This document shows positions 1 through 64,000 of a stretch of DNA of 64,000 nucleotides, one piece after another. This DNA is from Streptomyces pacificus (GTDB lineage: Bacteria > Actinomycetota > Actinomycetes > Streptomycetales > Streptomycetaceae), in assembly GCF_011766325.1 (NCBI RefSeq), contig NZ_BLLG01000004.1, positions 310,001-374,000 on the forward strand. The letters run 5' to 3'. The translations under genes were made by a program, and so were the position numbers. Positions within the stretch are counted from its first letter, which is position 1. Each line of letters opens with the position of its first letter. Below the pieces are notes generated by a model. The model was not told the DNA's origin, did no database searches, and saw nothing but the letters and a program-made list of their open reading frames with translations.

Positions 1-798
1 GGGGTAGAGCTCCCCGACGGTCGACAGCAGGACACCGGTCTCGCCCAGGGAGGGCAGCACCTCCCCGATGTAGCCGAGGAAAGCCGGATTGGGCCCCACG
101 ACCAGCACCGCCCGCTTGGCGAGCTGCTCCCGGTGTGCGTACAGCAGGTATGCGGCGCGGTGCAGCGCGACGGCCGTCTTGCCGGTGCCGGGGCCGCCCT
201 CGACGACGAGCACCCCGTGTTGCGGGGCGCGGATGATGTGGTCCTGCTCGGCCTGGATGGTGGAGACGATGTCCGCCATCCGCCCGGTGCGGGCGCCTTC
301 GAGGGCGGCGAGGAGCACCTCGTCGGCATCGTGCGACTCGTGTCCGGTGCGGGTCGGGTCGCCGAGATCCATGATCTCGTCGTGCAGCGCGGTGACGGTG
401 CGGCCCTCGGTGGTGAGGTGCCTGCGCCGGCGCAGCCCCATCGGTTCGTATCCGGTCGCGAGATAGAAGGGGCGCGCCACCGGCGCCCGCCAGTCGATCA
501 GCAGCGGTGTGCGCTCGGCGTCGTCGGCGCGCAGCCCGAGTCGCCCGATGTGATGGGTCACTCCGTCCCGCCGGTCGACCCGCCCGAAACAGAGACCCGT
601 GTCGGCGGCATTCAGCGCGGCGAGCGAGGCGGAGCGCTCCGCCACCTCGATATCACGCTCCATACGTGCCTGCCGACCGGTGCTGACCTGGGCCATCGTG
701 CCACGCACGGCAGCCTCGGCCTCCCCGCGCAGCCGATCGAGCCGCTCATGGGCGAGGAAGACGAATTGCTGTTCCTGCCGCATTTCCTCAGTTGACAA
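1..798 (-). CDS. helD: HelD-type UvrD/Rep superfamily 1 helicase, N-terminal part (truncated by window edge)
   Basis: First 266 codons of a superfamily 1 helicase-like ATPase that continues beyond position 1. The N-terminal ~50 residues form a charged coiled-coil-like arm, followed by a domain containing LLIDWRAPVARPFY, which is typical of HelD proteins, and then Walker A GGPGTGKTAVALHRAAYLLY near residue 205. HelD/HelR proteins bind RNA polymerase and pull it off stalled or drug-bound complexes. I chose the TTG at 798 because AGGAG lies 5 nt upstream; an in-frame ATG at 783 is the alternative. The family is clear, but whether this is a HelR-type rifamycin-resistance member cannot be judged because the C-terminal part is missing. 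Confidence 0.88.
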   Translation of the reverse strand, partial: MSTEEMRQEQQFVFLAHERLDRLRGEAEAAVRGTMAQVSTGRQARMERDIEVAERSASLAALNAADTGLCFGRVDRRDGVTHHIGRLGLRADDAERTPLLIDWRAPVARPFYLATGYEPMGLRRRRHLTTEGRTVTALHDEIMDLGDPTRTGHESHDADEVLLAALEGARTGRMADIVSTIQAEQDHIIRAPQHGVLVVEGGPGTGKTAVALHRAAYLLYAHREQLAKRAVLVVGPNPAFLGYIGEVLPSLGETGVLLSTVGELYP

Positions 799-849
799 TT
801 CAGCTCCTGACGCACTACGCTGCACCTGTTAAGGCTCTTCTTTGTTTTC

Positions 850-869
850 ATTCCGCTTGCATGCGGAAT
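850..869. promoter_or_regulatory. Inverted repeat upstream of helD
   Basis: Perfect 7-bp arms ATTCCGC / GCGGAAT around a 6-nt TTGCAT spacer, about 50 nt upstream of the helD start in an otherwise AT-richer stretch. It could be an operator or part of the promoter. It does not look like the longer rifamycin-associated element described upstream of some HelD genes. Confidence 0.3.
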
Positions 870-1035
870 TTTCCAGTATATGCGAAGGAATACCCGCTCC
901 GTGAGCCCGGACCGGGTTTTTTTGTGCCTCGGGGACCACCGGTGCCGGGGCGCCGGCGGGCGTGGGCGGGGCCATGGGCGGCACGGCGAAAGCGGGCGGG
1001 GCGCGTCGGCGGTCCCCGGTGCCCGGGGCGGCCCG

Positions 1036-1725
1036 TCAGCGGCGCCGTCCGGTGCCGCCACCGCTGCCGCTGCCGCTCAGCGGGATCAGGCTCTCCAGGC
1101 GAGCACCCTTGACCCAGGAGCCCAGCAGGTCGCGGTGGAGGGCCACGATGTCCTGGCGCACCGCCAGGCCGAGTGCGTCCCTCGTGAACGCGCGGCAGGT
1201 GGTGACGAACAGGGCGACGTCCGCGCCGTGCTCGAGGCGGGCGGTGCCGACGAACTTCTGCATGTCCTGCGAGGGCACGCTTCGATGCGGCGCGTACTTC
1301 TTGCACTGAATGACGAGCTTGCGGCCGTCGGCCAGGTAGCCGACGACGTCCGCCCCCAGGTCGCCGCTCCTGCCGCTGACGACGACATCCCTGCAGCCGT
1401 CCCGCCGGCACAGCTCGGCGACGTAGGCCTCGAACTCCTGCCACGTCAGGGCGTCGACCTGGGCCATGGACAACTCGCGCGCCCGGGCCTCCTCCTGAGC
1501 CCGCCACGCGAGGTCCCGCCCGACCGCCCGGCGGTGCGCCCGCAGCAGCGCCCAGCCCGCCCCGCCCAGCACGGCGGCGGCGAGTACGGCCACCAGGACG
1601 GGCCAGACATGCGACCAGCTCCCGGCGACCCAGGCGACGGCGATCGCCGCCACCATCGCACCCCAGGCCTGCAACTGCCTGCGGGTCCGCTTCTTCAGGC
1701 GCCGGCGCCGTCGACGTGCCGCCAT
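1036..1725 (-). CDS. Membrane-anchored Mrr-like restriction endonuclease domain protein
   Basis: 229 aa. An Arg/Lys-rich N-terminus is followed by two hydrophobic segments at about residues 20-38 and 43-60, then a cytoplasmic Mrr/RecB-like nuclease fold. The nuclease signature is visible: GADVVGY with Asp126, then IQCKK with Gln140 and Lys142, i.e. a PD-(D/E)xK site in its Mrr form (D...QxK). Such membrane-tethered Mrr_cat proteins are common in actinomycetes and their targets are mostly unknown; defence against modified DNA is only an inference. Start ATG at 1725 has GGGGGAG just upstream; the longer reading to 1824 is rejected because it is low complexity without a ribosome site. No methylase or restriction partner lies nearby. 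Confidence 0.75.
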   Translation of the reverse strand: MAARRRRRRLKKRTRRQLQAWGAMVAAIAVAWVAGSWSHVWPVLVAVLAAAVLGGAGWALLRAHRRAVGRDLAWRAQEEARARELSMAQVDALTWQEFEAYVAELCRRDGCRDVVVSGRSGDLGADVVGYLADGRKLVIQCKKYAPHRSVPSQDMQKFVGTARLEHGADVALFVTTCRAFTRDALGLAVRQDIVALHRDLLGSWVKGARLESLIPLSGSGSGGGTGRRR

Positions 1726-1801
1726 CACTCCCCCGTCCCGCGGGTCCCTGGTCCGCAGTCCGCGCCGACGGGCGCTGCCCGGCCCACGCGGATACGCCGG
1801 C

Positions 1802-2011
1802 TCATCGGGCGGCCCGCGTGACACCGCTCGCCAACTGCCCCAGGATGTCCTGGATTCCCTGGCCGACCGCGGTGGGGGCGAGAAGAACGCCCAGCGCCAG
1901 GATGATGACGGCCGTGGTCCTCTCCTCGTTCCGGCTGCGGGCCTGCGTACGCCGCCGCAGCCGGAAGAAGACGACGACTGCGAGCAGCACGGCCACGTTG
2001 ATGGTCAGCAA
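1802..2011 (-). CDS. Small membrane protein, 69 aa, unknown function
   Basis: Two hydrophobic helices (about residues 5-16 and 34-50) are separated by a basic, polar hinge (RLRRRTQARSRNEERTT). The probable TTG start at 2011 is preceded by GGGGGAGG 9 nt upstream. Small two-helix proteins with this arrangement occur beside the nuclease gene in other Streptomyces, to my memory, but no function is known. It lies 76 nt upstream of the Mrr-like gene on the same strand and may share its transcript. Confidence 0.55.
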   Translation of the reverse strand: MLTINVAVLLAVVVFFRLRRRTQARSRNEERTTAVIILALGVLLAPTAVGQGIQDILGQLASGVTRAAR

Positions 2012-2448
2012 CCGTCCAGACCTCCCCCGAACCTCCCCCGACGACCGGCCGAGCACCGGGGAACGGCGGCACGCCGCCCCAGCTTTCCTGTGTAGCGGCG
2101 CGTCGAGGGGGCCGGAGGCGGGTTGCCGGCGAATGGCACAAAGCCATCGGACCTGGCCGGATTCGGTGCGGTCGGTCCCGTGCACGCGTTCGGGATCAGG
2201 GCGCGCGCACTGCCCGCTGCCGTGCACTGCCCGCCGGGTACCGGAGTGCCGAGTGCCGAGTACGGAGTGCCGGAGTGCCGGAGTGCGCAGGGCGGTTCCG
2301 GCGCCGCGGGCTCCGGGGGGGGCGGAGGGCGACCGGCTTCCGCGGGGCCGCGGCCAGGCCGCCGGGGCGGCCGGCTCCCCGGGGCCTCGCCCGGAATCGG
2401 GGCGCCGGCCACCCCGCCGCCGACCACCCCGCACCCGCGGCAGCAGCC
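2012..2448. other. Gene-free stretch with short GAGTGCCG repeats
   Basis: 437 bp between dctA and the small membrane protein gene without a convincing reading frame. It holds an array of imperfect 8-bp GAGTGCCG units around 2241-2290. I see no strong hairpin or recognisable operator. Confidence 0.5.
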
Positions 2449-3822
2449 TCAGGCCGTGACGGCCGGCTCCCTGCGGTCCCCGTCCCGCCGCTCCGGTGCC
2501 TCGGCGGAGGACGCGGCCGGGGCGTGGTCGTCGACGAAGGTCTCCTCGTCGAAGGGGAGGCGGCCGGCGAGCACCTCGGCTGCGCGCTCCTTGTCGATCT
2601 CCTTCGTCCAGGTGCCGACCAGGACCGTGGCGACGGCGTTGCCCGCGAAGTTGGTGAGGGCGCGCGCCTCGCTCATGAAGCGGTCGATACCGACGATCAG
2701 GCCCACGCCGTCGACCAGGGCGGGCTTGTGCGACTGGAGGCCGCCCGCGAGGGTCGCGAGGCCGGCGCCGGTGACACCGGCGGCACCCTTCGAGGCGATG
2801 ATCATGAAGACCAGCAGGGAGATCTGCTCGCCGACCGAGAGCGGGGCGCCCATCGCCTCGGCGACGAACAGCGAACCCATCGTCAGATAGATCGCGGTGC
2901 CGTCCAGGTTGAAGGAGTAGCCGGTCGGGACCGTGATGCCGACGACCGGCTTCGAGACGCCCAGGTGCTCCATCTTCGCGATGAGGCGCGGCAGCGCGGA
3001 CTCGGAGGAGGAGGTGGAGAGGATCAGCAGGAACTCGCGGCCCAGATAGCGCAGCAGCGAGAAGAGGTTCACCCCGGCGACGACGCGCAGGAGCGCGCCG
3101 AGGACGAGGACGACGAACAGCGCACAGGTGGCATAGAAGCCGATCATGATGACCGCGAGCGACTTCAGGGCGTCGACGCCCGTCTCGCCGACCACGGCGG
3201 CGATCGCGCCGAAGGCGCCCACCGGAGCCGCCCACATGATCATCGCGAGGATGCGGAACACCAGCTTCTGGAGGTGCCCCACACCACGCAGGATCGGCTC
3301 CCCCGCGGGACCCATGGCCTGCAGCGCGAACCCCGCGAGCAGCGCCACCAGCAGGGTCTGGAGCACCTCGCCCTCGGTGAACGCGGAAACCAGGGTGGTC
3401 GGGATGATCCCGAGCAGGAAGTCCACGGTGCCCGCGCTCGCGCCCTCGGCCTGCTTGCCGCCCGCCGCCCTTGCCGCGTCCGTCAACTGCAGCCCGTGGC
3501 CCGGTTCGAGGAGGTTGCCCACGACCAGGCCGATGGCCAGCGCGACCGTCGACATGACCAGGAAGTACCCGAGGGCCAGACCGCCGACGGCACCGACCTT
3601 GGCGGCCTTGCGGACCGAGCCTACGCCGAGCACGATCGTGCAGAAGATGATCGGGGAGATCATCATCTTGATCAGGTTCACGAACCCCGTGCCGACCGGT
3701 TTGAGTTCGACGGCCGCGCCGGGGGCGGCGAAGCCCACCACCACACCGAGCACGACGGCACCGATGACGGCGAGATACAGATGGTGGGTGCGGTCCCGCT
3801 GTGCGGCTGCTGGGGTTGCCAC
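2449..3822 (-). CDS. dctA: C4-dicarboxylate:cation symporter DctA
   Basis: 457 aa, the usual size for the DAACS (glutamate/dicarboxylate:cation symporter) family. Eight or more transmembrane segments are evident. The family hallmarks are present: the serine-rich re-entrant loop STSSSESALPRL, the NLDGTAIY motif in the substrate and cation site, and a conserved C-terminal helix with NFAGNAVATV. It imports succinate, fumarate or malate across the cytoplasmic membrane. The GTG start at 3822 has GAGGAGGA 6-8 nt upstream; the longer reading to 4218 runs through the divergent promoter and is rejected. It is divergent from a broken sensor-kinase gene, the kind of regulator normally paired with dctA. 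Confidence 0.92.
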   Translation of the reverse strand: MATPAAAQRDRTHHLYLAVIGAVVLGVVVGFAAPGAAVELKPVGTGFVNLIKMMISPIIFCTIVLGVGSVRKAAKVGAVGGLALGYFLVMSTVALAIGLVVGNLLEPGHGLQLTDAARAAGGKQAEGASAGTVDFLLGIIPTTLVSAFTEGEVLQTLLVALLAGFALQAMGPAGEPILRGVGHLQKLVFRILAMIMWAAPVGAFGAIAAVVGETGVDALKSLAVIMIGFYATCALFVVLVLGALLRVVAGVNLFSLLRYLGREFLLILSTSSSESALPRLIAKMEHLGVSKPVVGITVPTGYSFNLDGTAIYLTMGSLFVAEAMGAPLSVGEQISLLVFMIIASKGAAGVTGAGLATLAGGLQSHKPALVDGVGLIVGIDRFMSEARALTNFAGNAVATVLVGTWTKEIDKERAAEVLAGRLPFDEETFVDDHAPAASSAEAPERRDGDRREPAVTA

Positions 3823-3847
3823 GGGGATTCCTCCTCGGTCTGATGTA

Positions 3848-3867
3848 CGTCCACGTCCTGGTGGACG
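3848..3867. promoter_or_regulatory. Inverted repeat in dctA promoter region
   Basis: Perfect arms CGTCCAC / GTGGACG with a 6-nt spacer, 26 nt upstream of the dctA start. A second inverted repeat, GTTTCG-N6-CGAAAC, lies at 3913-3930. Both are operator-like and sit between dctA and the remnant kinase gene; the binding protein is unknown. Confidence 0.4.
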
Positions 3868-3950
3868 CACGTGACTATGCAGCACCCTGTGAGCCCGGTC
3901 ACCGTTGCGTACGTTTCGTTCACGCGAAACCGACCGGGCAGACTCGGGCG

Positions 3951-4408
3951 ATGCGCATTCCCCGCCCCCGGAGCCTCGCCGGCCGGCTCTTCGCGATGCA
4001 GCTCGTGCTGGTCGCCGCGGCCGTCGGCGGCTTCGCGCTCTTCTCGTACGCCATGGACCGCACAGGGGCCGAGGAGACCGCGCGCCGGCAGACGACGGCC
4101 ACAGCGGCGGACCACCCGTCGGTGGCGACCGCCGTCCGGTCCGCCGACCCGACGGCGCTTCTGCAGCCGTACGCCGAGCGGCTGCGGAAGGACGCGGGGT
4201 CGACTTCGTGGTGATCATGGCGCCGGACGGCAGGCGGTGGACCCATCCCGAACCCGGACGGTTAGGACAGGTCTGTCTCGGTCACATCGACCAGGCGCGG
4301 AAGGGCCGCACCATCTCGGAGACCTACACGGGGACGCTCGGGCCGTCGGCGCGGACCGTCGCACCTCGGGAGCGAATCCCGGGTCGACGGGGCCTTCCAC
4401 GGCGGTGA
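3951..4408 (+). pseudogene. Remnant of a DcuS/CitA-type sensor histidine kinase
   Basis: ATG at 3951 opens a reading frame with a basic N-terminus, one transmembrane helix (residues ~15-33, LFAMQLVLVAAAVGGFALFS) and the beginning of a periplasmic PAS-like sensor domain. It stops after 87 codons at 4214. The sequence then continues in another frame from about 4195 with DFVVIMAPDG...WTHPEP...ISETYTGTLGPS, which is the continuation expected of a CitA/DcuS sensor domain. After ~4360 the similarity is lost. No transmitter domain or response regulator follows. This is a frameshifted, 3'-truncated gene that probably once controlled dctA. Confidence 0.7.
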
Positions 4409-4597
4409 TCGACACGGCTGACTACCCGTTGGTAGGCTGCCGCACGTCCTGACGCTCCCGGTGCCGCACCCGCACCGCCCGCAGCACCTGGACCACCCCT
4501 TCGGAACGGCAGACCGCCGCCACGGCCTCCCACTGGACCTTCCTACGAGATCACACCTTGTGCGAACGCACCGTAGGCGGCGGTGACTCTCCGCTCC

Positions 4598-4603
4598 TAC
4601 GGT
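4598..4603 (+). promoter_or_regulatory. -10 element TACGGT for a leaderless transcript
   Basis: TACGGT followed by exactly 6 nt and the GTG at 4610. This TAnnnT-N6-start spacing is the usual actinobacterial leaderless promoter and supports the 4610 start. Confidence 0.5.
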
Positions 4604-4609
4604 GTGCGC

Positions 4610-5278
4610 GTGCACTCCACCCCGCCTTTCAACGCTCCCGCCGCCCGCCGACTGCGCGAGGCGCTGGGTATGGCACCGGGCCATGTCGCCTACGGGCTCC
4701 AAGCCCAGTACGGCCTCCGGATCGGCCCGGAGACCGTGGTCGCCTGGGAACGGGGGCTCAGGGCGCCCGAGTCCCGTGAACTGACCGCGCTCGCGGGAGT
4801 GCTGTGGTGCTCGCCCGGCGAACTGCTCGGCATCCCCCACAGCCTGCGCGAGCACCGGATCGCCCGCGCCATGGGCGCCGACGAACTGGCCCGCCGCGTG
4901 GGCATGGACAGCTCGACGTACCGGCGCATGGAGGACGCCGGCCGCTGGCGCGGGAACGAGCGGCAGACCGCCGCGCTCGCCGAGGCGCTGTCCCTGACCC
5001 CGCGCGAGCTGCTGACCGCCACCGGGCGCGGGCAGGAGCTGACGGAGCTGCTGCGGAGCGCGGCGACGACCCGCTGGCGGGCGTATGTGCGTCCGCTGGC
5101 GAAGATGCTGCCCCTGCCGCGGCGGCGGCTCGAGGACGTACTGCAGCGGCTGCACTCGGACTACCATGCGCGGATGGCCGCCACCTCCAGCTGGGGTGCT
5201 TCGGCGGGATCCGGCCAGTCGGGCCGGGACTTCCTCGACCGGATCGAGGAGCACTTCTGGGCGCTCGTCTCCGGGTAG
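4610..5278 (+). CDS. Tandem-HTH XRE-family transcriptional regulator
   Basis: 222 aa cytoplasmic regulator with two helix-turn-helix domains. The first spans about residues 10-70 (VAYGLQAQYGLRIGPETVVAWERG, recognition helix region); the second spans about 75-130 (LARRVGMDSSTYRRMED). The C-terminal ~90 residues are helical and contain no recognisable ligand domain. I chose GTG 4610 over the GTG at 4583 because of the leaderless -10 spacing and because neither has a ribosome site. It sits alone between the broken kinase and a secreted phosphatase. Target genes are unknown. Confidence 0.8.
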   Translation: MHSTPPFNAPAARRLREALGMAPGHVAYGLQAQYGLRIGPETVVAWERGLRAPESRELTALAGVLWCSPGELLGIPHSLREHRIARAMGADELARRVGMDSSTYRRMEDAGRWRGNERQTAALAEALSLTPRELLTATGRGQELTELLRSAATTRWRAYVRPLAKMLPLPRRRLEDVLQRLHSDYHARMAATSSWGASAGSGQSGRDFLDRIEEHFWALVSG

Positions 5279-5453
5279 CGCGGCCGGCGCGCGGCACCGG
5301 CTGCCCGGATCCGATTGCGCCTTTCGCCATCGCATGGTTACCAAGGGGTGGAGAGAACGCTCCGTTCCGTCCATCGTTAAACGCGAACATGCCAAGGCCC
5401 CCGGCTCCCCGGCCGACGGGCGTCCATCGGACCTCCCTCAGGAGCGACCCCCC

Positions 5454-6245
5454 ATGCATGTACGCAAGTGGACCACCCGCGCCGCGGTCACGGCGGGTGC
5501 GCTGGCCCTCACCACCGCCATGGCCGCCACGGCCTCGGCCGGCACGGTGAACGCCGCGCCGAGGACCTCGTCCGCGGCTTCCTCCCAGGGTTCCGGGGTT
5601 CCCCCGGCTGCCGGAGCCTCCGCGGCTTCCGCGGCTTCTGCTGCTTCTGCTGCTTCTGCTGCCTCGGCGACGACCCCGGTCGCGGCCCTGGCCGCGGAAA
5701 CCAGCCGCACACCGAGGACCGGCGGACTCACCGCAGCCGGCCTGGCGGGCGTCGACTACGCCACCTGGCAGCGGGACGTCACGGCGGCGCTCGCCACCGC
5801 CCGCCCCTATGTCGAGCAGCGCACGGCGGGAGCCTCCGGCCAGCGGCTGGCGATGGTGCTGGACATCGACAACACCTCGCTGGAGACGGACTTCCACTAC
5901 TTCTGGGAGTACCCGACGCCGGCGGTCGGGCAGGTCCTGGACCTCGTCCGCTACGCGGACTCCCGCGGGGTGGACATCTTCTTCGTCACCGCCCGCCCCG
6001 GCATCGTCGAGGCGATGACCTCGTACAACCTCAAGAAGGCCGGCTTCCCCGTCGACGGTCTGCACGTGCGCCGCCTGCCGGACCTGTTCGACGAGGTCAG
6101 TGCGTACAAGACCGGCAAGCGCAAGGAGATCGAGGGCAAGGGCTACACGATCATCGCCAATGTCGGCAACCGGTCCAGCGACCTGGCGGGCGGCCACGCC
6201 GAGCGGACGTTCAAACTGCCCGACTACGGCGGCAAGCTGTCCTGA
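5454..6245 (+). CDS. Secreted HAD-superfamily acid phosphatase (class III/B type)
   Basis: 263 aa. A Sec signal peptide is plain: basic start MHVRKWTTR, hydrophobic core to about residue 28, then an Ala-Ser-Ala-like cleavage region. Residues ~55-72 are an Ala/Ser repeat linker encoded by a GCTTCTGCT-like microsatellite. The mature domain carries HAD motif I, LDIDNT with catalytic Asp137 and Asp139, motif II FVTARP, and motif III/IV around KRKEIEGKGYTIIANVGNRSSDL. The enzyme should hydrolyse phosphomonoesters outside the cell. ATG 5454 is preceded by AGGAG 9 nt upstream. It has its own promoter region and converges on pfkA. Confidence 0.88.
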   Translation: MHVRKWTTRAAVTAGALALTTAMAATASAGTVNAAPRTSSAASSQGSGVPPAAGASAASAASAASAASAASATTPVAALAAETSRTPRTGGLTAAGLAGVDYATWQRDVTAALATARPYVEQRTAGASGQRLAMVLDIDNTSLETDFHYFWEYPTPAVGQVLDLVRYADSRGVDIFFVTARPGIVEAMTSYNLKKAGFPVDGLHVRRLPDLFDEVSAYKTGKRKEIEGKGYTIIANVGNRSSDLAGGHAERTFKLPDYGGKLS

Positions 6246-6319
6246 CCGGAGCCCCGCCACGCCCGAGGACAGCGTCCACCGGCCGCCTCGGACAGGAGCC
6301 GGTATTGCCCGCCGCCGGT

Positions 6320-7345
6320 TCAGAAGACCGACTCGGCCTCGTGCATCCGGCTTTCCGGCACGGTCTTCAGCCGGGTCACCGCCTCCGCGAGCGGCACCGT
6401 GACCACCTCGGTGCCGCGCAGCGCGGTCATCCTCCCGAACTCGCCGCGGTGCACGGCCTCCACCGCGTGCCAGCCGAAGCGGTTGGCGAGCACCCGGTCG
6501 TAGGCGGTCGGCGTGCCGCCGCGCTGCACATGACCCAGGATGACCGGGCGGGCCTCCTTGCCCATCCGCCGCTCCAGCTCGGCCGCCAGCCGGGTGCCGA
6601 TGCCGGTGAAGCGCTCGTGCCCGTACTGGTCGATCTCGCCCTTCCGGTACTCCATGGAGCCCTCGGCCGGGTGTGCGCCCTCGGCGACGCAGATGACGGC
6701 GAACTTCTTGCCCCGGGCGAAACGCTCCTCGACCATCTTCACCAGGTCCTCGACCTGGAAGGGCCGCTCGGGCAGGCAGATGCCGTGCGCGCCGCCGGCC
6801 ATGCCGGACTCGAGCGCGATCCAGCCGGCGTGCCGCCCCATGACCTCCACGACCATGACCCGCTGGTGGGACTCCGCGGTGGTCTTGAGCCGGTCGATCG
6901 CCTCGGTGGCCACCGTCACGGCGGTGTCGAAGCCGAAGGTGCGGTCGGTGGACGAGATGTCGTTGTCGATGGTCTTCGGTACGCCGACCACGGGCATCCC
7001 GGCGTCCGACAGCATCCGCGCCGCGGTCAGGGTGCCCTCGCCGCCCACCGGGACGAGTGCGTCGAGTCCGTACGTCCGCGCCAACTCGAGGCTGCTCTCG
7101 GCGGCTTCGCACAGCCGGGAGCGCTCCAGCCGGGCCGAGCCGAGGATCGTGCCGCCGCGAGCGAGGACGCCGCTGACGGCGTTGAGGTCCAGGGTGCGGT
7201 AGTGGCCCTCGAGCAGGCCCTTGAACCCGTCCTCGAAGCCGATGACTTCGTCTCCGTAACCGGTCAGCGCGCGGTGCACGACCGACCGGATCACCGCGTT
7301 GAGGCCGGGGCAGTCGCCCCCCGCGGTCAGAATGCCGATGCGCAT
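6320..7345 (-). CDS. pfkA: 6-phosphofructokinase
   Basis: 341 aa, matching actinobacterial PfkA. Glycolytic phosphorylation of fructose 6-phosphate to fructose 1,6-bisphosphate in the cytoplasm. Motifs: N-terminal GILTAGGDCPGLNAVIR, GGEGTLTAA and PKTIDND with the catalytic Asp in TIDND. The residue after GGE is Gly, as in ATP-dependent enzymes, whereas the Lys in PKTIDND is the residue common in PPi-dependent ones. Streptomyces PfkA enzymes with this mixed signature are ATP-dependent, so ATP is the likely donor. It is divergent from pta-ackA, so upper glycolysis and acetate overflow genes share a control region. S. coelicolor has three paralogues; this one matches the copy beside pta. Confidence 0.95.
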   Translation of the reverse strand: MRIGILTAGGDCPGLNAVIRSVVHRALTGYGDEVIGFEDGFKGLLEGHYRTLDLNAVSGVLARGGTILGSARLERSRLCEAAESSLELARTYGLDALVPVGGEGTLTAARMLSDAGMPVVGVPKTIDNDISSTDRTFGFDTAVTVATEAIDRLKTTAESHQRVMVVEVMGRHAGWIALESGMAGGAHGICLPERPFQVEDLVKMVEERFARGKKFAVICVAEGAHPAEGSMEYRKGEIDQYGHERFTGIGTRLAAELERRMGKEARPVILGHVQRGGTPTAYDRVLANRFGWHAVEAVHRGEFGRMTALRGTEVVTVPLAEAVTRLKTVPESRMHEAESVF

Positions 7346-7485
7346 GGTGCCGTGTCTCCTGCTCGCTGGTGGGGCCGGTGGGCCTCGTCCCGATTCTCAC
7401 ACGCGGGGCCGGGTCCACGCCGGTCAGACGGGTCCCCGACGCCCCCGCGACCCGGCGGGCTCTTTACCTGGCCTTAGAGGTATCG

Positions 7486-7521
7486 TCAAGAAGATATTGC
7501 CAGCCTATCGGGTTTTCTTGA
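7486..7521. promoter_or_regulatory. Inverted repeat in the pfkA/pta divergent promoter region
   Basis: Arms TCAAGAA (7486-7492) and TTCTTGA (7515-7521) separated by 22 nt, in the AT-richest part of the interval between pfkA and pta. It may be an operator serving either gene. Confidence 0.35.
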
Positions 7522-7600
7522 GCACTCGAACGCAGTCGTCGCCTCGTGCCCGACCGCGGCCCGCCGGGCCCCACCGGCGCCCCGGCGGGGGCTCACCGGA

Positions 7601-7677
7601 AGCCCGGCGGGAACCCGGCGGGAACCCGGCAGAAACCGGGCCGCAACCCGGCAGGAACCCAGCAGCACCCCAGCAGG
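7601..7677 (+). repeat. Seven tandem 11-bp units upstream of pta
   Basis: Seven consecutive 11-bp units with consensus AACCCGGCRGG fill 7601-7677 and end a few bases before the pta ribosome-binding site (AGGAG at 7679-7683). Units 2 and 3 are nearly identical; the others differ by one to three bases. They would form the 5' leader of the pta mRNA. Confidence 0.7.
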
Positions 7678-7691
7678 ACAGGAGAGCACGC

Positions 7692-9773
7692 GTGACACGC
7701 AGCGTGTACGTGACCGGGATCGACCGCGGGGACGGCCGCCAGGTGGTGGACCTGGGAGTCATGGAGCTCCTGACCCGCCAGGTGGACCGGGTGGGGGTGT
7801 TCCGGCCCCTCGTCCACGACGACCCCGATCGCCTGTTCGACCTGCTGCGGGTGCGCTACCGGCTCTCCCAGGACCCGGCGACCGCGTACGGCATGGAGTA
7901 TCACGAGGCGGCGGCGCTCCAGGCCGAGAAGGGCACGGACGAGCTGGTGTCCCGGCTGGTCGACCGCTTCCACGAGGTGGCCCGCGACTACGAGGTCGTC
8001 CTGGTGCTCGGGACCGACTTCCGCGCCACCCAGCTCCCCGACGAGCTGGCCCTCAACGCCCGGCTCGCCAACGAGTTCGGCGCTTCGCTGATCGCCGTCG
8101 TGGGCGGCAAGGACCAGCCTGCCGAGGCCGTACGGGCCGAGGCCGGCAACGCCCACCGCGCCTACGAGGTGCTGGGCTGCGACATCCTCGCGGTGATCGT
8201 GAACCGGGCGGCGGCCGAGGACCGCGACGAGATCGCCGGGCGCCTCACGGCCCGGCTCCCCGTCCCCTGCTACGTCCTCCCCGACGAGCCGGCGCTGGCC
8301 GCGCCCACGGTCACCCAGGTCTCCCAGACCCTGGGGGCCGCGGTGCTGCTCGGGGACGACTCCGGGCTGGCCCGTGACGTGCTCGACTTCGTCTTCGGCG
8401 GCGCGATGCTGCCGAACGTGCTCAGCGCCCTGAAGCCGGGGTGCATGCTGGTCACCCCGGGGGACCGTGCCGATCTGGTCATCGGCGCGCTGGCCGCCCA
8501 CTCCGCGGGCACCCCGCCCATCGCCGGTCTGCTGCTGACCCTCGACGAACGCCCGGACGACTCGGTCCTCACCCTGGCCTCCCGGCTCGCCCCGGGGACC
8601 CCGGTCATCTCCGTACCGGGCGGCTCCTGGCCCACCGCGGCCGAACTGTTCTCGCTGGAAGGCAGGTTGAACGCGGCCACCCCGCGCAAGGCCGAGACCG
8701 CCCTCGGCCTCTTCGAGCGCCATGTCGACACCGCGGGCCTGCTGGCGCGGGTGGAGGTCGCCCGCACCGGACGGGTCACCCCCATGATGTTCGAGCACGA
8801 CCTGCTGGAGCAGGCGCGGGCCGACCGCCGCCGGGTGGTGCTGCCGGAGGGTGCCGAGGAGCGGGTGCTGCGTGCCGCGGACGTGCTGGTGCGGCGCGAC
8901 GTCTGCGATCTGACGCTGCTCGGGGACCCCGACGTGATCCGCAGGAAGACCGCCGACCTCGGCATCGACCTCACCGGCGTCCAGCTGATCGACCCCGCGT
9001 CCTCGGAGCTGCGGCAGCGCTTCGCCGAACTGTACGCGCAGCTGCGCGCCCACAAGGGCGTCACGGTGGAGCTGGCCTACGACGTCGTCTCGGACGTCAA
9101 CTACTTCGGCACGCTGATGGTGCAGGAGGGTCTGGCGGACGGCATGGTGTCGGGCTCGGTGCACTCCACGGCCGCCACGATCCGCCCCTCCTTCGAGATC
9201 ATCAGGACCAGGCCGGGTGCGTCGGTCGTCTCCTCCGTGTTCTTCATGTGCCTGGCCGACCGGGTGCTCGTGTACGGCGACTGCGCGGTCAACCCCGACC
9301 CGGACGCCGAGCAGCTCGCGGACATCGCGGTGCAGTCGGCGGCGACCGCCTCCCGGTTCGGCGTCGAGCCGCGGATCGCGATGCTGTCCTACTCCACCGG
9401 CACGTCCGGCTCCGGTGCGGACGTGGACAAGGTGCGCGAGGCGACCAAGCTGGTGCGCGAGCGCCGTCCCGAACTCCGGATCGAGGGGCCGATCCAGTAC
9501 GACGCGGCGGTCGAGCCGTCGGTCGCCGCGACCAAGCTGCCGGACTCCGAGGTCGCGGGCCGCGCCACCGTCCTGGTCTTCCCCGACCTCAACACCGGCA
9601 ACAACACCTACAAGGCCGTGCAGCGTTCGGCCGGCGCGGTCGCCGTGGGGCCGGTGCTCCAGGGGCTGCGCAAGCCGGTCAACGACCTCTCGCGGGGCGC
9701 GCTCGTCAGCGACATCGTCAACACGGTCGCGATCACCGCGATCCAGTCCCAGGGGCAGGAGCCCACCGCATGA
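7692..9773 (+). CDS. pta: Phosphate acetyltransferase (long, three-domain type)
   Basis: 693 aa. Interconverts acetyl-CoA and acetyl phosphate. Three domains are evident: an N-terminal dethiobiotin-synthetase-like P-loop domain (1-~210), a DRTGG domain (~215-330), and the C-terminal PTA_PTB catalytic domain (~370-690) with MVSGSVHSTAATIRPSFEII, DCAVNPDPDAEQLADIA and FPDLNTGNNTYKAVQRS. The N-terminal loop reads TGIDRGDGRQVVDLG, lacking the Lys of a normal P-loop GK(S/T), so this domain probably no longer binds ATP. GTG 7692 has AGGAG 8 nt upstream. The stop overlaps the ackA start by 4 nt (ATGA), so the two are translationally coupled. Confidence 0.95.
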   Translation: MTRSVYVTGIDRGDGRQVVDLGVMELLTRQVDRVGVFRPLVHDDPDRLFDLLRVRYRLSQDPATAYGMEYHEAAALQAEKGTDELVSRLVDRFHEVARDYEVVLVLGTDFRATQLPDELALNARLANEFGASLIAVVGGKDQPAEAVRAEAGNAHRAYEVLGCDILAVIVNRAAAEDRDEIAGRLTARLPVPCYVLPDEPALAAPTVTQVSQTLGAAVLLGDDSGLARDVLDFVFGGAMLPNVLSALKPGCMLVTPGDRADLVIGALAAHSAGTPPIAGLLLTLDERPDDSVLTLASRLAPGTPVISVPGGSWPTAAELFSLEGRLNAATPRKAETALGLFERHVDTAGLLARVEVARTGRVTPMMFEHDLLEQARADRRRVVLPEGAEERVLRAADVLVRRDVCDLTLLGDPDVIRRKTADLGIDLTGVQLIDPASSELRQRFAELYAQLRAHKGVTVELAYDVVSDVNYFGTLMVQEGLADGMVSGSVHSTAATIRPSFEIIRTRPGASVVSSVFFMCLADRVLVYGDCAVNPDPDAEQLADIAVQSAATASRFGVEPRIAMLSYSTGTSGSGADVDKVREATKLVRERRPELRIEGPIQYDAAVEPSVAATKLPDSEVAGRATVLVFPDLNTGNNTYKAVQRSAGAVAVGPVLQGLRKPVNDLSRGALVSDIVNTVAITAIQSQGQEPTA

Positions 9774-11056
9774 CCGGATCCCACCGCACGACCGCCCCCG
9801 CCACCGCCCCCGCCACCGCCACCCGTGTCCTGGTCCTCAACTCCGGCTCCTCGTCGGTGAAGTACCAGCTCCTCGACATGGCGGACGGCACCCGGCTCGC
9901 CTCCGGACTCGTCGAGCGGATCGGGGAGGGGGCCGGGGAGGGGACCGCCCGGATGGTGCACACCCCGCACGCCGGCGAGGCCGGAAGGCGGGAGCGCGGC
10001 GGCCCGGTCCCGGACCACGCCGCCGCGCTGAAGGCCGTCGCCGAGGAGCTCGCCCACGACGGGCTGGGCCTTGACTCCCCCGCGCTGGCGGCGATCGGCC
10101 ACCGGGTGGTGCACGGCGGGATGCGGTTCTCCGCCCCCACCGTGATCACCGACGAGGTGCTGGCCGAGATCGAGCGCCTGGTGCCGGTCGCGCCGCTGCA
10201 CAACCCGGCCAACATCACCGGCATCCGCACGGCCCGGGCGCTCCGCCCCGACCTGACCCAGGTCGCGGTGTTCGACACCGCGTTCCACACCACCATGCCG
10301 GAGTACGCGGCGCGCTACGCGATCGACGTCGAGACCGCCGACGCGCACCGGATCAGGCGCTACGGCTTCCACGGCACCTCGCACGCCTTCGTGTCGCGCC
10401 GGGCCGCCGAGCTCCTGGGCAAGGCCCCGGAGGAGGTGAACCTGATCGTGCTGCACCTGGGCAACGGCGCGTCGGCGTCCGCGGTCCGGGCCGGGCGCTG
10501 CGTGGACACGTCGATGGGGCTGACCCCCTTGGAGGGGCTCGTCATGGGTACCCGCTCCGGTGACGTCGACCCGGCGGTCACGTTCCATCTCAGGCGGGTG
10601 GCCGGGATGTCCGTGGACGATGTCGACGTGCTGCTCAACAAGAGGAGTGGGCTGGTCGGCCTCTGCGGCGACAACGACATGCGGGAGATCGGGCGGCGGA
10701 TCGAGGAGGGGGACGAGCGCGCCCGGCTCGCCTTCGACATCTACGTCCACCGGCTGAAGAAGTACATCGGCGCGTACTACGCGGTGCTCGGACGGGTGGA
10801 CGCGGTGGTGTTCACGGCAGGGGTCGGTGAGAACTCCGCTCCGGTGCGGGAGGCTGCCGTCGCCGGTCTGGAGGAGCTGGGACTCGCGGTGGACGCGGGC
10901 CTCAACGCCGTACGGTCGGACGCGCCGCGGCTGGTCTCGCCCGCCCGTGCGCGGGTGGCGGTCGCCGTGGTGCCGACCGACGAGGAACTGGAGATCGCCG
11001 AGCAGACGTTCGCGCTGGTCGCCGCGGGTCGCCGGGGCGGCGGCCGGGAGTCCTGA
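9770..11056 (+). CDS. ackA: Acetate kinase
   Basis: 428 aa ASKHA-fold kinase making acetate plus ATP from acetyl phosphate, or the reverse. Family motifs are present: VLVLNSGSSSVKYQL at the N-terminus, GHRVVHGG, FDTAFHTTMP, GFHGTSHAFV and FTAGVGENS. Residues 5-17 are a Thr/Ala-Pro rich extension (TTAPATAPATAT) not found in enterobacterial AckA. It overlaps pta by ATGA. Together with pta and the downstream pyk it forms the acetate-overflow end of glycolysis. Confidence 0.96.
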   Translation: MTGSHRTTAPATAPATATRVLVLNSGSSSVKYQLLDMADGTRLASGLVERIGEGAGEGTARMVHTPHAGEAGRRERGGPVPDHAAALKAVAEELAHDGLGLDSPALAAIGHRVVHGGMRFSAPTVITDEVLAEIERLVPVAPLHNPANITGIRTARALRPDLTQVAVFDTAFHTTMPEYAARYAIDVETADAHRIRRYGFHGTSHAFVSRRAAELLGKAPEEVNLIVLHLGNGASASAVRAGRCVDTSMGLTPLEGLVMGTRSGDVDPAVTFHLRRVAGMSVDDVDVLLNKRSGLVGLCGDNDMREIGRRIEEGDERARLAFDIYVHRLKKYIGAYYAVLGRVDAVVFTAGVGENSAPVREAAVAGLEELGLAVDAGLNAVRSDAPRLVSPARARVAVAVVPTDEELEIAEQTFALVAAGRRGGGRES

Positions 11057-11138
11057 AAGATGCCTGAGAGACATGCGAAAGGGGCGCGGAAGAGGCGTGC
11101 GACAGCAACGGCTGAGCGGCCAGGCGCCCATTTGTACA

Positions 11139-11159
11139 TTCCACCAGACGGAATATTCC
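11139..11159. promoter_or_regulatory. Palindromic site upstream of pyk
   Basis: TTCC-N7-GGAA merges into the perfect 10-bp palindrome GGAATATTCC at 11150-11159, about 30 nt upstream of the pyk start and in an AT-rich island. A TAGGAT at 11177-11182, 7 nt before the ATG, could be a -10 element of a leaderless transcript or serve as the ribosome site. Confidence 0.4.
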
Positions 11160-11189
11160 GCGTAGAAACAAACCGATAGGATCCGCCCT

Positions 11190-12623
11190 ATGCGCCGTTC
11201 CAAAATCGTCTGCACGCTGGGCCCCGCCGTCGACTCCTATGAGCAGCTGAAAGCGCTCATCGAGGCCGGCATGAACGTGGCCCGTTTCAACATGAGCCAC
11301 GGGACCCGGGCAGAGCACCAGGAGCGGTACGACCGCCTCCGCCGCGCGGCGGCGGAGACCGGCCGCGCCGTAGGCGTACTCGCCGACCTCCAGGGCCCGA
11401 AGATCCGTCTGGAGACCTTCGCCGAGGGGCCGGTCGAGCTGGTCCGCGGCGACGAGTTCACGATCACCACCGAGGACGTACCGGGCGACAAGTCGACCTG
11501 CGGCACCACCTACAAGGGGCTGCCCGGCGACATCTCCAAGGGCGACCAGATCCTGATCAACGACGGCAACGTCGAGCTGCGCGCGGTCGAGGTCGAGGGA
11601 CCGCGGGTGAAGGCGGTCGTCATCGAGGGCGGCGTCATCTCCGACCACAAGGGAATCAACCTGCCCGGTGCGGCCGTGAACGTCCCGGCCCTGTCGGAGA
11701 AGGACGTCGAGGACCTGCGCTTCGCCCTGCGCATGGGCTGCGACCTGGTCGCGCTCTCCTTCGTGCGGGACGCCGACGACGTCAAGGACGTCCACAAGGT
11801 GATGGACGAGGAGGGCCGCCGGGTCCCCGTCATCGCCAAGGTGGAGAAGCCGCAGGCCGTGGAGAACATGGCGGACGTCGTCATGGCCTTCGACGGGGTG
11901 ATGGTGGCGCGCGGCGACCTGGCCGTCGAGTACCCCCTGGAGCGGGTCCCGATGGTGCAGAAGCGGCTGATCGAGCTGTGCCGGCGGAACGCCAAGCCGG
12001 TGATCGTCGCGACCCAGATGATGGAGTCGATGATCACCAACTCCCGCCCGACCCGCGCCGAGGCGTCCGACGTCGCGAACGCGATCCTGGACGGCGCCGA
12101 CGCGGTCATGCTCTCGGCCGAGTCGTCCGTGGGCGCGTACCCGATCGAGACCGTCAAGACGATGTCCAAGATCGTCACCGCGGCGGAGGAGGAACTGCTC
12201 TCCAAGGGCCTCCAGCCCCTGGTCCCCGGCAAGAAGCCGCGCACCCAGGGCGGTTCGGTGGCCCGCGCCGCCGCCGAGATCGCCGACTTCCTCGGCGGCA
12301 AGGCCCTGGTCGCCTTCACCAAGTCCGGCGACACCGCCCGCCGCCTCTCCCGCTACCGCGCCGAGCAGCCGATCCTGGCCTTCACCACGGACGAGACCAC
12401 CCGCAACCAGCTCACCCTGAGCTGGGGCGTCGAACCCTTCATCGCCCCGTTCGTGGAGACCACGGACGCGATGGTCGACCTCGTGGACGCCGCCCTGCTG
12501 AAGCTCCAGCGCTACAACCGGGGCGACACCATGATCATCACCGCGGGCTCGCCTCCGGGCGTCCCCGGCACCACCAACATGGTGCGGGTGCACCACCTGG
12601 GTGACGGCCACAGGTCCGCCTGA
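11190..12623 (+). CDS. pyk: Pyruvate kinase
   Basis: 477 aa, standard length. Converts phosphoenolpyruvate and ADP to pyruvate and ATP. Seen: MRRSKIVCTLGPAVDSYEQL at the N-terminus, NMSHGT, the active-site region MVARGDLAVEYPLERVP (commonly GDLG; here GDLA), KPVIVATQMMESM and DVANAILDGADAVMLSAES. The C-terminal allosteric domain is present (to VRVHHLGDG). It is separated by 133 nt from ackA with its own promoter-like sequence. Streptomyces usually have two pyk genes; this is the one next to ackA. Confidence 0.96.
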   Translation: MRRSKIVCTLGPAVDSYEQLKALIEAGMNVARFNMSHGTRAEHQERYDRLRRAAAETGRAVGVLADLQGPKIRLETFAEGPVELVRGDEFTITTEDVPGDKSTCGTTYKGLPGDISKGDQILINDGNVELRAVEVEGPRVKAVVIEGGVISDHKGINLPGAAVNVPALSEKDVEDLRFALRMGCDLVALSFVRDADDVKDVHKVMDEEGRRVPVIAKVEKPQAVENMADVVMAFDGVMVARGDLAVEYPLERVPMVQKRLIELCRRNAKPVIVATQMMESMITNSRPTRAEASDVANAILDGADAVMLSAESSVGAYPIETVKTMSKIVTAAEEELLSKGLQPLVPGKKPRTQGGSVARAAAEIADFLGGKALVAFTKSGDTARRLSRYRAEQPILAFTTDETTRNQLTLSWGVEPFIAPFVETTDAMVDLVDAALLKLQRYNRGDTMIITAGSPPGVPGTTNMVRVHHLGDGHRSA

Positions 12624-12647
12624 CCCCGCTCGGCCTTCCGCGTGTGC

Positions 12648-12682
12648 GGGCCGCACCCTGCGGATCCTCGCGGGTGCGGCCC
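12648..12682. terminator. Hairpin after pyk
   Basis: Perfect 11-bp stem GGGCCGCACCC / GGGTGCGGCCC with a 13-nt loop, 25 nt after the pyk stop and before a convergent gene. No T-run follows, as is usual for Streptomyces terminators. Confidence 0.7.
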
Positions 12683-12844
12683 CCATGCGTGCGGAGGCGG
12701 GTTGCCGGGGGCGGACCGGCGCCGCATCGGGCGCGTGGTTCCGCGTTCGTGCGGGCGGTCCCGGGCGGCCCGGCCCCGTGGCGGGACCGCGGCCCGCGCC
12801 CTCCTACCGCGGCTCTGGAGGCCCTGCGGCCCTGCCGCCCTCAA

Positions 12845-12870
12845 ACGCGAAGACGCGAAGACGCGAAGAC
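12845..12870. repeat. Three tandem ACGCGAAG units
   Basis: Three copies of the 8-bp unit ACGCGAAG in the interval between the convergent pyk gene and the secreted-protein gene. Purpose unknown. Confidence 0.6.
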
Positions 12871-12904
12871 GCCGCGGTGGAAGCAGCGCCGCAGCGCCGG
12901 CCGG

Positions 12905-14329
12905 TTATCCGGTGAAGTAGTTGTGCAGTCCGGGCACGGTCAAGGTGCCGCCGAACTGGGCGGCCTGGGTCACCTTGACATCGGTGAACATGGCGAACGG
13001 GACGTTCAGCGGCGGTGGGGTCTTCGGGCTGAACGTGACGGGGATGATGCCGAAGAGGTTGCCCTTCAGCTCCTCCGTGTACATGGTCACCGTGCCGTCG
13101 CGGATGGTGGAAGTGGAACCGCGCCGCGCCTTGACATGGATCGTGGTGCCGTCGGGCCCCTCCACCAGCTGGTGGAGGTCCTTGATGTCCACGCCCGACG
13201 CGGTGAACTTCAGGACCTTCTTGATGCTGCCGCTGCCGGTACGCACCTCGACGATGCCCTGGTAGTCGAGTCCCTTCAGGGTGAGCCGGGAACTCTCCAG
13301 CACCCACGGCTCGTCGGGGAGCGCCGGGATGCCGGGCTCCGCCTCGGCGTTGGCGAGTGCCTCCGGGTCGGCGGTCGGGCACGGGAAGCGCGGCTTGCCG
13401 TCTGCGCCCTCGGGGATGTCCCCGTCCTTGACCGGGTCGAGACCCTTGATCTCGTCGTCCAGCTCCGCCACCTCGACGCCCGCCTTCTCGGCGGCGTCCC
13501 TGATGGCGTCCTCGGTCTGCCCCACGGCCGCGTCCGTGGCCTCGGCCGCGTCCGTGGCGTCTTCGGCGGGCAGGGCGGGCTTCCCGGAGAGCCTGTCCAG
13601 GGGCTTCGAGAGAGTGCCCTCGACCGGCGTCGACGGCCTCGACGGTTCTCCGGCCTCCTCCGACCGCTCCTCGGCGGACCCGGCGGACCCGGCGGACCCG
13701 GTTGCCGACTCGCCGGTCGCCTGGGCGGGTTCCGGCTCCCTGCCGGGGCGGTCGAGGCCGAACCCGCCGAAGAGGTCCTCGACGGCGTCGCCGACACCCA
13801 GCGGGTCGAGCGGTTCGCGGATGTCGGGCGTGCTCAGGGCGGGCTCCGGGGACGGGTCGGCCCACTCGTCCGGGGCCGGGGCCGGGTCCTCGTCCGGGTC
13901 CTCGTCCGGCTGGGCGGGCGCGGAGGCCGACGGGCGCTCGCCGGGCTCCGGCCCGTCGGCCCGCAAGCCGGCTGAACCGCTCGGGGACGGCTCGGGTCTG
14001 TCCGCCTCCGCCTCCTCGTCGGATGGCTGCTCCGCCTCCGACGCGGACGGCGACTCCTCCGGCCCCCCCGGTTCCCCCGGCTCGTCCGAACGCGTCACGC
14101 ACGGGCCGGGGGCGAAGGGTATGTCCTGCTTGTCGTCGGCGAGCGCCAGCCTGGGGGTGAGCCCCATACCGACGAAGACCGCCGTGGGCATCGCCGCGAG
14201 AGCCATCGCCTTGCCCGCGGGTATCTGCAGTTTGGTCAGCAGGGACTTCCTCGGGGCCGCGTGTCGCGGCCCCCTCGGCCGGCCGGGCTCGACGTCGGCC
14301 GCGGTCAGTGATGTCTCGTCACCCGGCAC
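12905..14329 (-). CDS. Secreted or cell-wall protein with long acidic Pro/Ser/Glu-rich middle; unknown function
   Basis: 474 aa. A basic stretch at ~25-34 and a hydrophobic segment at ~38-62 look like a long signal peptide or signal anchor. Residues ~75-280 are low complexity (Pro, Glu, Asp, Ser, Ala), including GSAGSAGSA repeats. The C-terminal ~190 residues form an ordered domain rich in beta strands (LTLKGLDYQGIVEVRTGSGS, TIHVKARRGSTSTIRDG, VTFSPKTPPPLNVPFAMF). Start GTG 14329 overlaps the DUF6114 gene by 11 nt, so the two are co-translated. I do not recognise the C-terminal domain by name, but this gene, DUF6114 and DUF6230 recur together in Streptomyces, and their C-terminal parts share FKFTASG/VKVTQ-like strands. 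A surface structural role is an inference only. Confidence 0.7.
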   Translation of the reverse strand: MPGDETSLTAADVEPGRPRGPRHAAPRKSLLTKLQIPAGKAMALAAMPTAVFVGMGLTPRLALADDKQDIPFAPGPCVTRSDEPGEPGGPEESPSASEAEQPSDEEAEADRPEPSPSGSAGLRADGPEPGERPSASAPAQPDEDPDEDPAPAPDEWADPSPEPALSTPDIREPLDPLGVGDAVEDLFGGFGLDRPGREPEPAQATGESATGSAGSAGSAEERSEEAGEPSRPSTPVEGTLSKPLDRLSGKPALPAEDATDAAEATDAAVGQTEDAIRDAAEKAGVEVAELDDEIKGLDPVKDGDIPEGADGKPRFPCPTADPEALANAEAEPGIPALPDEPWVLESSRLTLKGLDYQGIVEVRTGSGSIKKVLKFTASGVDIKDLHQLVEGPDGTTIHVKARRGSTSTIRDGTVTMYTEELKGNLFGIIPVTFSPKTPPPLNVPFAMFTDVKVTQAAQFGGTLTVPGLHNYFTG

Positions 14330-14870
14330 TGCTACCCCCGCCTTCGGAGTGGATGGGCTTCTTCGTCGTGCTCACGGTGTCCGGGTACGGCCGGCCGGGC
14401 ACCGGCGGAGCCTCGGAGTGGCCGCCCGCCGCCCGGGCGGGCGGCTGCGCCGCATCCGATTCCGGTTCGGCGGGCTCGCCCGGCGCCCAGGAGATGGAGA
14501 GCGCACCACCGACCAGGGCGAACAGGAAACCGAACACGAAACCGCCGAAGTTGGCCACGGGAATCGAGATCAACGCCAGCAGAATCGCCGCAACACCCGC
14601 GAAGACCCTGACGATGTGGTGGAACCACATCGTCAGCCCGAGCGTGACCAGCAGCACTCCGATGATCAACGCGCCGGCGCCCCCGGTCGTCGCCATGGAG
14701 ACCGTCATCTGACCGAGGTTGAGGCTCGCGTACGGAAAGTAGGCGATCGGAATGCCGCCCAGCAGCGTGAACAGCCCCGCCCAGAAGGGCCGCTGTCCCC
14801 GCCAGTCGCGGAACCGCCGCTTCAGGACGCGGACATAGTGCTCATTCTGCCCCGGTGACTCGGCGCTCAT
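14319..14870 (-). CDS. DUF6114 membrane protein
   Basis: 183 aa with four hydrophobic helices in the first ~125 residues (GLFTLLGGIPIAYFPY, ALIIGVLLVTLGLTMWF, VFAGVAAILLALISIPVANF, FVFGFLFALVGGALSISW) and a polar Pro/Ala/Glu tail. The N-terminal FRDWRGQRPFWAGLFTLLGG is characteristic of the DUF6114 family. No function is established. It lies between the DUF6230 gene upstream and the long secreted protein downstream, overlapping the latter. Confidence 0.82.
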   Translation of the reverse strand: MSAESPGQNEHYVRVLKRRFRDWRGQRPFWAGLFTLLGGIPIAYFPYASLNLGQMTVSMATTGGAGALIIGVLLVTLGLTMWFHHIVRVFAGVAAILLALISIPVANFGGFVFGFLFALVGGALSISWAPGEPAEPESDAAQPPARAAGGHSEAPPVPGRPYPDTVSTTKKPIHSEGGGSSAG

Positions 14871-14912
14871 GAAAAGCTCCCTGGAACTGGCTTGCTGGAG
14901 AGAGAGGGAGAC

Positions 14913-14953
14913 GTGCGGGCGGGGCCGCCTCGGGCAACCCCGCCCGCCCGCAC
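14913..14953 (-). terminator. GC-rich hairpin between DUF6230 and DUF6114 genes
   Basis: GTGCGGGCGGGG pairs with the following CCCCGCCC(GCCC)GCAC, with a bulge of one GCCC unit. It could terminate or attenuate transcription from the DUF6230 gene into the DUF6114 gene. Confidence 0.5.
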
Positions 14954-14963
14954 GGACCAGGGG

Positions 14964-15620
14964 TCAGTAGCACTCGACGCCGGAGCCGGCGCCCTTGTGC
15001 AGGCGCATGCTCAGACCGCTCAGCTTGAAGGTGCCCGCCGTGGTGGCCCACGCCTTCTGCTTGACGCCCGTCAGCGTGACCTCCTCGGCCTGCTGGGCGA
15101 ACCCGTTCTGCATGATGGTCTTGTCCTTGACCGCCGGGCCCTTGCCGATGCCGGGGTCGTCCGTGTTCTTGGCCGCGACGCCGATGTCGATGTTCTTGAA
15201 CTCGGCGTCCGCGTCGAGCTCGGTGACATCGAGGTACAGGTTGGTGGCCCGGACGGGCTCACTGCCCCCGCCCGCCTTGAGCTTGAGGGTGATCTTGCCG
15301 AGCAGCGGCACGTCGGTGACCACCGACTGGCACATGCCCCGGATCGACGCCGTCTTGAACGCCGAGATGGCCACCGGGTGGAGGACCTGGTCGTCCCCCT
15401 CGGCCACGTTCTTGTAGCCCATGTCGACGCCGCCGTACTGGGCGAAGCCCTTGCCCGTCAGCGAGTCGGTCGAGACCTTGAACTCCTGGCCCGACACCGC
15501 GAACGAAGCCGCCAGCGCGCCCTGGGCCAGGCCCACGCCGATCGCGGCCGTCGCGGCCACGGACGGCACCATGACGACGGCGAACCGCTTCCATCTGGTC
15601 CCACCACGAACCTGGGACAT
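14964..15620 (-). CDS. DUF6230 exported protein
   Basis: 218 aa. Basic N-terminus (MSQVRGGTRWKRF), one hydrophobic segment (VVMVPSVAATAAIGVGLAQGALAAS) that acts as a signal peptide or anchor, then a beta-rich extracellular domain. Some homologues carry the name cholesterol esterase in databases, but I see no GxSxG serine-hydrolase motif, so that name is doubtful here. ATG 15620 has GGAGG 6 nt upstream. Upstream lies a long promoter region with the operator-like palindrome at 15975. Confidence 0.82.
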   Translation of the reverse strand: MSQVRGGTRWKRFAVVMVPSVAATAAIGVGLAQGALAASFAVSGQEFKVSTDSLTGKGFAQYGGVDMGYKNVAEGDDQVLHPVAISAFKTASIRGMCQSVVTDVPLLGKITLKLKAGGGSEPVRATNLYLDVTELDADAEFKNIDIGVAAKNTDDPGIGKGPAVKDKTIMQNGFAQQAEEVTLTGVKQKAWATTAGTFKLSGLSMRLHKGAGSGVECY

Positions 15621-15974
15621 AAGTTTCCTCCTTCTCGGACGTACATCTCCGGCGCGGACCGTCGAGTCCGGCCTGGGATGGGAGAAGTGCTACGTCCTCG
15701 GGAAGGAGAGCGCCTGTGCGTCTGGCGCGAGCAGCGTCCGGCTCACCGGCGATCACCCCCGAGCGACAACCACTGGCCACGCCTTCGCGAGGCCTCGTCG
15801 GACAGGCCCTGCCGACGTGGCAGGAACCCCCCTGTCCGCGGCCGGCGCCTCTGCCGCCGACCGGCTCGGTGGGGACCCAGGACCGCGGTACGCGGCTGGC
15901 TGCCGGGCGGGATGCGGTGATGGACCGAGCGTGGCCGATCGTGGTGCATGACGAGCCGGGGCACAAGAGGGTTC

Positions 15975-15990
15975 GTTACTCGCTAGTAAC
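15975..15990. promoter_or_regulatory. Palindrome GTTACTCGCTAGTAAC
   Basis: Perfect 6-4-6 inverted repeat. A diverged copy, GTTACTCGCAGTTACC on the minus strand, lies at 16114-16129. The form is that of a TetR-family operator; it is about 355 nt upstream of the DUF6230 start. Confidence 0.5.
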
Positions 15991-16130
15991 GGACTGATAA
16001 CCACCCGGCGGCGAGACGGCGCCGCCCGGACACCCAGGGTGCCACGAAAGAGCGCGGGGGAAAGGGAGTTTCACCCAGATAAGAGGACAGAACAATGCGG
16101 CCGATCCCCTGCGGGTAACTGCGAGTAACA

Positions 16131-16169
16131 GCGGCCCCGCTTTACCAATTTTCGGTAAAGCGGGGCCGC
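16131..16169. terminator. Strong 16-bp hairpin
   Basis: Arms 16131-16146 and 16154-16169 are perfectly complementary (GCGGCCCCGCTTTACC and its complement) around the loop AATTTTC. It lies downstream of the leftward thioredoxin-TPR gene and is the best transcription terminator in the window. Confidence 0.85.
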
Positions 16170-16361
16170 CATCCGCCACTGCCCGGCCAACCCGGTCCAC
16201 ACCCCCGCCTCCCCGTGCCGCCGCCCGCCCGGGGGCCCGGCGGGCGGCGGCACGGGCGCGCCGCCCGGGCCGGGAACCCGGACGCCGGGGCCCCGGGCAC
16301 GGGCACCGCTCCGTCCGGGCCGCCCGCCACGCCGATGCGCGGGGCCCCGGCACGGGCACGG

Positions 16362-17330
16362 TCAGAACAGGACTCTGGCGAGCGCCGTGCGCGCCGCCGT
16401 GACCCTCGGGTCGTCCGGGCCGATCACCTCGAACAGCTCCAGCAGCCGCACCCGCGCGGCGTCGCGGTCCTCACCGGCCGTCCTGCGCACGGCCTCGACC
16501 AGCCGGCCGAACGCGTCCTGCACATGGCCGCCGGCAAGGTCCAGATCCGCGGCGGCGATCTGCGACCGAACGTCGCCGGGGTGGTCGGCGGCGTCCTGCC
16601 GCACCTTCTGCGGGTCCATCTCCCGCACCCGGGACAGCAGTTCCGCCTGTGCGAGGCCGAGCTTGGCCTCGGAGTTGCCCGGGTCGTCGGAGAGGACGTT
16701 CCGGTACGCCCGGACGGCGCCGCCGAGGTCGCCCGCGTCGAGGGCGTCGACCGCCGCCTGAAGCGCGGCGTCATACGGGCCGGCAACAGGGGCGGGGGCG
16801 GGGGCCTGCTCACCGGCGTCCGCGTCGACGGTCAGACCGGTCAGACCGAAGCGCTGCTCACCGACCTGGATCAGCTGGTCGAGGGTCTCGCGGATCTGGG
16901 GCTCCGGCGCCATCCCCTGGAAGAGCGGCAGCGCCTGGCCGGCGACCACCGCGAACACGGCGGGGATTCCCTGGATCCCGAACTGCTGCATCAGCATCTG
17001 GTTGGCTTCGACGTCGATCTTGGCGAGCACGAAGCGGCCGTTGTACTCCTGGGCCAGCCGCTCCAGCACCGGGCTCAGCTGCTTGCAGGGCTCGCACCAC
17101 TCGGCCCAGAAGTCGAGGACGACCGGCACCTCGGCGGAGCGCTGGAGGACGTCGTCCTCGAAGCCCGCCTCGTCGACATCGATCACCAGGGCGGACGGGG
17201 GCACCGCACCGCCGCCGCCCTGCCGGGCGGTCTCCGCGCGCGTCTGCTCGGCCTTGGCCTTGGCCTCACCGGCCGCCTTCACCGCGGCGAGGTCGACGAC
17301 GCCGCTCATGGACATGTTCCTAGGCTGCAT
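16362..17330 (-). CDS. Thioredoxin-domain TPR protein (CnoX/YbbN-like co-chaperone)
   Basis: 322 aa. A ~45-residue Ala/Lys/Gly-rich lead-in is followed by a thioredoxin fold (~48-150) with the active site WAEWCEPCK (Cys79 and Cys82) and cis-Pro in GIPAVF. The C-terminal half has tetratricopeptide-like helices (ALQAAVDALDAGDLGGAVRAYRNVL, EAKLGLAQAELL). This architecture matches YbbN/CnoX, which protects proteins from over-oxidation and passes them to chaperones. Cytoplasmic, with no signal. ATG 17330 has GGAGG 8 nt upstream. It is divergent from the TetR gene across a perfect palindrome, so it may be that regulator's target. Confidence 0.88.
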   Translation of the reverse strand: MQPRNMSMSGVVDLAAVKAAGEAKAKAEQTRAETARQGGGGAVPPSALVIDVDEAGFEDDVLQRSAEVPVVLDFWAEWCEPCKQLSPVLERLAQEYNGRFVLAKIDVEANQMLMQQFGIQGIPAVFAVVAGQALPLFQGMAPEPQIRETLDQLIQVGEQRFGLTGLTVDADAGEQAPAPAPVAGPYDAALQAAVDALDAGDLGGAVRAYRNVLSDDPGNSEAKLGLAQAELLSRVREMDPQKVRQDAADHPGDVRSQIAAADLDLAGGHVQDAFGRLVEAVRRTAGEDRDAARVRLLELFEVIGPDDPRVTAARTALARVLF

Positions 17331-17456
17331 GAGTACATCCTCCCCCCTCCACGCGCACGAGCGAAAAATTCGGAGCGCCGGGCCGGTACAGCGGTCGTGC
17401 GTACGGCCCCGCACGCCTGCGCCGGGTCCCCACCCGGCGTCAGTGGTTGTCGCTTT

Positions 17457-17473
17457 CGCTACGAGTCGTAGCG
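17457..17473. promoter_or_regulatory. Perfect 17-bp palindrome between trx-TPR and tetR genes
   Basis: CGCTACGA-G-TCGTAGCG, an uninterrupted 8-1-8 inverted repeat about 85 nt before the tetR start and 127 nt before the thioredoxin-like gene. Probable operator of the adjacent TetR protein. Confidence 0.6.
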
Positions 17474-17557
17474 TAACTGGTCCGATACGGCGCCGGGGCT
17501 CCCGCTCCGGTGAAGTGGCTCACAGCGATCTTCCTACTGGCCGGTATGGTCGCCTCC

Positions 17558-18184
17558 ATGCGCAGTCACCCCCGCCGGGCCCCGGCCCGTACCGGCCGCC
17601 CCCGCAGCGCCGAGGCGGACGCTGCCATCCTCGGGGCCACCAGGGCGGCACTGGTGGAGCTGGGCTGGTCCAGGCTGACGCTCGGCGATGTGGCGACCCG
17701 GGCGGGGGTGGCGAAGACGACGGTCTACCGGCGCTGGTCGGGCAAGAGCGAGTTGGTCGTGGACGCGGTCGCGGAGCTCTTCGACGAGCTGGAGCTGCCC
17801 GACCGGGGCAGCCTGGCCGCGGACATCGAGGGCGTGGTCCTTCAGTTCGCAGCGCTGCTGGAACGCCCCGAGGCCAGGACCGCGCTGATGGCGGTGGTCG
17901 CGGAGTCGACGACCGACGTCCCGCTGCGCGAGCGGATCAGGGTGTCGATCGTGGACCGGCAGAAGCGGCTGGTCCTGGAGGGCCGCGCCCGAGCCCGGGC
18001 ACGCGGGGAGCTGCCGGTGGAGACCGACCCGGTCACGGCCGCCCGGGCGGCCGATCTGATCTTCGACATGATCGCGGGCGCGGTCGTCCACCGCGCGCTG
18101 GTGAGCTGCGAACCCGTCGACCGGCACTGGGTAGGCCGCTTCACCGCGGTCCTGCTGGGCGGACTGGGCGCGGCGGAGTCCTGA
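17558..18184 (+). CDS. TetR/AcrR-family transcriptional repressor
   Basis: 208 aa. N-terminal HTH at about residues 14-60 with the typical LGDVATRAGVAKTTVYRRWSGKSELVVDAV; the C-terminal ligand domain is helical (TetR_C type with ALMAVVAESTTDVPLRERIR). ATG 17558 is preceded by TATGGT at 17545-17550 with 7 nt between, suggesting a leaderless mRNA; the in-frame ATG at 17546 is less likely. It probably represses itself and the divergent thioredoxin-like gene through the palindrome at 17457. It converges on the MFS exporter gene, and I regard it as the core-genome side of the accessory cluster's left edge. Confidence 0.87.
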   Translation: MRSHPRRAPARTGRPRSAEADAAILGATRAALVELGWSRLTLGDVATRAGVAKTTVYRRWSGKSELVVDAVAELFDELELPDRGSLAADIEGVVLQFAALLERPEARTALMAVVAESTTDVPLRERIRVSIVDRQKRLVLEGRARARARGELPVETDPVTAARAADLIFDMIAGAVVHRALVSCEPVDRHWVGRFTAVLLGGLGAAES

Positions 18185-18227
18185 CCGCGCCCCCGCCCCG
18201 GTGGACCGTGCGGCGCATGAGGGTTCT

Positions 18228-19586
18228 TCAGGACGCGCTTGCCCGGCGCCCCGACAGAGTGATGATCGCCGCTCCGAGCGCACAGCCGATGCCGGCTGCG
18301 AGATAGGCGAGGTGGTAGCCGGTGAGCCGGTCATCGCTGGTCGCTGCGACCAGGACCAGGAACGCCACTCCGACGCTGGCGCCGATCTGCTGTGCCACGA
18401 CATTCACCGCCCCGGCGACCGCATGTCGTTCCGGGTCGACACCGGTGAGCGCGGCGGACGTCATCGAGGGGAAGTTCAGTCCTTGGCCGATGCCGCTGAT
18501 CACCAGGCCGGGCAGCACATACAGCAGATAGCTGCCCTGGTGGGGTGTGCTCGTCCACAGCGCTGTCCCTCCGCCGATCAGGACGAGCCCGACGGCCATC
18601 AGCGTGCGCGGCGTGTACTTGGCAAGCAGGCGTCCGGTGACGAAGTTGGCGGTGAGGAAAACGCCCGCCGACATCGGTACCAGCGCGAGACCGGACTCGA
18701 ACGGAGAGTACTCCAGCATCCCCTGCAGATAGAGCGGCGCGAAGAACAGCATCCCGACCGAGCCCATGTACTGGAGGAACGCCGCCAGGCTCGCTGCCCG
18801 CACCGATGCCACCCGGAAGAGGCCGAGAGGAAGCACCGGGTCGGCATTGCGGTGCTCGCACACGACGAAGAGCAGCAGGAACACCACTGCGACGCAGAAG
18901 GAGCCCCATGCCAACGCGCCGCTGCTGCTCGCGCCTACGACCAGCAGGGTGAGGCCGATTGTGCCCGAGATCGCACCGGGCAGGTCCAACTGGCCGCCGC
19001 GCCCTGCACCACCGGGCAGCCCAGCGCGCGTCGCGGCCAGCACGGCCACCCCCACCACCACCGAGAACCACAGCACCGACCGCCAGCCGAGGAACTGGGT
19101 CAGCACACCGCCCAGCAGCACCCCGCCGCTGAAGCTCGCCGCGCCGACCGCCGCGTACACGCTCAAGGCCCGGTTGCGGGCCGGGCCGGCCGGAAACACC
19201 TCGGTCAGCAGGGCCAGTGCCGCCGGACCCGACAGGGCCGCGCCGATGCCCTGGACCGCACGCGCACCGAGCAGCACCCAGGTGCTCGGCGCCGCAGCCC
19301 CGACCAACGCGGCCACCGTGAACAGTGCGACACCGAGTTCGAACACCCGCCGTCGGCCGAACACATCGGCCAGGCGGCCGCCTACCAGCAGGAAGCCGGC
19401 GAACGTCACGGCGTAGGCAATCATGACCCACTGGAGCGTGCTGTCGTCCAGGTCGAAACGGGCTCCGACGGACGGCAGGGCGGCGTTGAGCACCCCGAGA
19501 CCACTCACATCCAGTGCGAGCGCCCCGGCCAGCACCCCGAGTGCCAGTCCCGGCCGGTGCCTTGCCCTCACCTCTGTACCGGTCAT
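18228..19586 (-). CDS. MFS drug-export permease (DHA2-like, 14 TM)
   Basis: 452 aa with about 14 hydrophobic segments. Motif A is visible in the loop after TM2 (GGRLADVFGRRRVFELG), and motif C-like GxxxGPxxGG character follows in TM5 (AVGAASFSGGVLLGGVL). These proteins export hydrophobic drugs by proton antiport at the cytoplasmic membrane. It is divergent from the lct operon and the likely exporter, and possibly the self-protection gene, of its product. The ATG at 19586 overlaps the stop of the small upstream frame (ATGA), indicating translational coupling. Codon use is close to its surroundings. Confidence 0.85.
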   Translation of the reverse strand: MTGTEVRARHRPGLALGVLAGALALDVSGLGVLNAALPSVGARFDLDDSTLQWVMIAYAVTFAGFLLVGGRLADVFGRRRVFELGVALFTVAALVGAAAPSTWVLLGARAVQGIGAALSGPAALALLTEVFPAGPARNRALSVYAAVGAASFSGGVLLGGVLTQFLGWRSVLWFSVVVGVAVLAATRAGLPGGAGRGGQLDLPGAISGTIGLTLLVVGASSSGALAWGSFCVAVVFLLLFVVCEHRNADPVLPLGLFRVASVRAASLAAFLQYMGSVGMLFFAPLYLQGMLEYSPFESGLALVPMSAGVFLTANFVTGRLLAKYTPRTLMAVGLVLIGGGTALWTSTPHQGSYLLYVLPGLVISGIGQGLNFPSMTSAALTGVDPERHAVAGAVNVVAQQIGASVGVAFLVLVAATSDDRLTGYHLAYLAAGIGCALGAAIITLSGRRASAS

Positions 19587-19936
19587 GCGGGCATCCCGGG
19601 GAACTCGCCGCCGGCCGACCGGCGGTTGCCGGGGTGCACCCGGATGACACTGCCGGAGCCGGACAGCCCGGTGGCCGACCCGCCGTCGCGTATCCGGTCG
19701 GCGGCAACCGCCCGAAGGAAGGGGTGGCTGAGCCGTGATCGGGCGAACGCTCCGCCCGCAACTGCTGCAGGCGTGCGGGGTTGCGCGGCCGCAAAGCGAT
19801 GTGCGGAATGGCCGGATAAGGCATCGTCGGCACCGCCTGTGCGCTGCTGCCGTGTTGTGGCGAATTCTATCCGTCCGGTGCCCATTACCAGGACGTCTGC
19901 GCCAGCCGACGTCGACTCGTCGTTCATGATTCTCAT
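19583..19936 (-). CDS. Hypothetical 117-aa protein coupled to the MFS gene
   Basis: Small frame directly upstream of the exporter gene, its stop overlapping the exporter's start by ATGA. Starts at ATG 19936 or ATG 19927; neither has a strong ribosome site. The composition is Ala/Gly/Arg-rich and includes MGTGRIEFATTRQQ and VIRVHPGNRRSAGG. I do not recognise it. It could be a real coupled gene, a remnant, or a translated leader; codon bias is weaker than in its neighbours. Confidence 0.35.
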   Translation of the reverse strand: MRIMNDESTSAGADVLVMGTGRIEFATTRQQRTGGADDALSGHSAHRFAAAQPRTPAAVAGGAFARSRLSHPFLRAVAADRIRDGGSATGLSGSGSVIRVHPGNRRSAGGEFPGMPA

Positions 19937-20881
19937 GCCGAGCAGCTTGCAGTGCCGCTCGCCCGCTGTCCAGGCCGGCCCTGCCCCCTACGTGTACGCC
20001 GCCGGAGCATGTCCCGCACATCCGCTGAGCATCAAGAGAACTCCGTGGTTTCCCACTCCGCTCAAGGCTCCCCCGGGGACGGCCGCCGCCGGCTTCCGCT
20101 GCTGCGACTGCACTGGGTTGCCGATACAGGCCGGTGGCACGTCGAAGTCGGCTCGCGAAGGAGAACGCCCTCTATAACCCACTACGCCCGAATCGCTCGC
20201 CGTCGTCGCCCAAGGAGCGAGTGAACCAGTCACTTCGGGCGGCAAATCACGCCAGTACACCTCATGACCCACTGCTCACACTTGTATCACCCTGAACAAG
20301 GTGGCAGCCTGAAGTTGTCGAGCAAGGGCCTCATGATGCCGCCAGTGCCTTGGGCATCGGGGCGGTGCAGTGGTTGTGCAGACGGAGAGTTGCGAGTGTA
20401 CGTCCCCGCCGGCAGTGCAGTCGCGAACCAGTGCGATCAGGAGGCATGATGCACGCCGGCGGCCGGACTACCGGGCAGCGATTCTCCAGCAGAGCGCGAT
20501 CTGTTTCAGCCACGATGCATTGACGGGGGTCAGGGGTGCGAGTACCGGTTCTTCTACCGCCATGCCTTTCTGTTCGGGAGGGGACAGCCTGCCCGGCAAG
20601 ACGAGGGCACCCTTTTGACCTGAACGGGCCTTGTCGCGTTCGGCGCCCCCGCGGCACTCGCCACGGCGAAGAGAAACCTCCCTGTCATCAACCATTCTCA
20701 CGACCAGCCGCCTGAGCGCTGACCCGCCAGGTTGGGAGTCATCGACCCTGGTCGTTTCCATCGGATCGGCATCATACGTGCCGCAGCTTCCTCATCACAT
20801 GGCCGGCTCAATTCCTGAGCCCTTCATCAGCTGGTCGCAAGCTCTGTCAGTTCATTCCGTCCGCCCTGACGAGGAGCCGAA
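19937..20881. other. 945-bp lower-GC divergent promoter region of the lct cluster
   Basis: No convincing long gene. Base composition drops visibly (for example around 20240-20300, close to half AT) compared with ~70% GC outside, typical of a Streptomyces cluster control region or a transfer junction. It must hold the promoters for the leftward exporter and the rightward lctA-F operon. No cluster-situated regulator gene is present. Confidence 0.6.
20446..20523 (+). CDS. Possible 25-aa leader peptide
   Basis: AGGAGG at 20439-20444 is followed by ATGATG and 23 further codons to a TGA at 20521. The ribosome site is excellent but spacing to the second ATG is short (4 nt). The peptide (MMHAGGRTTGQRFSSRARSV...) has no recognisable features. 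It may be a translated leader in the lctA 5' region, or chance. Confidence 0.2.
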   Translation: MMHAGGRTTGQRFSSRARSVSATMH

Positions 20882-23800
20882 ATGCCCCAAGAGCGCGCAG
20901 CACGAGATTCGCATGCCGTAACCAAGTTTCTGATTGCGCGTGTTGCTGAGCTGATGGACTTATCCGAGCATGCGGTGGACCGCCGGACACCGATGCACCA
21001 GTACGGTTTGGACTCGTTGAAGCTGTCGGCCCTTGCCGCCTCGTTGTCCGAATTCCTCTGCTGGAAAGTTCCGGTCACCTGGATGTGGCAGTATCCGACC
21101 ATCGACCAGCTGTCCCGTGCGCTTGCCGAAGGTCCTCGTGCCGCGGAGACCGCCGCCCCGGGCAATGCCCGCCGTACGGCATCGCATGAGCCCATCGCGA
21201 TCGTGGGCATCGGCTGCCGGTTCCCCGGAGGACCGGATCCCTCCTCGTTCTGGCAACTGATGGTCGAGGGCGGCGACGCGGTCGGCCCGGTGCCGGCCGG
21301 GCGACGCGAGCTCCTGAACGACAGGGTGCGGTGGGGCGGTTTCATCGACGGCATCGACCGGTTCGACCCGCTGTTCTTCGGCATCTCCCCCCGCGAAGCC
21401 GTGCAGATGGACCCGCAGCAGCGCCTCGTCCTGGAGCTGTGCTGGGAGGCGCTGGAGGACGCGGGGGTCGCGCCCGACAGCCTCGTCGGCAGCGACACCG
21501 GCGTCTTCATGGCCTCCTGCTGGGGCGACTACGCGGCCCTCGCGCACTACCGCGGGCCCGACAGCCAGATCACCCCGCACACCGCGACGGGCATGCACGA
21601 CGGCATCATCGCCAACCGCGTCTCCTACACCCTCGGACTGCAGGGCCCGAGCATGGCCATCGACGCCGCCTGCGCCGGGTCGCTGGTCTCCGTACACGTG
21701 GGATGCCAGTCGATCTGGCTGGGCGAGAGCGATCTGGTGCTCGCCGGCGGCGTGAACCTGAGCTTCGTCTCCGACTACTACACCGCGATGGACGCGATGG
21801 GCGCGCTCGCCCCGGACGGCCGCTGCAAGTCGTTCGACGCCCGCGCCAACGGCTACGTACGCGGTGAGGGCGCCGGCGTCGTCGCGCTCGCCCCGCTGAG
21901 CGCAGCACTGGAGCAGGACCTGCCGGTGTACTGCCTGATCAAGGGCAGCTCCTCCCACAACGACGGTCTGAGCAACGGCATGACCGCGCCGAACCCCCAG
22001 GCGCAGGAGAAGATGCTCCGCACCGCCTACCAACGGGCGGGCATCGCCCCGCACTTGGTGGACTACATCGAGTGCCACGGCTCCGCGACGCCGCTGGGCG
22101 ACCCGATCGAGGCCAACGCCATCGGCGCGGTCCTGGGCGGCGACCGGGCGGAGCCGCTGCGGCTCGGGTCCGTCAAGTCCAACGTCGGGCACCTGGAGGC
22201 GGCCGCCGGCATCGTCGGCCTGGTCAAGCTCGCGATGTCGATGCGCAACGGCGTGCTGCCGCCGAGCCTGCACTACACCGCGCCGAACCCGCAGATCATG
22301 TTCGACGAGTACCACCTCACCGTCCAGGACCGGCTGACGCCGTGGCCCCGACGGTCCGACGCGCGCCGCGGCGGGGTCAGCTCGTTCGGCTTCGGCGGCG
22401 CGATCTGCCATGTCGCCGTCGAGGAACTGCCCCGCCCCGAGGCCTCGCTGCTCCTCCTGGCCGCCGACTCCCGGGAGGCGCTCGCCGAGCGGGCCCGGGC
22501 GCTGCGGGACGAGAGCGACCTGCGCGCGGCCTGCCGCCGGGCGCCCGGCGACGGCGCGTTCCGGCTCGCGGCCGCCGCCCGCGACATGGCCGAACTCAGG
22601 ACGCAGCTGGACGCCTTCGGCACCGGTGAGACGGCCGCCGGACTGAGCGTCGGGGAGACGACCGGACGCACGCCGCGGGTGGCGTTCCTGTTCTCCGGCA
22701 ACGGCTCGCAGTGGGTGGGCATGGGCAGGCAACTGCTCGCCGGCATGCCGGTGTTCCGACGGTCCATGATGAGGTCCGACAAGCGGATGCGGGAGTTGCT
22801 CGGCTTCTCCATCGTCGAGCAGATGCTCGACCCCGAGGGCCGCATCGACGACATGGACGTCTTCCAGCCCCTGCTGTTCTCCCTCCAGGTCGCGCTGGCC
22901 GAGGCCTGGCGCTCGCTGGGCGTGGAGCCGGACGTCGTCCTGGGGCAGAGCGTCGGCGAGTTCGCCGCGTCGCACATCGCCGGTGCGCTCGACTTCGAGG
23001 ACGCCTCCCGCCTGGCCGCCCACCACGGCAGGCTCCTCCAGCAACTGGCCGTGGGACGCGGCGAGGGCATCGTGGTGATGACCGCCGCGGACGAGGTCAA
23101 GCGGCATCTGAGCGGCCAACTCACCGTGTCCGGATACAACGGCCTCGGCTCCACCCTGGTCACCGGCACCCCGCAGGAGATCGACGGCCTCGTCCAGCGG
23201 CTGACCGACGCGGGCGTCACGAACCACCGGGTGCGGATGGGCCACGCCCCGCACTCGCCGCTGGTCGACCACGTCCTGGCCCCGCTGAAGATCGAACTCG
23301 ACGGCATCACGCCGCGCACCGCACGCATCCCGATGATCTCGACGGTCACCGGCGAACTCGTCGACGGCGCGGAGCTCGGCCCCGACTACTGGGCGAAGAA
23401 CCTGCGCCAGGAGATCCGGGTGGTCGACGCCCTGACGAACCTGCGCGACCACGACATCGACGCGGTGGTCGAGCTCAGCCCGCACCCCGTCCTGCTCAAG
23501 TCCGTGTCGGAGATCCTGCCGGCTGCCACCCTGCCCTCGCTCACCCGCGGCGCCGACGCGGCCTCGACCCTGCTGGGCTCGCTCGGCGCGCTGTACACCG
23601 CCGGACTCACCGTCACCCAGAGCCCGTTCCTCCTGGGCGACCGGGGGCGGCACGCCAGGCCGAGCGGGGGCGACATCGCGGCCGACGAGCAGGTGCATCT
23701 GGTCCCCGTCACGGCGCGTACGGCCGACGCGCTGACCGACACCTGCCGTGAGCTGTCCAACCACGTCGAACGTGACGCGGGCCTGCGGGTCTCCGACCTC

Positions 23801-26800
23801 TCCTACACGCTCGCGGCACGGCGCACCCACCACAGCCACCGCATAGCGCTGTTCGCCCGCAACCGCCAGGACGTCCTGGACGGACTCGCCCGCGTCGCCG
23901 CAGGGCAGCCCCACCCCGACGTGCTCACGGGCACAGTCTCCGGCAGCGTCGACCGACGCGTTGCGCTGGTGTTCTCCGGCGGCGGAACGCAGTGGGTCGG
24001 CATGGGCCGGGAGCTCCTGCGCTCGCACACCGGATTCCGTACGTGGATGAACGCCTGCGACGCCGCCGTGCGCGCGGCGGGCGGCGGCCCGGTGCTCGAC
24101 CAACTCGCGGCCCCTGCCGACGAGGCCAGGTTTGAGGAGATGGACGTCCAGCAGCCGGTACTGTTCGCCCTGCAGGTCTCGCTGGCGAAGGTCTGGCTCG
24201 GACTCGGCGTCCGGCCGGCCGCCGTGGTCGGTCACAGCCTGGGCGAGGCCGCGGCTGCCTGCGTCGCGGGATCGCTGTCGCTGGAGGACGCCGCCCGCGT
24301 CGTGGTCGCCCGCTCCCACCTGCTCGAACGCAAGGCGGCGCCCGGCGCCATGATCTCGGTCGACCTGCCGGAGGACGAGCTTGGGCCGAGACTCGCGCCG
24401 TATGCCGGGCACGCGGCGATCGCCGTGGTCAACAGCCCCACCAGCGCGGCGGTCTCGGGCTCGCCCGAAGCCGTCGGCGCCCTGGAGGCCGACCTGGAGC
24501 GGGAGGGGATCCCCACCCGGCGGATCCGCGTGGAGCGGCCGGTGCACAGCCCCGGCATGGACCCGCTGCTCGAACCACTGCGCGAGGCCATCGACGGCAT
24601 CACGCCGCTGCCGAACACCGCCGAGTTCCGTTCCACGGCACTGGCCGGCGCGGTGAACCCGGTCGCCGACGCCGACTACTGGGTGCACAACCTGCGCAAC
24701 CAGGTCCGGTTCGCCGAGACGATCGGCACGCTGGTCGACGAAGGCGTCTCCACCTTCATCGAGATCGGGCCGCACGAGACGCTGCGCGGCGCGGTCGAGG
24801 AGATCGCGCTGAGCCGTGGTGCCCAGGTGCACGCGGTCAACTCCCTGCGGCGCGGCGAGAGCGACGTCCGCTGTCTGCTGGGGGCCGCCGCTTCCCTGTA
24901 CGTCAGGGGCCTTCCGCTGACCTTCGCCTCGTTGTTCGCCGACGACGTCGAGGTCGTGGAGACCCCGCTCGTGCAGTGGCAGAAGGACCGCTACTGGCTG
25001 GACACCACGCCGACGCCTCGCCGTGACGTCGCGCAGATCCCCGGGCCTGCCCCCGCCGCGGCGGTGACCGTGACCGAAGCCGCGGTCGCCCCGGTGGAGG
25101 ACGGGGCCGCGGGGAAGGAGGGCAGACCGGTTGAGGAGATCGTCCTCGGTGAACTCGCCGACGCGCTGGGCGTCCCGGTGAGCAGGTTCGACGTCAAGGC
25201 AGGTCTGCGCGAGTTCGGTCTGGACTCGATGCTGGCGATCCGCCTGGTCAACAGGATGCAGGCACTGTTCGGACAGCGGGTGTCGCCGGTCGTCTTCCTG
25301 GACGGGCGGACGATATCCGAGGTCGTCGACCACTTCGTCGAGATCACCGGCGGGCCGGCCACTCCCCCGGCCACTCCTCCGGCCGCCCTGCCGAAGCCCG
25401 TCGCGGTGGCGAAGCCGGAGCCCGAGGCGGCGGCCGAGCCCGCACCCGGGGCCGGGCCCACCCAGCCGGCCTTCCTCGACGGCCTCTCCGAGCTGGACGC
25501 CGAGGAACTCGTGGAGGAGCTGGAGGCGCGCGGCCTCCTCGACCCCGCCGACGCACCGGCCCTGGACCAGCTGCGCGCCGAAGGACTCGGTCTCGAACTG
25601 GCACCGGCCTCGCACGGCCAGGCCTCGCTGTGGTTCATGCAGATGGTCTCGCCGGACGCCGTGCCCTACAACTTCATGGTCGCCGCCCGGATCAGGACCG
25701 AGGTCGACGAGAGGGCGCTCGACCGCGCCGTACGGGCCGTGGTCGAGCGGCACCCCGCGCTGCGCACGATCTTCGTGGAGGCCGGGGGCCGTCCGTACCA
25801 GGTCGTCCTGGACGAGCCGCTGTACGAGTTCCAGGTGGTCGACAGCACGGACCTGGACGACGAAGAGGCCCGCGAGGAGCTGGCGCGCCTCGGGCATCTG
25901 CCGCTCGACATGGACAACGGACCGCTCGTGCGGGTCGTCCTCATGGCGCGTGGGCCCGCGGACCACTACCTGCTGGTGCTCGTCCATCACATCGCCTCGG
26001 ACGCGGCATCGGCGGACGTGATGATCCGCGAACTCCAGGAGTACTACGCGGCTGCGGACGCCGCCGAGGGCGCGCCGGCCGCCCCGTACACGGAGTTCGT
26101 CGAGTGGGAGCGGCAGTGGCTTGCCGGCCCCGCGGCCGAGGCGGCGCTGGACTGGTGGTCGCAGAAGCTGGCCGACCCGCCCGCGCACCTCGACCTGTCC
26201 GCCAAGGAGCGGCCCCCGGGCGTCACGTACGAAGGACGCGACATCGCGTTCCGCTGGAGCGCCGAAGAGTCGCGCCTGCTCCGGGAGTTCGCGGTGCGCG
26301 AGGGTGTGTCGATCAGCACGGTCGTGCTTGCCGGTTTCTTCGCCACGCTCAACCGCGCGGCGAAGACCGACGACGCCGTTGTGGCCACCGCCATCGCCCA
26401 ACGCGGCCAGCCCGGCTGGGAATCCGCCGTCGGGTACTACCTCAACACGGTGCTCGTGCGGGCGAAGCCCGCCGGTGACCGCAGCTTCCGCGACCTGCTG
26501 CGCGAGGTGCACACCTTCTCGCTCGGCCTCCTGGAGCACATGGACTACCCCCTCGACCTGCTGGCGTCCCAGCTGAAGCCGCCGCGGGCCGAGGGCCGGT
26601 CCCCGTGGTTCGACGTGGTGGTCAACTGGCTGTCCTCGGACGCCTTTCCGCGCTCCGTCAAGCTCTTCCACGGCGTCGGCGACACCGTCTCGCCGGGCGG
26701 GACCCTGCCGCTCGAGCCGCTCCAGGTCCGCAGGCACCTCGCCAAGTTCGACCTGGAGATCTCGATGGCCGACATCGACGGCGAGGTCGCGGGACACGTC

Positions 26801-26947
26801 CAGTACAAACCGAGCTACCTGGAAAGGCAGACCGTGACGGCACTGATCGCGCTCTACCGCACTGTGCTCTTCGACTCGATCGCCCGACCTGACCTGGCCC
26901 TCGAGGACATCGCGTCCGGCGGGCTCCCCGAGGAGGCGGACCGGTGA
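20882..26947 (+). CDS. lctA: PKS/NRPS hybrid synthase, ACP-KS-AT-AT-ACP-C (LctA-type)
   Basis: 2021 aa. Domains: loading ACP (~15-85, GLDSLKL, phosphopantetheine Ser45); KS (~103-515) with Cys264, His399 and His437; AT1 (~598-900, GQSVGE, Ser690); AT2 (~1025-1330, GHSLGE, Ser1119); ACP (~1415-1490, GLDSMLA, Ser1449); condensation domain (~1573-2005, HHIASDA at 1702-1708). AT1 has His715 where extender ATs carry the carboxylate-binding Arg, while AT2 has Arg1144; AT1 is therefore loading-type or vestigial and AT2 the extender AT. No KR, DH or ER, so a beta-keto unit is made and then condensed by C with an aminoacyl-PCP. The tandem-AT layout is that of SalA (salinosporamide) and, as I recall, LctA (lactacystin). 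GAGGAG lies 5 nt before the ATG. Codon 27 is TTA (20960). Overlaps lctB by GTGA. Confidence 0.88.
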   Translation: MPQERAARDSHAVTKFLIARVAELMDLSEHAVDRRTPMHQYGLDSLKLSALAASLSEFLCWKVPVTWMWQYPTIDQLSRALAEGPRAAETAAPGNARRTASHEPIAIVGIGCRFPGGPDPSSFWQLMVEGGDAVGPVPAGRRELLNDRVRWGGFIDGIDRFDPLFFGISPREAVQMDPQQRLVLELCWEALEDAGVAPDSLVGSDTGVFMASCWGDYAALAHYRGPDSQITPHTATGMHDGIIANRVSYTLGLQGPSMAIDAACAGSLVSVHVGCQSIWLGESDLVLAGGVNLSFVSDYYTAMDAMGALAPDGRCKSFDARANGYVRGEGAGVVALAPLSAALEQDLPVYCLIKGSSSHNDGLSNGMTAPNPQAQEKMLRTAYQRAGIAPHLVDYIECHGSATPLGDPIEANAIGAVLGGDRAEPLRLGSVKSNVGHLEAAAGIVGLVKLAMSMRNGVLPPSLHYTAPNPQIMFDEYHLTVQDRLTPWPRRSDARRGGVSSFGFGGAICHVAVEELPRPEASLLLLAADSREALAERARALRDESDLRAACRRAPGDGAFRLAAAARDMAELRTQLDAFGTGETAAGLSVGETTGRTPRVAFLFSGNGSQWVGMGRQLLAGMPVFRRSMMRSDKRMRELLGFSIVEQMLDPEGRIDDMDVFQPLLFSLQVALAEAWRSLGVEPDVVLGQSVGEFAASHIAGALDFEDASRLAAHHGRLLQQLAVGRGEGIVVMTAADEVKRHLSGQLTVSGYNGLGSTLVTGTPQEIDGLVQRLTDAGVTNHRVRMGHAPHSPLVDHVLAPLKIELDGITPRTARIPMISTVTGELVDGAELGPDYWAKNLRQEIRVVDALTNLRDHDIDAVVELSPHPVLLKSVSEILPAATLPSLTRGADAASTLLGSLGALYTAGLTVTQSPFLLGDRGRHARPSGGDIAADEQVHLVPVTARTADALTDTCRELSNHVERDAGLRVSDLSYTLAARRTHHSHRIALFARNRQDVLDGLARVAAGQPHPDVLTGTVSGSVDRRVALVFSGGGTQWVGMGRELLRSHTGFRTWMNACDAAVRAAGGGPVLDQLAAPADEARFEEMDVQQPVLFALQVSLAKVWLGLGVRPAAVVGHSLGEAAAACVAGSLSLEDAARVVVARSHLLERKAAPGAMISVDLPEDELGPRLAPYAGHAAIAVVNSPTSAAVSGSPEAVGALEADLEREGIPTRRIRVERPVHSPGMDPLLEPLREAIDGITPLPNTAEFRSTALAGAVNPVADADYWVHNLRNQVRFAETIGTLVDEGVSTFIEIGPHETLRGAVEEIALSRGAQVHAVNSLRRGESDVRCLLGAAASLYVRGLPLTFASLFADDVEVVETPLVQWQKDRYWLDTTPTPRRDVAQIPGPAPAAAVTVTEAAVAPVEDGAAGKEGRPVEEIVLGELADALGVPVSRFDVKAGLREFGLDSMLAIRLVNRMQALFGQRVSPVVFLDGRTISEVVDHFVEITGGPATPPATPPAALPKPVAVAKPEPEAAAEPAPGAGPTQPAFLDGLSELDAEELVEELEARGLLDPADAPALDQLRAEGLGLELAPASHGQASLWFMQMVSPDAVPYNFMVAARIRTEVDERALDRAVRAVVERHPALRTIFVEAGGRPYQVVLDEPLYEFQVVDSTDLDDEEAREELARLGHLPLDMDNGPLVRVVLMARGPADHYLLVLVHHIASDAASADVMIRELQEYYAAADAAEGAPAAPYTEFVEWERQWLAGPAAEAALDWWSQKLADPPAHLDLSAKERPPGVTYEGRDIAFRWSAEESRLLREFAVREGVSISTVVLAGFFATLNRAAKTDDAVVATAIAQRGQPGWESAVGYYLNTVLVRAKPAGDRSFRDLLREVHTFSLGLLEHMDYPLDLLASQLKPPRAEGRSPWFDVVVNWLSSDAFPRSVKLFHGVGDTVSPGGTLPLEPLQVRRHLAKFDLEISMADIDGEVAGHVQYKPSYLERQTVTALIALYRTVLFDSIARPDLALEDIASGGLPEEADR
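20960..20962 (+). promoter_or_regulatory. Rare TTA leucine codon in lctA
   Basis: In-frame TTA, codon 27 of lctA, read by the bldA tRNA in Streptomyces. It is the only TTA I found in the lct operon and lies near the start of its first gene, so operon translation may wait for bldA expression. Confidence 0.75.
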
Positions 26948-28764
26948 CCGTGACCCTGCACTCCGAGTTCATCGAGCAAGCGGTCAAGAACCCCGACGCG
27001 ACGGCGGTCTACTCCGACGCCGGCGTCCTGACCTACGGCGAACTGGACGAGCGCTCAGGCCTGTTGGCCGAGCGGCTCGTCGCCGACGGCGCGGGGCCGG
27101 GTGTCCCGGTCGGCATCTGCATCGAGCGCACTCCCGACCTGCTCGTCGGCATCCTGGCGGTGCTGCGGGCCGGCTCCTGCTATGTACCCCTGGACCCCGG
27201 CTACCCGGCCGAGCGGCTGACGTTCATGGTCCGGGACAGCGGCACCCGTCTGCTGCTGACCACGCCCGCGTCCCGGGCCAGCTGCCCGGCGGGGCCGACC
27301 GTGGTCGTGCTCGACGAGACGGTGACGACCGAGCCCGGCGAGGAGCCCGTGCCGGTCGTGCCCGGCGACACCGCCTACATCATCTACACGTCGGGGTCCA
27401 CCGGCCGGCCCAAGGGCGTGGCCATCCACCACAGCGGCTGTGTCGCCATGCTGTCCGAGATGGACCGGCTCTTCGAGGGCTGCGACCTGAGCGGTGTCTC
27501 GGCCGCGAGTTCGGTCTGCTTCGACATGTCCGTGATGGAGATCTTCGCCGCGCTGTGCCGCGGTGGCGCCGTCGTGCTCGTGGAGAGCGCCGTCCACCTG
27601 CCGGAGAGCCGGTACGTCGACAAGGTCACCCACCTCAACGTCATCCCGTCGGTGATGAACAGCCTGCTGGACGCCGGGTATCTGCCGCCGAACGTACGCA
27701 CCGTCGTGTTCGGCGGCGAGCCCTTGCGGCGCAAGCTGGTGGACCGCGCCTACCGCGAGACCAACGCCGACCGGGTCTTCAACGCCTACGGCCCCACCGA
27801 GGGAACCGTCTTCTGCTCGTTCGGACTTGTGCCGCGGCACGCGACGGACGAGCCGACGATCGGCCCGCCGTCGGCCCACGCCCGTGCCTATGTGCTCGAC
27901 GAGAACCTGAACCGGCAGCCGGTCGGCGTGCCCGGCGAGTTGTACATCGGCGGTGTCGGCCTGGCCCACGGCTACGTCAACCGGCCCCGCACCACGGCCG
28001 AGCGGTTCGTGCAGGACCCGTTCGTGGACGGCGAGCGCATGTACCGCACCGGCGATGTCGTCACATTCACCACCGACGGCGAACTCCAGTTCGTCGGCCG
28101 CACGGACCACCAGGTCAAGCTGCGCGGCTACCGCATCGAGCTGGAGGAGGTCGAGGCCCGCCTCACCGGCTGCCCCGAGGTACGGGAAGCCGCCGCCGCC
28201 GTACGGGGCAACCGGCTCATCGGCTACGTCGTGCCCGAGGGGAAGGCCCGGGACGGCGTCTGGGTGGACGCCGCGCTCCAGACCGCCGTCAACGGCAGGC
28301 TCGCCGCCGAGCTGCCCGACTACATGGTGCCGGGGACGATCGTGTCCCTGACCGCGCTGCCGTTGGCACCGGGCGGCAAGCTCGACCGGGCCGCGCTTCC
28401 CGAGCCGCCGGCCGCCGGCTCCGACGGTCCCATGACGGCCGCCAGTACGCCGACCGAGGTGGCGGTCTCGGAGATCTGGGGCCAGCTGCTCGACCTCGAA
28501 CCGGCGAGCATCGACGTCCGGGCCGCCTTCTACGACCTGGGCGGCGACTCGCTGCTGCTCATCCGCCTCGCCCGGCTGATGACCCGGCGGTTCGACCGCC
28601 GGGTCCGCGTGCCCGACCTGTTCAGCTTCCGTGACATCTCCTCCCTCGCCCGCTGGCTCGACGAGGAGAGCGGCGCCACCCCGGAGGTGGTCCGCACGGC
28701 CCGCCGCCGTGCGGGCGCCCGCCGTGCCGCGCTGCGCGGCCGCGCCGCCCCCGGCAGCAACTGA
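26944..28764 (+). CDS. lctB: Stand-alone NRPS module A-PCP (LctB/SalB-type)
   Basis: 606 aa. Adenylation domain (~1-500) with A3 YTSGSTGRPKG, A5 NAYGPTE, A7 YRTGD and A10 GGKLDR; PCP at ~505-575 with LGGDS, carrier Ser536. It activates one amino acid and holds it on the PCP for the C domain at the end of lctA. By eye the specificity residues read D194 M195 M198 N232 V255 G257 A281 V289 F290 plus Lys of A10; this matches no code I know well. Leucine is expected by analogy with lactacystin. A basic Arg/Ala-rich tail of ~30 residues follows the PCP and no thioesterase is present. The GTG start overlaps the lctA stop (GTGA). Confidence 0.87.
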   Translation: MTVTLHSEFIEQAVKNPDATAVYSDAGVLTYGELDERSGLLAERLVADGAGPGVPVGICIERTPDLLVGILAVLRAGSCYVPLDPGYPAERLTFMVRDSGTRLLLTTPASRASCPAGPTVVVLDETVTTEPGEEPVPVVPGDTAYIIYTSGSTGRPKGVAIHHSGCVAMLSEMDRLFEGCDLSGVSAASSVCFDMSVMEIFAALCRGGAVVLVESAVHLPESRYVDKVTHLNVIPSVMNSLLDAGYLPPNVRTVVFGGEPLRRKLVDRAYRETNADRVFNAYGPTEGTVFCSFGLVPRHATDEPTIGPPSAHARAYVLDENLNRQPVGVPGELYIGGVGLAHGYVNRPRTTAERFVQDPFVDGERMYRTGDVVTFTTDGELQFVGRTDHQVKLRGYRIELEEVEARLTGCPEVREAAAAVRGNRLIGYVVPEGKARDGVWVDAALQTAVNGRLAAELPDYMVPGTIVSLTALPLAPGGKLDRAALPEPPAAGSDGPMTAASTPTEVAVSEIWGQLLDLEPASIDVRAAFYDLGGDSLLLIRLARLMTRRFDRRVRVPDLFSFRDISSLARWLDEESGATPEVVRTARRRAGARRAALRGRAAPGSN

Positions 28765-28797
28765 ATCATCACCTCGACCTGAGGCAGGAGCCCTTCC

Positions 28798-30582
28798 ATG
28801 ACCAAAAGCCCCGAGCAGGACCACGACCCGGGCGATGTGGCCGTCATCGGCATGTCCCTGCGCGCGCCCGGTGCCCGCACCAAGGAGCAGTTCTGGGACA
28901 ACCTCGTCCACGGCAGGGAGTCCGTGTCGTTCCTGGCCAAGGACGACATCCACGTCGACGAGACCCTGATCCACAGCCCGTTCTACGTGCGGGCCTGCGG
29001 TGTGCTCGACACATACGACACGTTCGACCCGTCGGTGTTCGGCATCAGCGACCGGATGGCGGCCGCGATGACACCGGAGAACCGGCTGTTCCTGGAGAGC
29101 GCATGGGAGACACTCGAGGACGGCGGCTACGACCCGGACCGGCTCAACGCCGAGATAGGCATGTACGGCGCCAACAACCCGCAGACCGCCGCTCTCTACA
29201 GCTCCCCGCCGGACCGCGTGTCGGTCGGTCCCGAGGCGATCGAGGCGAGCCTGGCCTGGTCGCCGGACACCATGACGTCCAACGCCCTGTACTACATGGG
29301 TCTCACCGGTGAAGCCGTCACCGTCGCCGCGGTCTGCGCGGGCTTCCACTACTCGGTGCATCTGGCCTGCCAGTCGCTGCTGCTCGGCCAGACCGACATG
29401 GCGATCGCCGGCGGCTCGATGGTCCGTCTGCCGCACCCCCGCGGTCACCTGTGGGAGGAGAACCGCATCCTGTCGAAGGACGGCCACTGCCGCCCGTTCG
29501 ACGCGCGCGGCACCGGCACCGCACTGTCCAGCGGCGTCGTCACGGTGCTGCTCAAGCCGCTGGGGCAGGCGGTCGCCGACCGCGACCACATCTACGCCGT
29601 GGTCAAGGGCTCGGCCGTGAACAACAACGGCGTCAGCGTGATGGCCTACGGCCTGGCCCAGCCCGAGCGGATGAGCGCCTGCATCGCCAACGCCATGGAG
29701 GTCGGCGGCGTCACCCCGGACACCGTCTCCATGTACGAGGCCAACGGTCTCGGCATGCCGATGACCGACGAGCTCGAAGTGCACGCCGCGAGCATGGCCT
29801 TCGGCAAGCAGACCGCCACCACCTCGCTCGGCGGTGTCAAGGGCAACGTGGGCCACGGCGGCGTGGTGTCGGGCGGTTTCGGCGCCGTCAAGGCCGCGAT
29901 GTCCCTGTACCACAGGACACTGCCGATGACGATCAACCTGACCGAGGTCAACGAGGACCTCGACCTCCCCAGCACCCCGTTCGTGCCGCAGCTGGAGACG
30001 GCGGACTGGGAGACGGAGTCCGGCATCCGCCGCGCGGGCATCACCTCGATCGGCGGTGGCGGCTACAACGCGCACCTGGTCCTCGAAGAGCCACCGTCCC
30101 TGACCGGGCGTGCTCCCGAGGCCGAGGGCAGGCCGCGCCTGGCCACGCTGTCCGCCCTGGACGACGAGGCGCTCGCCCGGCAGCGCGCACGGCTGAAGGA
30201 CTGGCTGGCCGCCCGCCCCGACCTGCGTCTGGACGACATCTGCTTCAGCCTCAACCTGGGCCGCAAGGTGATGGCGCGCCGCTGGGCGGCGGTGGTCCGC
30301 AGCCGGGGGGAACTGGTCGCCGCGCTGTCCGGCGACTCCGCCCACGGCCCGGCCACCGAGACCGCCGCAGCGCCGCGGGTGGACATCGACGCGTTCCAGC
30401 GCAGCGAGGAGGGAATCGTGGGGACCGGGAAGGACGCGCAAGAGCTGTCCGAGCTGGCCGCCGCCTGGGTGACCGGCCAGCAGGTCGACTTCGGCTCCCT
30501 GCACCAGGGGGAGACCAGCCGCCGGGTGCCGCTGCCCACGTATCCGTTCCAGCCGCGCCGGTTCTGGCGTACGGACTGGTGA
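28798..30582 (+). CDS. lctC: Ketosynthase-like cyclase/release enzyme (LctC/SalC-type)
   Basis: 594 aa stand-alone KS fold. The nucleophile is Cys180 (AAVCAGFHYS), the second catalytic His is His353 (KGNVGHGG), but the usual EAHGTGT His is replaced: EANGLG, Asn316. It ends with a KS-AT linker and the post-AT motif LPTYPFQPRRFW without any AT between, as if an AT had been deleted. SalC, the salinosporamide counterpart, takes the PCP-bound chain onto its Cys and performs an intramolecular aldol reaction and beta-lactone closure rather than decarboxylative condensation; the His-to-Asn change fits a non-decarboxylating role. It replaces a thioesterase. AGGAG lies 9 nt before ATG 28798. Confidence 0.86.
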   Translation: MTKSPEQDHDPGDVAVIGMSLRAPGARTKEQFWDNLVHGRESVSFLAKDDIHVDETLIHSPFYVRACGVLDTYDTFDPSVFGISDRMAAAMTPENRLFLESAWETLEDGGYDPDRLNAEIGMYGANNPQTAALYSSPPDRVSVGPEAIEASLAWSPDTMTSNALYYMGLTGEAVTVAAVCAGFHYSVHLACQSLLLGQTDMAIAGGSMVRLPHPRGHLWEENRILSKDGHCRPFDARGTGTALSSGVVTVLLKPLGQAVADRDHIYAVVKGSAVNNNGVSVMAYGLAQPERMSACIANAMEVGGVTPDTVSMYEANGLGMPMTDELEVHAASMAFGKQTATTSLGGVKGNVGHGGVVSGGFGAVKAAMSLYHRTLPMTINLTEVNEDLDLPSTPFVPQLETADWETESGIRRAGITSIGGGGYNAHLVLEEPPSLTGRAPEAEGRPRLATLSALDDEALARQRARLKDWLAARPDLRLDDICFSLNLGRKVMARRWAAVVRSRGELVAALSGDSAHGPATETAAAPRVDIDAFQRSEEGIVGTGKDAQELSELAAAWVTGQQVDFGSLHQGETSRRVPLPTYPFQPRRFWRTDW

Positions 30583-30584
30583 CC

Positions 30585-31820
30585 ATGAGTTCACCGGCAC
30601 TGGACACCCTGGACCTGGGCGACCCGGACACCTTCGCGGACCACGACCTCGACGCGTTCTGGCGCCGCCTGCGGGACACCGCACCCATGCACTGGAACCC
30701 CCCGGCCGACGGCCGCCGCGGATTCTGGGTGCTCTCCCGCTACGACGACATCGTGGCCACCTACCGGGACAACGCCAACTTCACGTCCGAGCGCGGCAAC
30801 GTGCTGGTCACGCTGCTGGAGGGCGGTGACGCCGGGGCCGGCCGAATGCTGGCCGTCACCGATGGGCACCGCCACCACGAGCTGCGCAAGATCCTTCAGC
30901 GGGTGCTCTCGCCGAGGGTGCTCAACGAGGTGGCGCAGACGGTGCGGGCCAACACCCGGCAGTGGATCCGCGAGGCGGTCGAGTCGGGCGGCTGCGACTT
31001 CGCCGAGCAGATCGCCAGCCGGATCCCGATGACCACGATCTCGAACCTGCTCGGCGTGCCCGAGCAGGACAGGGAGTTCCTGCTCTCGCTCACCAAGACC
31101 GCGCTGTCGACCGACGACGAGGACGTCGACGAGGTCGACTCCGAGATGGCCCGCAACGAGATCCTGATGTACTTCATGGAAGTCGTCGAGGAGCGTCGCG
31201 ACTCCCCGGGCGACGACGTGATCAGCATGCTGGTCGGCAGTTCCATCGACGGTGCCCCGCTGTCCGACGAGGACGTCGTGCTCAACTGCTACAGCCTGAT
31301 CATCGGGGGCGACGAGACCAGCCGGCTCACGATGATCGACTGCGTCCGCACACTCGCGGTCGAGACCGGCCAGTGGCGGCGGCTCAAGCACGGGGAGGTC
31401 GCGGTCGACACCGCGGTGGACGAGGTGCTGCGCTGGGCCTCGCCCACGATGCACTTCGGGCGCAGCGTCGTCCGCGAGACCGAGCTGCACGGTGTGACGC
31501 TGCGTCCCGGCGAGATCGTCACGCTGTGGCACGCCTCGGGCAACCGGGACGAGCGGGTCTTCGAGCGGCCCGGGGATTTCGACCTCGGCCGCACCCCCAA
31601 CAAACACCTGGCCTTCGGGTACGGACCGCACTTCTGCCTCGGCTCCTACCTGGCCAAGGTGGAGATCTCCGAACTGCTGCAGGCACTGCGGGACTTCACC
31701 ACAGGCTTCGAGCAGACCGACGAGGCGCTGCCCATCCGGTCCAACTTCCTCACCGGGTTCTCGACGCTCCCGGTGCGGTTCCTGCCCGATCACTCCGGAC
31801 TGAAGGAGGTCCTCCAATGA
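30585..31820 (+). CDS. lctD: Cytochrome P450 (LctD-type, probable amino-acid beta-hydroxylase)
   Basis: 411 aa soluble bacterial P450. Haem ligand Cys351 in FGYGPHFCLG; ExxR is E280-VL-R283; the I-helix reads GGDETSR (241-247) instead of AGxDT(T/S), with Glu before the Thr. It starts 2 nt after the lctC stop. In the lactacystin and salinosporamide logic the beta-carbon of the amino acid must be hydroxylated, so hydroxylation of PCP-bound leucine or of the free chain is the likely reaction; this is inferred. A separate ferredoxin and reductase must come from elsewhere in the genome, as none is encoded here. Overlaps lctE by ATGA. Confidence 0.86.
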   Translation: MSSPALDTLDLGDPDTFADHDLDAFWRRLRDTAPMHWNPPADGRRGFWVLSRYDDIVATYRDNANFTSERGNVLVTLLEGGDAGAGRMLAVTDGHRHHELRKILQRVLSPRVLNEVAQTVRANTRQWIREAVESGGCDFAEQIASRIPMTTISNLLGVPEQDREFLLSLTKTALSTDDEDVDEVDSEMARNEILMYFMEVVEERRDSPGDDVISMLVGSSIDGAPLSDEDVVLNCYSLIIGGDETSRLTMIDCVRTLAVETGQWRRLKHGEVAVDTAVDEVLRWASPTMHFGRSVVRETELHGVTLRPGEIVTLWHASGNRDERVFERPGDFDLGRTPNKHLAFGYGPHFCLGSYLAKVEISELLQALRDFTTGFEQTDEALPIRSNFLTGFSTLPVRFLPDHSGLKEVLQ

Positions 31821-32017
31821 GCGGCAACCCCTTCGACGACGGCAGCGAAGACGGCGGGCCGGTGGTGACGGGCGCCGCCGGGCGGTACACGCTGCGGCGC
31901 CCGCGCCCGGACGTGCCGAAGGGCCGGCGAATCGTCCACTCCTGCCCCGACCGCGACGGCGCCCGCAACCACGCCGGACGGCACTTCACCGCGGCGGTGG
32001 GAACGCAGGCGGCCTGA
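31817..32017 (+). CDS. lctE: Degenerate MbtH-like protein (LctE-type)
   Basis: 66 aa. The N-terminal NPFDD and the spacing GRYTLRRPRPDVPKGRRIV correspond to MbtH NPFDD...GQYSLWPxxxxVPxGW, so the fold is recognisable. However the Trp residues that bind the A domain are missing: SLWP became TLRR and PxGW became PKGR (TGG to CGG in both places), and the C-terminal Trp is Phe. MbtH proteins are small partners that stabilise or activate NRPS A domains; whether this form can still bind LctB is open. It overlaps the lctD stop by ATGA and precedes lctF by 31 nt. Confidence 0.7.
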   Translation: MSGNPFDDGSEDGGPVVTGAAGRYTLRRPRPDVPKGRRIVHSCPDRDGARNHAGRHFTAAVGTQAA

Positions 32018-32048
32018 CGCTGACAGACACCCGACCGCAGGAGTGCGC

Positions 32049-32744
32049 ATGAACATCTACATCTCAGGACAGGGGGCCTTCGCGGTGCAGGTCGCGGAAG
32101 CTCTCCTCGATGAAGGGCACAAGATCGCCGGTGCGGCCGCGCCCCGGCTGCGCAAGGGGTGGTCCGACGAGAGCAACGCGATGTCCTGGGACCGCCTGCG
32201 CTCCTGGGCGTTCCCCCGGGACATCCCGTGGACGGACTCGGCCGAACTGCGCGCGATGCATATCCCCGACGGGGTGGACATCATCGTCGCCGCGCACTCG
32301 CACGCCTTCCTCGGCCGCTATACGCGGGCCAGGGCCTCCGTCGCCACCATCGGCTACCACCCCAGCCTGCTGCCGCTCCACCGCGGCAGGGACGCAATCC
32401 GGTGGACGATCCGGGACGGCGACAAAGTGACGGGCGGGAGCGTCTACCACCTCACCGAGCGCACCGACGCCGGTCCGCTCGCCGCACAGGAGCACCTGTT
32501 CGTTCCCCCGGGTTCGACCGCGCAGAGCCTGTGGCGCGAGCATCTGGCCCCGCTCGGCGTGCGGTTGCTGCTGAAGGTGGTCGCCGACCTCGCCGGGGGC
32601 AGGCGGATCGAGGTCCCGCAGGACGAGAAGATGGCGACCTGGGAGCCCGCGATGAACGCACAACCGCTGTTCAAGCCCGAACTCATCGCACTGCCCGGAA
32701 CAGCGTCCGTCGACGGCAGCAGGTGGGCACTCCACGCGCAGTGA
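32049..32744 (+). CDS. lctF: Formyltransferase family protein (LctF-type, formylates the loading ACP)
   Basis: 231 aa with the N10-formyl-THF formyltransferase fold. Signature IGYHPSLLPLHRGRDA with catalytic His104, and Asp140 in TERTDAGP. Fmt and PurN have Asn two residues before the His; here it is Gly102, and the GYHPSLLP(x)HRG form resembles the hydrolase domain of formyl-THF dehydrogenase. In the lactacystin pathway, as I remember it, the homologue moves a formyl group to the phosphopantetheine thiol of the LctA ACP, giving a formyl starter. That explains why lactacystin bears H where salinosporamide bears methyl. AGGAG lies 5 nt before ATG 32049. Last gene of the operon. Confidence 0.82.
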   Translation: MNIYISGQGAFAVQVAEALLDEGHKIAGAAAPRLRKGWSDESNAMSWDRLRSWAFPRDIPWTDSAELRAMHIPDGVDIIVAAHSHAFLGRYTRARASVATIGYHPSLLPLHRGRDAIRWTIRDGDKVTGGSVYHLTERTDAGPLAAQEHLFVPPGSTAQSLWREHLAPLGVRLLLKVVADLAGGRRIEVPQDEKMATWEPAMNAQPLFKPELIALPGTASVDGSRWALHAQ

Positions 32745-33069
32745 ACCTCTCCTCTCTCACCCCGGTCGGCAGGCGATCCCGACGGGGTGGAGGGCGGCGG
32801 ACCGGCTGGTGCTGCAGCGGGTCCTTGCGGGACACAGCAGAGCGGCTGCCACGGGCCGACAGCCCCGTGGCAGCCGCTCCGCTGTCTCGTGCGGCCTCAG
32901 GCGCCCCTCGCCTGAATCAGCGACCTGGGCCTCAGATCGATCCAGTCGGCCTCCACACCCTCCGGGCACTCCCGCTTGCCGCCCTCGGCCCGTACGGTGG
33001 TCCGGCCCCCGAGTCTCGCCGGGCCCGGCACCCGGCTCACGCCCCGGACGGCAGGCGCCGAGCCCCTGT
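32745..33069. other. 325-bp convergent interval at the right edge of the cluster
   Basis: No gene seen. It separates the rightward lct operon from the leftward amidohydrolase and contains the terminator at 32840-32879. No direct repeats or tRNA end that would mark an integration site. Confidence 0.5.
32840..32879. terminator. 16-bp hairpin terminator after lctF
   Basis: Perfect 16-bp stem (arms 32840-32855 and 32864-32879, core GCGGCTGCCACGGG and its complement) with an 8-nt loop, between convergent genes. It should stop transcription from both sides. Confidence 0.85.
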
Positions 33070-33882
33070 CTACAGGGCGAAGACACGGCGCGCGTTGCCG
33101 GACAGGAACAACGCCTCCGCCTCCTCGTCGAGTTCCAGCCGGTCCAGATGCTCCAGGGCACGGGCGGGGGTGATCATCGGGTAGTTCGTGCCGAAGAGGA
33201 CCTTGCGGCGTCCCCGGCCGCGCAGATAGTCCACGAGTTCGGGGGGGTAGCGGCGGGCGGTGTAGGCGCTGGTGTCGATGTAGACGTTCTCGTGCTTGTC
33301 GGCGACCGCGATCATCTCCGTCGTCCACGGGTAGCCGATGTGCCCGCAGACGATGGCCAGTTCCGGGAAGTCCAGCGCCACCTGGTCGATGTAGGGGATC
33401 GGCCGCCCGGTCTCCGACGGCCTGAGCGGGCCGGTGTGCCCGACCTGGGTGCAGAAGGGGATGCCGAGTTCGACGCATTCCGCGTACAGCGGGTAGTACA
33501 GCCGGTCGGTGGGCGGCAGCTGCCACAGCCACGGCACCACGCGCAGGGCCACGAACCCCAGCTCCCGCACCGCCCGGCGCAGTTCCCGCACCGCCTCCAT
33601 GGGCCGGGCGAGGTCGGCGCCCGCCACCCCGCGCAGCCGACCGCCCGACGCGGCGACGAAGCCGGCCACCTCGTCGTTGCTGATCAACGCACCCTGCGGC
33701 CCGTACCAGGCAGCGGACAGGCCGATCTCCACGTCCGCCGACTCCAGCGCGGCCACCGTCAGCTCCACCGGCAGCGCCTCCTCCAGGAGCCCGAGGCCGG
33801 TCCATCTCCGCAGGGACTCGAACATCTCATGACGTGAGTGGCGCAACGTCGGATGCTGCATCCACACATCGATGACCGGCAC
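33070..33882 (-). CDS. Amidohydrolase family 2 protein (ACMSD-like TIM barrel)
   Basis: 270 aa. TIM-barrel metal-dependent hydrolase or decarboxylase of the Amidohydro_2 type: FCTQVGHTG, IVCGHIGYPW (metal His) and KVLFGTNYPMI near the C-terminus (the family usually has GSDxP; here GTNYP, so the final Asp is Asn). The N-terminal HxH metal motif is weak: VIDVWMQH carries a single His, so metal binding may be altered or mononuclear. It lies 198 nt upstream of icmA on the same strand and, from memory of S. coelicolor synteny, is a core gene rather than part of the lct cluster. Substrate unknown. Confidence 0.8.
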   Translation of the reverse strand: MPVIDVWMQHPTLRHSRHEMFESLRRWTGLGLLEEALPVELTVAALESADVEIGLSAAWYGPQGALISNDEVAGFVAASGGRLRGVAGADLARPMEAVRELRRAVRELGFVALRVVPWLWQLPPTDRLYYPLYAECVELGIPFCTQVGHTGPLRPSETGRPIPYIDQVALDFPELAIVCGHIGYPWTTEMIAVADKHENVYIDTSAYTARRYPPELVDYLRGRGRRKVLFGTNYPMITPARALEHLDRLELDEEAEALFLSGNARRVFAL

Positions 33883-34039
33883 GGCTCAGGCCCCTCCTCC
33901 GGGCCGCTGCGGCGAACAGACCCCGCCGGCGGCTGAGCGAACGCTTAACCGGACTCTAGCGGGGGCCCCGGCCGACGGGCTACCCGTCAGTAGGGATATG
34001 TCGGCACCGGCCGTCCGGCACCGGACCGCGGGCCCGGCC

Positions 34040-34080
34040 CGGAAACCGGCGGCCCCGGCCGGGAAACCGGCGGCCCCGGC
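34040..34080. repeat. Two copies of GGAAACCGGCGGCCCCGGC
   Basis: The 19-bp unit occurs twice in tandem, with one extra base or two between copies, directly after the icmA stop; a third partial copy reaches into the end of icmA. Possibly part of a terminator. Confidence 0.5.
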
Positions 34081-35781
34081 TCAGAAGCCGGCGGGCTCGG
34101 TGTAGGTGCCCCACTCGTCCCGCAGCGCTCCGCAGATCTCGCCGAGCGTGGCCTCGGCGCGGACCGCGTCCAGCATCGGTCCGATCATGTTCGAGCCGTC
34201 CCGGGCGGCGACCAGCATCCTCTCCAGTGACGCCTTGACGCGGGCGTCGTCGCGGCGGTCCTTGCGGTCGCCGAGAATGCGCACCTGCTCCCGCTCGACC
34301 TCGTGGCTGACGCGGAGGATCTCCAGGTCGCCGGTGACCGACCCGTGGTGGACGTTGACGCCGACGACCCGCTTGTCGCCCTTCTCGAGCGACTGCTGGT
34401 AGCGGAAGGCCGACTCGGCGATCTCGCCGGTGAACCAGCCGTCCTCGATACCGCGCAGGATGCCGGAGGTGACGGGTCCGATGGGGTGCCTGCCGTCCGG
34501 GTGGGCGCGCAGTCCCCGCTCCTTGATCCGGTCGAAGATCTTCTCTGCGTCGGCCTCGATGCGGTCGGTGAGCTGCTCCACGTACCAGGCGCCGCCGAGC
34601 GGGTCCGCCACGTTGCCGACGCCGGTCTCCTCCATCAGCACCTGCTGCGTGCGCAGGGCGATCTCGGCGGCCTGCTCCGAGGGCAGCGCCAGCGTCTCGT
34701 CCAGGGCGTTGGTGTGCAGCGAGTTGGTGCCGCCGAGGACGGCCGCCAGGGCCTCGACGGCCGTCCGCACCACGTTGTTGTACGGCTGCTGCGCGGTCAG
34801 CGAGACACCGGCGGTCTGGGTGTGGAACCTCAGCCACTGCGCCTTGTCGGTCCTCGCCCCGTAGACCTCCTTCATCCAGCGGGCCCAGATCCGGCGGGCC
34901 GCGCGGAACTTGGCGATCTCCTCGAAGAAGTCGAGGTGCGCGTCGAAGAAGAAGGAGAGGCCGGGCGCGAACACGTCCACGTCCAGTCCCCGGCTGATGC
35001 CGAGCTCGACGTACCCGAACCCGTCGGCCAGTGTGTACGCGAGCTCCTGCGCGGCCGTCGCGCCCGCCTCGCGGATGTGGTAGCCGGAGACGGACAGCGG
35101 TTTGTACGCCGGGATGTCCCGGGCGCAGTACTCCATGAGGTCGCCGATGAGCCGCAGATGGGGCTCGGGCTCGAACAGCCACTCCTTCTGGGCGATGTAC
35201 TCCTTGAAGATGTCGGTCTGGAGCGTGCCGTTGAGGACGCCCGGGTCGACGCCCTGCCGCTCGGCGGCGACCAGGTACATGCAGAAGAGGGGGACGGCGG
35301 GGCCGCTGATCGTCATCGACGTGGTGACGTCGCCGAGCGGGATGTCCCCGAAGAGGACGTCCATGTCGGCTGCGGAGTCGACGGCGACCCCGCAGTGGCC
35401 GACCTCGCCGAGGGAGCGGGGGTCGTCGGAGTCGCGGCCCATCAGGGTCGGCATGTCGAACGCCACGCTGAGCCCGCCGCCGCCGGCGGCCAGGATCATC
35501 TTGTACCGCTCGTTGGTCTGCTCGGCGTTTCCGAACCCGGCGAACTGGCGGATGGTCCAGGTGCGGCCGCGGTAGCCGGTCGGGTACAGCCCGCGGGTGA
35601 ACGGGTACTCGCCCGGCCATCCGATCCGCTCGAAGCCGTCATAGGTGTCGCCGGGCCGGGGCCCGTAGACCGGCTCGACCGGATCACCGGAAAGCGTGGT
35701 GAAGTCGGCGTTCCGCTTCTTCGCGGAGTCATAGCGGGCCTGCCAGCGGCGGCGGCCCTCCTCGATGGCGTCAGCGTCCAT
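34081..35781 (-). CDS. icmA: Isobutyryl-CoA mutase, large (substrate-binding) subunit
   Basis: 566 aa, exactly the size expected. Interconverts isobutyryl-CoA and n-butyryl-CoA with a small B12-binding IcmB subunit encoded elsewhere. The substrate-discriminating residues match isobutyryl-CoA mutase rather than methylmalonyl-CoA mutase: Phe80 in RQFAGFG and Gln198 in EYIAQKEW. The TIM-barrel and linker are complete and the B12 domain is absent, as is normal for IcmA. It feeds butyryl- and, indirectly, ethyl- and methylmalonyl-CoA pools for polyketides. The ATG at 35781 sits just downstream of an 18-bp palindrome. Confidence 0.93.
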
Positions 35782-35792
35782 ACCGTCGAATT

Positions 35793-35810
35793 TACTAGGA
35801 CGTCCTAGTA
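35793..35810. promoter_or_regulatory. 18-bp perfect palindrome TACTAGGACGTCCTAGTA at icmA promoter
   Basis: Uninterrupted 9+9 palindrome ending 12 nt before the icmA start and overlapping a plausible -10 (TAAATT on the minus strand, 7 nt before the ATG). Its position on the promoter makes it a strong repressor operator candidate, TetR or MarR type. Confidence 0.65.
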
Positions 35811-35904
35811 CATGTCGATGGCAGACCGCCGTACGCGTACGTGCGGCGGTGCGGACGCTCCCCGCTGCCGGCGCGGGACGAGGAACCGAGCAGCCGGGCC
35901 GCTC

Positions 35905-36231
35905 CTAGGCGACCGCCGGCCCCGGCTCGCCGACCAGCGGCGCTACCGAACGGGTGACACCGCGCTCGACGAAGAAGGCGACGAAGGGGATCGTCCCGGA
36001 CAGCAGCACCCACAGCAGCCGGCCGAACGGCCACTTCGCCTTGGAGCCGAGGTCGAAGGCGAAGACCAGGTAGACGATGTAGAGGACGCCGTGCGCCTGG
36101 GAGACGGCGAAGGTGATGTCCTCGCCCATGCCGAACCCGTACTTGAACACCATGCAGGTGGACAGCACGAGCAGCATCACGGCGGTGACATAGGCCATCA
36201 CCCGGTAGCGGGTCAGGACGCTCTTCTTCAT
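35905..36231 (-). CDS. DUF3817 integral membrane protein
   Basis: 108 aa with three transmembrane helices (VMAYVTAVMLLVLSTCMVF, AHGVLYIVYLVFAFDLG, LLWVLLSGTIPFVAFFVE). The family signature SQAHGVLYIVYLVFAFDL and the K-W-P/D pattern are shared with a second copy at 37342-37686. Function unknown. ATG 36231 follows the basic MKKSVLTRYR start. It lies 121 nt downstream of a MarR gene on the same strand and may be co-transcribed. Confidence 0.85.
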   Translation of the reverse strand: MKKSVLTRYRVMAYVTAVMLLVLSTCMVFKYGFGMGEDITFAVSQAHGVLYIVYLVFAFDLGSKAKWPFGRLLWVLLSGTIPFVAFFVERGVTRSVAPLVGEPGPAVA

Positions 36232-36352
36232 GGCGCCGAGCGTAACGGCCGGCTTCGGGCGATCTTCGGGCGGGTCCGGCGCACGCCGAAGCGGCCGGCC
36301 CCCCGGGGCAGCGCATCGGAGCGGCCGGGCGCTCAGGGCGCACCCGAGCCGG

Positions 36353-36862
36353 TCAGCCTTCGTCGAAGTCGTGCGCGGCGACCCTGAGCGGCCGCAGCAG
36401 CGCGAAGATCTCCGCGCACTCCTCCGCGTCATAGGCGCCGAGGCCGAAGTCCATCTCCATCAGGTCACGGGTGGCCGCCTCGACGACCTCGCGCCCCTGG
36501 TCCGTGATCGAGGCCAGCGTCCCGCGCCCGTCGTGGGGGTTGGGCCGCTTGGCGACCAGACCGGAGCGCACCAGGCGGTCCACGGTGTTGGTGACGGAGG
36601 TGGGGTGGACCATCAGCCGTTCGCCGATCTTGGACATCGGCAGCTCTCCGGCCTTGGAGAAGGTGAGCAGCACCAGCGCCTCGTACCGCGCGAAGGTGAG
36701 CCCGTACGGCTTGACGACGGCGTCCACCTCGGCGAGCAGGATCTGGTGCGCCCGCATGATGGAGGTGATGGCGGCCATCGAGGGCACGGGGCCCCAGCGC
36801 TGCTGCCAGAGCTCGTCGGCTCGGGCGATGGGGTCGAAGGGGAGGCTGAGCGGCTTCGGCAC
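36353..36862 (-). CDS. MarR-family transcriptional regulator
   Basis: 169 aa winged-helix protein. The DNA-binding core is LPMSKIGERLMVHPTSVTNTVDRLVRSGLVAKRPNPHDGRG, shown here only to locate it: helix 3-4 at ~76-100 and wing ~105-118. A longer ~35-residue N-terminal extension than usual precedes helix 1. I chose GTG 36862; an in-frame GTG at 36880 is possible. The direct repeat CTGGTCA just upstream suggests autoregulation. It lies between the two DUF3817 genes. Confidence 0.85.
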   Translation of the reverse strand: MPKPLSLPFDPIARADELWQQRWGPVPSMAAITSIMRAHQILLAEVDAVVKPYGLTFARYEALVLLTFSKAGELPMSKIGERLMVHPTSVTNTVDRLVRSGLVAKRPNPHDGRGTLASITDQGREVVEAATRDLMEMDFGLGAYDAEECAEIFALLRPLRVAAHDFDEG

Positions 36863-36879
36863 GGCACCGACCTTACCCA

Positions 36880-36897
36880 CTGGTCATATGCTGGTCA
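36880..36897. promoter_or_regulatory. Direct repeat CTGGTCA x2 at marR promoter
   Basis: CTGGTCA at 36880-36886 and 36891-36897, 11 bp apart (one helical turn), at the start of the MarR gene. Possible autoregulatory site. Confidence 0.4.
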
Positions 36898-36930
36898 GCC
36901 CTGTCTCACACTTCGGGTGCGCGGGCCCGG

Positions 36931-36965
36931 CGCGGGTTCCCGGGCCACCGGGCCGGGAACCCGCG
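36931..36965. terminator. 13-bp GC-rich hairpin
   Basis: Perfect arms CGCGGGTTCCCGG / CCGGGAACCCGCG with a 9-nt loop, in the 480-bp gene-free interval between the MarR gene and the next leftward gene (stop at 37342). Probably the terminator of that gene. Confidence 0.65.
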
Positions 36966-37232
36966 GGCAGCCCCGGCTCCGGGCGCGCCCGGGGCGCTCA
37001 GCGGGTCGTGAGCAGCGCCGAGGACCTGACTTCCGCCGCCGTCCTCCGCGTGGCCGCTCCCCGGGTGCCCGAAGGGCGGCGAGTGCGCTGAGCGGCCGCG
37101 GAACGGGCCCGTCCGGCGGCGGTGGGCAAGTCGTCCGGGCGGGCTCGGACATACCCTCAGGGTCGAGCCCGCTCCCCTTCGACCGAGGCGGACACCGCAT
37201 CCGCGCGGTTCGGGATTCCGGACCCGCGAACC

Positions 37233-37286
37233 GCGCGGACCGGGTGGGCGGCGCGGACCGGGTGGGCGGCGCGGACCGGGTGGGCG
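37233..37286. repeat. Three perfect 18-bp tandem copies
   Basis: GCGCGGACCGGGTGGGCG repeated three times without change, downstream of the second DUF3817 gene. Non-coding as far as I can see. Confidence 0.8.
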
Positions 37287-37341
37287 GCGTAAGCGCCGGC
37301 GTCCTCGCCCGTCCCCGGCGGGGAGACGGAGAGAGCGACGA

Positions 37342-37686
37342 TCACGCGTTCACCGTGCCCTCGCGGCGGGCCCGGGAGGCGATGACCGCGTCCTCGGCGG
37401 CGCGCTTGAGCTTGCGGTCGGCGTAGAAGCCGCCGAACGGCAGCACCGACAGGACGAAGTAGACGGCGGCGGTCCCGATGTCCCACTTGGCGCGGTTCCA
37501 GGCGTCCAGCCAGAAGACCACATACAGGACGAAGAGAGCGCCGTGGATCGCACCCATCACCGGGACCGCGTTGAACTCCGTGGTGCGCTTGAGCACCGAG
37601 CAGACGAGCAGCAGCAGGAAGGACACGGCCTCCGGTGCGGAGACGAGCCGGAGGCGGTGGAGGGCGGAGGCGGTCTTGATGTCCAC
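37342..37686 (-). CDS. DUF3817 integral membrane protein, second copy
   Basis: 114 aa with three transmembrane helices; AIHGALFVLYVVFWLDAWNRAKW aligns with the signature of the first copy at 35905-36231. The C-terminus is basic and cytoplasmic (RKLKRAAEDAVIASRARREG). GTG 37686 has GAAGG 7-8 nt upstream. Function unknown. Confidence 0.8.
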   Translation of the reverse strand: MDIKTASALHRLRLVSAPEAVSFLLLLVCSVLKRTTEFNAVPVMGAIHGALFVLYVVFWLDAWNRAKWDIGTAAVYFVLSVLPFGGFYADRKLKRAAEDAVIASRARREGTVNA

Positions 37687-37945
37687 GGAAGGCACCTTCA
37701 GAGGCTTCGGGGGGAGGGATGTTCTTGTGAACGGAAGCACAAGCGTAGCCATTCTGGCATCGCGCCGCTCCCACCCCGCGCCCGGGTGCCCCGGGCCGGA
37801 CCGGGGCCGGGCCGAGATCGGGCCGGGATCGGGCCGGGTAGCGGACGGGCCGGCGGCCGGCCGGGGACGGACCGGGCACATGTCGGGGTCGGACCGGGAA
37901 CGGGTTCATTCCGGGGGGGCCTGTCCGCATACGCACCCCGCCCAG

Positions 37946-37951
37946 TACCGT
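37946..37951 (+). promoter_or_regulatory. -10 element TACCGT, leaderless start of AIM24 operon
   Basis: TACCGT is followed by exactly 6 nt and GTG 37958. Supports a leaderless transcript for the three-gene operon. Confidence 0.55.
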
Positions 37952-37957
37952 CACCCC

Positions 37958-38596
37958 GTGGCAATGTTCCGACTCCAAGGCAGCAAAGTGCTCGCCGTCG
38001 ACATGACCGGGGACTCCGTCAAGGCGAAGAACGGGTCCATGGTCGCGTACGACGGCCGGATGGACTTCAAGAAACTGACCGGCGGCGGCGAGGGCCTGCG
38101 CGGGATGGTGACCCGCCGCCTCACCGGCGAGCAGATGGCCCTGATGGAGGTGAAGGGCCAGGGCACCTGCTACTTCGCCGACCGGGCCTCCGAGATCAAC
38201 CTCGTCTCCCTGCACGGGGACAAGCTGTACGTCGAGTCCAGCAACCTCCTCTGCACGGACGGCGGGCTGCGCACCGGCACCAGCTTCACCGGGCTGCGCG
38301 GCGGCGCTACGGGCAACGGCCTGTTCACCACGACCGTGGAGGGCACCGGCCAGGCCGCGATCATGTCGGACGGCCCGGCCGTGGTGCTGCGGGTGACGCC
38401 CCCGTACCCGCTCTCCGTGGACCCGGGGGCCTATATCGCCCACCAGGGCGATCTGCGGCAGCAGTTCCAGTCGGGGGTCACCTTCCGGACGCTCGTGGGC
38501 GAGGGCGGCGGCGAGGCCTTCCAGATCCGGTTCGAGGGCGACGGGCTCGTGTATGTGCAGCCCAGTGAGCGCAACACCGTGGGAGGGGATGTCTGA
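37958..38596 (+). CDS. AIM24 family protein (first of three)
   Basis: 212 aa, all-beta, with the Gly-rich repeating strands of the AIM24/TIGR00266 family (SKVLAVDMTGDSVKAKNGSMVAYDG, GLFTTTVEGTGQAAIMSDG, LSVDPGAYIAHQGD). No signal or membrane segment. Bacterial AIM24 proteins have no settled biochemical role; the yeast namesake is a mitochondrial membrane-organising protein. The gene overlaps the next by TGATG. Confidence 0.87.
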   Translation: MAMFRLQGSKVLAVDMTGDSVKAKNGSMVAYDGRMDFKKLTGGGEGLRGMVTRRLTGEQMALMEVKGQGTCYFADRASEINLVSLHGDKLYVESSNLLCTDGGLRTGTSFTGLRGGATGNGLFTTTVEGTGQAAIMSDGPAVVLRVTPPYPLSVDPGAYIAHQGDLRQQFQSGVTFRTLVGEGGGEAFQIRFEGDGLVYVQPSERNTVGGDV

Positions 38597-39246
38597 TGCC
38601 GTTCCGCGAGGTCAACTCGAAGATGGTCGAGGCGACGGTGGTCCCCGGCCAGCGGATGTACAGCCAGCGCGGCGCGATGCTCGCCTACCGGGGCGACGTC
38701 TCCTTCACCCCGAACATCGCCGGCGGCCAGGGCGGGCTGATGTCGATGATCGGCCGGCGGGTCGCCGACGAGGCGACCCCGCTGATGACGGTCGAGGGCT
38801 CCGGCACCGTCATGTTCGGCCACGGCGGCCACCACATCCAGGTCGTCGGCCTCGAAGGCGACACCCTCTACGTCGAGGCCGACCGGCTGCTCGCCTTCGA
38901 CGGCACGCTGGAGCAGGGCACCATGTTCATGGGCTCCCAGGGCGGGGTGATGGGGATGGTGCGCGGCCAGGTCACCGGCCAGGGCCTGTTCACCACCACC
39001 CTGAGGGGGCACGGCGCGGTCGCGGTCATGGCGCACGGCGGGGTGATCGAACTGCCGATCACGCCCGGCCGGCCGGTCCATGTCGACCCCCAGGCGTATG
39101 TCGCGCACCACGGCGACGTACGGAACAAGCTCTCCACGGCGCTGGGCTGGCGCGACATGGTGGGGCGCGGCTCGGGCGAGGCGTTCCAGCTGGAACTGAG
39201 CGGCAGTGGTGCGGTGTACGTCCAGGCGTCCGAGGAGAAGCTGTGA
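38596..39246 (+). CDS. AIM24 family protein (second of three)
   Basis: 216 aa, clearly homologous to the preceding product along its whole length: GLFTTTLRGHGAVAVMAHGG and VHVDPQAYVAHHGD align with the matching segments of the first protein. Met/Gly-rich loop GSQGGVMGMVRGQ in the middle. Start overlaps the stop of the first gene by one base and its own stop overlaps the third start (GTGA), so the three are coupled and may act as a complex. Confidence 0.87.
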   Translation: MPFREVNSKMVEATVVPGQRMYSQRGAMLAYRGDVSFTPNIAGGQGGLMSMIGRRVADEATPLMTVEGSGTVMFGHGGHHIQVVGLEGDTLYVEADRLLAFDGTLEQGTMFMGSQGGVMGMVRGQVTGQGLFTTTLRGHGAVAVMAHGGVIELPITPGRPVHVDPQAYVAHHGDVRNKLSTALGWRDMVGRGSGEAFQLELSGSGAVYVQASEEKL

Positions 39247-40016
39247 ACACGCCGGTGATCCATGACCCGATGTCGCTGCCGGGCGACGACAACGTCGACT
39301 CGTACACCTTCTGCGTGGAGCTCAAGGGCTCCCAGTGGTTCCTGCAGAAGGGGAAGATGATCGCCTACTACGGGCGGATCGACTTCAACGGGGTCGGCCA
39401 CGGCAGCCTCGACCGGCTGATGCGCACCAGTTTCCACTCGCCGCTGCACGCGAGCGACTGGGTGGTCGCCGAGGGCAGCGGCAAGATGCTGCTCGCCGAC
39501 CGGGCCTTCGACGTCAACTCATTCGACCTCGACGACGGCAATCTGACGATCCGCGCCGGGAACCTGCTGGCGTACCAGCCCTCGCTGGCGCTGAAGCAGT
39601 CGATCGTGCCGGGCTTCCTCACGCTGATCGGCACGGGGAAGTTCGTCGCGGCGTCGAACGGGCCGGTGGTCTTCATGGAGCCGCCGATCCGGGTGGACCC
39701 GCAGGCGCTGGTGGGCTGGGCGGACTGCCCCTCCCCGTGCCACCACTACGACCACGGGTACATGAGCGGGGTGATGGGCGGTCTGCGGCAGCTGTCCGGT
39801 ATCGGCGGGGCGTCCGGCGAGGAGCACCAGTTCGAGTTCGTGGGTGCGGGCACGGTGCTGCTGCAGTCGACCGAGGCGCTCATGCCGGAGGTGGCGACGG
39901 GTGCGGTGCCGCACGCGGACGGCGTGCCCGGCGGGGGGCATGGCCCTGGCCGGCCCGGCACTACCCCGCGTCTGCCCGGTCAGTTGGGGGACCTCCAGCA
40001 CCGCTTCGGGTTGTGA
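39243..40016 (+). CDS. AIM24 family protein (third of three)
   Basis: 257 aa. The AIM24 core covers about residues 18-225 (LADRAFDVNSFDLDDGNLTIRAGNLLAY, IRVDPQALVGW), extended by a Pro/Gly-rich tail of ~35 residues. It is the most diverged of the three and contains CPSPCHHYDH, a Cys/His cluster that the others lack and that might bind metal. GTG start within the stop of the second gene. Confidence 0.85.
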   Translation: MNTPVIHDPMSLPGDDNVDSYTFCVELKGSQWFLQKGKMIAYYGRIDFNGVGHGSLDRLMRTSFHSPLHASDWVVAEGSGKMLLADRAFDVNSFDLDDGNLTIRAGNLLAYQPSLALKQSIVPGFLTLIGTGKFVAASNGPVVFMEPPIRVDPQALVGWADCPSPCHHYDHGYMSGVMGGLRQLSGIGGASGEEHQFEFVGAGTVLLQSTEALMPEVATGAVPHADGVPGGGHGPGRPGTTPRLPGQLGDLQHRFGL

Positions 40017-40122
40017 GCGGTAGGCTGCGGAGTGTGACGTCGAACGTCTGCACCCTTCACGGGGGACTCGGGGTGCCGGATGCGACCGTCCCCCGTTTCG
40101 TCCCGATTTCAACTTCTTAGGG

Positions 40123-40128
40123 TAGCAT
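40123..40128 (+). promoter_or_regulatory. -10 element TAGCAT, leaderless start of absC
   Basis: TAGCAT, 6 nt, then ATG 40135, with no ribosome site. The upstream region is AT-rich, and CATATATG overlaps the start. Confidence 0.6.
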
Positions 40129-40134
40129 CCATAT

Positions 40135-40611
40135 ATGGAAACCGAGACGGCCACGCGCTGGCTGAGCGATGCGGAGCAGTGCGCCTGGCGCACCTATCTG
40201 GACGTCAACAGGCTGCTGACGTACCAGATGGAGAAGGATCTGCAACCGTTCGGCCTGACCATCAACGACTACGAGATCCTCGTCAACCTCTCGGAGTCCC
40301 CCGAGCGGCGTATGAGGATGAGCGATCTGGCAGCGGCCACGCTCCAGTCCAAGAGCCGGCTGTCCCACCAGATCACCCGTATGGAGAACACGGGCCTGGT
40401 ACGCCGCGAGAACTGCGAGTCGGACCGCCGCGGGCTGTACGCGGTGCTCACCGACCAGGGCATGGAGACCATGCAGAAGGTGGCGCCGCACCACGTCGAG
40501 TCGGTACGGCAGCACTTCATCGACCTGCTGTCCCCGGAGGCGCTCGCCAACCTGCACGAGTCGCTGAAGCCGGTGGCGGCGCACCTGCGCGGCCTTAGGG
40601 GCAGAGCCTGA
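40135..40611 (+). CDS. absC: MarR-family regulator AbsC
   Basis: 158 aa, identical in length to S. coelicolor AbsC and in the same gene context. Winged helix at ~60-105 (MRMSDLAAATLQSKSRLSHQITRMENTGLV). His/Asp/Glu/Cys residues that could form metal sites are present (ENCESDR, HHVESVRQHF). AbsC is a zinc-responsive regulator that controls a zincophore cluster and antibiotic production under zinc limitation; this role is carried over from the orthologue. Converges on meaB. Confidence 0.85.
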   Translation: METETATRWLSDAEQCAWRTYLDVNRLLTYQMEKDLQPFGLTINDYEILVNLSESPERRMRMSDLAAATLQSKSRLSHQITRMENTGLVRRENCESDRRGLYAVLTDQGMETMQKVAPHHVESVRQHFIDLLSPEALANLHESLKPVAAHLRGLRGRA

Positions 40612-40893
40612 CGGTGCCGGTGGACACCGCCGGCCACCGCCCCGGCCCCGGCCGCCGGCACCGGTGTACGGGCCCGCCGTCCGCGCCGCGCCATCCGGCC
40701 ACGTGCCTTGGGGGAATGGGCGCGTGGCCGGGAGACCGGCGCGGTGCGGGGACCCTCGCGGGTCGGTCCCGGAGCGGGGACGTCGCACGCGCCATGCCGC
40801 ACCCGGCCGACAACGGGGTGCGGCAGCTACGTCGGCGCGCGGCCTTGTGCAGCGCCGCCCACGGGTCTCGGCCGAGGCGGCGGCCGGCGGGGC

Positions 40894-41853
40894 TCAGTCG
40901 CCGGTCAGGCCCGCCACCAGTTCGTCGGCCGCCGCATAGGGGTCCAGCTCACCCGCGACGATCCGCTCGGCGAGGGCGTCCAGGCGGCGGTCCCCGCCGA
41001 GGTCGCCGATGCGCTCGCGCAGCGCGGTGACGGCGATGGTCTCCACCTCGTGCGCGGCGCGGCGGGCCCGGCGCTCGGCGAGCACACCGCGCTCCTCCAT
41101 CCAGGCACGGTGCTTCTCCAGGGCCGCCACGACCTCGTCGACGCCCTGCGCCCGCGCGGCGACCGTCTTCACGATCGGCGGGCGCCAGTCGCCCGGCGCC
41201 CGGGACTCGCCGAGCCCGAGCATGTGGTTGAGCTCGCGGGCGGTGGCGTCGGCGCCGTCGCGGTCCGCCTTGTTGACCACGTACACGTCGCCGATCTCGA
41301 GGATCCCCGCCTTCGCGGCCTGGATGCCGTCGCCCATCCCGGGCGCCAGCAGCACCACGGACGTGTCGGCCTGGGAGGCGATCTCCACCTCCGACTGACC
41401 GACCCCGACCGTCTCCACGAGCACCACGTCGCAGCCGGCCGCGTCCAGGACGCGGATCGCCTGTGGCGCCGCCCAGGCGAGGCCGCCGAGGTGCCCGCGG
41501 GTGGCCATCGAGCGGATGTAGACCCCGGGGTCGGAGGCGTGCTCCGACATCCGCACCCGGTCCCCGAGCAGCGCACCGCCGCTGAACGGGGAGGACGGGT
41601 CGACGGCGAGCACGCCGACCCGCCTGCCGGCCTTCCGGTACGCCGTCACCAGCGCCGAGGTGGACGTGGACTTGCCGACGCCCGGCGAACCGGTCAGACC
41701 CACCACGTATGCACCGCCGGTCAGCGGCGCGAGTGCCGCCATGACCTCGCGGAGCTGCGGGGACGCCCCCTCGACGAGGGAGATCAGCCGGGCCACGGCC
41801 CGCGGCCTGCCCTCCCTCGCCTGGGCGACCAGCTGGGGGACGTCCACCATCAT
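40894..41853 (-). CDS. meaB: MeaB-type GTPase, chaperone of acyl-CoA mutases
   Basis: 319 aa G3E-family GTPase. Walker A GLTGSPGVGKST (52-63), Mg-binding DPSSPFSGGALLGDR, Walker B-like VVLVETVGVGQSEVE and base motif NKAD. MeaB guards and reloads methylmalonyl-CoA and isobutyryl-CoA mutases with adenosylcobalamin. ATG 41853 has GGAG 5 nt upstream and lies 23 nt after the thiolase stop, so the two form an operon. The C-terminal dimerisation helices are present. Confidence 0.93.
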   Translation of the reverse strand: MMVDVPQLVAQAREGRPRAVARLISLVEGASPQLREVMAALAPLTGGAYVVGLTGSPGVGKSTSTSALVTAYRKAGRRVGVLAVDPSSPFSGGALLGDRVRMSEHASDPGVYIRSMATRGHLGGLAWAAPQAIRVLDAAGCDVVLVETVGVGQSEVEIASQADTSVVLLAPGMGDGIQAAKAGILEIGDVYVVNKADRDGADATARELNHMLGLGESRAPGDWRPPIVKTVAARAQGVDEVVAALEKHRAWMEERGVLAERRARRAAHEVETIAVTALRERIGDLGGDRRLDALAERIVAGELDPYAAADELVAGLTGD

Positions 41854-41876
41854 GCGCGCTCCGATCTCCGAGAGGC

Positions 41877-43079
41877 CTACTTCGCCGGCACGCGCACGAT
41901 CAGCGCGTCGCCCTGGCCGCCGCCGCCGCACAGCGCCGCCGCCCCGATCCCGCCGCCGCGCCGCCTCAGCTCCAGCGCCAGGTGCAGCACGATGCGGGCG
42001 CCGGACATGCCGATCGGGTGGCCCAGGGCGATCGCGCCGCCGTTGACGTTCACCTTTTCCGGCGATACCCCGAGGTCCTTCATCGACTGCACGGCGACCG
42101 CGGCGAACGCCTCGTTGATCTCGATGAGGTCGAGGTCGGAGACCTCGAGGCCGTCCTTCCCCAGGGCGTGCGCGATCGCGTGGGACGGCTGGGACTGCAG
42201 CGAGTTGTCCGGGCCCGCGACGTTTCCGTGGGCGCCGATCTCCGCGATCCAGTCCAGCCCCAGCTCCTCGGCCTTCGCCTTGCTCATCACCACCACGGCG
42301 GCCGCGCCGTCGGAGATCTGCGAGGAGGTGCCGGCCGTGATCGTGCCGTCCTTGGCGAACGCGGGCCGGAGCTTGGCGAGCGACTCCGCCGTGGTCTCGG
42401 CGCGGATGCCCTCGTCCTTGCTGAAGACGACCGGCTCGCCCTTGCGCTGCGGGATCTCGACGGGCGTGATCTCCGCCTCGAACAGGCCGTTCTTCTGCGC
42501 GGCGGCGGCGCGCTGGTGCGACAGCGCGGCGACCTCGTCCTGTTCGGGGCGGGCGATGCCGAGGCGGGTGTTGTGCCGCTCGGTGGACTCGCCCATGGCG
42601 ATGCCCTCGAACGAGTCGGTGAGGCCGTCGTGCGCCATGGCGTCGAGCATCCCGATCGCGCCGTACTTGAAGCCCTCGCGGGACTTCGGCAGCAGGTGCG
42701 GCGCGTTGGTCATGGACTCCTGGCCGCCGGCGACGACGATGTCGAATTCACCCGCCCGGATCAGCTGGTCGGCGAGGGCGATCGCGTCGAGCCCGGACAG
42801 GCAGACCTTGTTGACCGTGAGCGCGGGGACGCTCATCGGGATGCCCGCCTTGACGGCCGCCTGCCGGGCCGGGATCTGCCCGGCCCCGGCCTGCAGCACC
42901 TGGCCCATGATCACGTACTGCACCTGGTCGCCGCCGATACCGGCCCGGTCCAGCGCCGCCTTGATGGCGAAGCCGCCCAGATCGGCCCCGGAGAAGGACT
43001 TCAGAGAGCCGAGCAGCCGTCCCATGGGGGTGCGGGCCCCGGCGACGATGACGGATGTGGTGCTGTTCGTTCCGGTCAT
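41877..43079 (-). CDS. Acetyl-CoA acetyltransferase (thiolase)
   Basis: 400 aa biosynthetic-type thiolase. Catalytic Cys93 in KVCLSG, His354 in GHPIGMSG and Cys384 in CGGGGQG. Condenses two acetyl-CoA to acetoacetyl-CoA or runs in reverse. Followed by meaB in the same direction; together with the divergent epimerase gene it forms a small acyl-CoA metabolism island. AGGGGAT 7-9 nt upstream of ATG 43079 is the ribosome site. Confidence 0.95.
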
Positions 43080-43226
43080 GAGAGGCGATCCCCTTCCAGC
43101 ACGGCGGCTGAGGAGTGAACGAGGGTTTACTCGAACTGTACTGAGCGGTCCCCGTCCGGGTCACCGGGCAGCGCGTGTGATCGCGCGCACGTTGCGTAAC
43201 CACCGCGGGAGCGCTGCACTGGAGAG

Positions 43227-43667
43227 ATGCTGACGCGAATCGACCACATCGGGATCGCCTGCTTCGACCTCGAGCGGACCGTCGAGTTCTACCGGGCCAC
43301 CTACGGCTTCGAGGTGTTCCACACCGAGGTCAACGAGGAGCAGGGCGTCCGCGAGGCCATGCTCAAGATCAACGAGACCTCGGACGGCGGCGCCTCCTAC
43401 CTCCAGCTGCTCGAGCCCACCCGCGAGGACTCCGCCGTCGGGAAGTGGCTGGCCAAGAACGGCGAGGGGGTCCACCACATCGCCTTCGGCACACCGGACG
43501 TGGACGGTGCCGCCGACGGCATCCGGGGCAAGGGCGTACGCGTCCTCTACGACCGGCCCCGCACCGGTTCGATGGGCTCCAGGATCACGTTCCTGCACCC
43601 CAAGGACTGCCATGGCGTCCTCACCGAACTGGTCACTTCCGCCTCCCCCTCATCAGCGGAGCACTGA
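43227..43667 (+). CDS. mce: Methylmalonyl-CoA epimerase
   Basis: 146 aa vicinal-oxygen-chelate fold. Metal ligands by family pattern: His7 (RIDHIGIACFDLE), His in GVHHIAF, and Glu near the C-terminus (GVLTELV). Interconverts (2R)- and (2S)-methylmalonyl-CoA, linking mutase output to the (2S) form used by polyketide ATs. GGAG precedes ATG 43227. Divergent from the thiolase gene. Confidence 0.95.
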   Translation: MLTRIDHIGIACFDLERTVEFYRATYGFEVFHTEVNEEQGVREAMLKINETSDGGASYLQLLEPTREDSAVGKWLAKNGEGVHHIAFGTPDVDGAADGIRGKGVRVLYDRPRTGSMGSRITFLHPKDCHGVLTELVTSASPSSAEH

Positions 43668-43833
43668 CCGCCGGGATTCCCGGCCCGGTAGAGTGGAGCG
43701 CTCCGGGCCGGGGCCGGGTCGGGGCCGCGCCGCGTCCTCGTTGCTGATCTGACACCATTTCCCCGGGGGGCCGTTCAGGCGAACGGCACTCGTCTGTAGA
43801 GAGTTGCGACCAGGGGACGGATGGGACCGCGCA

Positions 43834-46800
43834 GTGCGGGGCTACGAACGCCAGGAGAGCCACCGAGCTGACGACGACCACCTCTCGCGGTTCGAAGCCG
43901 AGATGGACCGGCTGAAGACCGAGCGGGAGAAGGCCGTCCAGCACGCAGAGGACCTCGGATACCAGGTCGAGGTGTTGCGCGCCAAGCTCCACGAGGCGCG
44001 CCGCACCCTCGCGTCCCGTCCCGCCTACGACAGCGCCGACCTCGGCTACCAGGCCGAGCAGTTGCTCAGGAACGCCCAGATCCAGGCGGAGCAGTTGCGC
44101 TCGGACGCCGAGCGGGAACTGCGCGAGGTCCGGGCCCAGACCCAGCGCATCCTCCAGGAGCACGCCGAGCACCAGGCCCGTCTGCAGGCCGAGTTGCACG
44201 CCGAGGCGAACCAGCGCCGCCAGCGCCTCGACCAGGAGCTGGCGGAGCGCCGGCAGACCGTCGAGGCGCACGTCAACGAGAACGTGGCGTGGGCGGAGCA
44301 GCTGCGCGCCCGCAGCGAGGCCCAGGCCCGCCGGCTGCTGGACGAGTCGCGCGCCGAGGCCGAGCAGGCCCTCGCCGCCGCCCGCGCCGAGGCCGCCCGG
44401 GTCGCCGAGGAGGCCCGGCAGCGGCTCAGCTCCGAGGCGGAGACCGCCCGCGCCGAGGCCGAGGCGGTCCTGCTGCGCGCCCGCAGGGACGCCGAGCGGC
44501 TGCTCAACGCCGCCTCCGCCCAGGCCCGGGAGGCCACCAGCCACGCCGAGCAGCTCCGCTCCGCGACGACCGCCGAGTCCGAACAGGCCCGCCAGCAGGC
44601 CGCCGAACTCGGCCGGAGCGCCGGGCAGCGGATGCAGGAGGCGGAGGACCGGCTCCGCGAGGCCCGCGCGGAGGCCGACAAGACCGTCGCGGAGGCCAAG
44701 GAGTCCGCGGGCAGGCTGCTCACCAACGCCGAGTCGGCGAACGAGCAGCGGGCCAGGACCGCCAAGTCGGAGATCGCCCGGCTCGTCGCCGAGGCCACCA
44801 AGGACACCGAGAACCTCAAGAGCGAGGCCGAGCAGGCCCTGGCCGACGCCAGGGCCGAGGCGGAGAAGCTGGTCGCGGAGGCGGCGGAGAAGGCCCGTAC
44901 GGTCGCCGCGGAGGACTCCGCCGCCCAGCTCGCCAAGGCCGCGCGGACCGCCGAGGAGGTCCTGGACAAGGCGTCCGAGGACGCCAAGGACACCACCCGC
45001 AAGGCCGCCGAGGAGGCCGAGCGGATCCGCCGGGAGGCCGAGGCGGAGGCGGACCGGCTGCGCGCCGAGGCGCACGACACGGCCGAGGAGCTCAAGGGCG
45101 CGGCGAAGGACGACACCGAGGAGTACCGCGCCAGGACCGTCGAGCTCCAGGAGGAGGCCCGGCGGCTGCGCGGCGAGGCCGAGCAGCTGAGGTCCGAGGC
45201 GGTCGCGGAGGGCGAGCGGATCCGCGGCGAGGCGCGGCGGGAGGCCCTCCAGCAGATCGAGGAGGCGGCGAAGACCGCCGAGGACCTCCTGACGAAGGCG
45301 AAGGCCGACGCCGACGACGTGCGGTCCAAGGCCACATCGGACAGCGAGCGCGTCCGCACCGAGGCCATCGAGCGGGCCGCGACCCTGCGCCGGCAGGCCG
45401 AGGAGACGCTGGAGCGCACCCGCACCGAGGCGGACCGGCTGCGCGCCGACGCCGAGGAGCAGGCCGACGAGATGAAGGCCGCGGCCGAGCGGACAGCGGC
45501 CGGGCTCCGCGAGGAGAGCGAGCGCGCCGTCGCCGCCCGCCGGGCCGAGGCGGCGGAGGGACTGGCCCGGCTGCACGCGGAGGCGGAGGCCCGTCTCGCG
45601 TCCGCCGAGGAGGTGCTGGCCGGGGCGCGGTCGGAGGCGGAGCAGATCCGCCGGGAGGCCGCGGAGGAGGCCGGGCGGCTGCGGACCGAGACGGCCGAGC
45701 GGGCCCGTGCGCTGGTGGAGCAGGCCGAGCAGGAGGCCGAGCGGCTGCGCGCGGAGGCCGCGGCCGACGCCTCGGCCTCCCGCGCCGAGGGCGAGGCGGT
45801 CGCCGTGCGGCTGCGCTCCGAGGCCGCCGCGGAGGCCGAGCGGCTGAGGTCCGAGGCGAAGGAGACCGCCGACCGGATCCGCGGCGAGGCCGCCGCGGCT
45901 GCCGAGCGGGTCGGGCAGGAGGCCAACGAGGCGCTCGCCGCGGCCCGGGAGGAGGCGAACCGCCGCCGCCGGGAGGCCGAGGAGACCCTGGGCGCGGCCC
46001 GGTCGGAGGCCGACCAGGAGCGGGAGCTGGCCCGCGAGCAGAGCGAGGAGCTGCTCGCCGCCGCCCGCAGGCGCGTCGAGGACGCCCAGACCGAGGCGCA
46101 GCGGCTGGTCGAGGAGGCGGACCGGCGCGCCGGCGAGACGGTGTCGGCCGCCGAGCAGACCGCCCAGCAGGTGCGGGACTCCGTGTCCGGTCTGCAGGAG
46201 CAGGCCGAGCAGGAGGCCGCCGGGCTGCGCAGCGCCGCCGAGCACGCGGCGGAGCGCACCAGGATGGAGGCCCAGGAGGAGGCCGACCGGGTACGCGGCG
46301 ACGCCTACGCGGAGCGCGAGCGCGCCACCGAGGACGCCAACCGGGTCCGGGCGCGCGCCGGCGAGGAGGCGGAGGCCGCCAGGACGCTCGCCGAGCGGAC
46401 CGTCAACGAGGCGATCGGCGAGTCGGACCGGCTGCGCGCCGAGGCCTCGGAGTACGGCCAGCGGATGCGCACGGAGGCGGCCGACGCCCTGGCCTCCGCC
46501 GAGCAGGACGCGGCACGGAGCCGGGCCGAGGCCCGCGAGGACGCCAACCGGATGCGTTCCGAGGCCGCGGCCCGGGCCGAGCAGCTGGTCGCCGAGGCCA
46601 CGAGGGAGTCCGATCGCGTCACGACCGAGGCGTCCGAACTGCTGTCGCTCGCCGAGCATGACGCGGAGCGGCTGCGCACCGAGGCCCGGCACGTCAGGGA
46701 GGAGGGCGAGCGCCAGGCCGAGGAGCTGCGCGCGGCCGCCCGCTCGGACGGCGAGAAGGTCCTGGACGAGGCAAGGAAGGCGGCGGACAAGCGCCGTGCC

Positions 46801-47784
46801 GGCGCGGCCGAGCAGGCCGACCAGCTCATCGCCGAGGCGGGGGCGGAGGCCGAGCGGCTGCGCGCCGAGGCGGCCGACACCCTGAGCGGCGCGCAGCAGC
46901 GGGCGGAGCGGGTCGGGGCGGAGGCGGAGCGCCTCCGCGGGGACGCGGAGCGGGCCGCCGAGCGGATGCGTTCGGAGGCGCGCGAGGAGGCCGACCGGCT
47001 GCTCGACACCGCCCGCAAGGACGTGGCGAAGCGCCGCGCGGACGCGGCCGAGCAGGTCGACCGGCTGATGGCCAAGGCGCAGGAGGAGGCGCTGCGCGCC
47101 ACGACCGAGGCCGAGTCGCAGGCGGACACCATGGTCGGCGCGGCCAGGAAGGAGGCCGACCGGCTGGTCGCCGAGGCGACCGTCGAGGGCAACTCCCTGG
47201 TGGAGAAGGCCCGTACGGACGCCGACGACCTGCTGGTGGGGGCGCGGGGCGACGCGACCGCCATCCGGGAGCGCGCGGAGGAGCTGCGCAGGCGGGTGGA
47301 GGGCGATGTCGAGGAGCTGCACGAGCGGGCCCGCCGGGAGTCCGCCGAGCAGATGAAGGCCGCTGGTGAGCGCTGCGACCAGCTGGTGAAGGCTGCTCAG
47401 GAGCAGCAGGCCGAGGCCGAGGCGAAGGCCAAGGAGCTGGTGTCGGAGGCCGGTTCGGAGGCCGGCAAGGTGCGGATCGCCGCGGTGCGGAAGGCGGAGG
47501 CGCTGCTCAAGGAGGCCGAGCAGAAGAAGGCCGAGCTGGTCCGCGCGGCCGAGAAGGTCAAGGCGGACGCGGAGCGCGAGGCCGAGCGCATGATCGAGGA
47601 GGGCAAGCGGGAGCTGGACGTGCTGGTGCGCCGGCGCGAGGACATCCAGACGGAGATCTCCCGGGTGCAGGACGTACTGGAGGCGCTGGAGTCGTTCGAG
47701 GCCCCGGGCGGCAAGGACAGCGGCGTCAAAGCGGGGGCCACGGCGGGAGTTACCCGTTCGGGCGGCAAGTCCGCCGAGAGCTAG
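43834..47784 (+). CDS. scy: Scy, giant coiled-coil polar growth scaffold
   Basis: About 1316 aa, Glu/Ala/Arg-rich and almost wholly coiled coil. The N-terminus (RGYERQESHRADDDHLSRFE) and DLGYQVEVLRAKLHEARRTL are as in S. coelicolor Scy. A first heptad segment (~20-100) is followed by ~1150 residues of hendecad-type repeats built on EAExLRxEA. Scy organises the tip complex with DivIVA and FilP and sets hyphal polarity. GTG 43834 has GGGA 5 nt upstream; TTG 43804 is the alternative. filP follows in the same direction. Confidence 0.92.
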   Translation: MRGYERQESHRADDDHLSRFEAEMDRLKTEREKAVQHAEDLGYQVEVLRAKLHEARRTLASRPAYDSADLGYQAEQLLRNAQIQAEQLRSDAERELREVRAQTQRILQEHAEHQARLQAELHAEANQRRQRLDQELAERRQTVEAHVNENVAWAEQLRARSEAQARRLLDESRAEAEQALAAARAEAARVAEEARQRLSSEAETARAEAEAVLLRARRDAERLLNAASAQAREATSHAEQLRSATTAESEQARQQAAELGRSAGQRMQEAEDRLREARAEADKTVAEAKESAGRLLTNAESANEQRARTAKSEIARLVAEATKDTENLKSEAEQALADARAEAEKLVAEAAEKARTVAAEDSAAQLAKAARTAEEVLDKASEDAKDTTRKAAEEAERIRREAEAEADRLRAEAHDTAEELKGAAKDDTEEYRARTVELQEEARRLRGEAEQLRSEAVAEGERIRGEARREALQQIEEAAKTAEDLLTKAKADADDVRSKATSDSERVRTEAIERAATLRRQAEETLERTRTEADRLRADAEEQADEMKAAAERTAAGLREESERAVAARRAEAAEGLARLHAEAEARLASAEEVLAGARSEAEQIRREAAEEAGRLRTETAERARALVEQAEQEAERLRAEAAADASASRAEGEAVAVRLRSEAAAEAERLRSEAKETADRIRGEAAAAAERVGQEANEALAAAREEANRRRREAEETLGAARSEADQERELAREQSEELLAAARRRVEDAQTEAQRLVEEADRRAGETVSAAEQTAQQVRDSVSGLQEQAEQEAAGLRSAAEHAAERTRMEAQEEADRVRGDAYAERERATEDANRVRARAGEEAEAARTLAERTVNEAIGESDRLRAEASEYGQRMRTEAADALASAEQDAARSRAEAREDANRMRSEAAARAEQLVAEATRESDRVTTEASELLSLAEHDAERLRTEARHVREEGERQAEELRAAARSDGEKVLDEARKAADKRRAGAAEQADQLIAEAGAEAERLRAEAADTLSGAQQRAERVGAEAERLRGDAERAAERMRSEAREEADRLLDTARKDVAKRRADAAEQVDRLMAKAQEEALRATTEAESQADTMVGAARKEADRLVAEATVEGNSLVEKARTDADDLLVGARGDATAIRERAEELRRRVEGDVEELHERARRESAEQMKAAGERCDQLVKAAQEQQAEAEAKAKELVSEAGSEAGKVRIAAVRKAEALLKEAEQKKAELVRAAEKVKADAEREAERMIEEGKRELDVLVRRREDIQTEISRVQDVLEALESFEAPGGKDSGVKAGATAGVTRSGGKSAES

Positions 47785-48087
47785 GGCCGCGTCGGGCAGG
47801 GCCTGCCCGTCGAGGAGCGGCGCGGCGCCGGGCAGCGTCCGGCGCGGTGCATCGCAGGGCGCCGGACCGGCCTCGCAGGGGGCCCACCCGGTCGATTCGG
47901 CAACGCGGCGATGCGCCGAGTCGGCCGTGCCGGGCATCGGCACGGGGCGGGCGTCGCCTGATACGGCACCAGCCACCCGAAAGGCTGGACATTCTCCATA
48001 TCAAACGGGCATCTGCTCGATGACACGCCGCTCGGGCGCCTAGGATTCCCTCTAACACCTCAGCCGGTCTCATTCGACAGGATCCCC
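47785..48087 (+). promoter_or_regulatory. scy-filP intergenic region with filP promoter
   Basis: 303 bp without a gene. The first 150 bp is GC-rich with small hairpins after scy; the last 100 bp is AT-richer and has TAGGAT at 48041-48046 as a likely -10, with ATGACA 15 nt upstream as a weak -35. filP therefore probably has its own promoter. Confidence 0.45.
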
Positions 48088-49026
48088 ATGAGCGACACTT
48101 CCTCCCCCTTCGGCTTCGAGCTCGTGCGGCGCGGGTACGACCGCGGTCAGGTGGATGACCGCATTACCAAACTCGTCGCCGATCGTGACAGCGCACTCGC
48201 GCGTATCACCTCGCTGGAGAAGCGCATCGAGGAGCTCCACCTCGAGACGCAGAACGCCCAGGCTCAGGTCAGCGAGGCCGAGCCGTCCTACGCGGGGCTC
48301 GGTGCGCGTGTCGAGAAGATCCTCCGCCTCGCCGAGGAGGAGGCGAAGGACCTGCGCGAGGAGGCCCGGCGCGCGGCCGAGCAGCACCGCGAACTCGCCG
48401 ACGGAGCCGCCCAGCAGGTCCGCAACGACGCCGAGGCGTTCGCCGCCGACCGCAAGCAGAAGGCGGAGGACGAGGGCGTCAGGATCGTCGAGAAGGCGCA
48501 GGGCGAGGCCAACTCCCTGCGCGCCGAGGCGCAGAAGGACGCGCAGTCCAAGCGCGAGGAGGCGGACGCCCTCTTCGAGGAGACCCGCGCCAAGGCCGCC
48601 CAGGCCGCCGCCGACTTCGAGACGAACCTGGCGAAGCGCCGGGACCAGTCCGAGCGCGACCTGGCGTCGCGTCAGGCGAAGGCGGAGAAGCGCCTCGCGG
48701 AGATCGAGCACCGCGCGGAGCAGCTGCGTCTGGAGGCGGAGAAGCTGCGCACGGACGCGGAGCGCCGCGCCCGGCAGACCGTCGAGACCGCGCAGCGCCA
48801 GGCCGAGGACATCGTGGCCGACGCGAACGCGAAGGCGGACCGCATCCGCAGCGAGTCGGAGCGCGAGCTGGCGGCGCTCACCAACCGTCGCGACTCCATC
48901 AACGCCCAGCTGACCAACGTCCGCGAGATGCTGGCCACGCTGACCGGTGCGGCGGTCGCCGCCACGGGTGTGCCGGCCGACGACGAGACGGTGTCCCGCA
49001 GCGTCCCGGCCCAGCAGTCCCGCTGA
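48088..49026 (+). CDS. filP: FilP, intermediate-filament-like coiled-coil protein
   Basis: 312 aa. DivIVA-like N-terminus (FGFELVRRGYDRGQVDDRITKL) and a long Glu/Ala/Arg coiled-coil rod to ~285. FilP forms a cytoskeletal network behind the hyphal tip and interacts with DivIVA and Scy, its longer paralogue immediately upstream. AGGA lies 6 nt before ATG 48088. Confidence 0.92.
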   Translation: MSDTSSPFGFELVRRGYDRGQVDDRITKLVADRDSALARITSLEKRIEELHLETQNAQAQVSEAEPSYAGLGARVEKILRLAEEEAKDLREEARRAAEQHRELADGAAQQVRNDAEAFAADRKQKAEDEGVRIVEKAQGEANSLRAEAQKDAQSKREEADALFEETRAKAAQAAADFETNLAKRRDQSERDLASRQAKAEKRLAEIEHRAEQLRLEAEKLRTDAERRARQTVETAQRQAEDIVADANAKADRIRSESERELAALTNRRDSINAQLTNVREMLATLTGAAVAATGVPADDETVSRSVPAQQSR

Positions 49027-49279
49027 CGCACGGCGGTCCCGCCGACGCACGGCGGTGCCCTCCTCGTTGTGCCCGGTGCCTGGCGGAAGGCACCGGGCAC
49101 AGCGCCTCCCGCCCGCCTTGCCTCCCCCCGTGTTTCCCTGTCTCCCCCGCGTTCCCCTGCCTCCCCCGCGTTCCCCTGTGTGCCCCCTGCGGCTCGTCTG
49201 GCCCGCATGCCGGTGTCCGGATGGTGAAATGAAACCGTCCGCCGGCCATATCGGGTGGCGTTTTCCCGGTATGCCCCCG

Positions 49280-49285
49280 TAGCGT
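49280..49285 (+). promoter_or_regulatory. -10 element TAGCGT, leaderless start of ABC operon
   Basis: TAGCGT-N6-ATG at 49292, with no ribosome site before the ATG. Confidence 0.5.
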
Positions 49286-49291
49286 GAACGC

Positions 49292-50242
49292 ATGATCGAG
49301 CTCGAGGGTCTCACCAAGCGTTTCGGCTCCAAGGTCGCGGTCGACGATCTCTCCTTCACGGTGCGGCCGGGTGTCGTGACGGGGTTCCTCGGCCCGAACG
49401 GCGCGGGCAAGTCGACCACGATGCGGATGATGCTGGATCTGGACAACCCCACCAGCGGGTCGGTACGGATCGACGGCAAGCACTACAGGGAACTGCAGGA
49501 GCCGCTGAAGTACATCGGAGCCCTGCTCGACGCCAAGGCGATGCACGGCGGGCGGACCGCCTACCACAACCTGCTCTGCCTGGCCCAGGCGAACCGGATC
49601 CCGGCGAGCCGGGTGGCCGAGGTACTCGACACGGTGGGCCTGACCGCGGTGGCGAAGAAGAAGACCAAGGGCTTCTCCCTCGGCATGGGGCAGCGGCTGG
49701 GCATCGCCTCCGCGCTGCTCGGCGACCCGGAGATCCTGATGTTCGACGAGCCGGTCAACGGTCTCGACCCCGAGGGCATCCACTGGATCCGCAATCTGAT
49801 GAAACAGCTCGCCGCCGAAGGCAGAACGATCTTCGTCTCCTCCCATCTGATGAGCGAGATGGCCCTCACCGCCGACCACCTGATCGTCATCGGACAGGGG
49901 CGGCTGCTGGCCGACACGTCGATGGCCGACTTCATCCACCAGAACTCGCGCAGCTATGTGCGGCTCCGCTCGCCGCAACAGGAACGGCTGCGGGACGTGC
50001 TCCACCAGTCGGGCCTCACCCCCGTCGAGGCCGGCAACGGCACGCTGGAGATCGACGGCGCCACCACCGAGCAGGTGGGCGAGCTCGCCGCCGAGCACCG
50101 GATCGTGCTCCATGAACTCAGCTCCCAGCGCGCCTCGCTGGAGGAGGCGTTCATGCAGATGACGGCGAGCGCCGTGGAATACCACGCGCATTCCGCCCCC
50201 GGTCACGGCCCCCAGTGGGCCCCGCGCGACAAGGGAGCCTGA
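49292..50242 (+). CDS. ABC transporter ATP-binding protein
   Basis: 316 aa. Walker A GPNGAGKST, signature SLGMGQRLGIA (an LSGGQ variant common in ABC-2 exporters), Walker B ILMFDEPVNGLDP and H-loop SSHLMSEM. The C-terminal ~90 residues are a DUF4162-like regulatory tail. With the permease 3 nt downstream it forms an exporter of unknown substrate. A close paralogous pair follows at 51164-53193. Confidence 0.9.
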   Translation: MIELEGLTKRFGSKVAVDDLSFTVRPGVVTGFLGPNGAGKSTTMRMMLDLDNPTSGSVRIDGKHYRELQEPLKYIGALLDAKAMHGGRTAYHNLLCLAQANRIPASRVAEVLDTVGLTAVAKKKTKGFSLGMGQRLGIASALLGDPEILMFDEPVNGLDPEGIHWIRNLMKQLAAEGRTIFVSSHLMSEMALTADHLIVIGQGRLLADTSMADFIHQNSRSYVRLRSPQQERLRDVLHQSGLTPVEAGNGTLEIDGATTEQVGELAAEHRIVLHELSSQRASLEEAFMQMTASAVEYHAHSAPGHGPQWAPRDKGA

Positions 50243-50245
50243 CCC

Positions 50246-51025
50246 ATGGCCTCGGTACCCGCCGTTCTGCAGTCCGAGTGGACCAAGATCCGCACGGTCG
50301 CCTCCACCAGCTGGACCCTCGTCAGCGCCTTCGTGGTGACGGTCGCCGTCGGCGCTCTGCTGTGCGCACTGCTCGCCTCGACCTTCGACGACCTGCCGCC
50401 GACCGAGCAGGCCACCTTCGACCCGACGCTGTTCAGCTTCTCCGGGATGGCGCTGGGCCAGCTCGCGATGGTCGTCTTCGGTGTGCTGGTCGTCGGCACC
50501 GAGTACAGCTCCGGCATGATCCGCACCTCGCTCGCCGCCGTACCGCAGCGCGCCACCTTCCTGTTCAGCAAGATCGTGGTGGCCGGGGTGCTGGCGCTGG
50601 TGGTGGGGACGGCGACCAGCTTCCTCAGTTTCTTCCTCGGCCAGGCGCTGCTGGGCGAGCGCGCCACCTCCATCGGCGAGGAGAACGTGCTGCGCGCGGT
50701 GATCGGCGGAGGGCTCTACATGGGGCTGATCGCCCTGTTCTCCATGGGCGTCGCCGCGATGCTGCGCAGCTCGATGCTCTCGCTCGGCATCCTGATGCCG
50801 TTCTTCTTCCTGGTGTCGCAGATCCTGGCCGCCGTCCCTTACGCGAAGGACGTGGCCCGCTACTTCCCGGACCAGGCAGGCTCGAAGATCATGCAGGTCC
50901 TGCCGCAGACGTGGAACGGCGACGAGGTCCCGTACGGGCCGTGGGGCGGCCTCGGGATCATGCTGCTCTGGGTGGCGGCCTCGCTGCTCGGCGGCTTCGC
51001 GGTCCTGGGGAAACGGGACGCCTGA
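50246..51025 (+). CDS. ABC-2 type permease
   Basis: 259 aa with six hydrophobic segments. N-terminal LQSEWTKIRTVASTSWTL is the usual opening of ABC-2 permeases in this family. It sits 3 nt after its ATPase gene. Substrate unknown. Confidence 0.88.
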   Translation: MASVPAVLQSEWTKIRTVASTSWTLVSAFVVTVAVGALLCALLASTFDDLPPTEQATFDPTLFSFSGMALGQLAMVVFGVLVVGTEYSSGMIRTSLAAVPQRATFLFSKIVVAGVLALVVGTATSFLSFFLGQALLGERATSIGEENVLRAVIGGGLYMGLIALFSMGVAAMLRSSMLSLGILMPFFFLVSQILAAVPYAKDVARYFPDQAGSKIMQVLPQTWNGDEVPYGPWGGLGIMLLWVAASLLGGFAVLGKRDA

Positions 51026-51163
51026 CCGGTATCGCGCCCGGTCCGGGCGGTCGTCCGCCTTGGCCAGAACCGTCAGCCCCCGGATATCCTCCTCACTCAT
51101 ACGGGGGGTGCGGCCGCATACGGCCGCACCCCGACGATCTGACCTGTCGATGGGGCTGGAGCA

Positions 51164-52366
51164 ATGATCGAGGCAATCGGTCTGACGAAGCGCTACGGCG
51201 CCAAGACGGCCGTGTACGACCTTTCCTTCCAGGTGCGCCCCGGAGCCGTCACCGGGTTCCTCGGGCCGAACGGCTCGGGCAAGTCGACGACGATGCGCAT
51301 GGTCCTCGGCCTCGACCAGCCGACCTCCGGCCACGTCACGATCGGCGGCCACCCGTTCCGGAAGCTGCCCAACGCACCGCGCCAGGTCGGGGCCCTGCTG
51401 GACGCCAAGGCGGTGCACGGCGGCCGGAGCGCCCGCAACCATCTGCTCTCGCTCGCCCAGCTGTCCGGCATCCCGGCCCGCCGGGTCGACGAGGTCCTCG
51501 GGGTGGTGGGCCTCCAGGACGTCGCCAGGCGGCGGTCCAAGGGCTTCTCCCTCGGTATGGGGCAGCGGCTCGGCATCGCGGCGGCCCTGCTGGGCGACCC
51601 CCAGGTGCTGCTGTTCGACGAGCCGGTCAACGGTCTCGACCCCGAAGGCATCCTCTGGGTGCGCAATCTGATGAAGCAGCTGGCCGCCGAGGGCCGTACC
51701 GTGTTCGTCTCCTCCCATCTGATGAGCGAGATGGCCCTCACCGCCGACCACCTGATCGTCATCGGGCGGGGTCAACTGCTCGCGGACATGAGCGTGAAGG
51801 ACTTCATCGCGCACAACTCGGCGGGCTTCGCACGGGTGCGGACCCCGCAGACCGAGCCGCAGCAGCGGGAGAAGCTGAGCGCCGTCCTCACCGAAGCCGG
51901 CGGCCGGGTCATGCCGGAGCCGGACGGGGCGCTCCGGGTCACCGGGCTCGCGCTGCCCGCCATCAGCGACCTGGCGCACGGCGCCGACGTGCGGTTGTGG
52001 GAGCTCTCGCCGCACCAGGCCTCCCTGGAGGAGGCCTATATGCGGATGACCCAGGCGGCCGTGGACTTCCGCTCGACGGACGACCGCAAGGCCGGTCTGA
52101 TGCAGCAGCCGGCGCCGGGGTACGACCCGTCGGCGGCGGTGACGGCCTCCGAGGTGCCGCAGCAGGGCTGGTACGCTCCGCCGCCCCCCGGCCGCAACCC
52201 GTACGCGAGCACGCCGCCGGGCGGTGCGCCGACCGGCCGCGACCCGCACCCGGACACGCCGCCGGCCGCCGCGCCGGCCCCAGCCGCGCCTGCCCCCGCC
52301 GGCCCTCCGGCCCCTGCCGCCGCCCCCGCGGACCCGACCGAGAGCAGCACCGAGGACGCCCGATGA
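51164..52366 (+). CDS. ABC transporter ATP-binding protein with Pro/Ala-rich C-terminal tail
   Basis: 400 aa. First ~305 residues are paralogous to the ATPase at 49292 (GPNGSGKST, FSLGMGQRLGIAAALLGDP, LLFDEPVNGLDPEG). The last ~85 residues are a Pro/Ala/Gly-rich extension (PPGRNPYAS, then PAAPAPAGP-type repeats) with no known role. The stop overlaps the permease start (ATGA). GGAGC lies 4 nt before ATG 51164. Confidence 0.9.
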   Translation: MIEAIGLTKRYGAKTAVYDLSFQVRPGAVTGFLGPNGSGKSTTMRMVLGLDQPTSGHVTIGGHPFRKLPNAPRQVGALLDAKAVHGGRSARNHLLSLAQLSGIPARRVDEVLGVVGLQDVARRRSKGFSLGMGQRLGIAAALLGDPQVLLFDEPVNGLDPEGILWVRNLMKQLAAEGRTVFVSSHLMSEMALTADHLIVIGRGQLLADMSVKDFIAHNSAGFARVRTPQTEPQQREKLSAVLTEAGGRVMPEPDGALRVTGLALPAISDLAHGADVRLWELSPHQASLEEAYMRMTQAAVDFRSTDDRKAGLMQQPAPGYDPSAAVTASEVPQQGWYAPPPPGRNPYASTPPGGAPTGRDPHPDTPPAAAPAPAAPAPAGPPAPAAAPADPTESSTEDAR

Positions 52367-53193
52367 CGACCCCGTACCCGCAGCAGGGCCCGCACCCGCA
52401 GGGCGCCTACGACTCCCCGATCCCCGTCCGGGCGGCCCACCTCGGCGACGCGCTCGCCTCCGAGTGGACCAAGATCCGTTCGGTGCGCTCCACCCTGTGG
52501 ACCCTCGGCGTGATGATCGTGCTGATGTTCGGCATCGGCCTGCTCTCGGCGGTGGCCGTGTCCGCGGCGAGTCCCGAACCGCCCGAGGAGTCCGTGCTCA
52601 GCCTCGGCTTCTTCGGCGTTCTGCTCGGCTCGATCTGCGTGATCACACTGGGCGTGATGACCGTCGCCTCCGAGTACGGAACCGGCATGATCCGCACCAC
52701 CCTGACCGCCTGCCCCAGCCGCGCCCGGGTGCTGACGGCGAAGGCCCTGGTCTTCTTCCTGCTGGTGTTCGTGATCACGACGGTGACCGCCGCGATCGTC
52801 GGTGCCCTGCAGACGGCGATCGCGGACGCGGGCGTCAGCTCCGGTGAGGACTGGTTCCGGGCAACGGTCGGCGCCGGTCTCTTCGTCGCCCTGCTCGGAC
52901 TGCTGTCGCTCGGCGTCGGCGCCCTGATCCGGCACTCGGCGGGGGCGATCACCATCATGATCGGTGTGGTCCTGCTGCCGCTGGTGCTGGCCCTGTTCAT
53001 GTTCTCGGAGTCGCTGCGGGAGGTGCAGGAGTTCCTGCTGGAGTACTCGATCCCCAGCCAGCTGGGCGTGCTCTACGACACGCCCGTCACGGGCCAGGGC
53101 CCGAGCGGCTGGGAGCCGCTGTGGATCATGGCGGGTCTGGCGGGCGCGGCCCTGGCCGCCGCGTACCTCGCGCTCGACCGGCGCGACGTCTGA
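52363..53193 (+). CDS. ABC-2 type permease
   Basis: 276 aa. A ~25-residue Pro/Gln-rich cytoplasmic start (TPYPQQGPHPQG) precedes the conserved ASEWTKIRSVRSTLWTL and six hydrophobic helices. Paralogue of the permease at 50246, indicating duplication of the whole ATPase-permease pair. Translationally coupled to its ATPase by ATGA. Confidence 0.88.
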   Translation: MTTPYPQQGPHPQGAYDSPIPVRAAHLGDALASEWTKIRSVRSTLWTLGVMIVLMFGIGLLSAVAVSAASPEPPEESVLSLGFFGVLLGSICVITLGVMTVASEYGTGMIRTTLTACPSRARVLTAKALVFFLLVFVITTVTAAIVGALQTAIADAGVSSGEDWFRATVGAGLFVALLGLLSLGVGALIRHSAGAITIMIGVVLLPLVLALFMFSESLREVQEFLLEYSIPSQLGVLYDTPVTGQGPSGWEPLWIMAGLAGAALAAAYLALDRRDV

Positions 53194-53273
53194 CCGCGCC
53201 GCCGCGCCGCGCCCCGGCGGACTGGGCCGGGACGCCCGGTACCGAGGCGCACAGGGGCGCTCGATACGGAGAT

Positions 53274-53333
53274 GCGCCTCGGTACTGAACGCCTCGGTAC
53301 GGAGGCGTGCCGCGGCGTTCAGTACCGAGGCGC
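53274..53333. terminator. 20-bp-stem inverted repeat between convergent genes
   Basis: Arms 53274-53293 and 53314-53333 are perfectly complementary over 20 bp (start GCGCCTCGGTACTG) with a 20-nt loop. Two further short copies of the CCTCGGTAC core lie in the loop and at 53238-53251. The right arm runs into the last codons of the leftward zinc-ribbon gene. Confidence 0.75.
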
Positions 53334-53648
53334 GTTGCGGGACCGCTGCACCCGGGAGGTGCGGCGGTCCTTGGCGTTCCAGCACGCCCTGTGCCAATGG
53401 CGCCGGTCGTCCACCCCGCCGTAGTCGGGCCAGGCCACCACGTGCGGGGTGCCGGACGGGATCTCCTGGTCGCAGCCGGGGCAGCGGTAGCGCTTGCCCG
53501 CGGCGCTCGCCCCCGCGACATGGCGGACCCGCCACTCCTCCCCCTGCCAGCTCTCCGTCCGCTCCACCCCTCCGTAGCGGTCGGCCATGTCACCGGCGCG
53601 GTCGGTCTGCTTCTCCCCTCCGCGGGGGCGGTTTCTGCGCGGGGACAC
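53319..53648 (-). CDS. Small zinc-ribbon protein, unknown function
   Basis: 109 aa, basic. A metal site is likely: CPGCDQEI (two Cys) and HWHRACW (His and Cys) about 30 residues later. Similar Streptomyces proteins are often labelled ATP/GTP-binding protein without visible P-loop; none is seen here. GTG 53648 has GAGG 6 nt upstream. Divergent from the oxidoreductase at 53863. The C-terminal codons are part of an inverted repeat. Confidence 0.7.
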   Translation of the reverse strand: MSPRRNRPRGGEKQTDRAGDMADRYGGVERTESWQGEEWRVRHVAGASAAGKRYRCPGCDQEIPSGTPHVVAWPDYGGVDDRRHWHRACWNAKDRRTSRVQRSRNAPRY

Positions 53649-53862
53649 GTGACACCTCGGGAGCAGATGCGGACAGTTCACTCCCAAGCCTACGGTCCCG
53701 GGCAGCGGACCGGCGCCCCGTGCGGAGCCGATCACTCCACCCGTCGGGCCCAGTTACCGGAAAATCGCAACAACTTCGCTCGCGGCCGTGCCTTTGGCAC
53801 GTGTCAGACGTTATTGCCTGTGTGGGGGGAATGCCGCGTCGGCCGCAAGGAGGCATCAGGCG

Positions 53863-55008
53863 ATGCGCGTTGGAGTTTTCGTACTGGCGGCCCAGTTCCC
53901 GGGCCAGGGGCATGGGGAGGCACTGCACCGGGCCGTTCGGTCCGCCGAGGCGGCCGAGGCCGCCGGACTGGACTCGGTCTGGCTGGCCGAGCACCACTTC
54001 GTACCGTACGGGGTCTGCCCGTCGGCGGTGACCCTGGCCGCGCTGCTGCTCGGCCGCACGCAGCGGATGCGGGTGGGCACGGCGGTGAGCGTGCTGCCGA
54101 CCGTCCATCCCGTGGCGCTGGGCGAGCAGGCGGCACTGCTGCACCTCACGTCGGGGGGCCGGTTCTCCCTCGGCGTGGGCCGCGGCGGCCCCTGGGTCGA
54201 CCTGGAGGTCTTCGGCGCCGGTCTCGCCGCGTACGAGAAGCACTTCCCCGAGTCACTGGACCTGCTGCTGCGCTGGCTGCGGGAGTCCCGGGTGGGGAGC
54301 GAGGGAGAGCGATTCGCCTTCCGCGAGGTCCCCGTCGTCCCGCGGCCCGGGGATCTGATCGACGGGTACCCCCTCGGAGGACATCCCGTCGGAGGACATC
54401 CCGTCGGAGGACATCCGGTCGGAGGGTGTCCGATAGACAGGCATCCGATAGCCGGGCATCCGGCAGGCGGCCACGGCCCCGGCCCCGCGGGCCCGGAGGT
54501 GGTCGTGGCGTGCACCTCCCCCGCGACGGTGCGGCTGGCGGCCGAGCGCGGGCTGCCGATGCTCCTCGGTATGCACTGCGGCGACGAGGAGAAGGCGGAC
54601 ATGGTCGCCCTGTGGCGGAGCCACGCTCTCGCGTCGGGCCACGACATGGAGACGGTGGCGGCCGCCGGCCATGTGTCGGCCGGCCTGGTGCAGATCGCCG
54701 ACCGCCGGACGGCGGCTGAGGAAGCCCTTGCCAAGGCGATGCCGGGCTGGCTGAAGCAGGGCCTGGCGGCCCATGTGACGGTCGACGGGCGACAGCGCGC
54801 GATGCGGGACCCCGTCCGCTACACGGAGCTGCTGTGCCGGCTGCACCCCGTGGGACCGCCGAGCCTGGCCGCGGACCGGCTCGCCGCGACCGCGGAGCGC
54901 ACCGGCATCACCCGGTTCGCGCTCCTCGCCGAGGGCTCGGGCGATCTGGCGGCCACGGAGGACAACGTCCGGCGGCTGGGCGCCGAGGTGCTTCCGCTAC
55001 TTCGCTGA
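53863..55008 (+). CDS. LLM-class flavin-dependent oxidoreductase with internal pentapeptide repeats
   Basis: 381 aa luciferase-like monooxygenase fold using FMNH2 or F420: AEAAGLDSVWLAEHHF, MRVGTAVSVLP and GRFSLGVGRGGPW are typical. At residues ~167-201, between two barrel strands, an insert of 5-residue units (DGYPL, GGHPV three times, GGCPI, DRHPI, AGHPA) is encoded by 15-bp minisatellite units at 54361-54465. Substrate unknown. AAGGAGG lies 9 nt before ATG 53863. Confidence 0.87.
   Translation: MRVGVFVLAAQFPGQGHGEALHRAVRSAEAAEAAGLDSVWLAEHHFVPYGVCPSAVTLAALLLGRTQRMRVGTAVSVLPTVHPVALGEQAALLHLTSGGRFSLGVGRGGPWVDLEVFGAGLAAYEKHFPESLDLLLRWLRESRVGSEGERFAFREVPVVPRPGDLIDGYPLGGHPVGGHPVGGHPVGGCPIDRHPIAGHPAGGHGPGPAGPEVVVACTSPATVRLAAERGLPMLLGMHCGDEEKADMVALWRSHALASGHDMETVAAAGHVSAGLVQIADRRTAAEEALAKAMPGWLKQGLAAHVTVDGRQRAMRDPVRYTELLCRLHPVGPPSLAADRLAATAERTGITRFALLAEGSGDLAATEDNVRRLGAEVLPLLR
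54361..54465 (+). repeat. Coding 15-bp minisatellite, seven units
   Basis: Seven 15-bp units in frame inside the oxidoreductase gene; three central units GGAGGACATCC(C/G)GTC are identical or differ by one base, and flanking units are progressively diverged. Copy number is probably variable between strains. Confidence 0.8.
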
Positions 55009-55137
55009 GCGGGCCGGCGCGCGTGCGGGCCGCACGACCGTACGGCCCGCACGCCTCCCCCGGCCCGTCGTCCCGGCGGAGGCTGCCGCCCCGGCACCCA
55101 TGACTCCTCGCGCGACGCGGAGCGGCAGCGGAGGACA

Positions 55138-55530
55138 TCAGCAGTCGCGCAGTTCGGGCGACTGGTTGAGCAGCTGGGCCCGGACGGAGGTGAAGCGGGC
55201 CAGCCGCCCGTCCACCGAGGCGTCCAGGGGGAACACGGCGACGCGGTGGCAGTTCTGGAAAGCGAGCCGCACCCCGAAGTGCCGCTGCAGCGCACCCCTG
55301 ATGGCGTCGCTCGCGAGTGCACGCAACAGCTGGCCGCGCGCCTGCTCGTCCGGCGGCGGCGTCTGGTTGTCGGCGAAGTCTCCGCCGTCCACCTCCAGCC
55401 GGGCCACCAGGGAACTGATCATCTCCCATGCGAAGGGCAGGGAGGTCCGGACGCAGTCGACGAATGCAGCTTCGTCGACCTCGCCTCGCTCGGCCTGTTC
55501 CAACAGCGCCGGTGAGACGTCGAGCGACAT
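55138..55530 (-). CDS. SCO5389-like conserved hypothetical protein
   Basis: 130 aa soluble, mixed alpha/beta. SLDVSPALLEQAERGEVDEAAFVDCVRTSLPFAW opens it, which matches a small Streptomyces family named after SCO5389 next to nucS. No catalytic motif is evident. ATG 55530 has AGGAG 5 nt upstream. Divergent from nucS across 280 bp. Confidence 0.75.
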   Translation of the reverse strand: MSLDVSPALLEQAERGEVDEAAFVDCVRTSLPFAWEMISSLVARLEVDGGDFADNQTPPPDEQARGQLLRALASDAIRGALQRHFGVRLAFQNCHRVAVFPLDASVDGRLARFTSVRAQLLNQSPELRDC

Positions 55531-55812
55531 GGGTTCTCCTCTCGCGACCCCGCCGGGCGGGGCCTTACGGGCAGAAAGGGAGGCGGCGGCGTGAAACCGG
55601 CCACGCCGCTGAGGGCGACGCAGCGTGCACGGGTGGCGACCTCCTGCGCCCACGTTATGCGCGCTGTCTGGCCCGCACCAGGAGAACGGGAACACAACCG
55701 GCCACCTGCGTAAGGGCACAAGAGGGGCGACCCGTAGGTACTCGGACAGGGGCGGGAAGCGGCCGGGGGAGGAATCGCGCGCGGGGAGGTCGGTCGAGTA
55801 GCGTTGCGCCCC

Positions 55813-56475
55813 ATGCGCCTCGTCATCGCCCGCTGTTCCGTGGACTACGCCGGCCGACTCACCGCCCATCTGCCCTCCGCTCCCCGCCTGATCCTGGTGA
55901 AGGCCGACGGCAGCGTCTCCATCCACGCCGACGACAGGGCGTACAAACCGCTGAACTGGATGTCGCCTCCCTGCACCCTCAAGGAGGGAGAGGACAGCGT
56001 CTGGACGGTCACCGGCAAAACGGGCGAGAAACTGATCATCACCATGGAGGAAGTCCTCCACGACTCCTCACACGAGCTGGGTGTGGACCCCGGACTCATC
56101 AAGGACGGCGTGGAAGCGCACCTGCAGGAGCTGCTCGCAGACCGTATCGAGACACTGGGCGAGGGCTACAGCCTGATCCGCCGCGAATACCCGACGGCGA
56201 TCGGCCCCGTCGACATCCTCTGCCGGGACTCCGACGGCGCGACGGTGGCGGTGGAGATCAAGCGCCGCGGCGAGATCGACGGGGTGGAGCAGCTCACCCG
56301 CTATCTGGAGCTGCTGAACCGAGACCCCCATCTCGCCCCGGTACGCGGCGTGTTCGCGGCACAGGAGATCAAACCCCAGGCCCGGGTGCTGGCGACGGAC
56401 CGGGGTATCGGCTGCGTGGTGCTGGACTACGACGCCCTGCGCGGCATCGAGGACGACAAGCTGCGCCTGTTCTGA
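55813..56475 (+). CDS. nucS: Mismatch-specific endonuclease NucS/EndoMS
   Basis: 220 aa. N-terminal DNA-binding half ([26 protein letters not shown]) and C-terminal RecB-like nuclease: [13 protein letters not shown] and [22 protein letters not shown] hold the catalytic Asp, Glu and Lys. The C-terminal DDKLRLF is the beta-clamp-binding motif. In Actinobacteria, which lack MutS/MutL, NucS cuts at mismatches and limits mutation. ATG 55813 is probably leaderless (TAGCGT 8 nt upstream). Confidence 0.94.
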
Positions 56476-56927
56476 CGGGGACCGTGGGAGCGCGGGCGGC
56501 CGGCGCCGGCGCGGGCCGCCCGCGCTCGTGTGCGGGCGCGGGCGGTCGGCTTCCGCTCCGTCCGGACCCGCACGGCGTGCGGGAGCCGTCCCACGTCGAA
56601 CAGTGACCGCCGTCGGTCGTCGCGGGAACCCCCGGCTACCACGCCGTCCGCACCGAGGCCGTCGCCGTCCGAGCCGGGGCACCTGGAAGAAGTACGCCCC
56701 AGGCGACCGCACTCGGTGGCCTCGGGGCCGTCCGCTGCGGGAACACCGGCCACCCGATCACCGACTCCTCCCGATACCGGCCCCCTCTGGAAGCGCTGGA
56801 AGCGCTGGTCCCGGTGCGGTGCACGGTCACGGGCCCCGCGGCGCCGCTGCGTGTGCGTGCGGCAGGAGGCGCCGTAGGCACAACGTCCGACGCGACCGCC
56901 GGGCGCGGGGCGCGCGCCGGCTCCCGG
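56476..56927. other. 452-bp gene-free interval after nucS
   Basis: Convergent interval. It contains the nucS terminator hairpin (56488-56527); beyond it I see no reading frame with Streptomyces codon bias and no recognisable motif. Confidence 0.5.
56488..56527. terminator. 14-bp hairpin after nucS
   Basis: Perfect arms GAGCGCGGGCGGCC / GGCCGCCCGCGCTC around a 12-nt loop, 12 nt after the nucS stop. Confidence 0.75.
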
Positions 56928-59732
56928 TCAGAACGTCGAACCGCTCGGCCCCGCCTCGCTGTCGCCAGGGCTGCCCGTCGTGGCCCCCGGGTCACCCGTG
57001 GAGGATGCGCCGCCGCCGGTGCCGCCCCCGTCCGCACCCCCGTCCGCACCGCCGTCCGCACCGCCGCCGGGGCCACCGCCTCCAGGGCCCGTGGAAGCGC
57101 CCCCGTCCGACGGCGAACCGCCCGTCGTGGCCCCGCCGCCGGTGCCGCCCCCGTCCGCACCCGCATCCGCACCGCCGTCCGCACCGCCGCCGGGGCCACC
57201 GCCTCCAGGGCCCGTGGAAGCGCCCCCGTCCGACGGCGAACCGCCCGTCGTGCCCGTGGAGCCCGTCGTGCCCGCCGAGGGGCCGCCGGTCGCCGACGAA
57301 CCGCCTGCGGACGGCGAACTCCCGGTCGTACCGCCCGTCACCGAGGGCGAGCCGCCGGTCACCGGACCGCTCGTGTCCGAACCGTCCGCCGAGGAACCGC
57401 CGCCCGGTACCGCGGGGTCGCCCGCCGAGCCGCTCTCGCCCGGCCGCGCGGTGCCCGGTGCCGCGGGGGCGCCTCCCGTTCCGCCGAGGGCGCCGTCCCC
57501 GGGGCCGCCCGTGGGGGTGTCGGCGGGCTCGTCCGCGTCGAGGCCCTCGCTCCCCTCCGCTTCGTTCGCCGACTGTTCGTTGGTCACCCGGTCCGCCGGG
57601 GTCTCCTCGTCGGAGGCCGCGCCGAGGGTCACCATGGCGGCGAGGACCACGGCCAGCAATGCGCCCGCTCCGGCCGCGACCAGATGGCGCCGCGGGCCGG
57701 AGACGACGTGCCGGCGCGCCTGCACGAGCAGTCCGGCTGGCCGCGCCGGAGACGCCCGGCGGATCTCCACCGTCTCGGCCGGCGCGAAGGCGACCGTGGC
57801 GTCGGGGGCCGGGAACGCAGGCTCATCGGCGCCGACGGCCGGGCCGGTCCCGGCCTCTGCGCCGCCCGCACCGGCCGGGCTCGCGGCCTCCCGGTCGGCG
57901 ACGAGGGCCAGCGCCCTGCGGCCGACGACCGTGCCACGCTTGTCCGCGAGTGCTCCGCGCATGGCGATGGACGCCTCGAGTTCGGCACGCGCCCGGTCGA
58001 GGCTGCCCGAGCAGAGGGCCAGCACGCCCAGTTCGTGGAGGAAGTAGGCCTCCTCGGCCACCTCGCCCGCCGTCCGGGCCGCCTCCTGCCCGGTCCGCAA
58101 CGTGCGCTCCCATGCCTGCCAGTTGAGTCCGGCCGCGAACGCGGGCGCGGCACTGCGGGCCAGGAGCACCGCGGTACGGGCGTGCTCGACCTGCCGCGCC
58201 GGCACCAGGGAGCCCAGCGCGGCGAGGATCGCGTCCGCCTCGCCGCACGCCCGTGCGGGGGTCACGGAGGGGTGCGCGGTCCACCAGGCGTAGTGGCGGG
58301 CGGCCGTGTGGGCTCGCTCGACGGCGCCCTCGCCGTAGCCCGCGGCCTCCAGCTGGGCGGCGACTCCGGCCGCCAGCCGATAGCGGCTGCCGACGGGAGT
58401 GAGCAGTGCGCAGCCGGTCAGTTCGCCGAGTGCGGTGTCGGCGTGGGTGTCGCCGACGAGCGCCGGCAGATGTGCCTGGTGCGGGACCTCGCCGCCGAGG
58501 GCGAGGGCGAACCGGAGCGTTTCGCGGGCGGACCCGCTGAGGCGGGAGGCGAGCAGCGCGGCGGGGGCGGCTCCTTCGCCGAGCGTCGGCAGCGGGGTGT
58601 CGACGCCGTCGCCGAGGACACTGCCCTCGTCGTCGTCATCGCTGCGATCGGTGGCGGTGGCGCCGGTGTCCGCGCCGGTGACGGCGGTGGCGTCGGTGAC
58701 GGCGGTGGCGCCGTCACCGCCGTCCCGCCCCGCGGAGCCGTTGCGCAGCATGTCGCGCTGCCTCAGCAGCGCGCCGGCCTGGACGAAGCGCAGGGGCAGC
58801 CCCTCCGACTCGAACCAGAGGTCGCCTGCCCAGTTCGCCTCCTCGTCGGTGAGCGGCCGCTCACCGGCTCGCTCCAGGAGTTCGAGGGCGGTGCCGCGAT
58901 CGAGCCCGGCGAGGAACACCTCCTCGACCCCGGACCCGGCCGAGGGCGCCGCCACCTCGGGTGTCGCGGCGAACAGAAAGGCGCATTCCGGGGTGGCGTC
59001 GAGGAGTTCGTCCAGGGCGCCGCCGCCGAACTCCAGGTCGTCGACGAGGACGACGGCACCGATCTCGCCGACGTATCCGAGCAGTTCCGCCCGGCCGGGC
59101 CGGTGCAGCGGGGCGTGGTGGACCGCCGCGAACAGTTCGCGGAGCAGCTCGGCGGGCGTGCGGCGGTGCCCGGAGAGCCGTACGACGCCGTCCGGGGCCA
59201 GGTCCGCGCAGTCGGCGGCGACGGCGTCGAGGAGGGCGGTACGGCCCGATCCGGCGGGCCCGGTCAGCCGGACCGTGCGGCCGCGTCCCAGGAGGCGCAC
59301 CAGCCGCCGACGCTCCTCCTGACGCTCCAGCAGCGGCAGCACCGGGGCGGCCGGCCCGGAGGGGACCGGGGGGCGGAGGGCGCGCCGCAGTTCCTCGCGC
59401 TCCCGGGGGGTGCGCCGTACGGGCGCCGCGGGGTGCCCACCGGGGCGGCAGGGCTCGATCTCGCTGCCGTCGACCGGGTTGACGGTGAGGACGAGTTCGC
59501 CGGCCACCACGCGTACCGTGCGTGCGGGCGCGGCCTTCTGGTGGGCGTACTCCGGCGGCACCGTGCCGCGCGCCGGGCGCTGGGCAGTGCCGTCTTCGGC
59601 ACCGCCGCGGTACCCGTCGCGGCCGTACTCGTCCGGTTCCGTCCTCTTCGGGTCGGGATCCGTCGGGTCCGGATTCTTCGGGTCCGGATTCTTCGGGTCC
59701 GGATTCTTCGGGTCCGGATTCTTCGGGTCCAT
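56928..59732 (-). CDS. Large membrane NTPase (AAA/STAND-like) with repeat-rich ends
   Basis: 934 aa. The N-terminus is DPKNP repeated four times. The ATPase core (~125-470) has Walker A TGPAGSGRTALL and Walker B AVVLVDDLEF, resembling the nucleotide-binding part of LuxR-LAL/STAND regulators, then helical TPR-like segments (~500-650). No C-terminal LuxR HTH is present; instead one transmembrane helix (HLVAAGAGALLAVVLAAMVTL, ~725) is followed by ~200 residues of Gly/Ser/Asp-rich low complexity, probably outside the cell. A 41-residue unit there is duplicated. Sensor or envelope-scaffold function is only an inference. ATG 59732 has GGGGGG 8 nt upstream. Confidence 0.75.
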   Translation of the reverse strand: MDPKNPDPKNPDPKNPDPKNPDPTDPDPKRTEPDEYGRDGYRGGAEDGTAQRPARGTVPPEYAHQKAAPARTVRVVAGELVLTVNPVDGSEIEPCRPGGHPAAPVRRTPREREELRRALRPPVPSGPAAPVLPLLERQEERRRLVRLLGRGRTVRLTGPAGSGRTALLDAVAADCADLAPDGVVRLSGHRRTPAELLRELFAAVHHAPLHRPGRAELLGYVGEIGAVVLVDDLEFGGGALDELLDATPECAFLFAATPEVAAPSAGSGVEEVFLAGLDRGTALELLERAGERPLTDEEANWAGDLWFESEGLPLRFVQAGALLRQRDMLRNGSAGRDGGDGATAVTDATAVTGADTGATATDRSDDDDEGSVLGDGVDTPLPTLGEGAAPAALLASRLSGSARETLRFALALGGEVPHQAHLPALVGDTHADTALGELTGCALLTPVGSRYRLAAGVAAQLEAAGYGEGAVERAHTAARHYAWWTAHPSVTPARACGEADAILAALGSLVPARQVEHARTAVLLARSAAPAFAAGLNWQAWERTLRTGQEAARTAGEVAEEAYFLHELGVLALCSGSLDRARAELEASIAMRGALADKRGTVVGRRALALVADREAASPAGAGGAEAGTGPAVGADEPAFPAPDATVAFAPAETVEIRRASPARPAGLLVQARRHVVSGPRRHLVAAGAGALLAVVLAAMVTLGAASDEETPADRVTNEQSANEAEGSEGLDADEPADTPTGGPGDGALGGTGGAPAAPGTARPGESGSAGDPAVPGGGSSADGSDTSGPVTGGSPSVTGGTTGSSPSAGGSSATGGPSAGTTGSTGTTGGSPSDGGASTGPGGGGPGGGADGGADAGADGGGTGGGATTGGSPSDGGASTGPGGGGPGGGADGGADGGADGGGTGGGASSTGDPGATTGSPGDSEAGPSGSTF
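57010..57255 (-). repeat. 123-bp tandem duplication inside the NTPase gene
   Basis: Two nearly identical 123-bp copies (57010-57132 and 57133-57255), each 41 codons of Gly/Pro/Ser/Asp-rich sequence, at the 3' end of the NTPase gene. Confidence 0.85.
59671..59730 (-). repeat. Four perfect 15-bp units at the NTPase start codon
   Basis: GGATTCTTCGGGTCC repeated four times without change, directly adjoining the ATG at 59732; each unit encodes five residues of the DPKNP repeat. Confidence 0.9.
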
Positions 59733-59948
59733 GGTCAAAGCCCCCCAGATGGCGTCTCGTGCGGAAGCCCCTCCGGCCGGCTGCACGCTCCGCTGCCGCT
59801 TCTGGTCCGGTGCCCGCCATGTGGGTTGGTGAAGAGGCGGGCGACCGGAGCCTAGACGTTCGGCGGGTGTCGGGGAACAGCCGGGGTGCCCGGCGGCGAG
59901 GACGTCACGCTCTCGTGACGATCGCACGTCCCGGCGGGGGTCGCCCGC

Positions 59949-60272
59949 TCAGACCCGGGGCAGGGACTCTGCGGCGATTCCGCCCTCGATGGCCAGAATG
60001 CGGTGCAGCCTGGTGGCCACCAGAAGCCGCTGCATCTGCGGCGGGACCCCGCGCAGCACGAGGCGCCGCCCGCAGCGGCCGGCCCGTCGGTGCGCGCCCA
60101 TGATGACCCCCAGACCGGTGGCGTCCCAGGAGTCCAGTGTGCTCAGGTCGAGCACGAGGTCGCCCACTCCGTCGTCGACGGCCGCATGCAGGACCGTTCG
60201 GGCGTCCGCCGCGCTCCGGACGTCGAGGCGGCCCCCGACGACCAGCTCGGCGTGGTCGCCCCTGATGTGCAT
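59949..60272 (-). CDS. STAS-domain anti-sigma factor antagonist
   Basis: 107 aa SpoIIAA-like fold. The phospho-acceptor loop reads LDSWDATGLGVIMG; Thr52 stands where SpoIIAA has its phosphorylated Ser. Such proteins bind partner anti-sigma kinases in the sigma-B/F-type stress and development network. No kinase or sigma gene is adjacent. ATG 60272 has GGGGAG 5 nt upstream. Confidence 0.85.
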   Translation of the reverse strand: MHIRGDHAELVVGGRLDVRSAADARTVLHAAVDDGVGDLVLDLSTLDSWDATGLGVIMGAHRRAGRCGRRLVLRGVPPQMQRLLVATRLHRILAIEGGIAAESLPRV

Positions 60273-60529
60273 ATGCGCTCCCCGAGAGTGCTTGTCCGTC
60301 GGAGCCGGCACCCACGCCGATCGACCGACCGCGGGGCGGCCGGTCCGCCGGGGGCGGACCGGCCTTCGACTGTCGCGTTCGACCGTGAGGCTCGACTGTC
60401 TCCGTGTTTGCACCAACTGACTGCCGTATGTGCAGAGAAGTTGCCGCCTGTAAGCGAACCGATACCGAATTCACCCGAAGGGGTGAAGGTGGGCAGGGGT
60501 GTAAGGTCCCGCGCACCCGGGATCGGCGT

Positions 60530-61378
60530 TCAGTGCTTGTAGAAGCCCTGCCCGCTCTTGCGTCCGATGTCACCGGCGTCCACCATCCGGCGCATCAGTT
60601 CCGGCGGTGCGAACTTCTCGTCCTGCGACTCGGTGTAGATGTTGCCGGTGGCGTGGAGCAGGATGTCGACACCGGTCAGGTCGGCGGTGGCCAACGGCCC
60701 CATCGCGTGCCCGAAGCCGAGCTTGCACGCGATGTCGATGTCCTCGGCGCTCGCCACTCCCGACTCGTAGAGCTTGGCCGCCTCGACGACGAGCGCCGAG
60801 ATCAGACGGGTGGTCACAAAACCGGCGACATCGCGGTTGACGACGATGCAGGTCTTGCCGACGGACTCGGCGAACTCGCGTGCGGTGGCGAGCGTCTCGT
60901 CACTGGTCTTGTAGCCGCGGACGAGTTCGCACAGCTGCATCATCGGCACGGGCGAGAAGAAGTGGGTGCCCACGACGCGCTCCGGCCGCCCGGTCACGGC
61001 CGCGATCTTGGTGATGGGGATCGCGGACGTGTTGGAGGCGAGCACCGCCTCGTCCCCTACGAGCTTGTCGAGCGCCCGGAAGATCTCGTGCTTCACCTCG
61101 AGCTTCTCGAAGACCGCCTCGACCACGACGTCGGCGTCGGCGACCGCCTCGAGGTCCGTGGTCGTGGTGATGCGCGCCAACGCGGCCTCGGCGTCGGCCG
61201 CTTCGAGCCTGCCCTTGGCGACGAACCTGTCGTACGAGGCCCTGATGCCGTCGGTGCCTCGGGTCAGCGCCGCGTCGGTGACATCGCGCAGCACCACGTC
61301 CCAGCCCGCCTGGGCGGAGACCTGCGCGATGCCGGACCCCATGAGTCCGGCCCCGATGACGGCGAGCTTCCTGGCCAC
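60530..61378 (-). CDS. 3-hydroxybutyryl-CoA dehydrogenase
   Basis: 282 aa. NAD-binding Rossmann motif AVIGAGLMGSGIAQ; catalytic His139 in THFFSPVPMMQL; substrate-binding SNTSAIPIT. It oxidises or reduces the C3 hydroxyl/keto of acyl-CoA. In Streptomyces such enzymes supply crotonyl/butyryl-CoA for ethylmalonyl-CoA routes as well as beta-oxidation. Divergent from the cobalamin adenosyltransferase gene. Confidence 0.94.
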   Translation of the reverse strand: MARKLAVIGAGLMGSGIAQVSAQAGWDVVLRDVTDAALTRGTDGIRASYDRFVAKGRLEAADAEAALARITTTTDLEAVADADVVVEAVFEKLEVKHEIFRALDKLVGDEAVLASNTSAIPITKIAAVTGRPERVVGTHFFSPVPMMQLCELVRGYKTSDETLATAREFAESVGKTCIVVNRDVAGFVTTRLISALVVEAAKLYESGVASAEDIDIACKLGFGHAMGPLATADLTGVDILLHATGNIYTESQDEKFAPPELMRRMVDAGDIGRKSGQGFYKH

Positions 61379-61714
61379 TGCTGCACCCCTCTTAACGCAT
61401 GATTGCCTACCGGATCCCTGCGGAGGCTATCGGCCGCGGGCCGTCGTGTGGCGGCGAAGAGATGCGCGTCACGTCTCGGATGACGGACATCACACCGGCG
61501 ACGGCTCGGAGGGCCGAACCGGGGCCGTTCCCAGGGCTGTCCCGTCGCCCCCAGCGGATCGGGGCGCGGCGCCGGATGCGGTGCACCGCAGGCCGGAGAG
61601 ACGCCCCCGTACCAGGGGCATTCGGGCGATTCGGCAACACCGCGGGATGCCGCACCGCAGCCGCAGCCGCCGTCGTGCGCCCGGGGATCGCGGGACACAC
61701 CGTAGGCTGACCGT
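61379..61714. other. 336-bp divergent promoter region
   Basis: Between the dehydrogenase and adenosyltransferase genes. It contains the leaderless -10 at 61703. No cobalamin riboswitch-like sequence and no further gene were seen. Confidence 0.5.
61703..61708 (+). promoter_or_regulatory. -10 element TAGGCT, leaderless start
   Basis: TAGGCT, 6 nt (GACCGT), then ATG 61715. No ribosome site is visible. Confidence 0.6.
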
Positions 61715-62287
61715 ATGGTCAATCTGACGCGCATCTACACGCGTACCGGCGACAAGGGCACCACGGCGCTCGGGGACATGAGCCGCACGAGCAAGACCGA
61801 TGTGCGCATCGCCGCCTACGCGGACGCCAACGAGGCCAACGCGGCCATCGGTACGGCCATCGCGCTCGGCGGGCTCCCGCAGGCGGTCGTGGGGGTCCTC
61901 GTCCGGGTCCAGAACGACCTGTTCGACGTGGGCGCGGACCTGTGCACACCCGTCGTGGAGAACCCCGGGCACCCGCCGCTGCGGGTGGAGCAGGAGTACA
62001 TCGACAAGCTGGAGGCGGACTGCGACCGCTTCCTCGCGGATCTGGACAAGCTGCGCTCGTTCATCCTGCCGGGCGGCACGCCGGGTGCCGCGCTGCTGCA
62101 CCAGGCCTGCACGGTGGTGCGGCGGGCCGAGCGCTCCACCTGGGCCGCCGTCGAGGTGCACGGCGAGACGATGAACCCGCTGGCGGCCACCTACCTCAAC
62201 CGGCTCTCCGACCTCCTCTTCATCCTCGCCAGGACGGCGAACAAGGAAGTCGGGGACGTCCTCTGGGTGCCGGGCGGAGAGCGCTGA
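61715..62287 (+). CDS. PduO-type cob(I)alamin adenosyltransferase
   Basis: 190 aa. N-terminal ATP-binding TRIYTRTGDKGTTALGD, the RRAERS helix and the conserved NPLAATYLNRLSDLLFILAR near the end. It makes adenosylcobalamin, the cofactor of the isobutyryl- and methylmalonyl-CoA mutases served by meaB and mce in this window. Confidence 0.95.
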   Translation: MVNLTRIYTRTGDKGTTALGDMSRTSKTDVRIAAYADANEANAAIGTAIALGGLPQAVVGVLVRVQNDLFDVGADLCTPVVENPGHPPLRVEQEYIDKLEADCDRFLADLDKLRSFILPGGTPGAALLHQACTVVRRAERSTWAAVEVHGETMNPLAATYLNRLSDLLFILARTANKEVGDVLWVPGGER

Positions 62288-62443
62288 GGGCTGTCCCGTG
62301 CGGCCGTGCGGTCCCGAACCGTACTGAGCCGTCCCCCCGCTGCCCCCGCTGCCCTGAGACGGCCGCCTGGACCGTCCTGGTCTACTGCAGGCCGTTCCGG
62401 GCCGTTCCGGGCGGTGAGCGACACCGCGCCCGCGGGTAACCCA

Positions 62444-63238
62444 TCAGCGTAACGCGTCCTCCGCGCTCCTGGCCGGTGCGCGGCCGGTCCTGGCGGAAGG
62501 CGCTTCCGGAGGCCGCTGCCCCTCCGGACACCGCAGGGCCGGTCGCAACGGCTCGGGCCCGTCCCAGGCCGGCCCGCGTTCCCCCTCGGACTCCCGCTCC
62601 GGCACCGCCTCCGGCAGCAGATCCGGCCCTGGCACGGGCTCCGGCTCCGGCTCCGGCTCCGGAAGCCCTTCGGCGGCCTTCCTCGGGGACCTCTTCGTGG
62701 TCCTCTTCGTGGTCCTCTTCGGAAAGATCGCGTAGATCAGTGCGAACAGTCCGTGGAAGGCCGCGACCCGCCAGGAGAGGTGCATCCAGTCCTCCAGCGG
62801 GCCCGTCCGGGCCGGGTCCCCGACGTACCAGACGGCCGCCTGGAGCAGAACGGTGGCGACGGCCGTGCCCACCACCGTGCCCAGCCACACCCGGCCCTCG
62901 TGCCTCGCGCGCCCGGTGCCGTGGCGCGGGGGCTTCGCGGGTGGCGGGCCACCGCCCAGGCGGTGCGCGGCATGGCCGTCGAGCCATCTGACGGTTCGGT
63001 GGCCGTGGCCTGCCGTGTAGCCGATGTAGAGCGCGGCCAGACCGTGCCGCCAGCTCGGTTCGGCGCCGTTCCGGAGGTCGAGCACCGTTACCGTCAGCAG
63101 GACCAGCTCGAGCAGCGGCTCAACGAGCAGGAGGACCAGCCCGGTCCTCCGCATCCGCAGCAGATAGCGCGTGGCGAGACCGGCGGCCAGCAGCACCCAG
63201 AAGCCGACCTCGCAGAGAACGATCAGCGTGACGATCAC
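62444..63238 (-). CDS. Integral membrane protein with acidic Pro-rich tail, unknown function
   Basis: 264 aa. Four hydrophobic segments in the first ~170 residues (IVLCEVGFWVLLAAGLATRYLL, LVLLLVEPLLELVLLTVTVL, WLGTVVGTAVATVLLQAAVWY, AAFHGLFALIYAIF) and a charged loop GHGHRTVRWLDGHAAHRLGG. The C-terminal ~90 residues are Lys/Thr then Pro/Glu repeats (PEPEPEPEPVPGP), cytoplasmic and disordered. GGGGGAC precedes the ATG. Conserved in Streptomyces to my memory; function unknown. Confidence 0.75.
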   Translation of the reverse strand: MIVTLIVLCEVGFWVLLAAGLATRYLLRMRRTGLVLLLVEPLLELVLLTVTVLDLRNGAEPSWRHGLAALYIGYTAGHGHRTVRWLDGHAAHRLGGGPPPAKPPRHGTGRARHEGRVWLGTVVGTAVATVLLQAAVWYVGDPARTGPLEDWMHLSWRVAAFHGLFALIYAIFPKRTTKRTTKRSPRKAAEGLPEPEPEPEPVPGPDLLPEAVPERESEGERGPAWDGPEPLRPALRCPEGQRPPEAPSARTGRAPARSAEDALR

Positions 63239-63392
63239 GGTTGTCCCCCTCCTTCGTACCGAGTTCAGGCTGCCGGGCGCCGGTCATGGACGCGTCGTCA
63301 CCGATGACGAACCACGGCTGCACCCTTCGATGTACCGCCGCTCATTCCGGCCGGGGAGGCCGGCCGCCGCACCCGGCGTGTTTCATGGGCTG

Positions 63393-64000
63393 ATGGTCCT
63401 TCCCCGTCCCCATCGCGACGACGCCCTCATCGCCGTCAGCGGCCTCGCCGGCGGTCTGCTGCTGTGGGGGCTGGGACTGCACTCCACCGAGGGCGGCCGT
63501 CCGCTGTCCGGGCCGTGGACGGTCCTCGTACCGCTCCTCGCCATGTCGGGCCTGGAGCTGCTGCGGCGGACCCTGCCGACGGCCGCACTCCTCGCGGGTA
63601 CGGCCGTGTTGGTGGCCGACCGGTTCACACCGGGGAGCATCGCGACGGTCCTGATGTTCACGGACCTCGTGTACGCGGCCGTCGTGTACGGCCCGCCGGC
63701 CTCGGCCCGGCGCATCCCCTACGCGGCCGGGCTGATCACGGTCGGGGCCACGCTCTGCTCCCTCGCCTGGTTCCGGGATCCGTCCGCGCTGCTCCTCGGC
63801 CTGGTCGTGGGGCTGGTGTCCGCGGGCCCGGCCACATCAGGCGCCCTCGTGCGCAACCACCGCGAGGCCGCGGAGGCGGCACGGCTGCGCGCGAACCAGA
63901 CCGCGCTGCTCGCCGAGCTGGACCGCCGGGAGGCGATCACCGCCGAGCGCGCCAGAATGGCCCGGGAACTGCACGACCTGGTCGCCAACCACCTCTCCGC
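63393..64000 (+). CDS. NarL-type sensor histidine kinase, N-terminal part (truncated by window edge)
   Basis: 202 codons before the right edge. About five transmembrane helices (LIAVSGLAGGLLLWGLGL, WTVLVPLLAMSGLELL, AALLAGTAVLVADRF, ATVLMFTDLVYAAVVYG, AAGLITVGATLCSLAWF, LLLGLVVGLVSAGPATS) are followed by a coiled linker and the HisKA_3 motif ERARMARELHDLVANHLS, His in ELHD being the phospho-acceptor. A LuxR-type response regulator is expected just outside the window. ATG 63393 is the likely start; no clear ribosome site. Confidence 0.88.
   Translation, partial: MVLPRPHRDDALIAVSGLAGGLLLWGLGLHSTEGGRPLSGPWTVLVPLLAMSGLELLRRTLPTAALLAGTAVLVADRFTPGSIATVLMFTDLVYAAVVYGPPASARRIPYAAGLITVGATLCSLAWFRDPSALLLGLVVGLVSAGPATSGALVRNHREAAEAARLRANQTALLAELDRREAITAERARMARELHDLVANHLS

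Follow-up and report, generated by a model that had tools for sequence, protein, structure and literature searches.

What is a formyltransferase (FT) doing in an operon whose other genes recall those for salinosporamide, and how did this operon come to lie where it does? Both questions are raised by the window, by which we mean the whole stretch of 64,000 nucleotides from Streptomyces pacificus that was analyzed (contig NZ_BLLG01000004.1, positions 310,001 to 374,000). The answer that we favor, with a probability of roughly 0.7, is that the window contains a lactacystin/omuralide-type cluster, a compact and mobile gene set that was acquired as a cassette, and that its FT delivers a formyl group to the loading ACP, the catalytic steps and the product being those predicted from the sequence. 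The features of the locus are:

18185 to 34080, no strand: segment missing at the equivalent site in relatives; it includes a non-core amidohydrolase gene (33070-33882)
18228 to 19586, minus strand: MFS exporter of 452 aa (PF07690), starting at ATG 19586; the open reading frame from ATG 20021 is over-extended
20882 to 26947, plus strand: SalA-like PKS/NRPS hybrid of 2021 aa, ACP(L)-KS-AT-AT-ACP-C by its Pfam domains, KS motif DAACAGSL
22673 to 23581, plus strand: first AT domain, starter type, motif GHAPHS
23957 to 24901, plus strand: second AT domain, extender type, motif ERPVHS
26944 to 28764, plus strand: SalB-like NRPS, A-PCP (Pfam), 606 aa, pocket code DMMNVGAVFK
28798 to 30582, plus strand: SalC-type standalone KS of 594 aa, a predicted aldol/beta-lactone cyclase, matching SalC (PDB 7s2x) end to end
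30585 to 31820, plus strand: SalD-like cytochrome P450 of 411 aa (PF00067)
31817 to 32017, plus strand: decayed MbtH-like remnant of 66 aa, with intact orthologues in relatives
32049 to 32744, plus strand: FT of 231 aa from its ATG (GTG 32043 is also possible), PF00551
32840 to 32880, plus strand: hairpin past the operon, a probable terminator without a U tract, found by folding 32820-32900

The insertion into conserved surroundings that had originally been predicted is borne out by the relatives, since in four of the eight examined the gene at 17510 lies almost next to that at 34081, with 67-169 bp between the alignment ends. The core genes claimed for both sides are found on the left, where a thioredoxin-TPR gene is present in 20 of 21 genomes (its own included), but the first right-hand gene, the amidohydrolase, occurs in only 4 of 21 (own included) and is thus not core. 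The conserved right-hand neighbor is a methylmalonyl-CoA-mutase-family gene (34081-35781), which is in place in all eight relatives examined, the cluster being absent from their site. Within the insert, the open reading frame list and Pfam confirm the predicted genes and domain order: an operon (20882-32744) of the ACP-KS-AT-AT-ACP-C hybrid, the A-PCP, the KS-like protein, the P450, the MbtH remnant and the FT, with the MFS gene divergent on the minus strand. The predicted exporter proved to be an MFS protein, but a shorter one: from ATG 19586 it is 88.5% identical over 452/452 residues to the exporter of Streptomyces sp. SID12501, and the Pfam match in the over-long frame begins only at residue 167. 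As to the predicted terminator, the hairpin at ~32840-32880 is strong (-58.7 kcal/mol for 32820-32900, z -6.9), but it has no U tract and a terminator scan called no terminator-like site. No CCR or cyclohexenylalanine gene was recognised between 18185 and 34080, which agrees, for the insert, with the claimed absence of precursor-pathway genes.

The membership of this operon in the SalA/SalB/SalC gamma-lactam-beta-lactone family is supported by the standalone KS, which matches Salinispora SalC, the only Sal protein compared by sequence, over its full length (E 2.8e-280, 68.1% identity) and has the motifs VCAG and EANG where SalC has VCSG and EANG (VCxG and EANG in general form). The architecture of the family is also present: a PKS that has a loading ACP, two ATs and a C domain, and after it the A-PCP and the P450 (Pfam). 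The gene content would also match that of the lactacystin cluster, in the presumed order lctA-lctF. Salinosporamide biosynthesis, whose cluster core is given as salABCDEF in Salinispora (PMC8609351), shares with the window the PKS, the A-PCP, the SalC-type KS, the P450 and an MbtH position; in contrast, the window has an FT, and neither a SalI-like subunit nor a precursor-pathway gene was recognised inside the insert. The lactacystin cluster of S. lactacystinicus (“lactacystinaeus”) OM-6519 is reported to have been cloned, with expression in S. avermitilis (Komatsu et al. 2013, via PMC4563238), and the window probably adds another cluster of that kind. Both would be NRPS-PKS clusters for a leucine-derived gamma-lactam-beta-lactone, with similar gene content; in the window the MbtH gene has decayed. 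No locus of S. lactacystinicus was among the related loci that were returned with a species name, and the matches listed in our literature search, which covered mainly journals open to all, so that such work may exist elsewhere, included no gene-level paper on lactacystin biosynthesis and none on formyl-ACP. Very probably the cluster makes a lactacystin-like proteasome inhibitor, lactacystin itself being described as the first in this class (PMC6760633).

The related loci, from Streptomyces, Kitasatospora and Streptantibioticus, numbered 53, or 44 once three S. alfalfae loci and seven pairs of loci whose KS proteins are identical had been merged. They fall into two groups: an FT is present in 37 non-redundant loci, the window among them, and missing from 7. 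A SalC-like KS of at least 66% identity was found in 17 of 392 Streptomyces genomes, 15 of them with an FT and 2 without, and only one other genome has an FT; no FT was found in the seven FT-less loci, nor anywhere in two FT-less genomes that were searched whole. Salinispora was not represented among the 80 loci kept from a genome-contig scan, and a search of 394 genomes of the class gave two matches, the window's own genome and one of the same genus. The FT-plus loci form a single clade, and hence the changes in KS, AT and FT described below count as one evolutionary association, not many.

Sequence divergence follows this partition. The window PKS/NRPS is on average 83.0% identical to its FT-type homologues and 59.8% to the FT-less ones, and for the P450 the values are 85.9% and 70.4%. 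At A-pocket position 322, Ala is present in 36/37 FT-type loci and in 0/7 FT-less loci, all seven of which have Gly, so that the pocket differs from those of the cyclohexenylalanine-type clusters; the window code, in the numbering of PheA, has no match among the Leu codes known to us. When rows shorter than 1800 aa are left out of the PKS/NRPS comparison (34/37 FT-type and 6/7 FT-less remain), the assembly-line KS motif is AACAG in 34/34 FT-type rows and 0/6 FT-less rows, the latter all having TACSS or TACSA. The first-AT motif also has a fixed difference, His788 in the FT type versus Tyr, and there are 14 further fixed differences in the C domain and 10 in the second AT. Streptomyces sp. DSM 15324, named as the cinnabaramide producer in PMC6022970, has its locus (L072) in the FT-less group; the window PKS, NRPS, KS and P450 are 58.9%, 65.6%, 63.7% and 70.8% identical to its proteins. 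The window has neither trait of the sal/cinnabaramide subtype, which lacks an FT and has a SalI-like subunit. A CCR-like gene was seen by eye in L067 and L072.

The FT has as its closest solved structures, by comparison with the PDB, the hydrolase domains of 10-formyl-THF dehydrogenase, and as its best NCBIfam model fmt, at a score far under the cut-off. The motifs GYHPSLLP and ERTDxGP are present in 37/37 FT-type rows (window included), and YHPSLLP and TDxGP align with the dehydrogenase (Formyl_trans_N fold), which gives the predicted catalytic His and Asp. The Asn of the usual formyltransferase motif, NxH, is Gly in the window FT and is missing from the dehydrogenase also. A structure predicted for the FT with the sequences of 10 relatives had low confidence (mean pLDDT 54.4) and was not used. 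The hydrolase domain of the dehydrogenase passes formyl to a phosphopantetheine arm; formyl-THF as a precursor, claimed originally, is a plausible prediction that can now be better argued.

We propose the following chemistry. From 10-formyl-THF, the FT would transfer formyl onto the phosphopantetheine arm of the N-terminal loading ACP, either directly or via the starter-type first AT, and the KS would condense it with methylmalonyl, passed by the second AT to the internal ACP, to give a methylmalonic-semialdehyde thioester. The C domain would couple this unit to the leucine that the A-PCP protein carries on its PCP, and the P450 would hydroxylate the leucine side chain. The SalC-like KS would then form the gamma-lactam by intramolecular aldol attack on the aldehyde and close the beta-lactone (omuralide), which could be converted to lactacystin with mycothiol, a housekeeping thiol that would leave N-acetylcysteine behind, and exported by the MFS pump. 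The FT thus suggests a one-carbon formyl start in place of the acetyl start of the relatives salinosporamide and cinnabaramide, and the aldehyde carbon is thereby given a proposed source that can be tested directly.

A natural recombinant shows with which genes the FT travels. In Streptomyces sp. SID12501 (L074), an FT-type PKS and an FT lie beside a cinnabaramide-type NRPS and P450; the FT segregates with the PKS and the SalC-like KS, not with the NRPS and P450, and because of this pairing we consider that it travels with the PKS. N-formylation of leucine by the FT is for the same reason not favored, and products of this class are not known to carry an N-formyl group, which also counts against it. 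We lean, with some reserve, toward the view that the FT supplies an assembly-line ACP with formyl as the C1 starter unit of a polyketide, that the ring carbinol carbon of lactacystin would come from the one-carbon pool, and that acetyl and formyl warheads are switched by an exchange of FT and PKS, the two lines having recombined naturally in SID12501. This chimera is predicted to make a hybrid warhead. Candidate cyclohexenylalanine/CCR genes adjoin it.

Could the acetyl starter have been kept instead, giving a methyl-branched, salinosporamide-like product with a leucine side chain, while the FT formylates something else? In the alignment to DEBS and other ATs, the first AT has lost the carboxylate-binding Arg, replaced by His, and the second has kept it, with a motif that differs from the classical YASH; the first AT also retains its catalytic Ser and His in 34/34 FT-type rows, as expected of an acetyl-loading AT. 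The missing Arg is common to both groups, with His at this position in every row (34/34 with an FT, 6/6 without), and is therefore no marker of formyl use, and the retained Ser and His would be odd if the FT loaded the ACP directly. Against an acetyl start stand the differences fixed in the FT group at the KS active site and in the first-AT motif, and the behavior of the FT in the chimera, and we regard it as very unlikely. Other observations also count against the formyl start, besides the second-AT motif: AACAG has smaller residues than TACSS, which does not obviously suit a smaller substrate, and an FT of 76% identity belongs to an unrelated NRPS-PKS cluster (G330) with the ordinary KS motif DTACSSS.

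A third possibility is that the gamma-lactam-beta-lactone is made from a C3 unit loaded ready-made, as methylmalonic semialdehyde from valine or isobutyrate, with the FT an accessory (e.g., in formate release or proofreading). Feeding work on lactacystin reportedly derived the C3 unit from isobutyrate/valine via methylmalonic semialdehyde, with no need for a separate formyl unit, and the right-hand neighbor of the methylmalonyl-CoA-mutase family would suit this route, but that gene has the same place in all the cluster-lacking relatives. Against such loading stand the complete ACP-KS-AT-AT-ACP line, whose catalytic Cys, Ser and His are intact in 34/34 FT-type rows, and the constancy with which the FT partners this type of PKS, none having been found in the seven FT-less loci or the two FT-less genomes. 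This alternative is unlikely, and the formyl start remains our preferred reading.

Genes for possible self-protection were also compared between the groups. Of the 34 FT-type clusters whose PKS is full-length, 30 have an exporter homologue (>50% identity), which is divergent and upstream in 28, and no MFS pump was found in the six FT-less loci with a full PKS; a SalI-like subunit lies near the cluster in 6/7 FT-less loci. A simple split between pump and resistant subunit is weakened by 7/14 FT-type genomes in which a SalI-like subunit with the same Phe45/Val49 pair lies away from the cluster. The window genome (G000) has only two proteasome-family genes, an adjacent pair on another contig whose beta subunit has Ala49, and thus neither a SalI-like nor any dedicated resistant subunit. 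A resistant-type proteasome subunit is often unlinked from FT-type clusters or absent from the genome.

The MbtH-like protein of the original prediction is an MbtH-related frame at the MbtH position, but a decayed one. It has no Pfam match at E 0.001, and in the PDB its resemblance to MbtH is marginal, with E 0.037 for the best match named as MbtH, versus 4.9e-13 for its orthologue in Streptomyces sp. UNOC14_S4, and a functional MbtH was rejected on these grounds. It reads as a remnant because it contains no Trp and shares 67% identity with its orthologue in L042, against 94% and 92% for the adjoining P450 and FT. As the only such remnant among the 37 FT-type loci by our reading by hand, it invites the explanation that this strain carries a silent or degenerate cluster, as do the absence of a recognised regulator among the operon ORFs and one TTA codon in the PKS gene, with possible bldA dependence. 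We think this distinctly unlikely, in that the other six genes (exporter, PKS/NRPS, A-PCP, KS, P450 and FT) are open and conserved and MbtH seems dispensable in the FT-type group, no homologue being found in 18/37 clusters. Of the FT-type loci, 18 count as intact-like and 18 as absent, with the window alone as decayed; of the seven FT-less loci, 6 count as intact-like and 1 as absent. For these counts L044, in which a stop follows the conserved core, and L067, an AVW variant, were moved by hand from decayed to intact-like; the script itself gave 17/2/18 and 5/1/1 (intact-like/decayed/absent). Absence here means that tblastn gave no match at E 1e-4 up to 700 bp from the P450 end, and one locus so scored (L061) retains a 20-aa stub.

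The stretch occupies positions 310001-374000 of contig 4 in a 6.7-Mb genome. Genomes of its genus group share identical KS proteins with named Streptomyces loci, which indicates that the genus is Streptomyces. The biosynthetic operon (20882-32744) and its divergently transcribed exporter lie where the original prediction had placed them, although the exporter start, the MbtH-like gene, the hairpin and the right-hand gene all needed correction. The predicted kinship to the salinosporamide (Sal) proteins, for which alignment had been proposed, is borne out by the standalone ketosynthase (KS):

28798-30582, + strand, SalC-type standalone KS, full-length PDB match to Salinispora SalC

This protein aligns end to end with SalC at 68.1% identity (E 2.8e-280; 934 bits vs 537 bits for the second-best PDB entry), and both SalC motifs, VCxG and EANG, are present.

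The cluster had also been thought to be inserted between conserved genes, and the neighborhood agrees with this. The left-hand thioredoxin-TPR gene is present in 20 of 21 genomes. Of the 19 genomes besides the window's own that carry it, eight, all same-genus relatives, served for comparing the insertion site. In all eight, the genes at 17510 and 34081 share a 20-kb stretch; their spacing, taken between alignment ends, is only 67-169 bp in four relatives and 0.8-7.2 kb in the other four, and the same two genes are 15.9 kb apart in the window. In one of the eight, G003, the site is without the cluster, which is located on a different contig. These spacing differences, together with G003, mark the site as variable and the cluster as a cassette. 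None of the window's tested flanking genes adjoined the cluster in 16 other loci, within the short flanks available. Beside the insertion lies a gene for a 566-aa protein of the methylmalonyl-CoA mutase family (34081-35781), possibly the large subunit of isobutyryl-CoA mutase; since it occupies the same place in 8/8 relatives examined, its proximity to the cluster is probably fortuitous.

A match to the window's KS (E <= 1e-100) was found in 22 of 392 Streptomyces genomes, 17 of them (window counted) full-length or nearly so with at least 66% identity and the remaining five at 38-40%. Among 394 genomes of the class, at a cut-off of 1e-120, the only matches were the window's own and one congener. 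A further scan, of named genomes, in which the best 80 of 225 relatives were retained, gave 35 at 63-92%, with Streptomyces, Kitasatospora and Streptantibioticus among them, and 45 at 31-34%. Merging identical KS proteins reduced 53 loci to 44, of which 37 carry the formyltransferase (FT) gene (FT-type) and seven do not (FT-less). A branch with support 100/99 in the tree of KS proteins has the FT-type loci on one side; those without FT group together once SalC, whose placement between the two groups is uncertain (93/55), is left uncounted. One of the FT-less loci is that of Streptomyces sp. DSM 15324, the strain to which a passage of PMC6022970 attributes cinnabaramide production. In the S. 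alfalfae XY25 assembly, three loci on separate contigs (L046, L047 and L048) encode identical KS proteins, reflecting either a true triplication or an assembly artefact. The lactacystin cluster has already been cloned and expressed (Komatsu et al. 2013, according to a table in PMC4563238), so the window locus adds one more member to a known kind of cluster; what merits testing here is the formyl-starter mechanism and the chimera of Streptomyces sp. SID12501.

The FT gene accompanies the SalC-like KS in 15 of the 17 genomes, and a whole-genome search at E 1e-30 did not find it in the other two; for the remaining FT-less loci, absence was judged within the locus stretch alone. Among the genomes of the same 392 that have no SalC-like KS, FT occurs in one, G330. 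The best PDB relatives of FT are the hydrolase domains of 10-formyl-THF dehydrogenase (E 1.2e-19), an enzyme that hands its formyl group to a phosphopantetheine arm; FT shares with these domains the lack of the NxH-motif Asn.

The PKS/NRPS proteins of the two types are separated by 85 fixed differences, of which the KS holds 33, the first AT 20, the C domain 14, the second AT 10 and other parts eight; since the KS is at the same time the best-conserved domain, its excess is only suggestive. At the KS active site, all 34 full-length FT-type rows have AACAG and 6/6 FT-less rows have TACSS or TACSA; in the first AT, FT-type proteins carry His788 in GHAPHS and FT-less ones Tyr in GYA(A/S)HS. Every catalytic Ser, His and Cys that was checked is retained, as are the two ACP serines. 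A starter AT is expected to have no carboxylate-binding Arg and an extender AT to keep it. When aligned with the DEBS ATs, the first AT has His in place of this Arg and the second retains it, as expected if the first were the starter AT and the second the extender AT; the pattern recurs in 34/34 FT-type and 6/6 FT-less rows and is therefore common to both groups. Of the 37 FT-type loci, 33 have the A-domain code DMM(N/H)VGAVFK and 36 have Ala at position 322, where 7/7 FT-less loci and the chimera have Gly.

As judged from sequence, the PKS, AT, FT and A-domain features would together suit a product started with formyl, extended with methylmalonyl and derived from leucine, in other words the lactacystin/omuralide skeleton. 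Against a formyl starter, the FT-plus loci are one clade only, a 76% FT relative stands beside a canonical KS in an unrelated cluster, and it is not obvious that the change to AACAG makes the pocket smaller. Precursor studies on lactacystin reportedly favor methylmalonic semialdehyde derived from isobutyrate. The FT relative (L138 11638-12333) belongs to the NRPS-PKS cluster of G330, possibly another system that draws on one-carbon units. The same cluster encodes a serine hydroxymethyltransferase, a thioesterase, a PheRS-beta-like protein and, as read by eye, an aminotransferase.

The chimera combines the two types:

L074 176-12714 and L123 1218-16129, chimeric cluster of Streptomyces sp. SID12501 (G323)

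Its PKS (79.6% to FT-type vs 60.6% to FT-less) and SalC-like KS (80.2% vs 66.6%) are of FT-type affinity, and its NRPS (70.4% to FT-less vs 61.5% to FT-type) and P450 (78.4% vs 70.6%) are closer to the FT-less type. It contains both FT and an intact MbtH gene. That FT accompanies an FT-type PKS but an FT-less-type NRPS ties it to the PKS and not to the amino acid. On its 5' side lie a prephenate-dehydratase-like gene (slightly under the Pfam cut-off), PhzF-like, Zn-dehydrogenase (possibly CCR) and 3-hydroxyacyl-CoA-dehydrogenase genes, an MFS exporter 88.5% identical to the window's, and a SalI-like proteasome beta subunit. For this natural hybrid cluster, a hybrid warhead is the predicted product.

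A SalI-like subunit is likewise found near six of the seven FT-less clusters (one via the duplicate genome G725, one truncated by the locus end) and, within available flanks, near none of the 36 other FT-type loci. The MFS pump accompanies 30/34 FT-type clusters vs 0/6 FT-less. Phe45 and Val49, at positions presumably relevant to resistance, occur in 3/3 compared cluster-linked subunits, with Ala49 in 20/20 housekeeping copies. A simple split between pump (FT-type) and subunit (FT-less) is countered by third proteasome genes unlinked to the cluster in 7 of 14 FT-type genomes searched whole (chimera excluded), all seven with Phe45 and Val49:

L184-L192, unlinked third proteasome beta genes of G151, G364, G003, G327, G252, G104, G297, G272 and G001

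These nine copies are 78-87% identical to the cluster-linked SID12501 copy; the two residues are also present in those of G272 (FT-less) and G001, whose assembly is 79% complete and in which no cluster was found. In Salinispora, SalI confers resistance, as a passage of PMC6804068 has it. The window genome and six more of the 14 have the housekeeping proteasome pair only, so these at least must rely on other protection, perhaps export and thiol conjugation. Mycothiol may be the source of lactacystin's N-acetylcysteine, an origin hypothesized for N-acetylcysteine natural products generally in part of PMC9150181.

Elsewhere in the window, an ORF of 1326 aa rich in Ala, Glu and Arg (43804-47784) overlaps a peak in GC and AT skew at 44-48 kb; we take its product to resemble Scy, the Streptomyces coiled-coil polarity scaffold.
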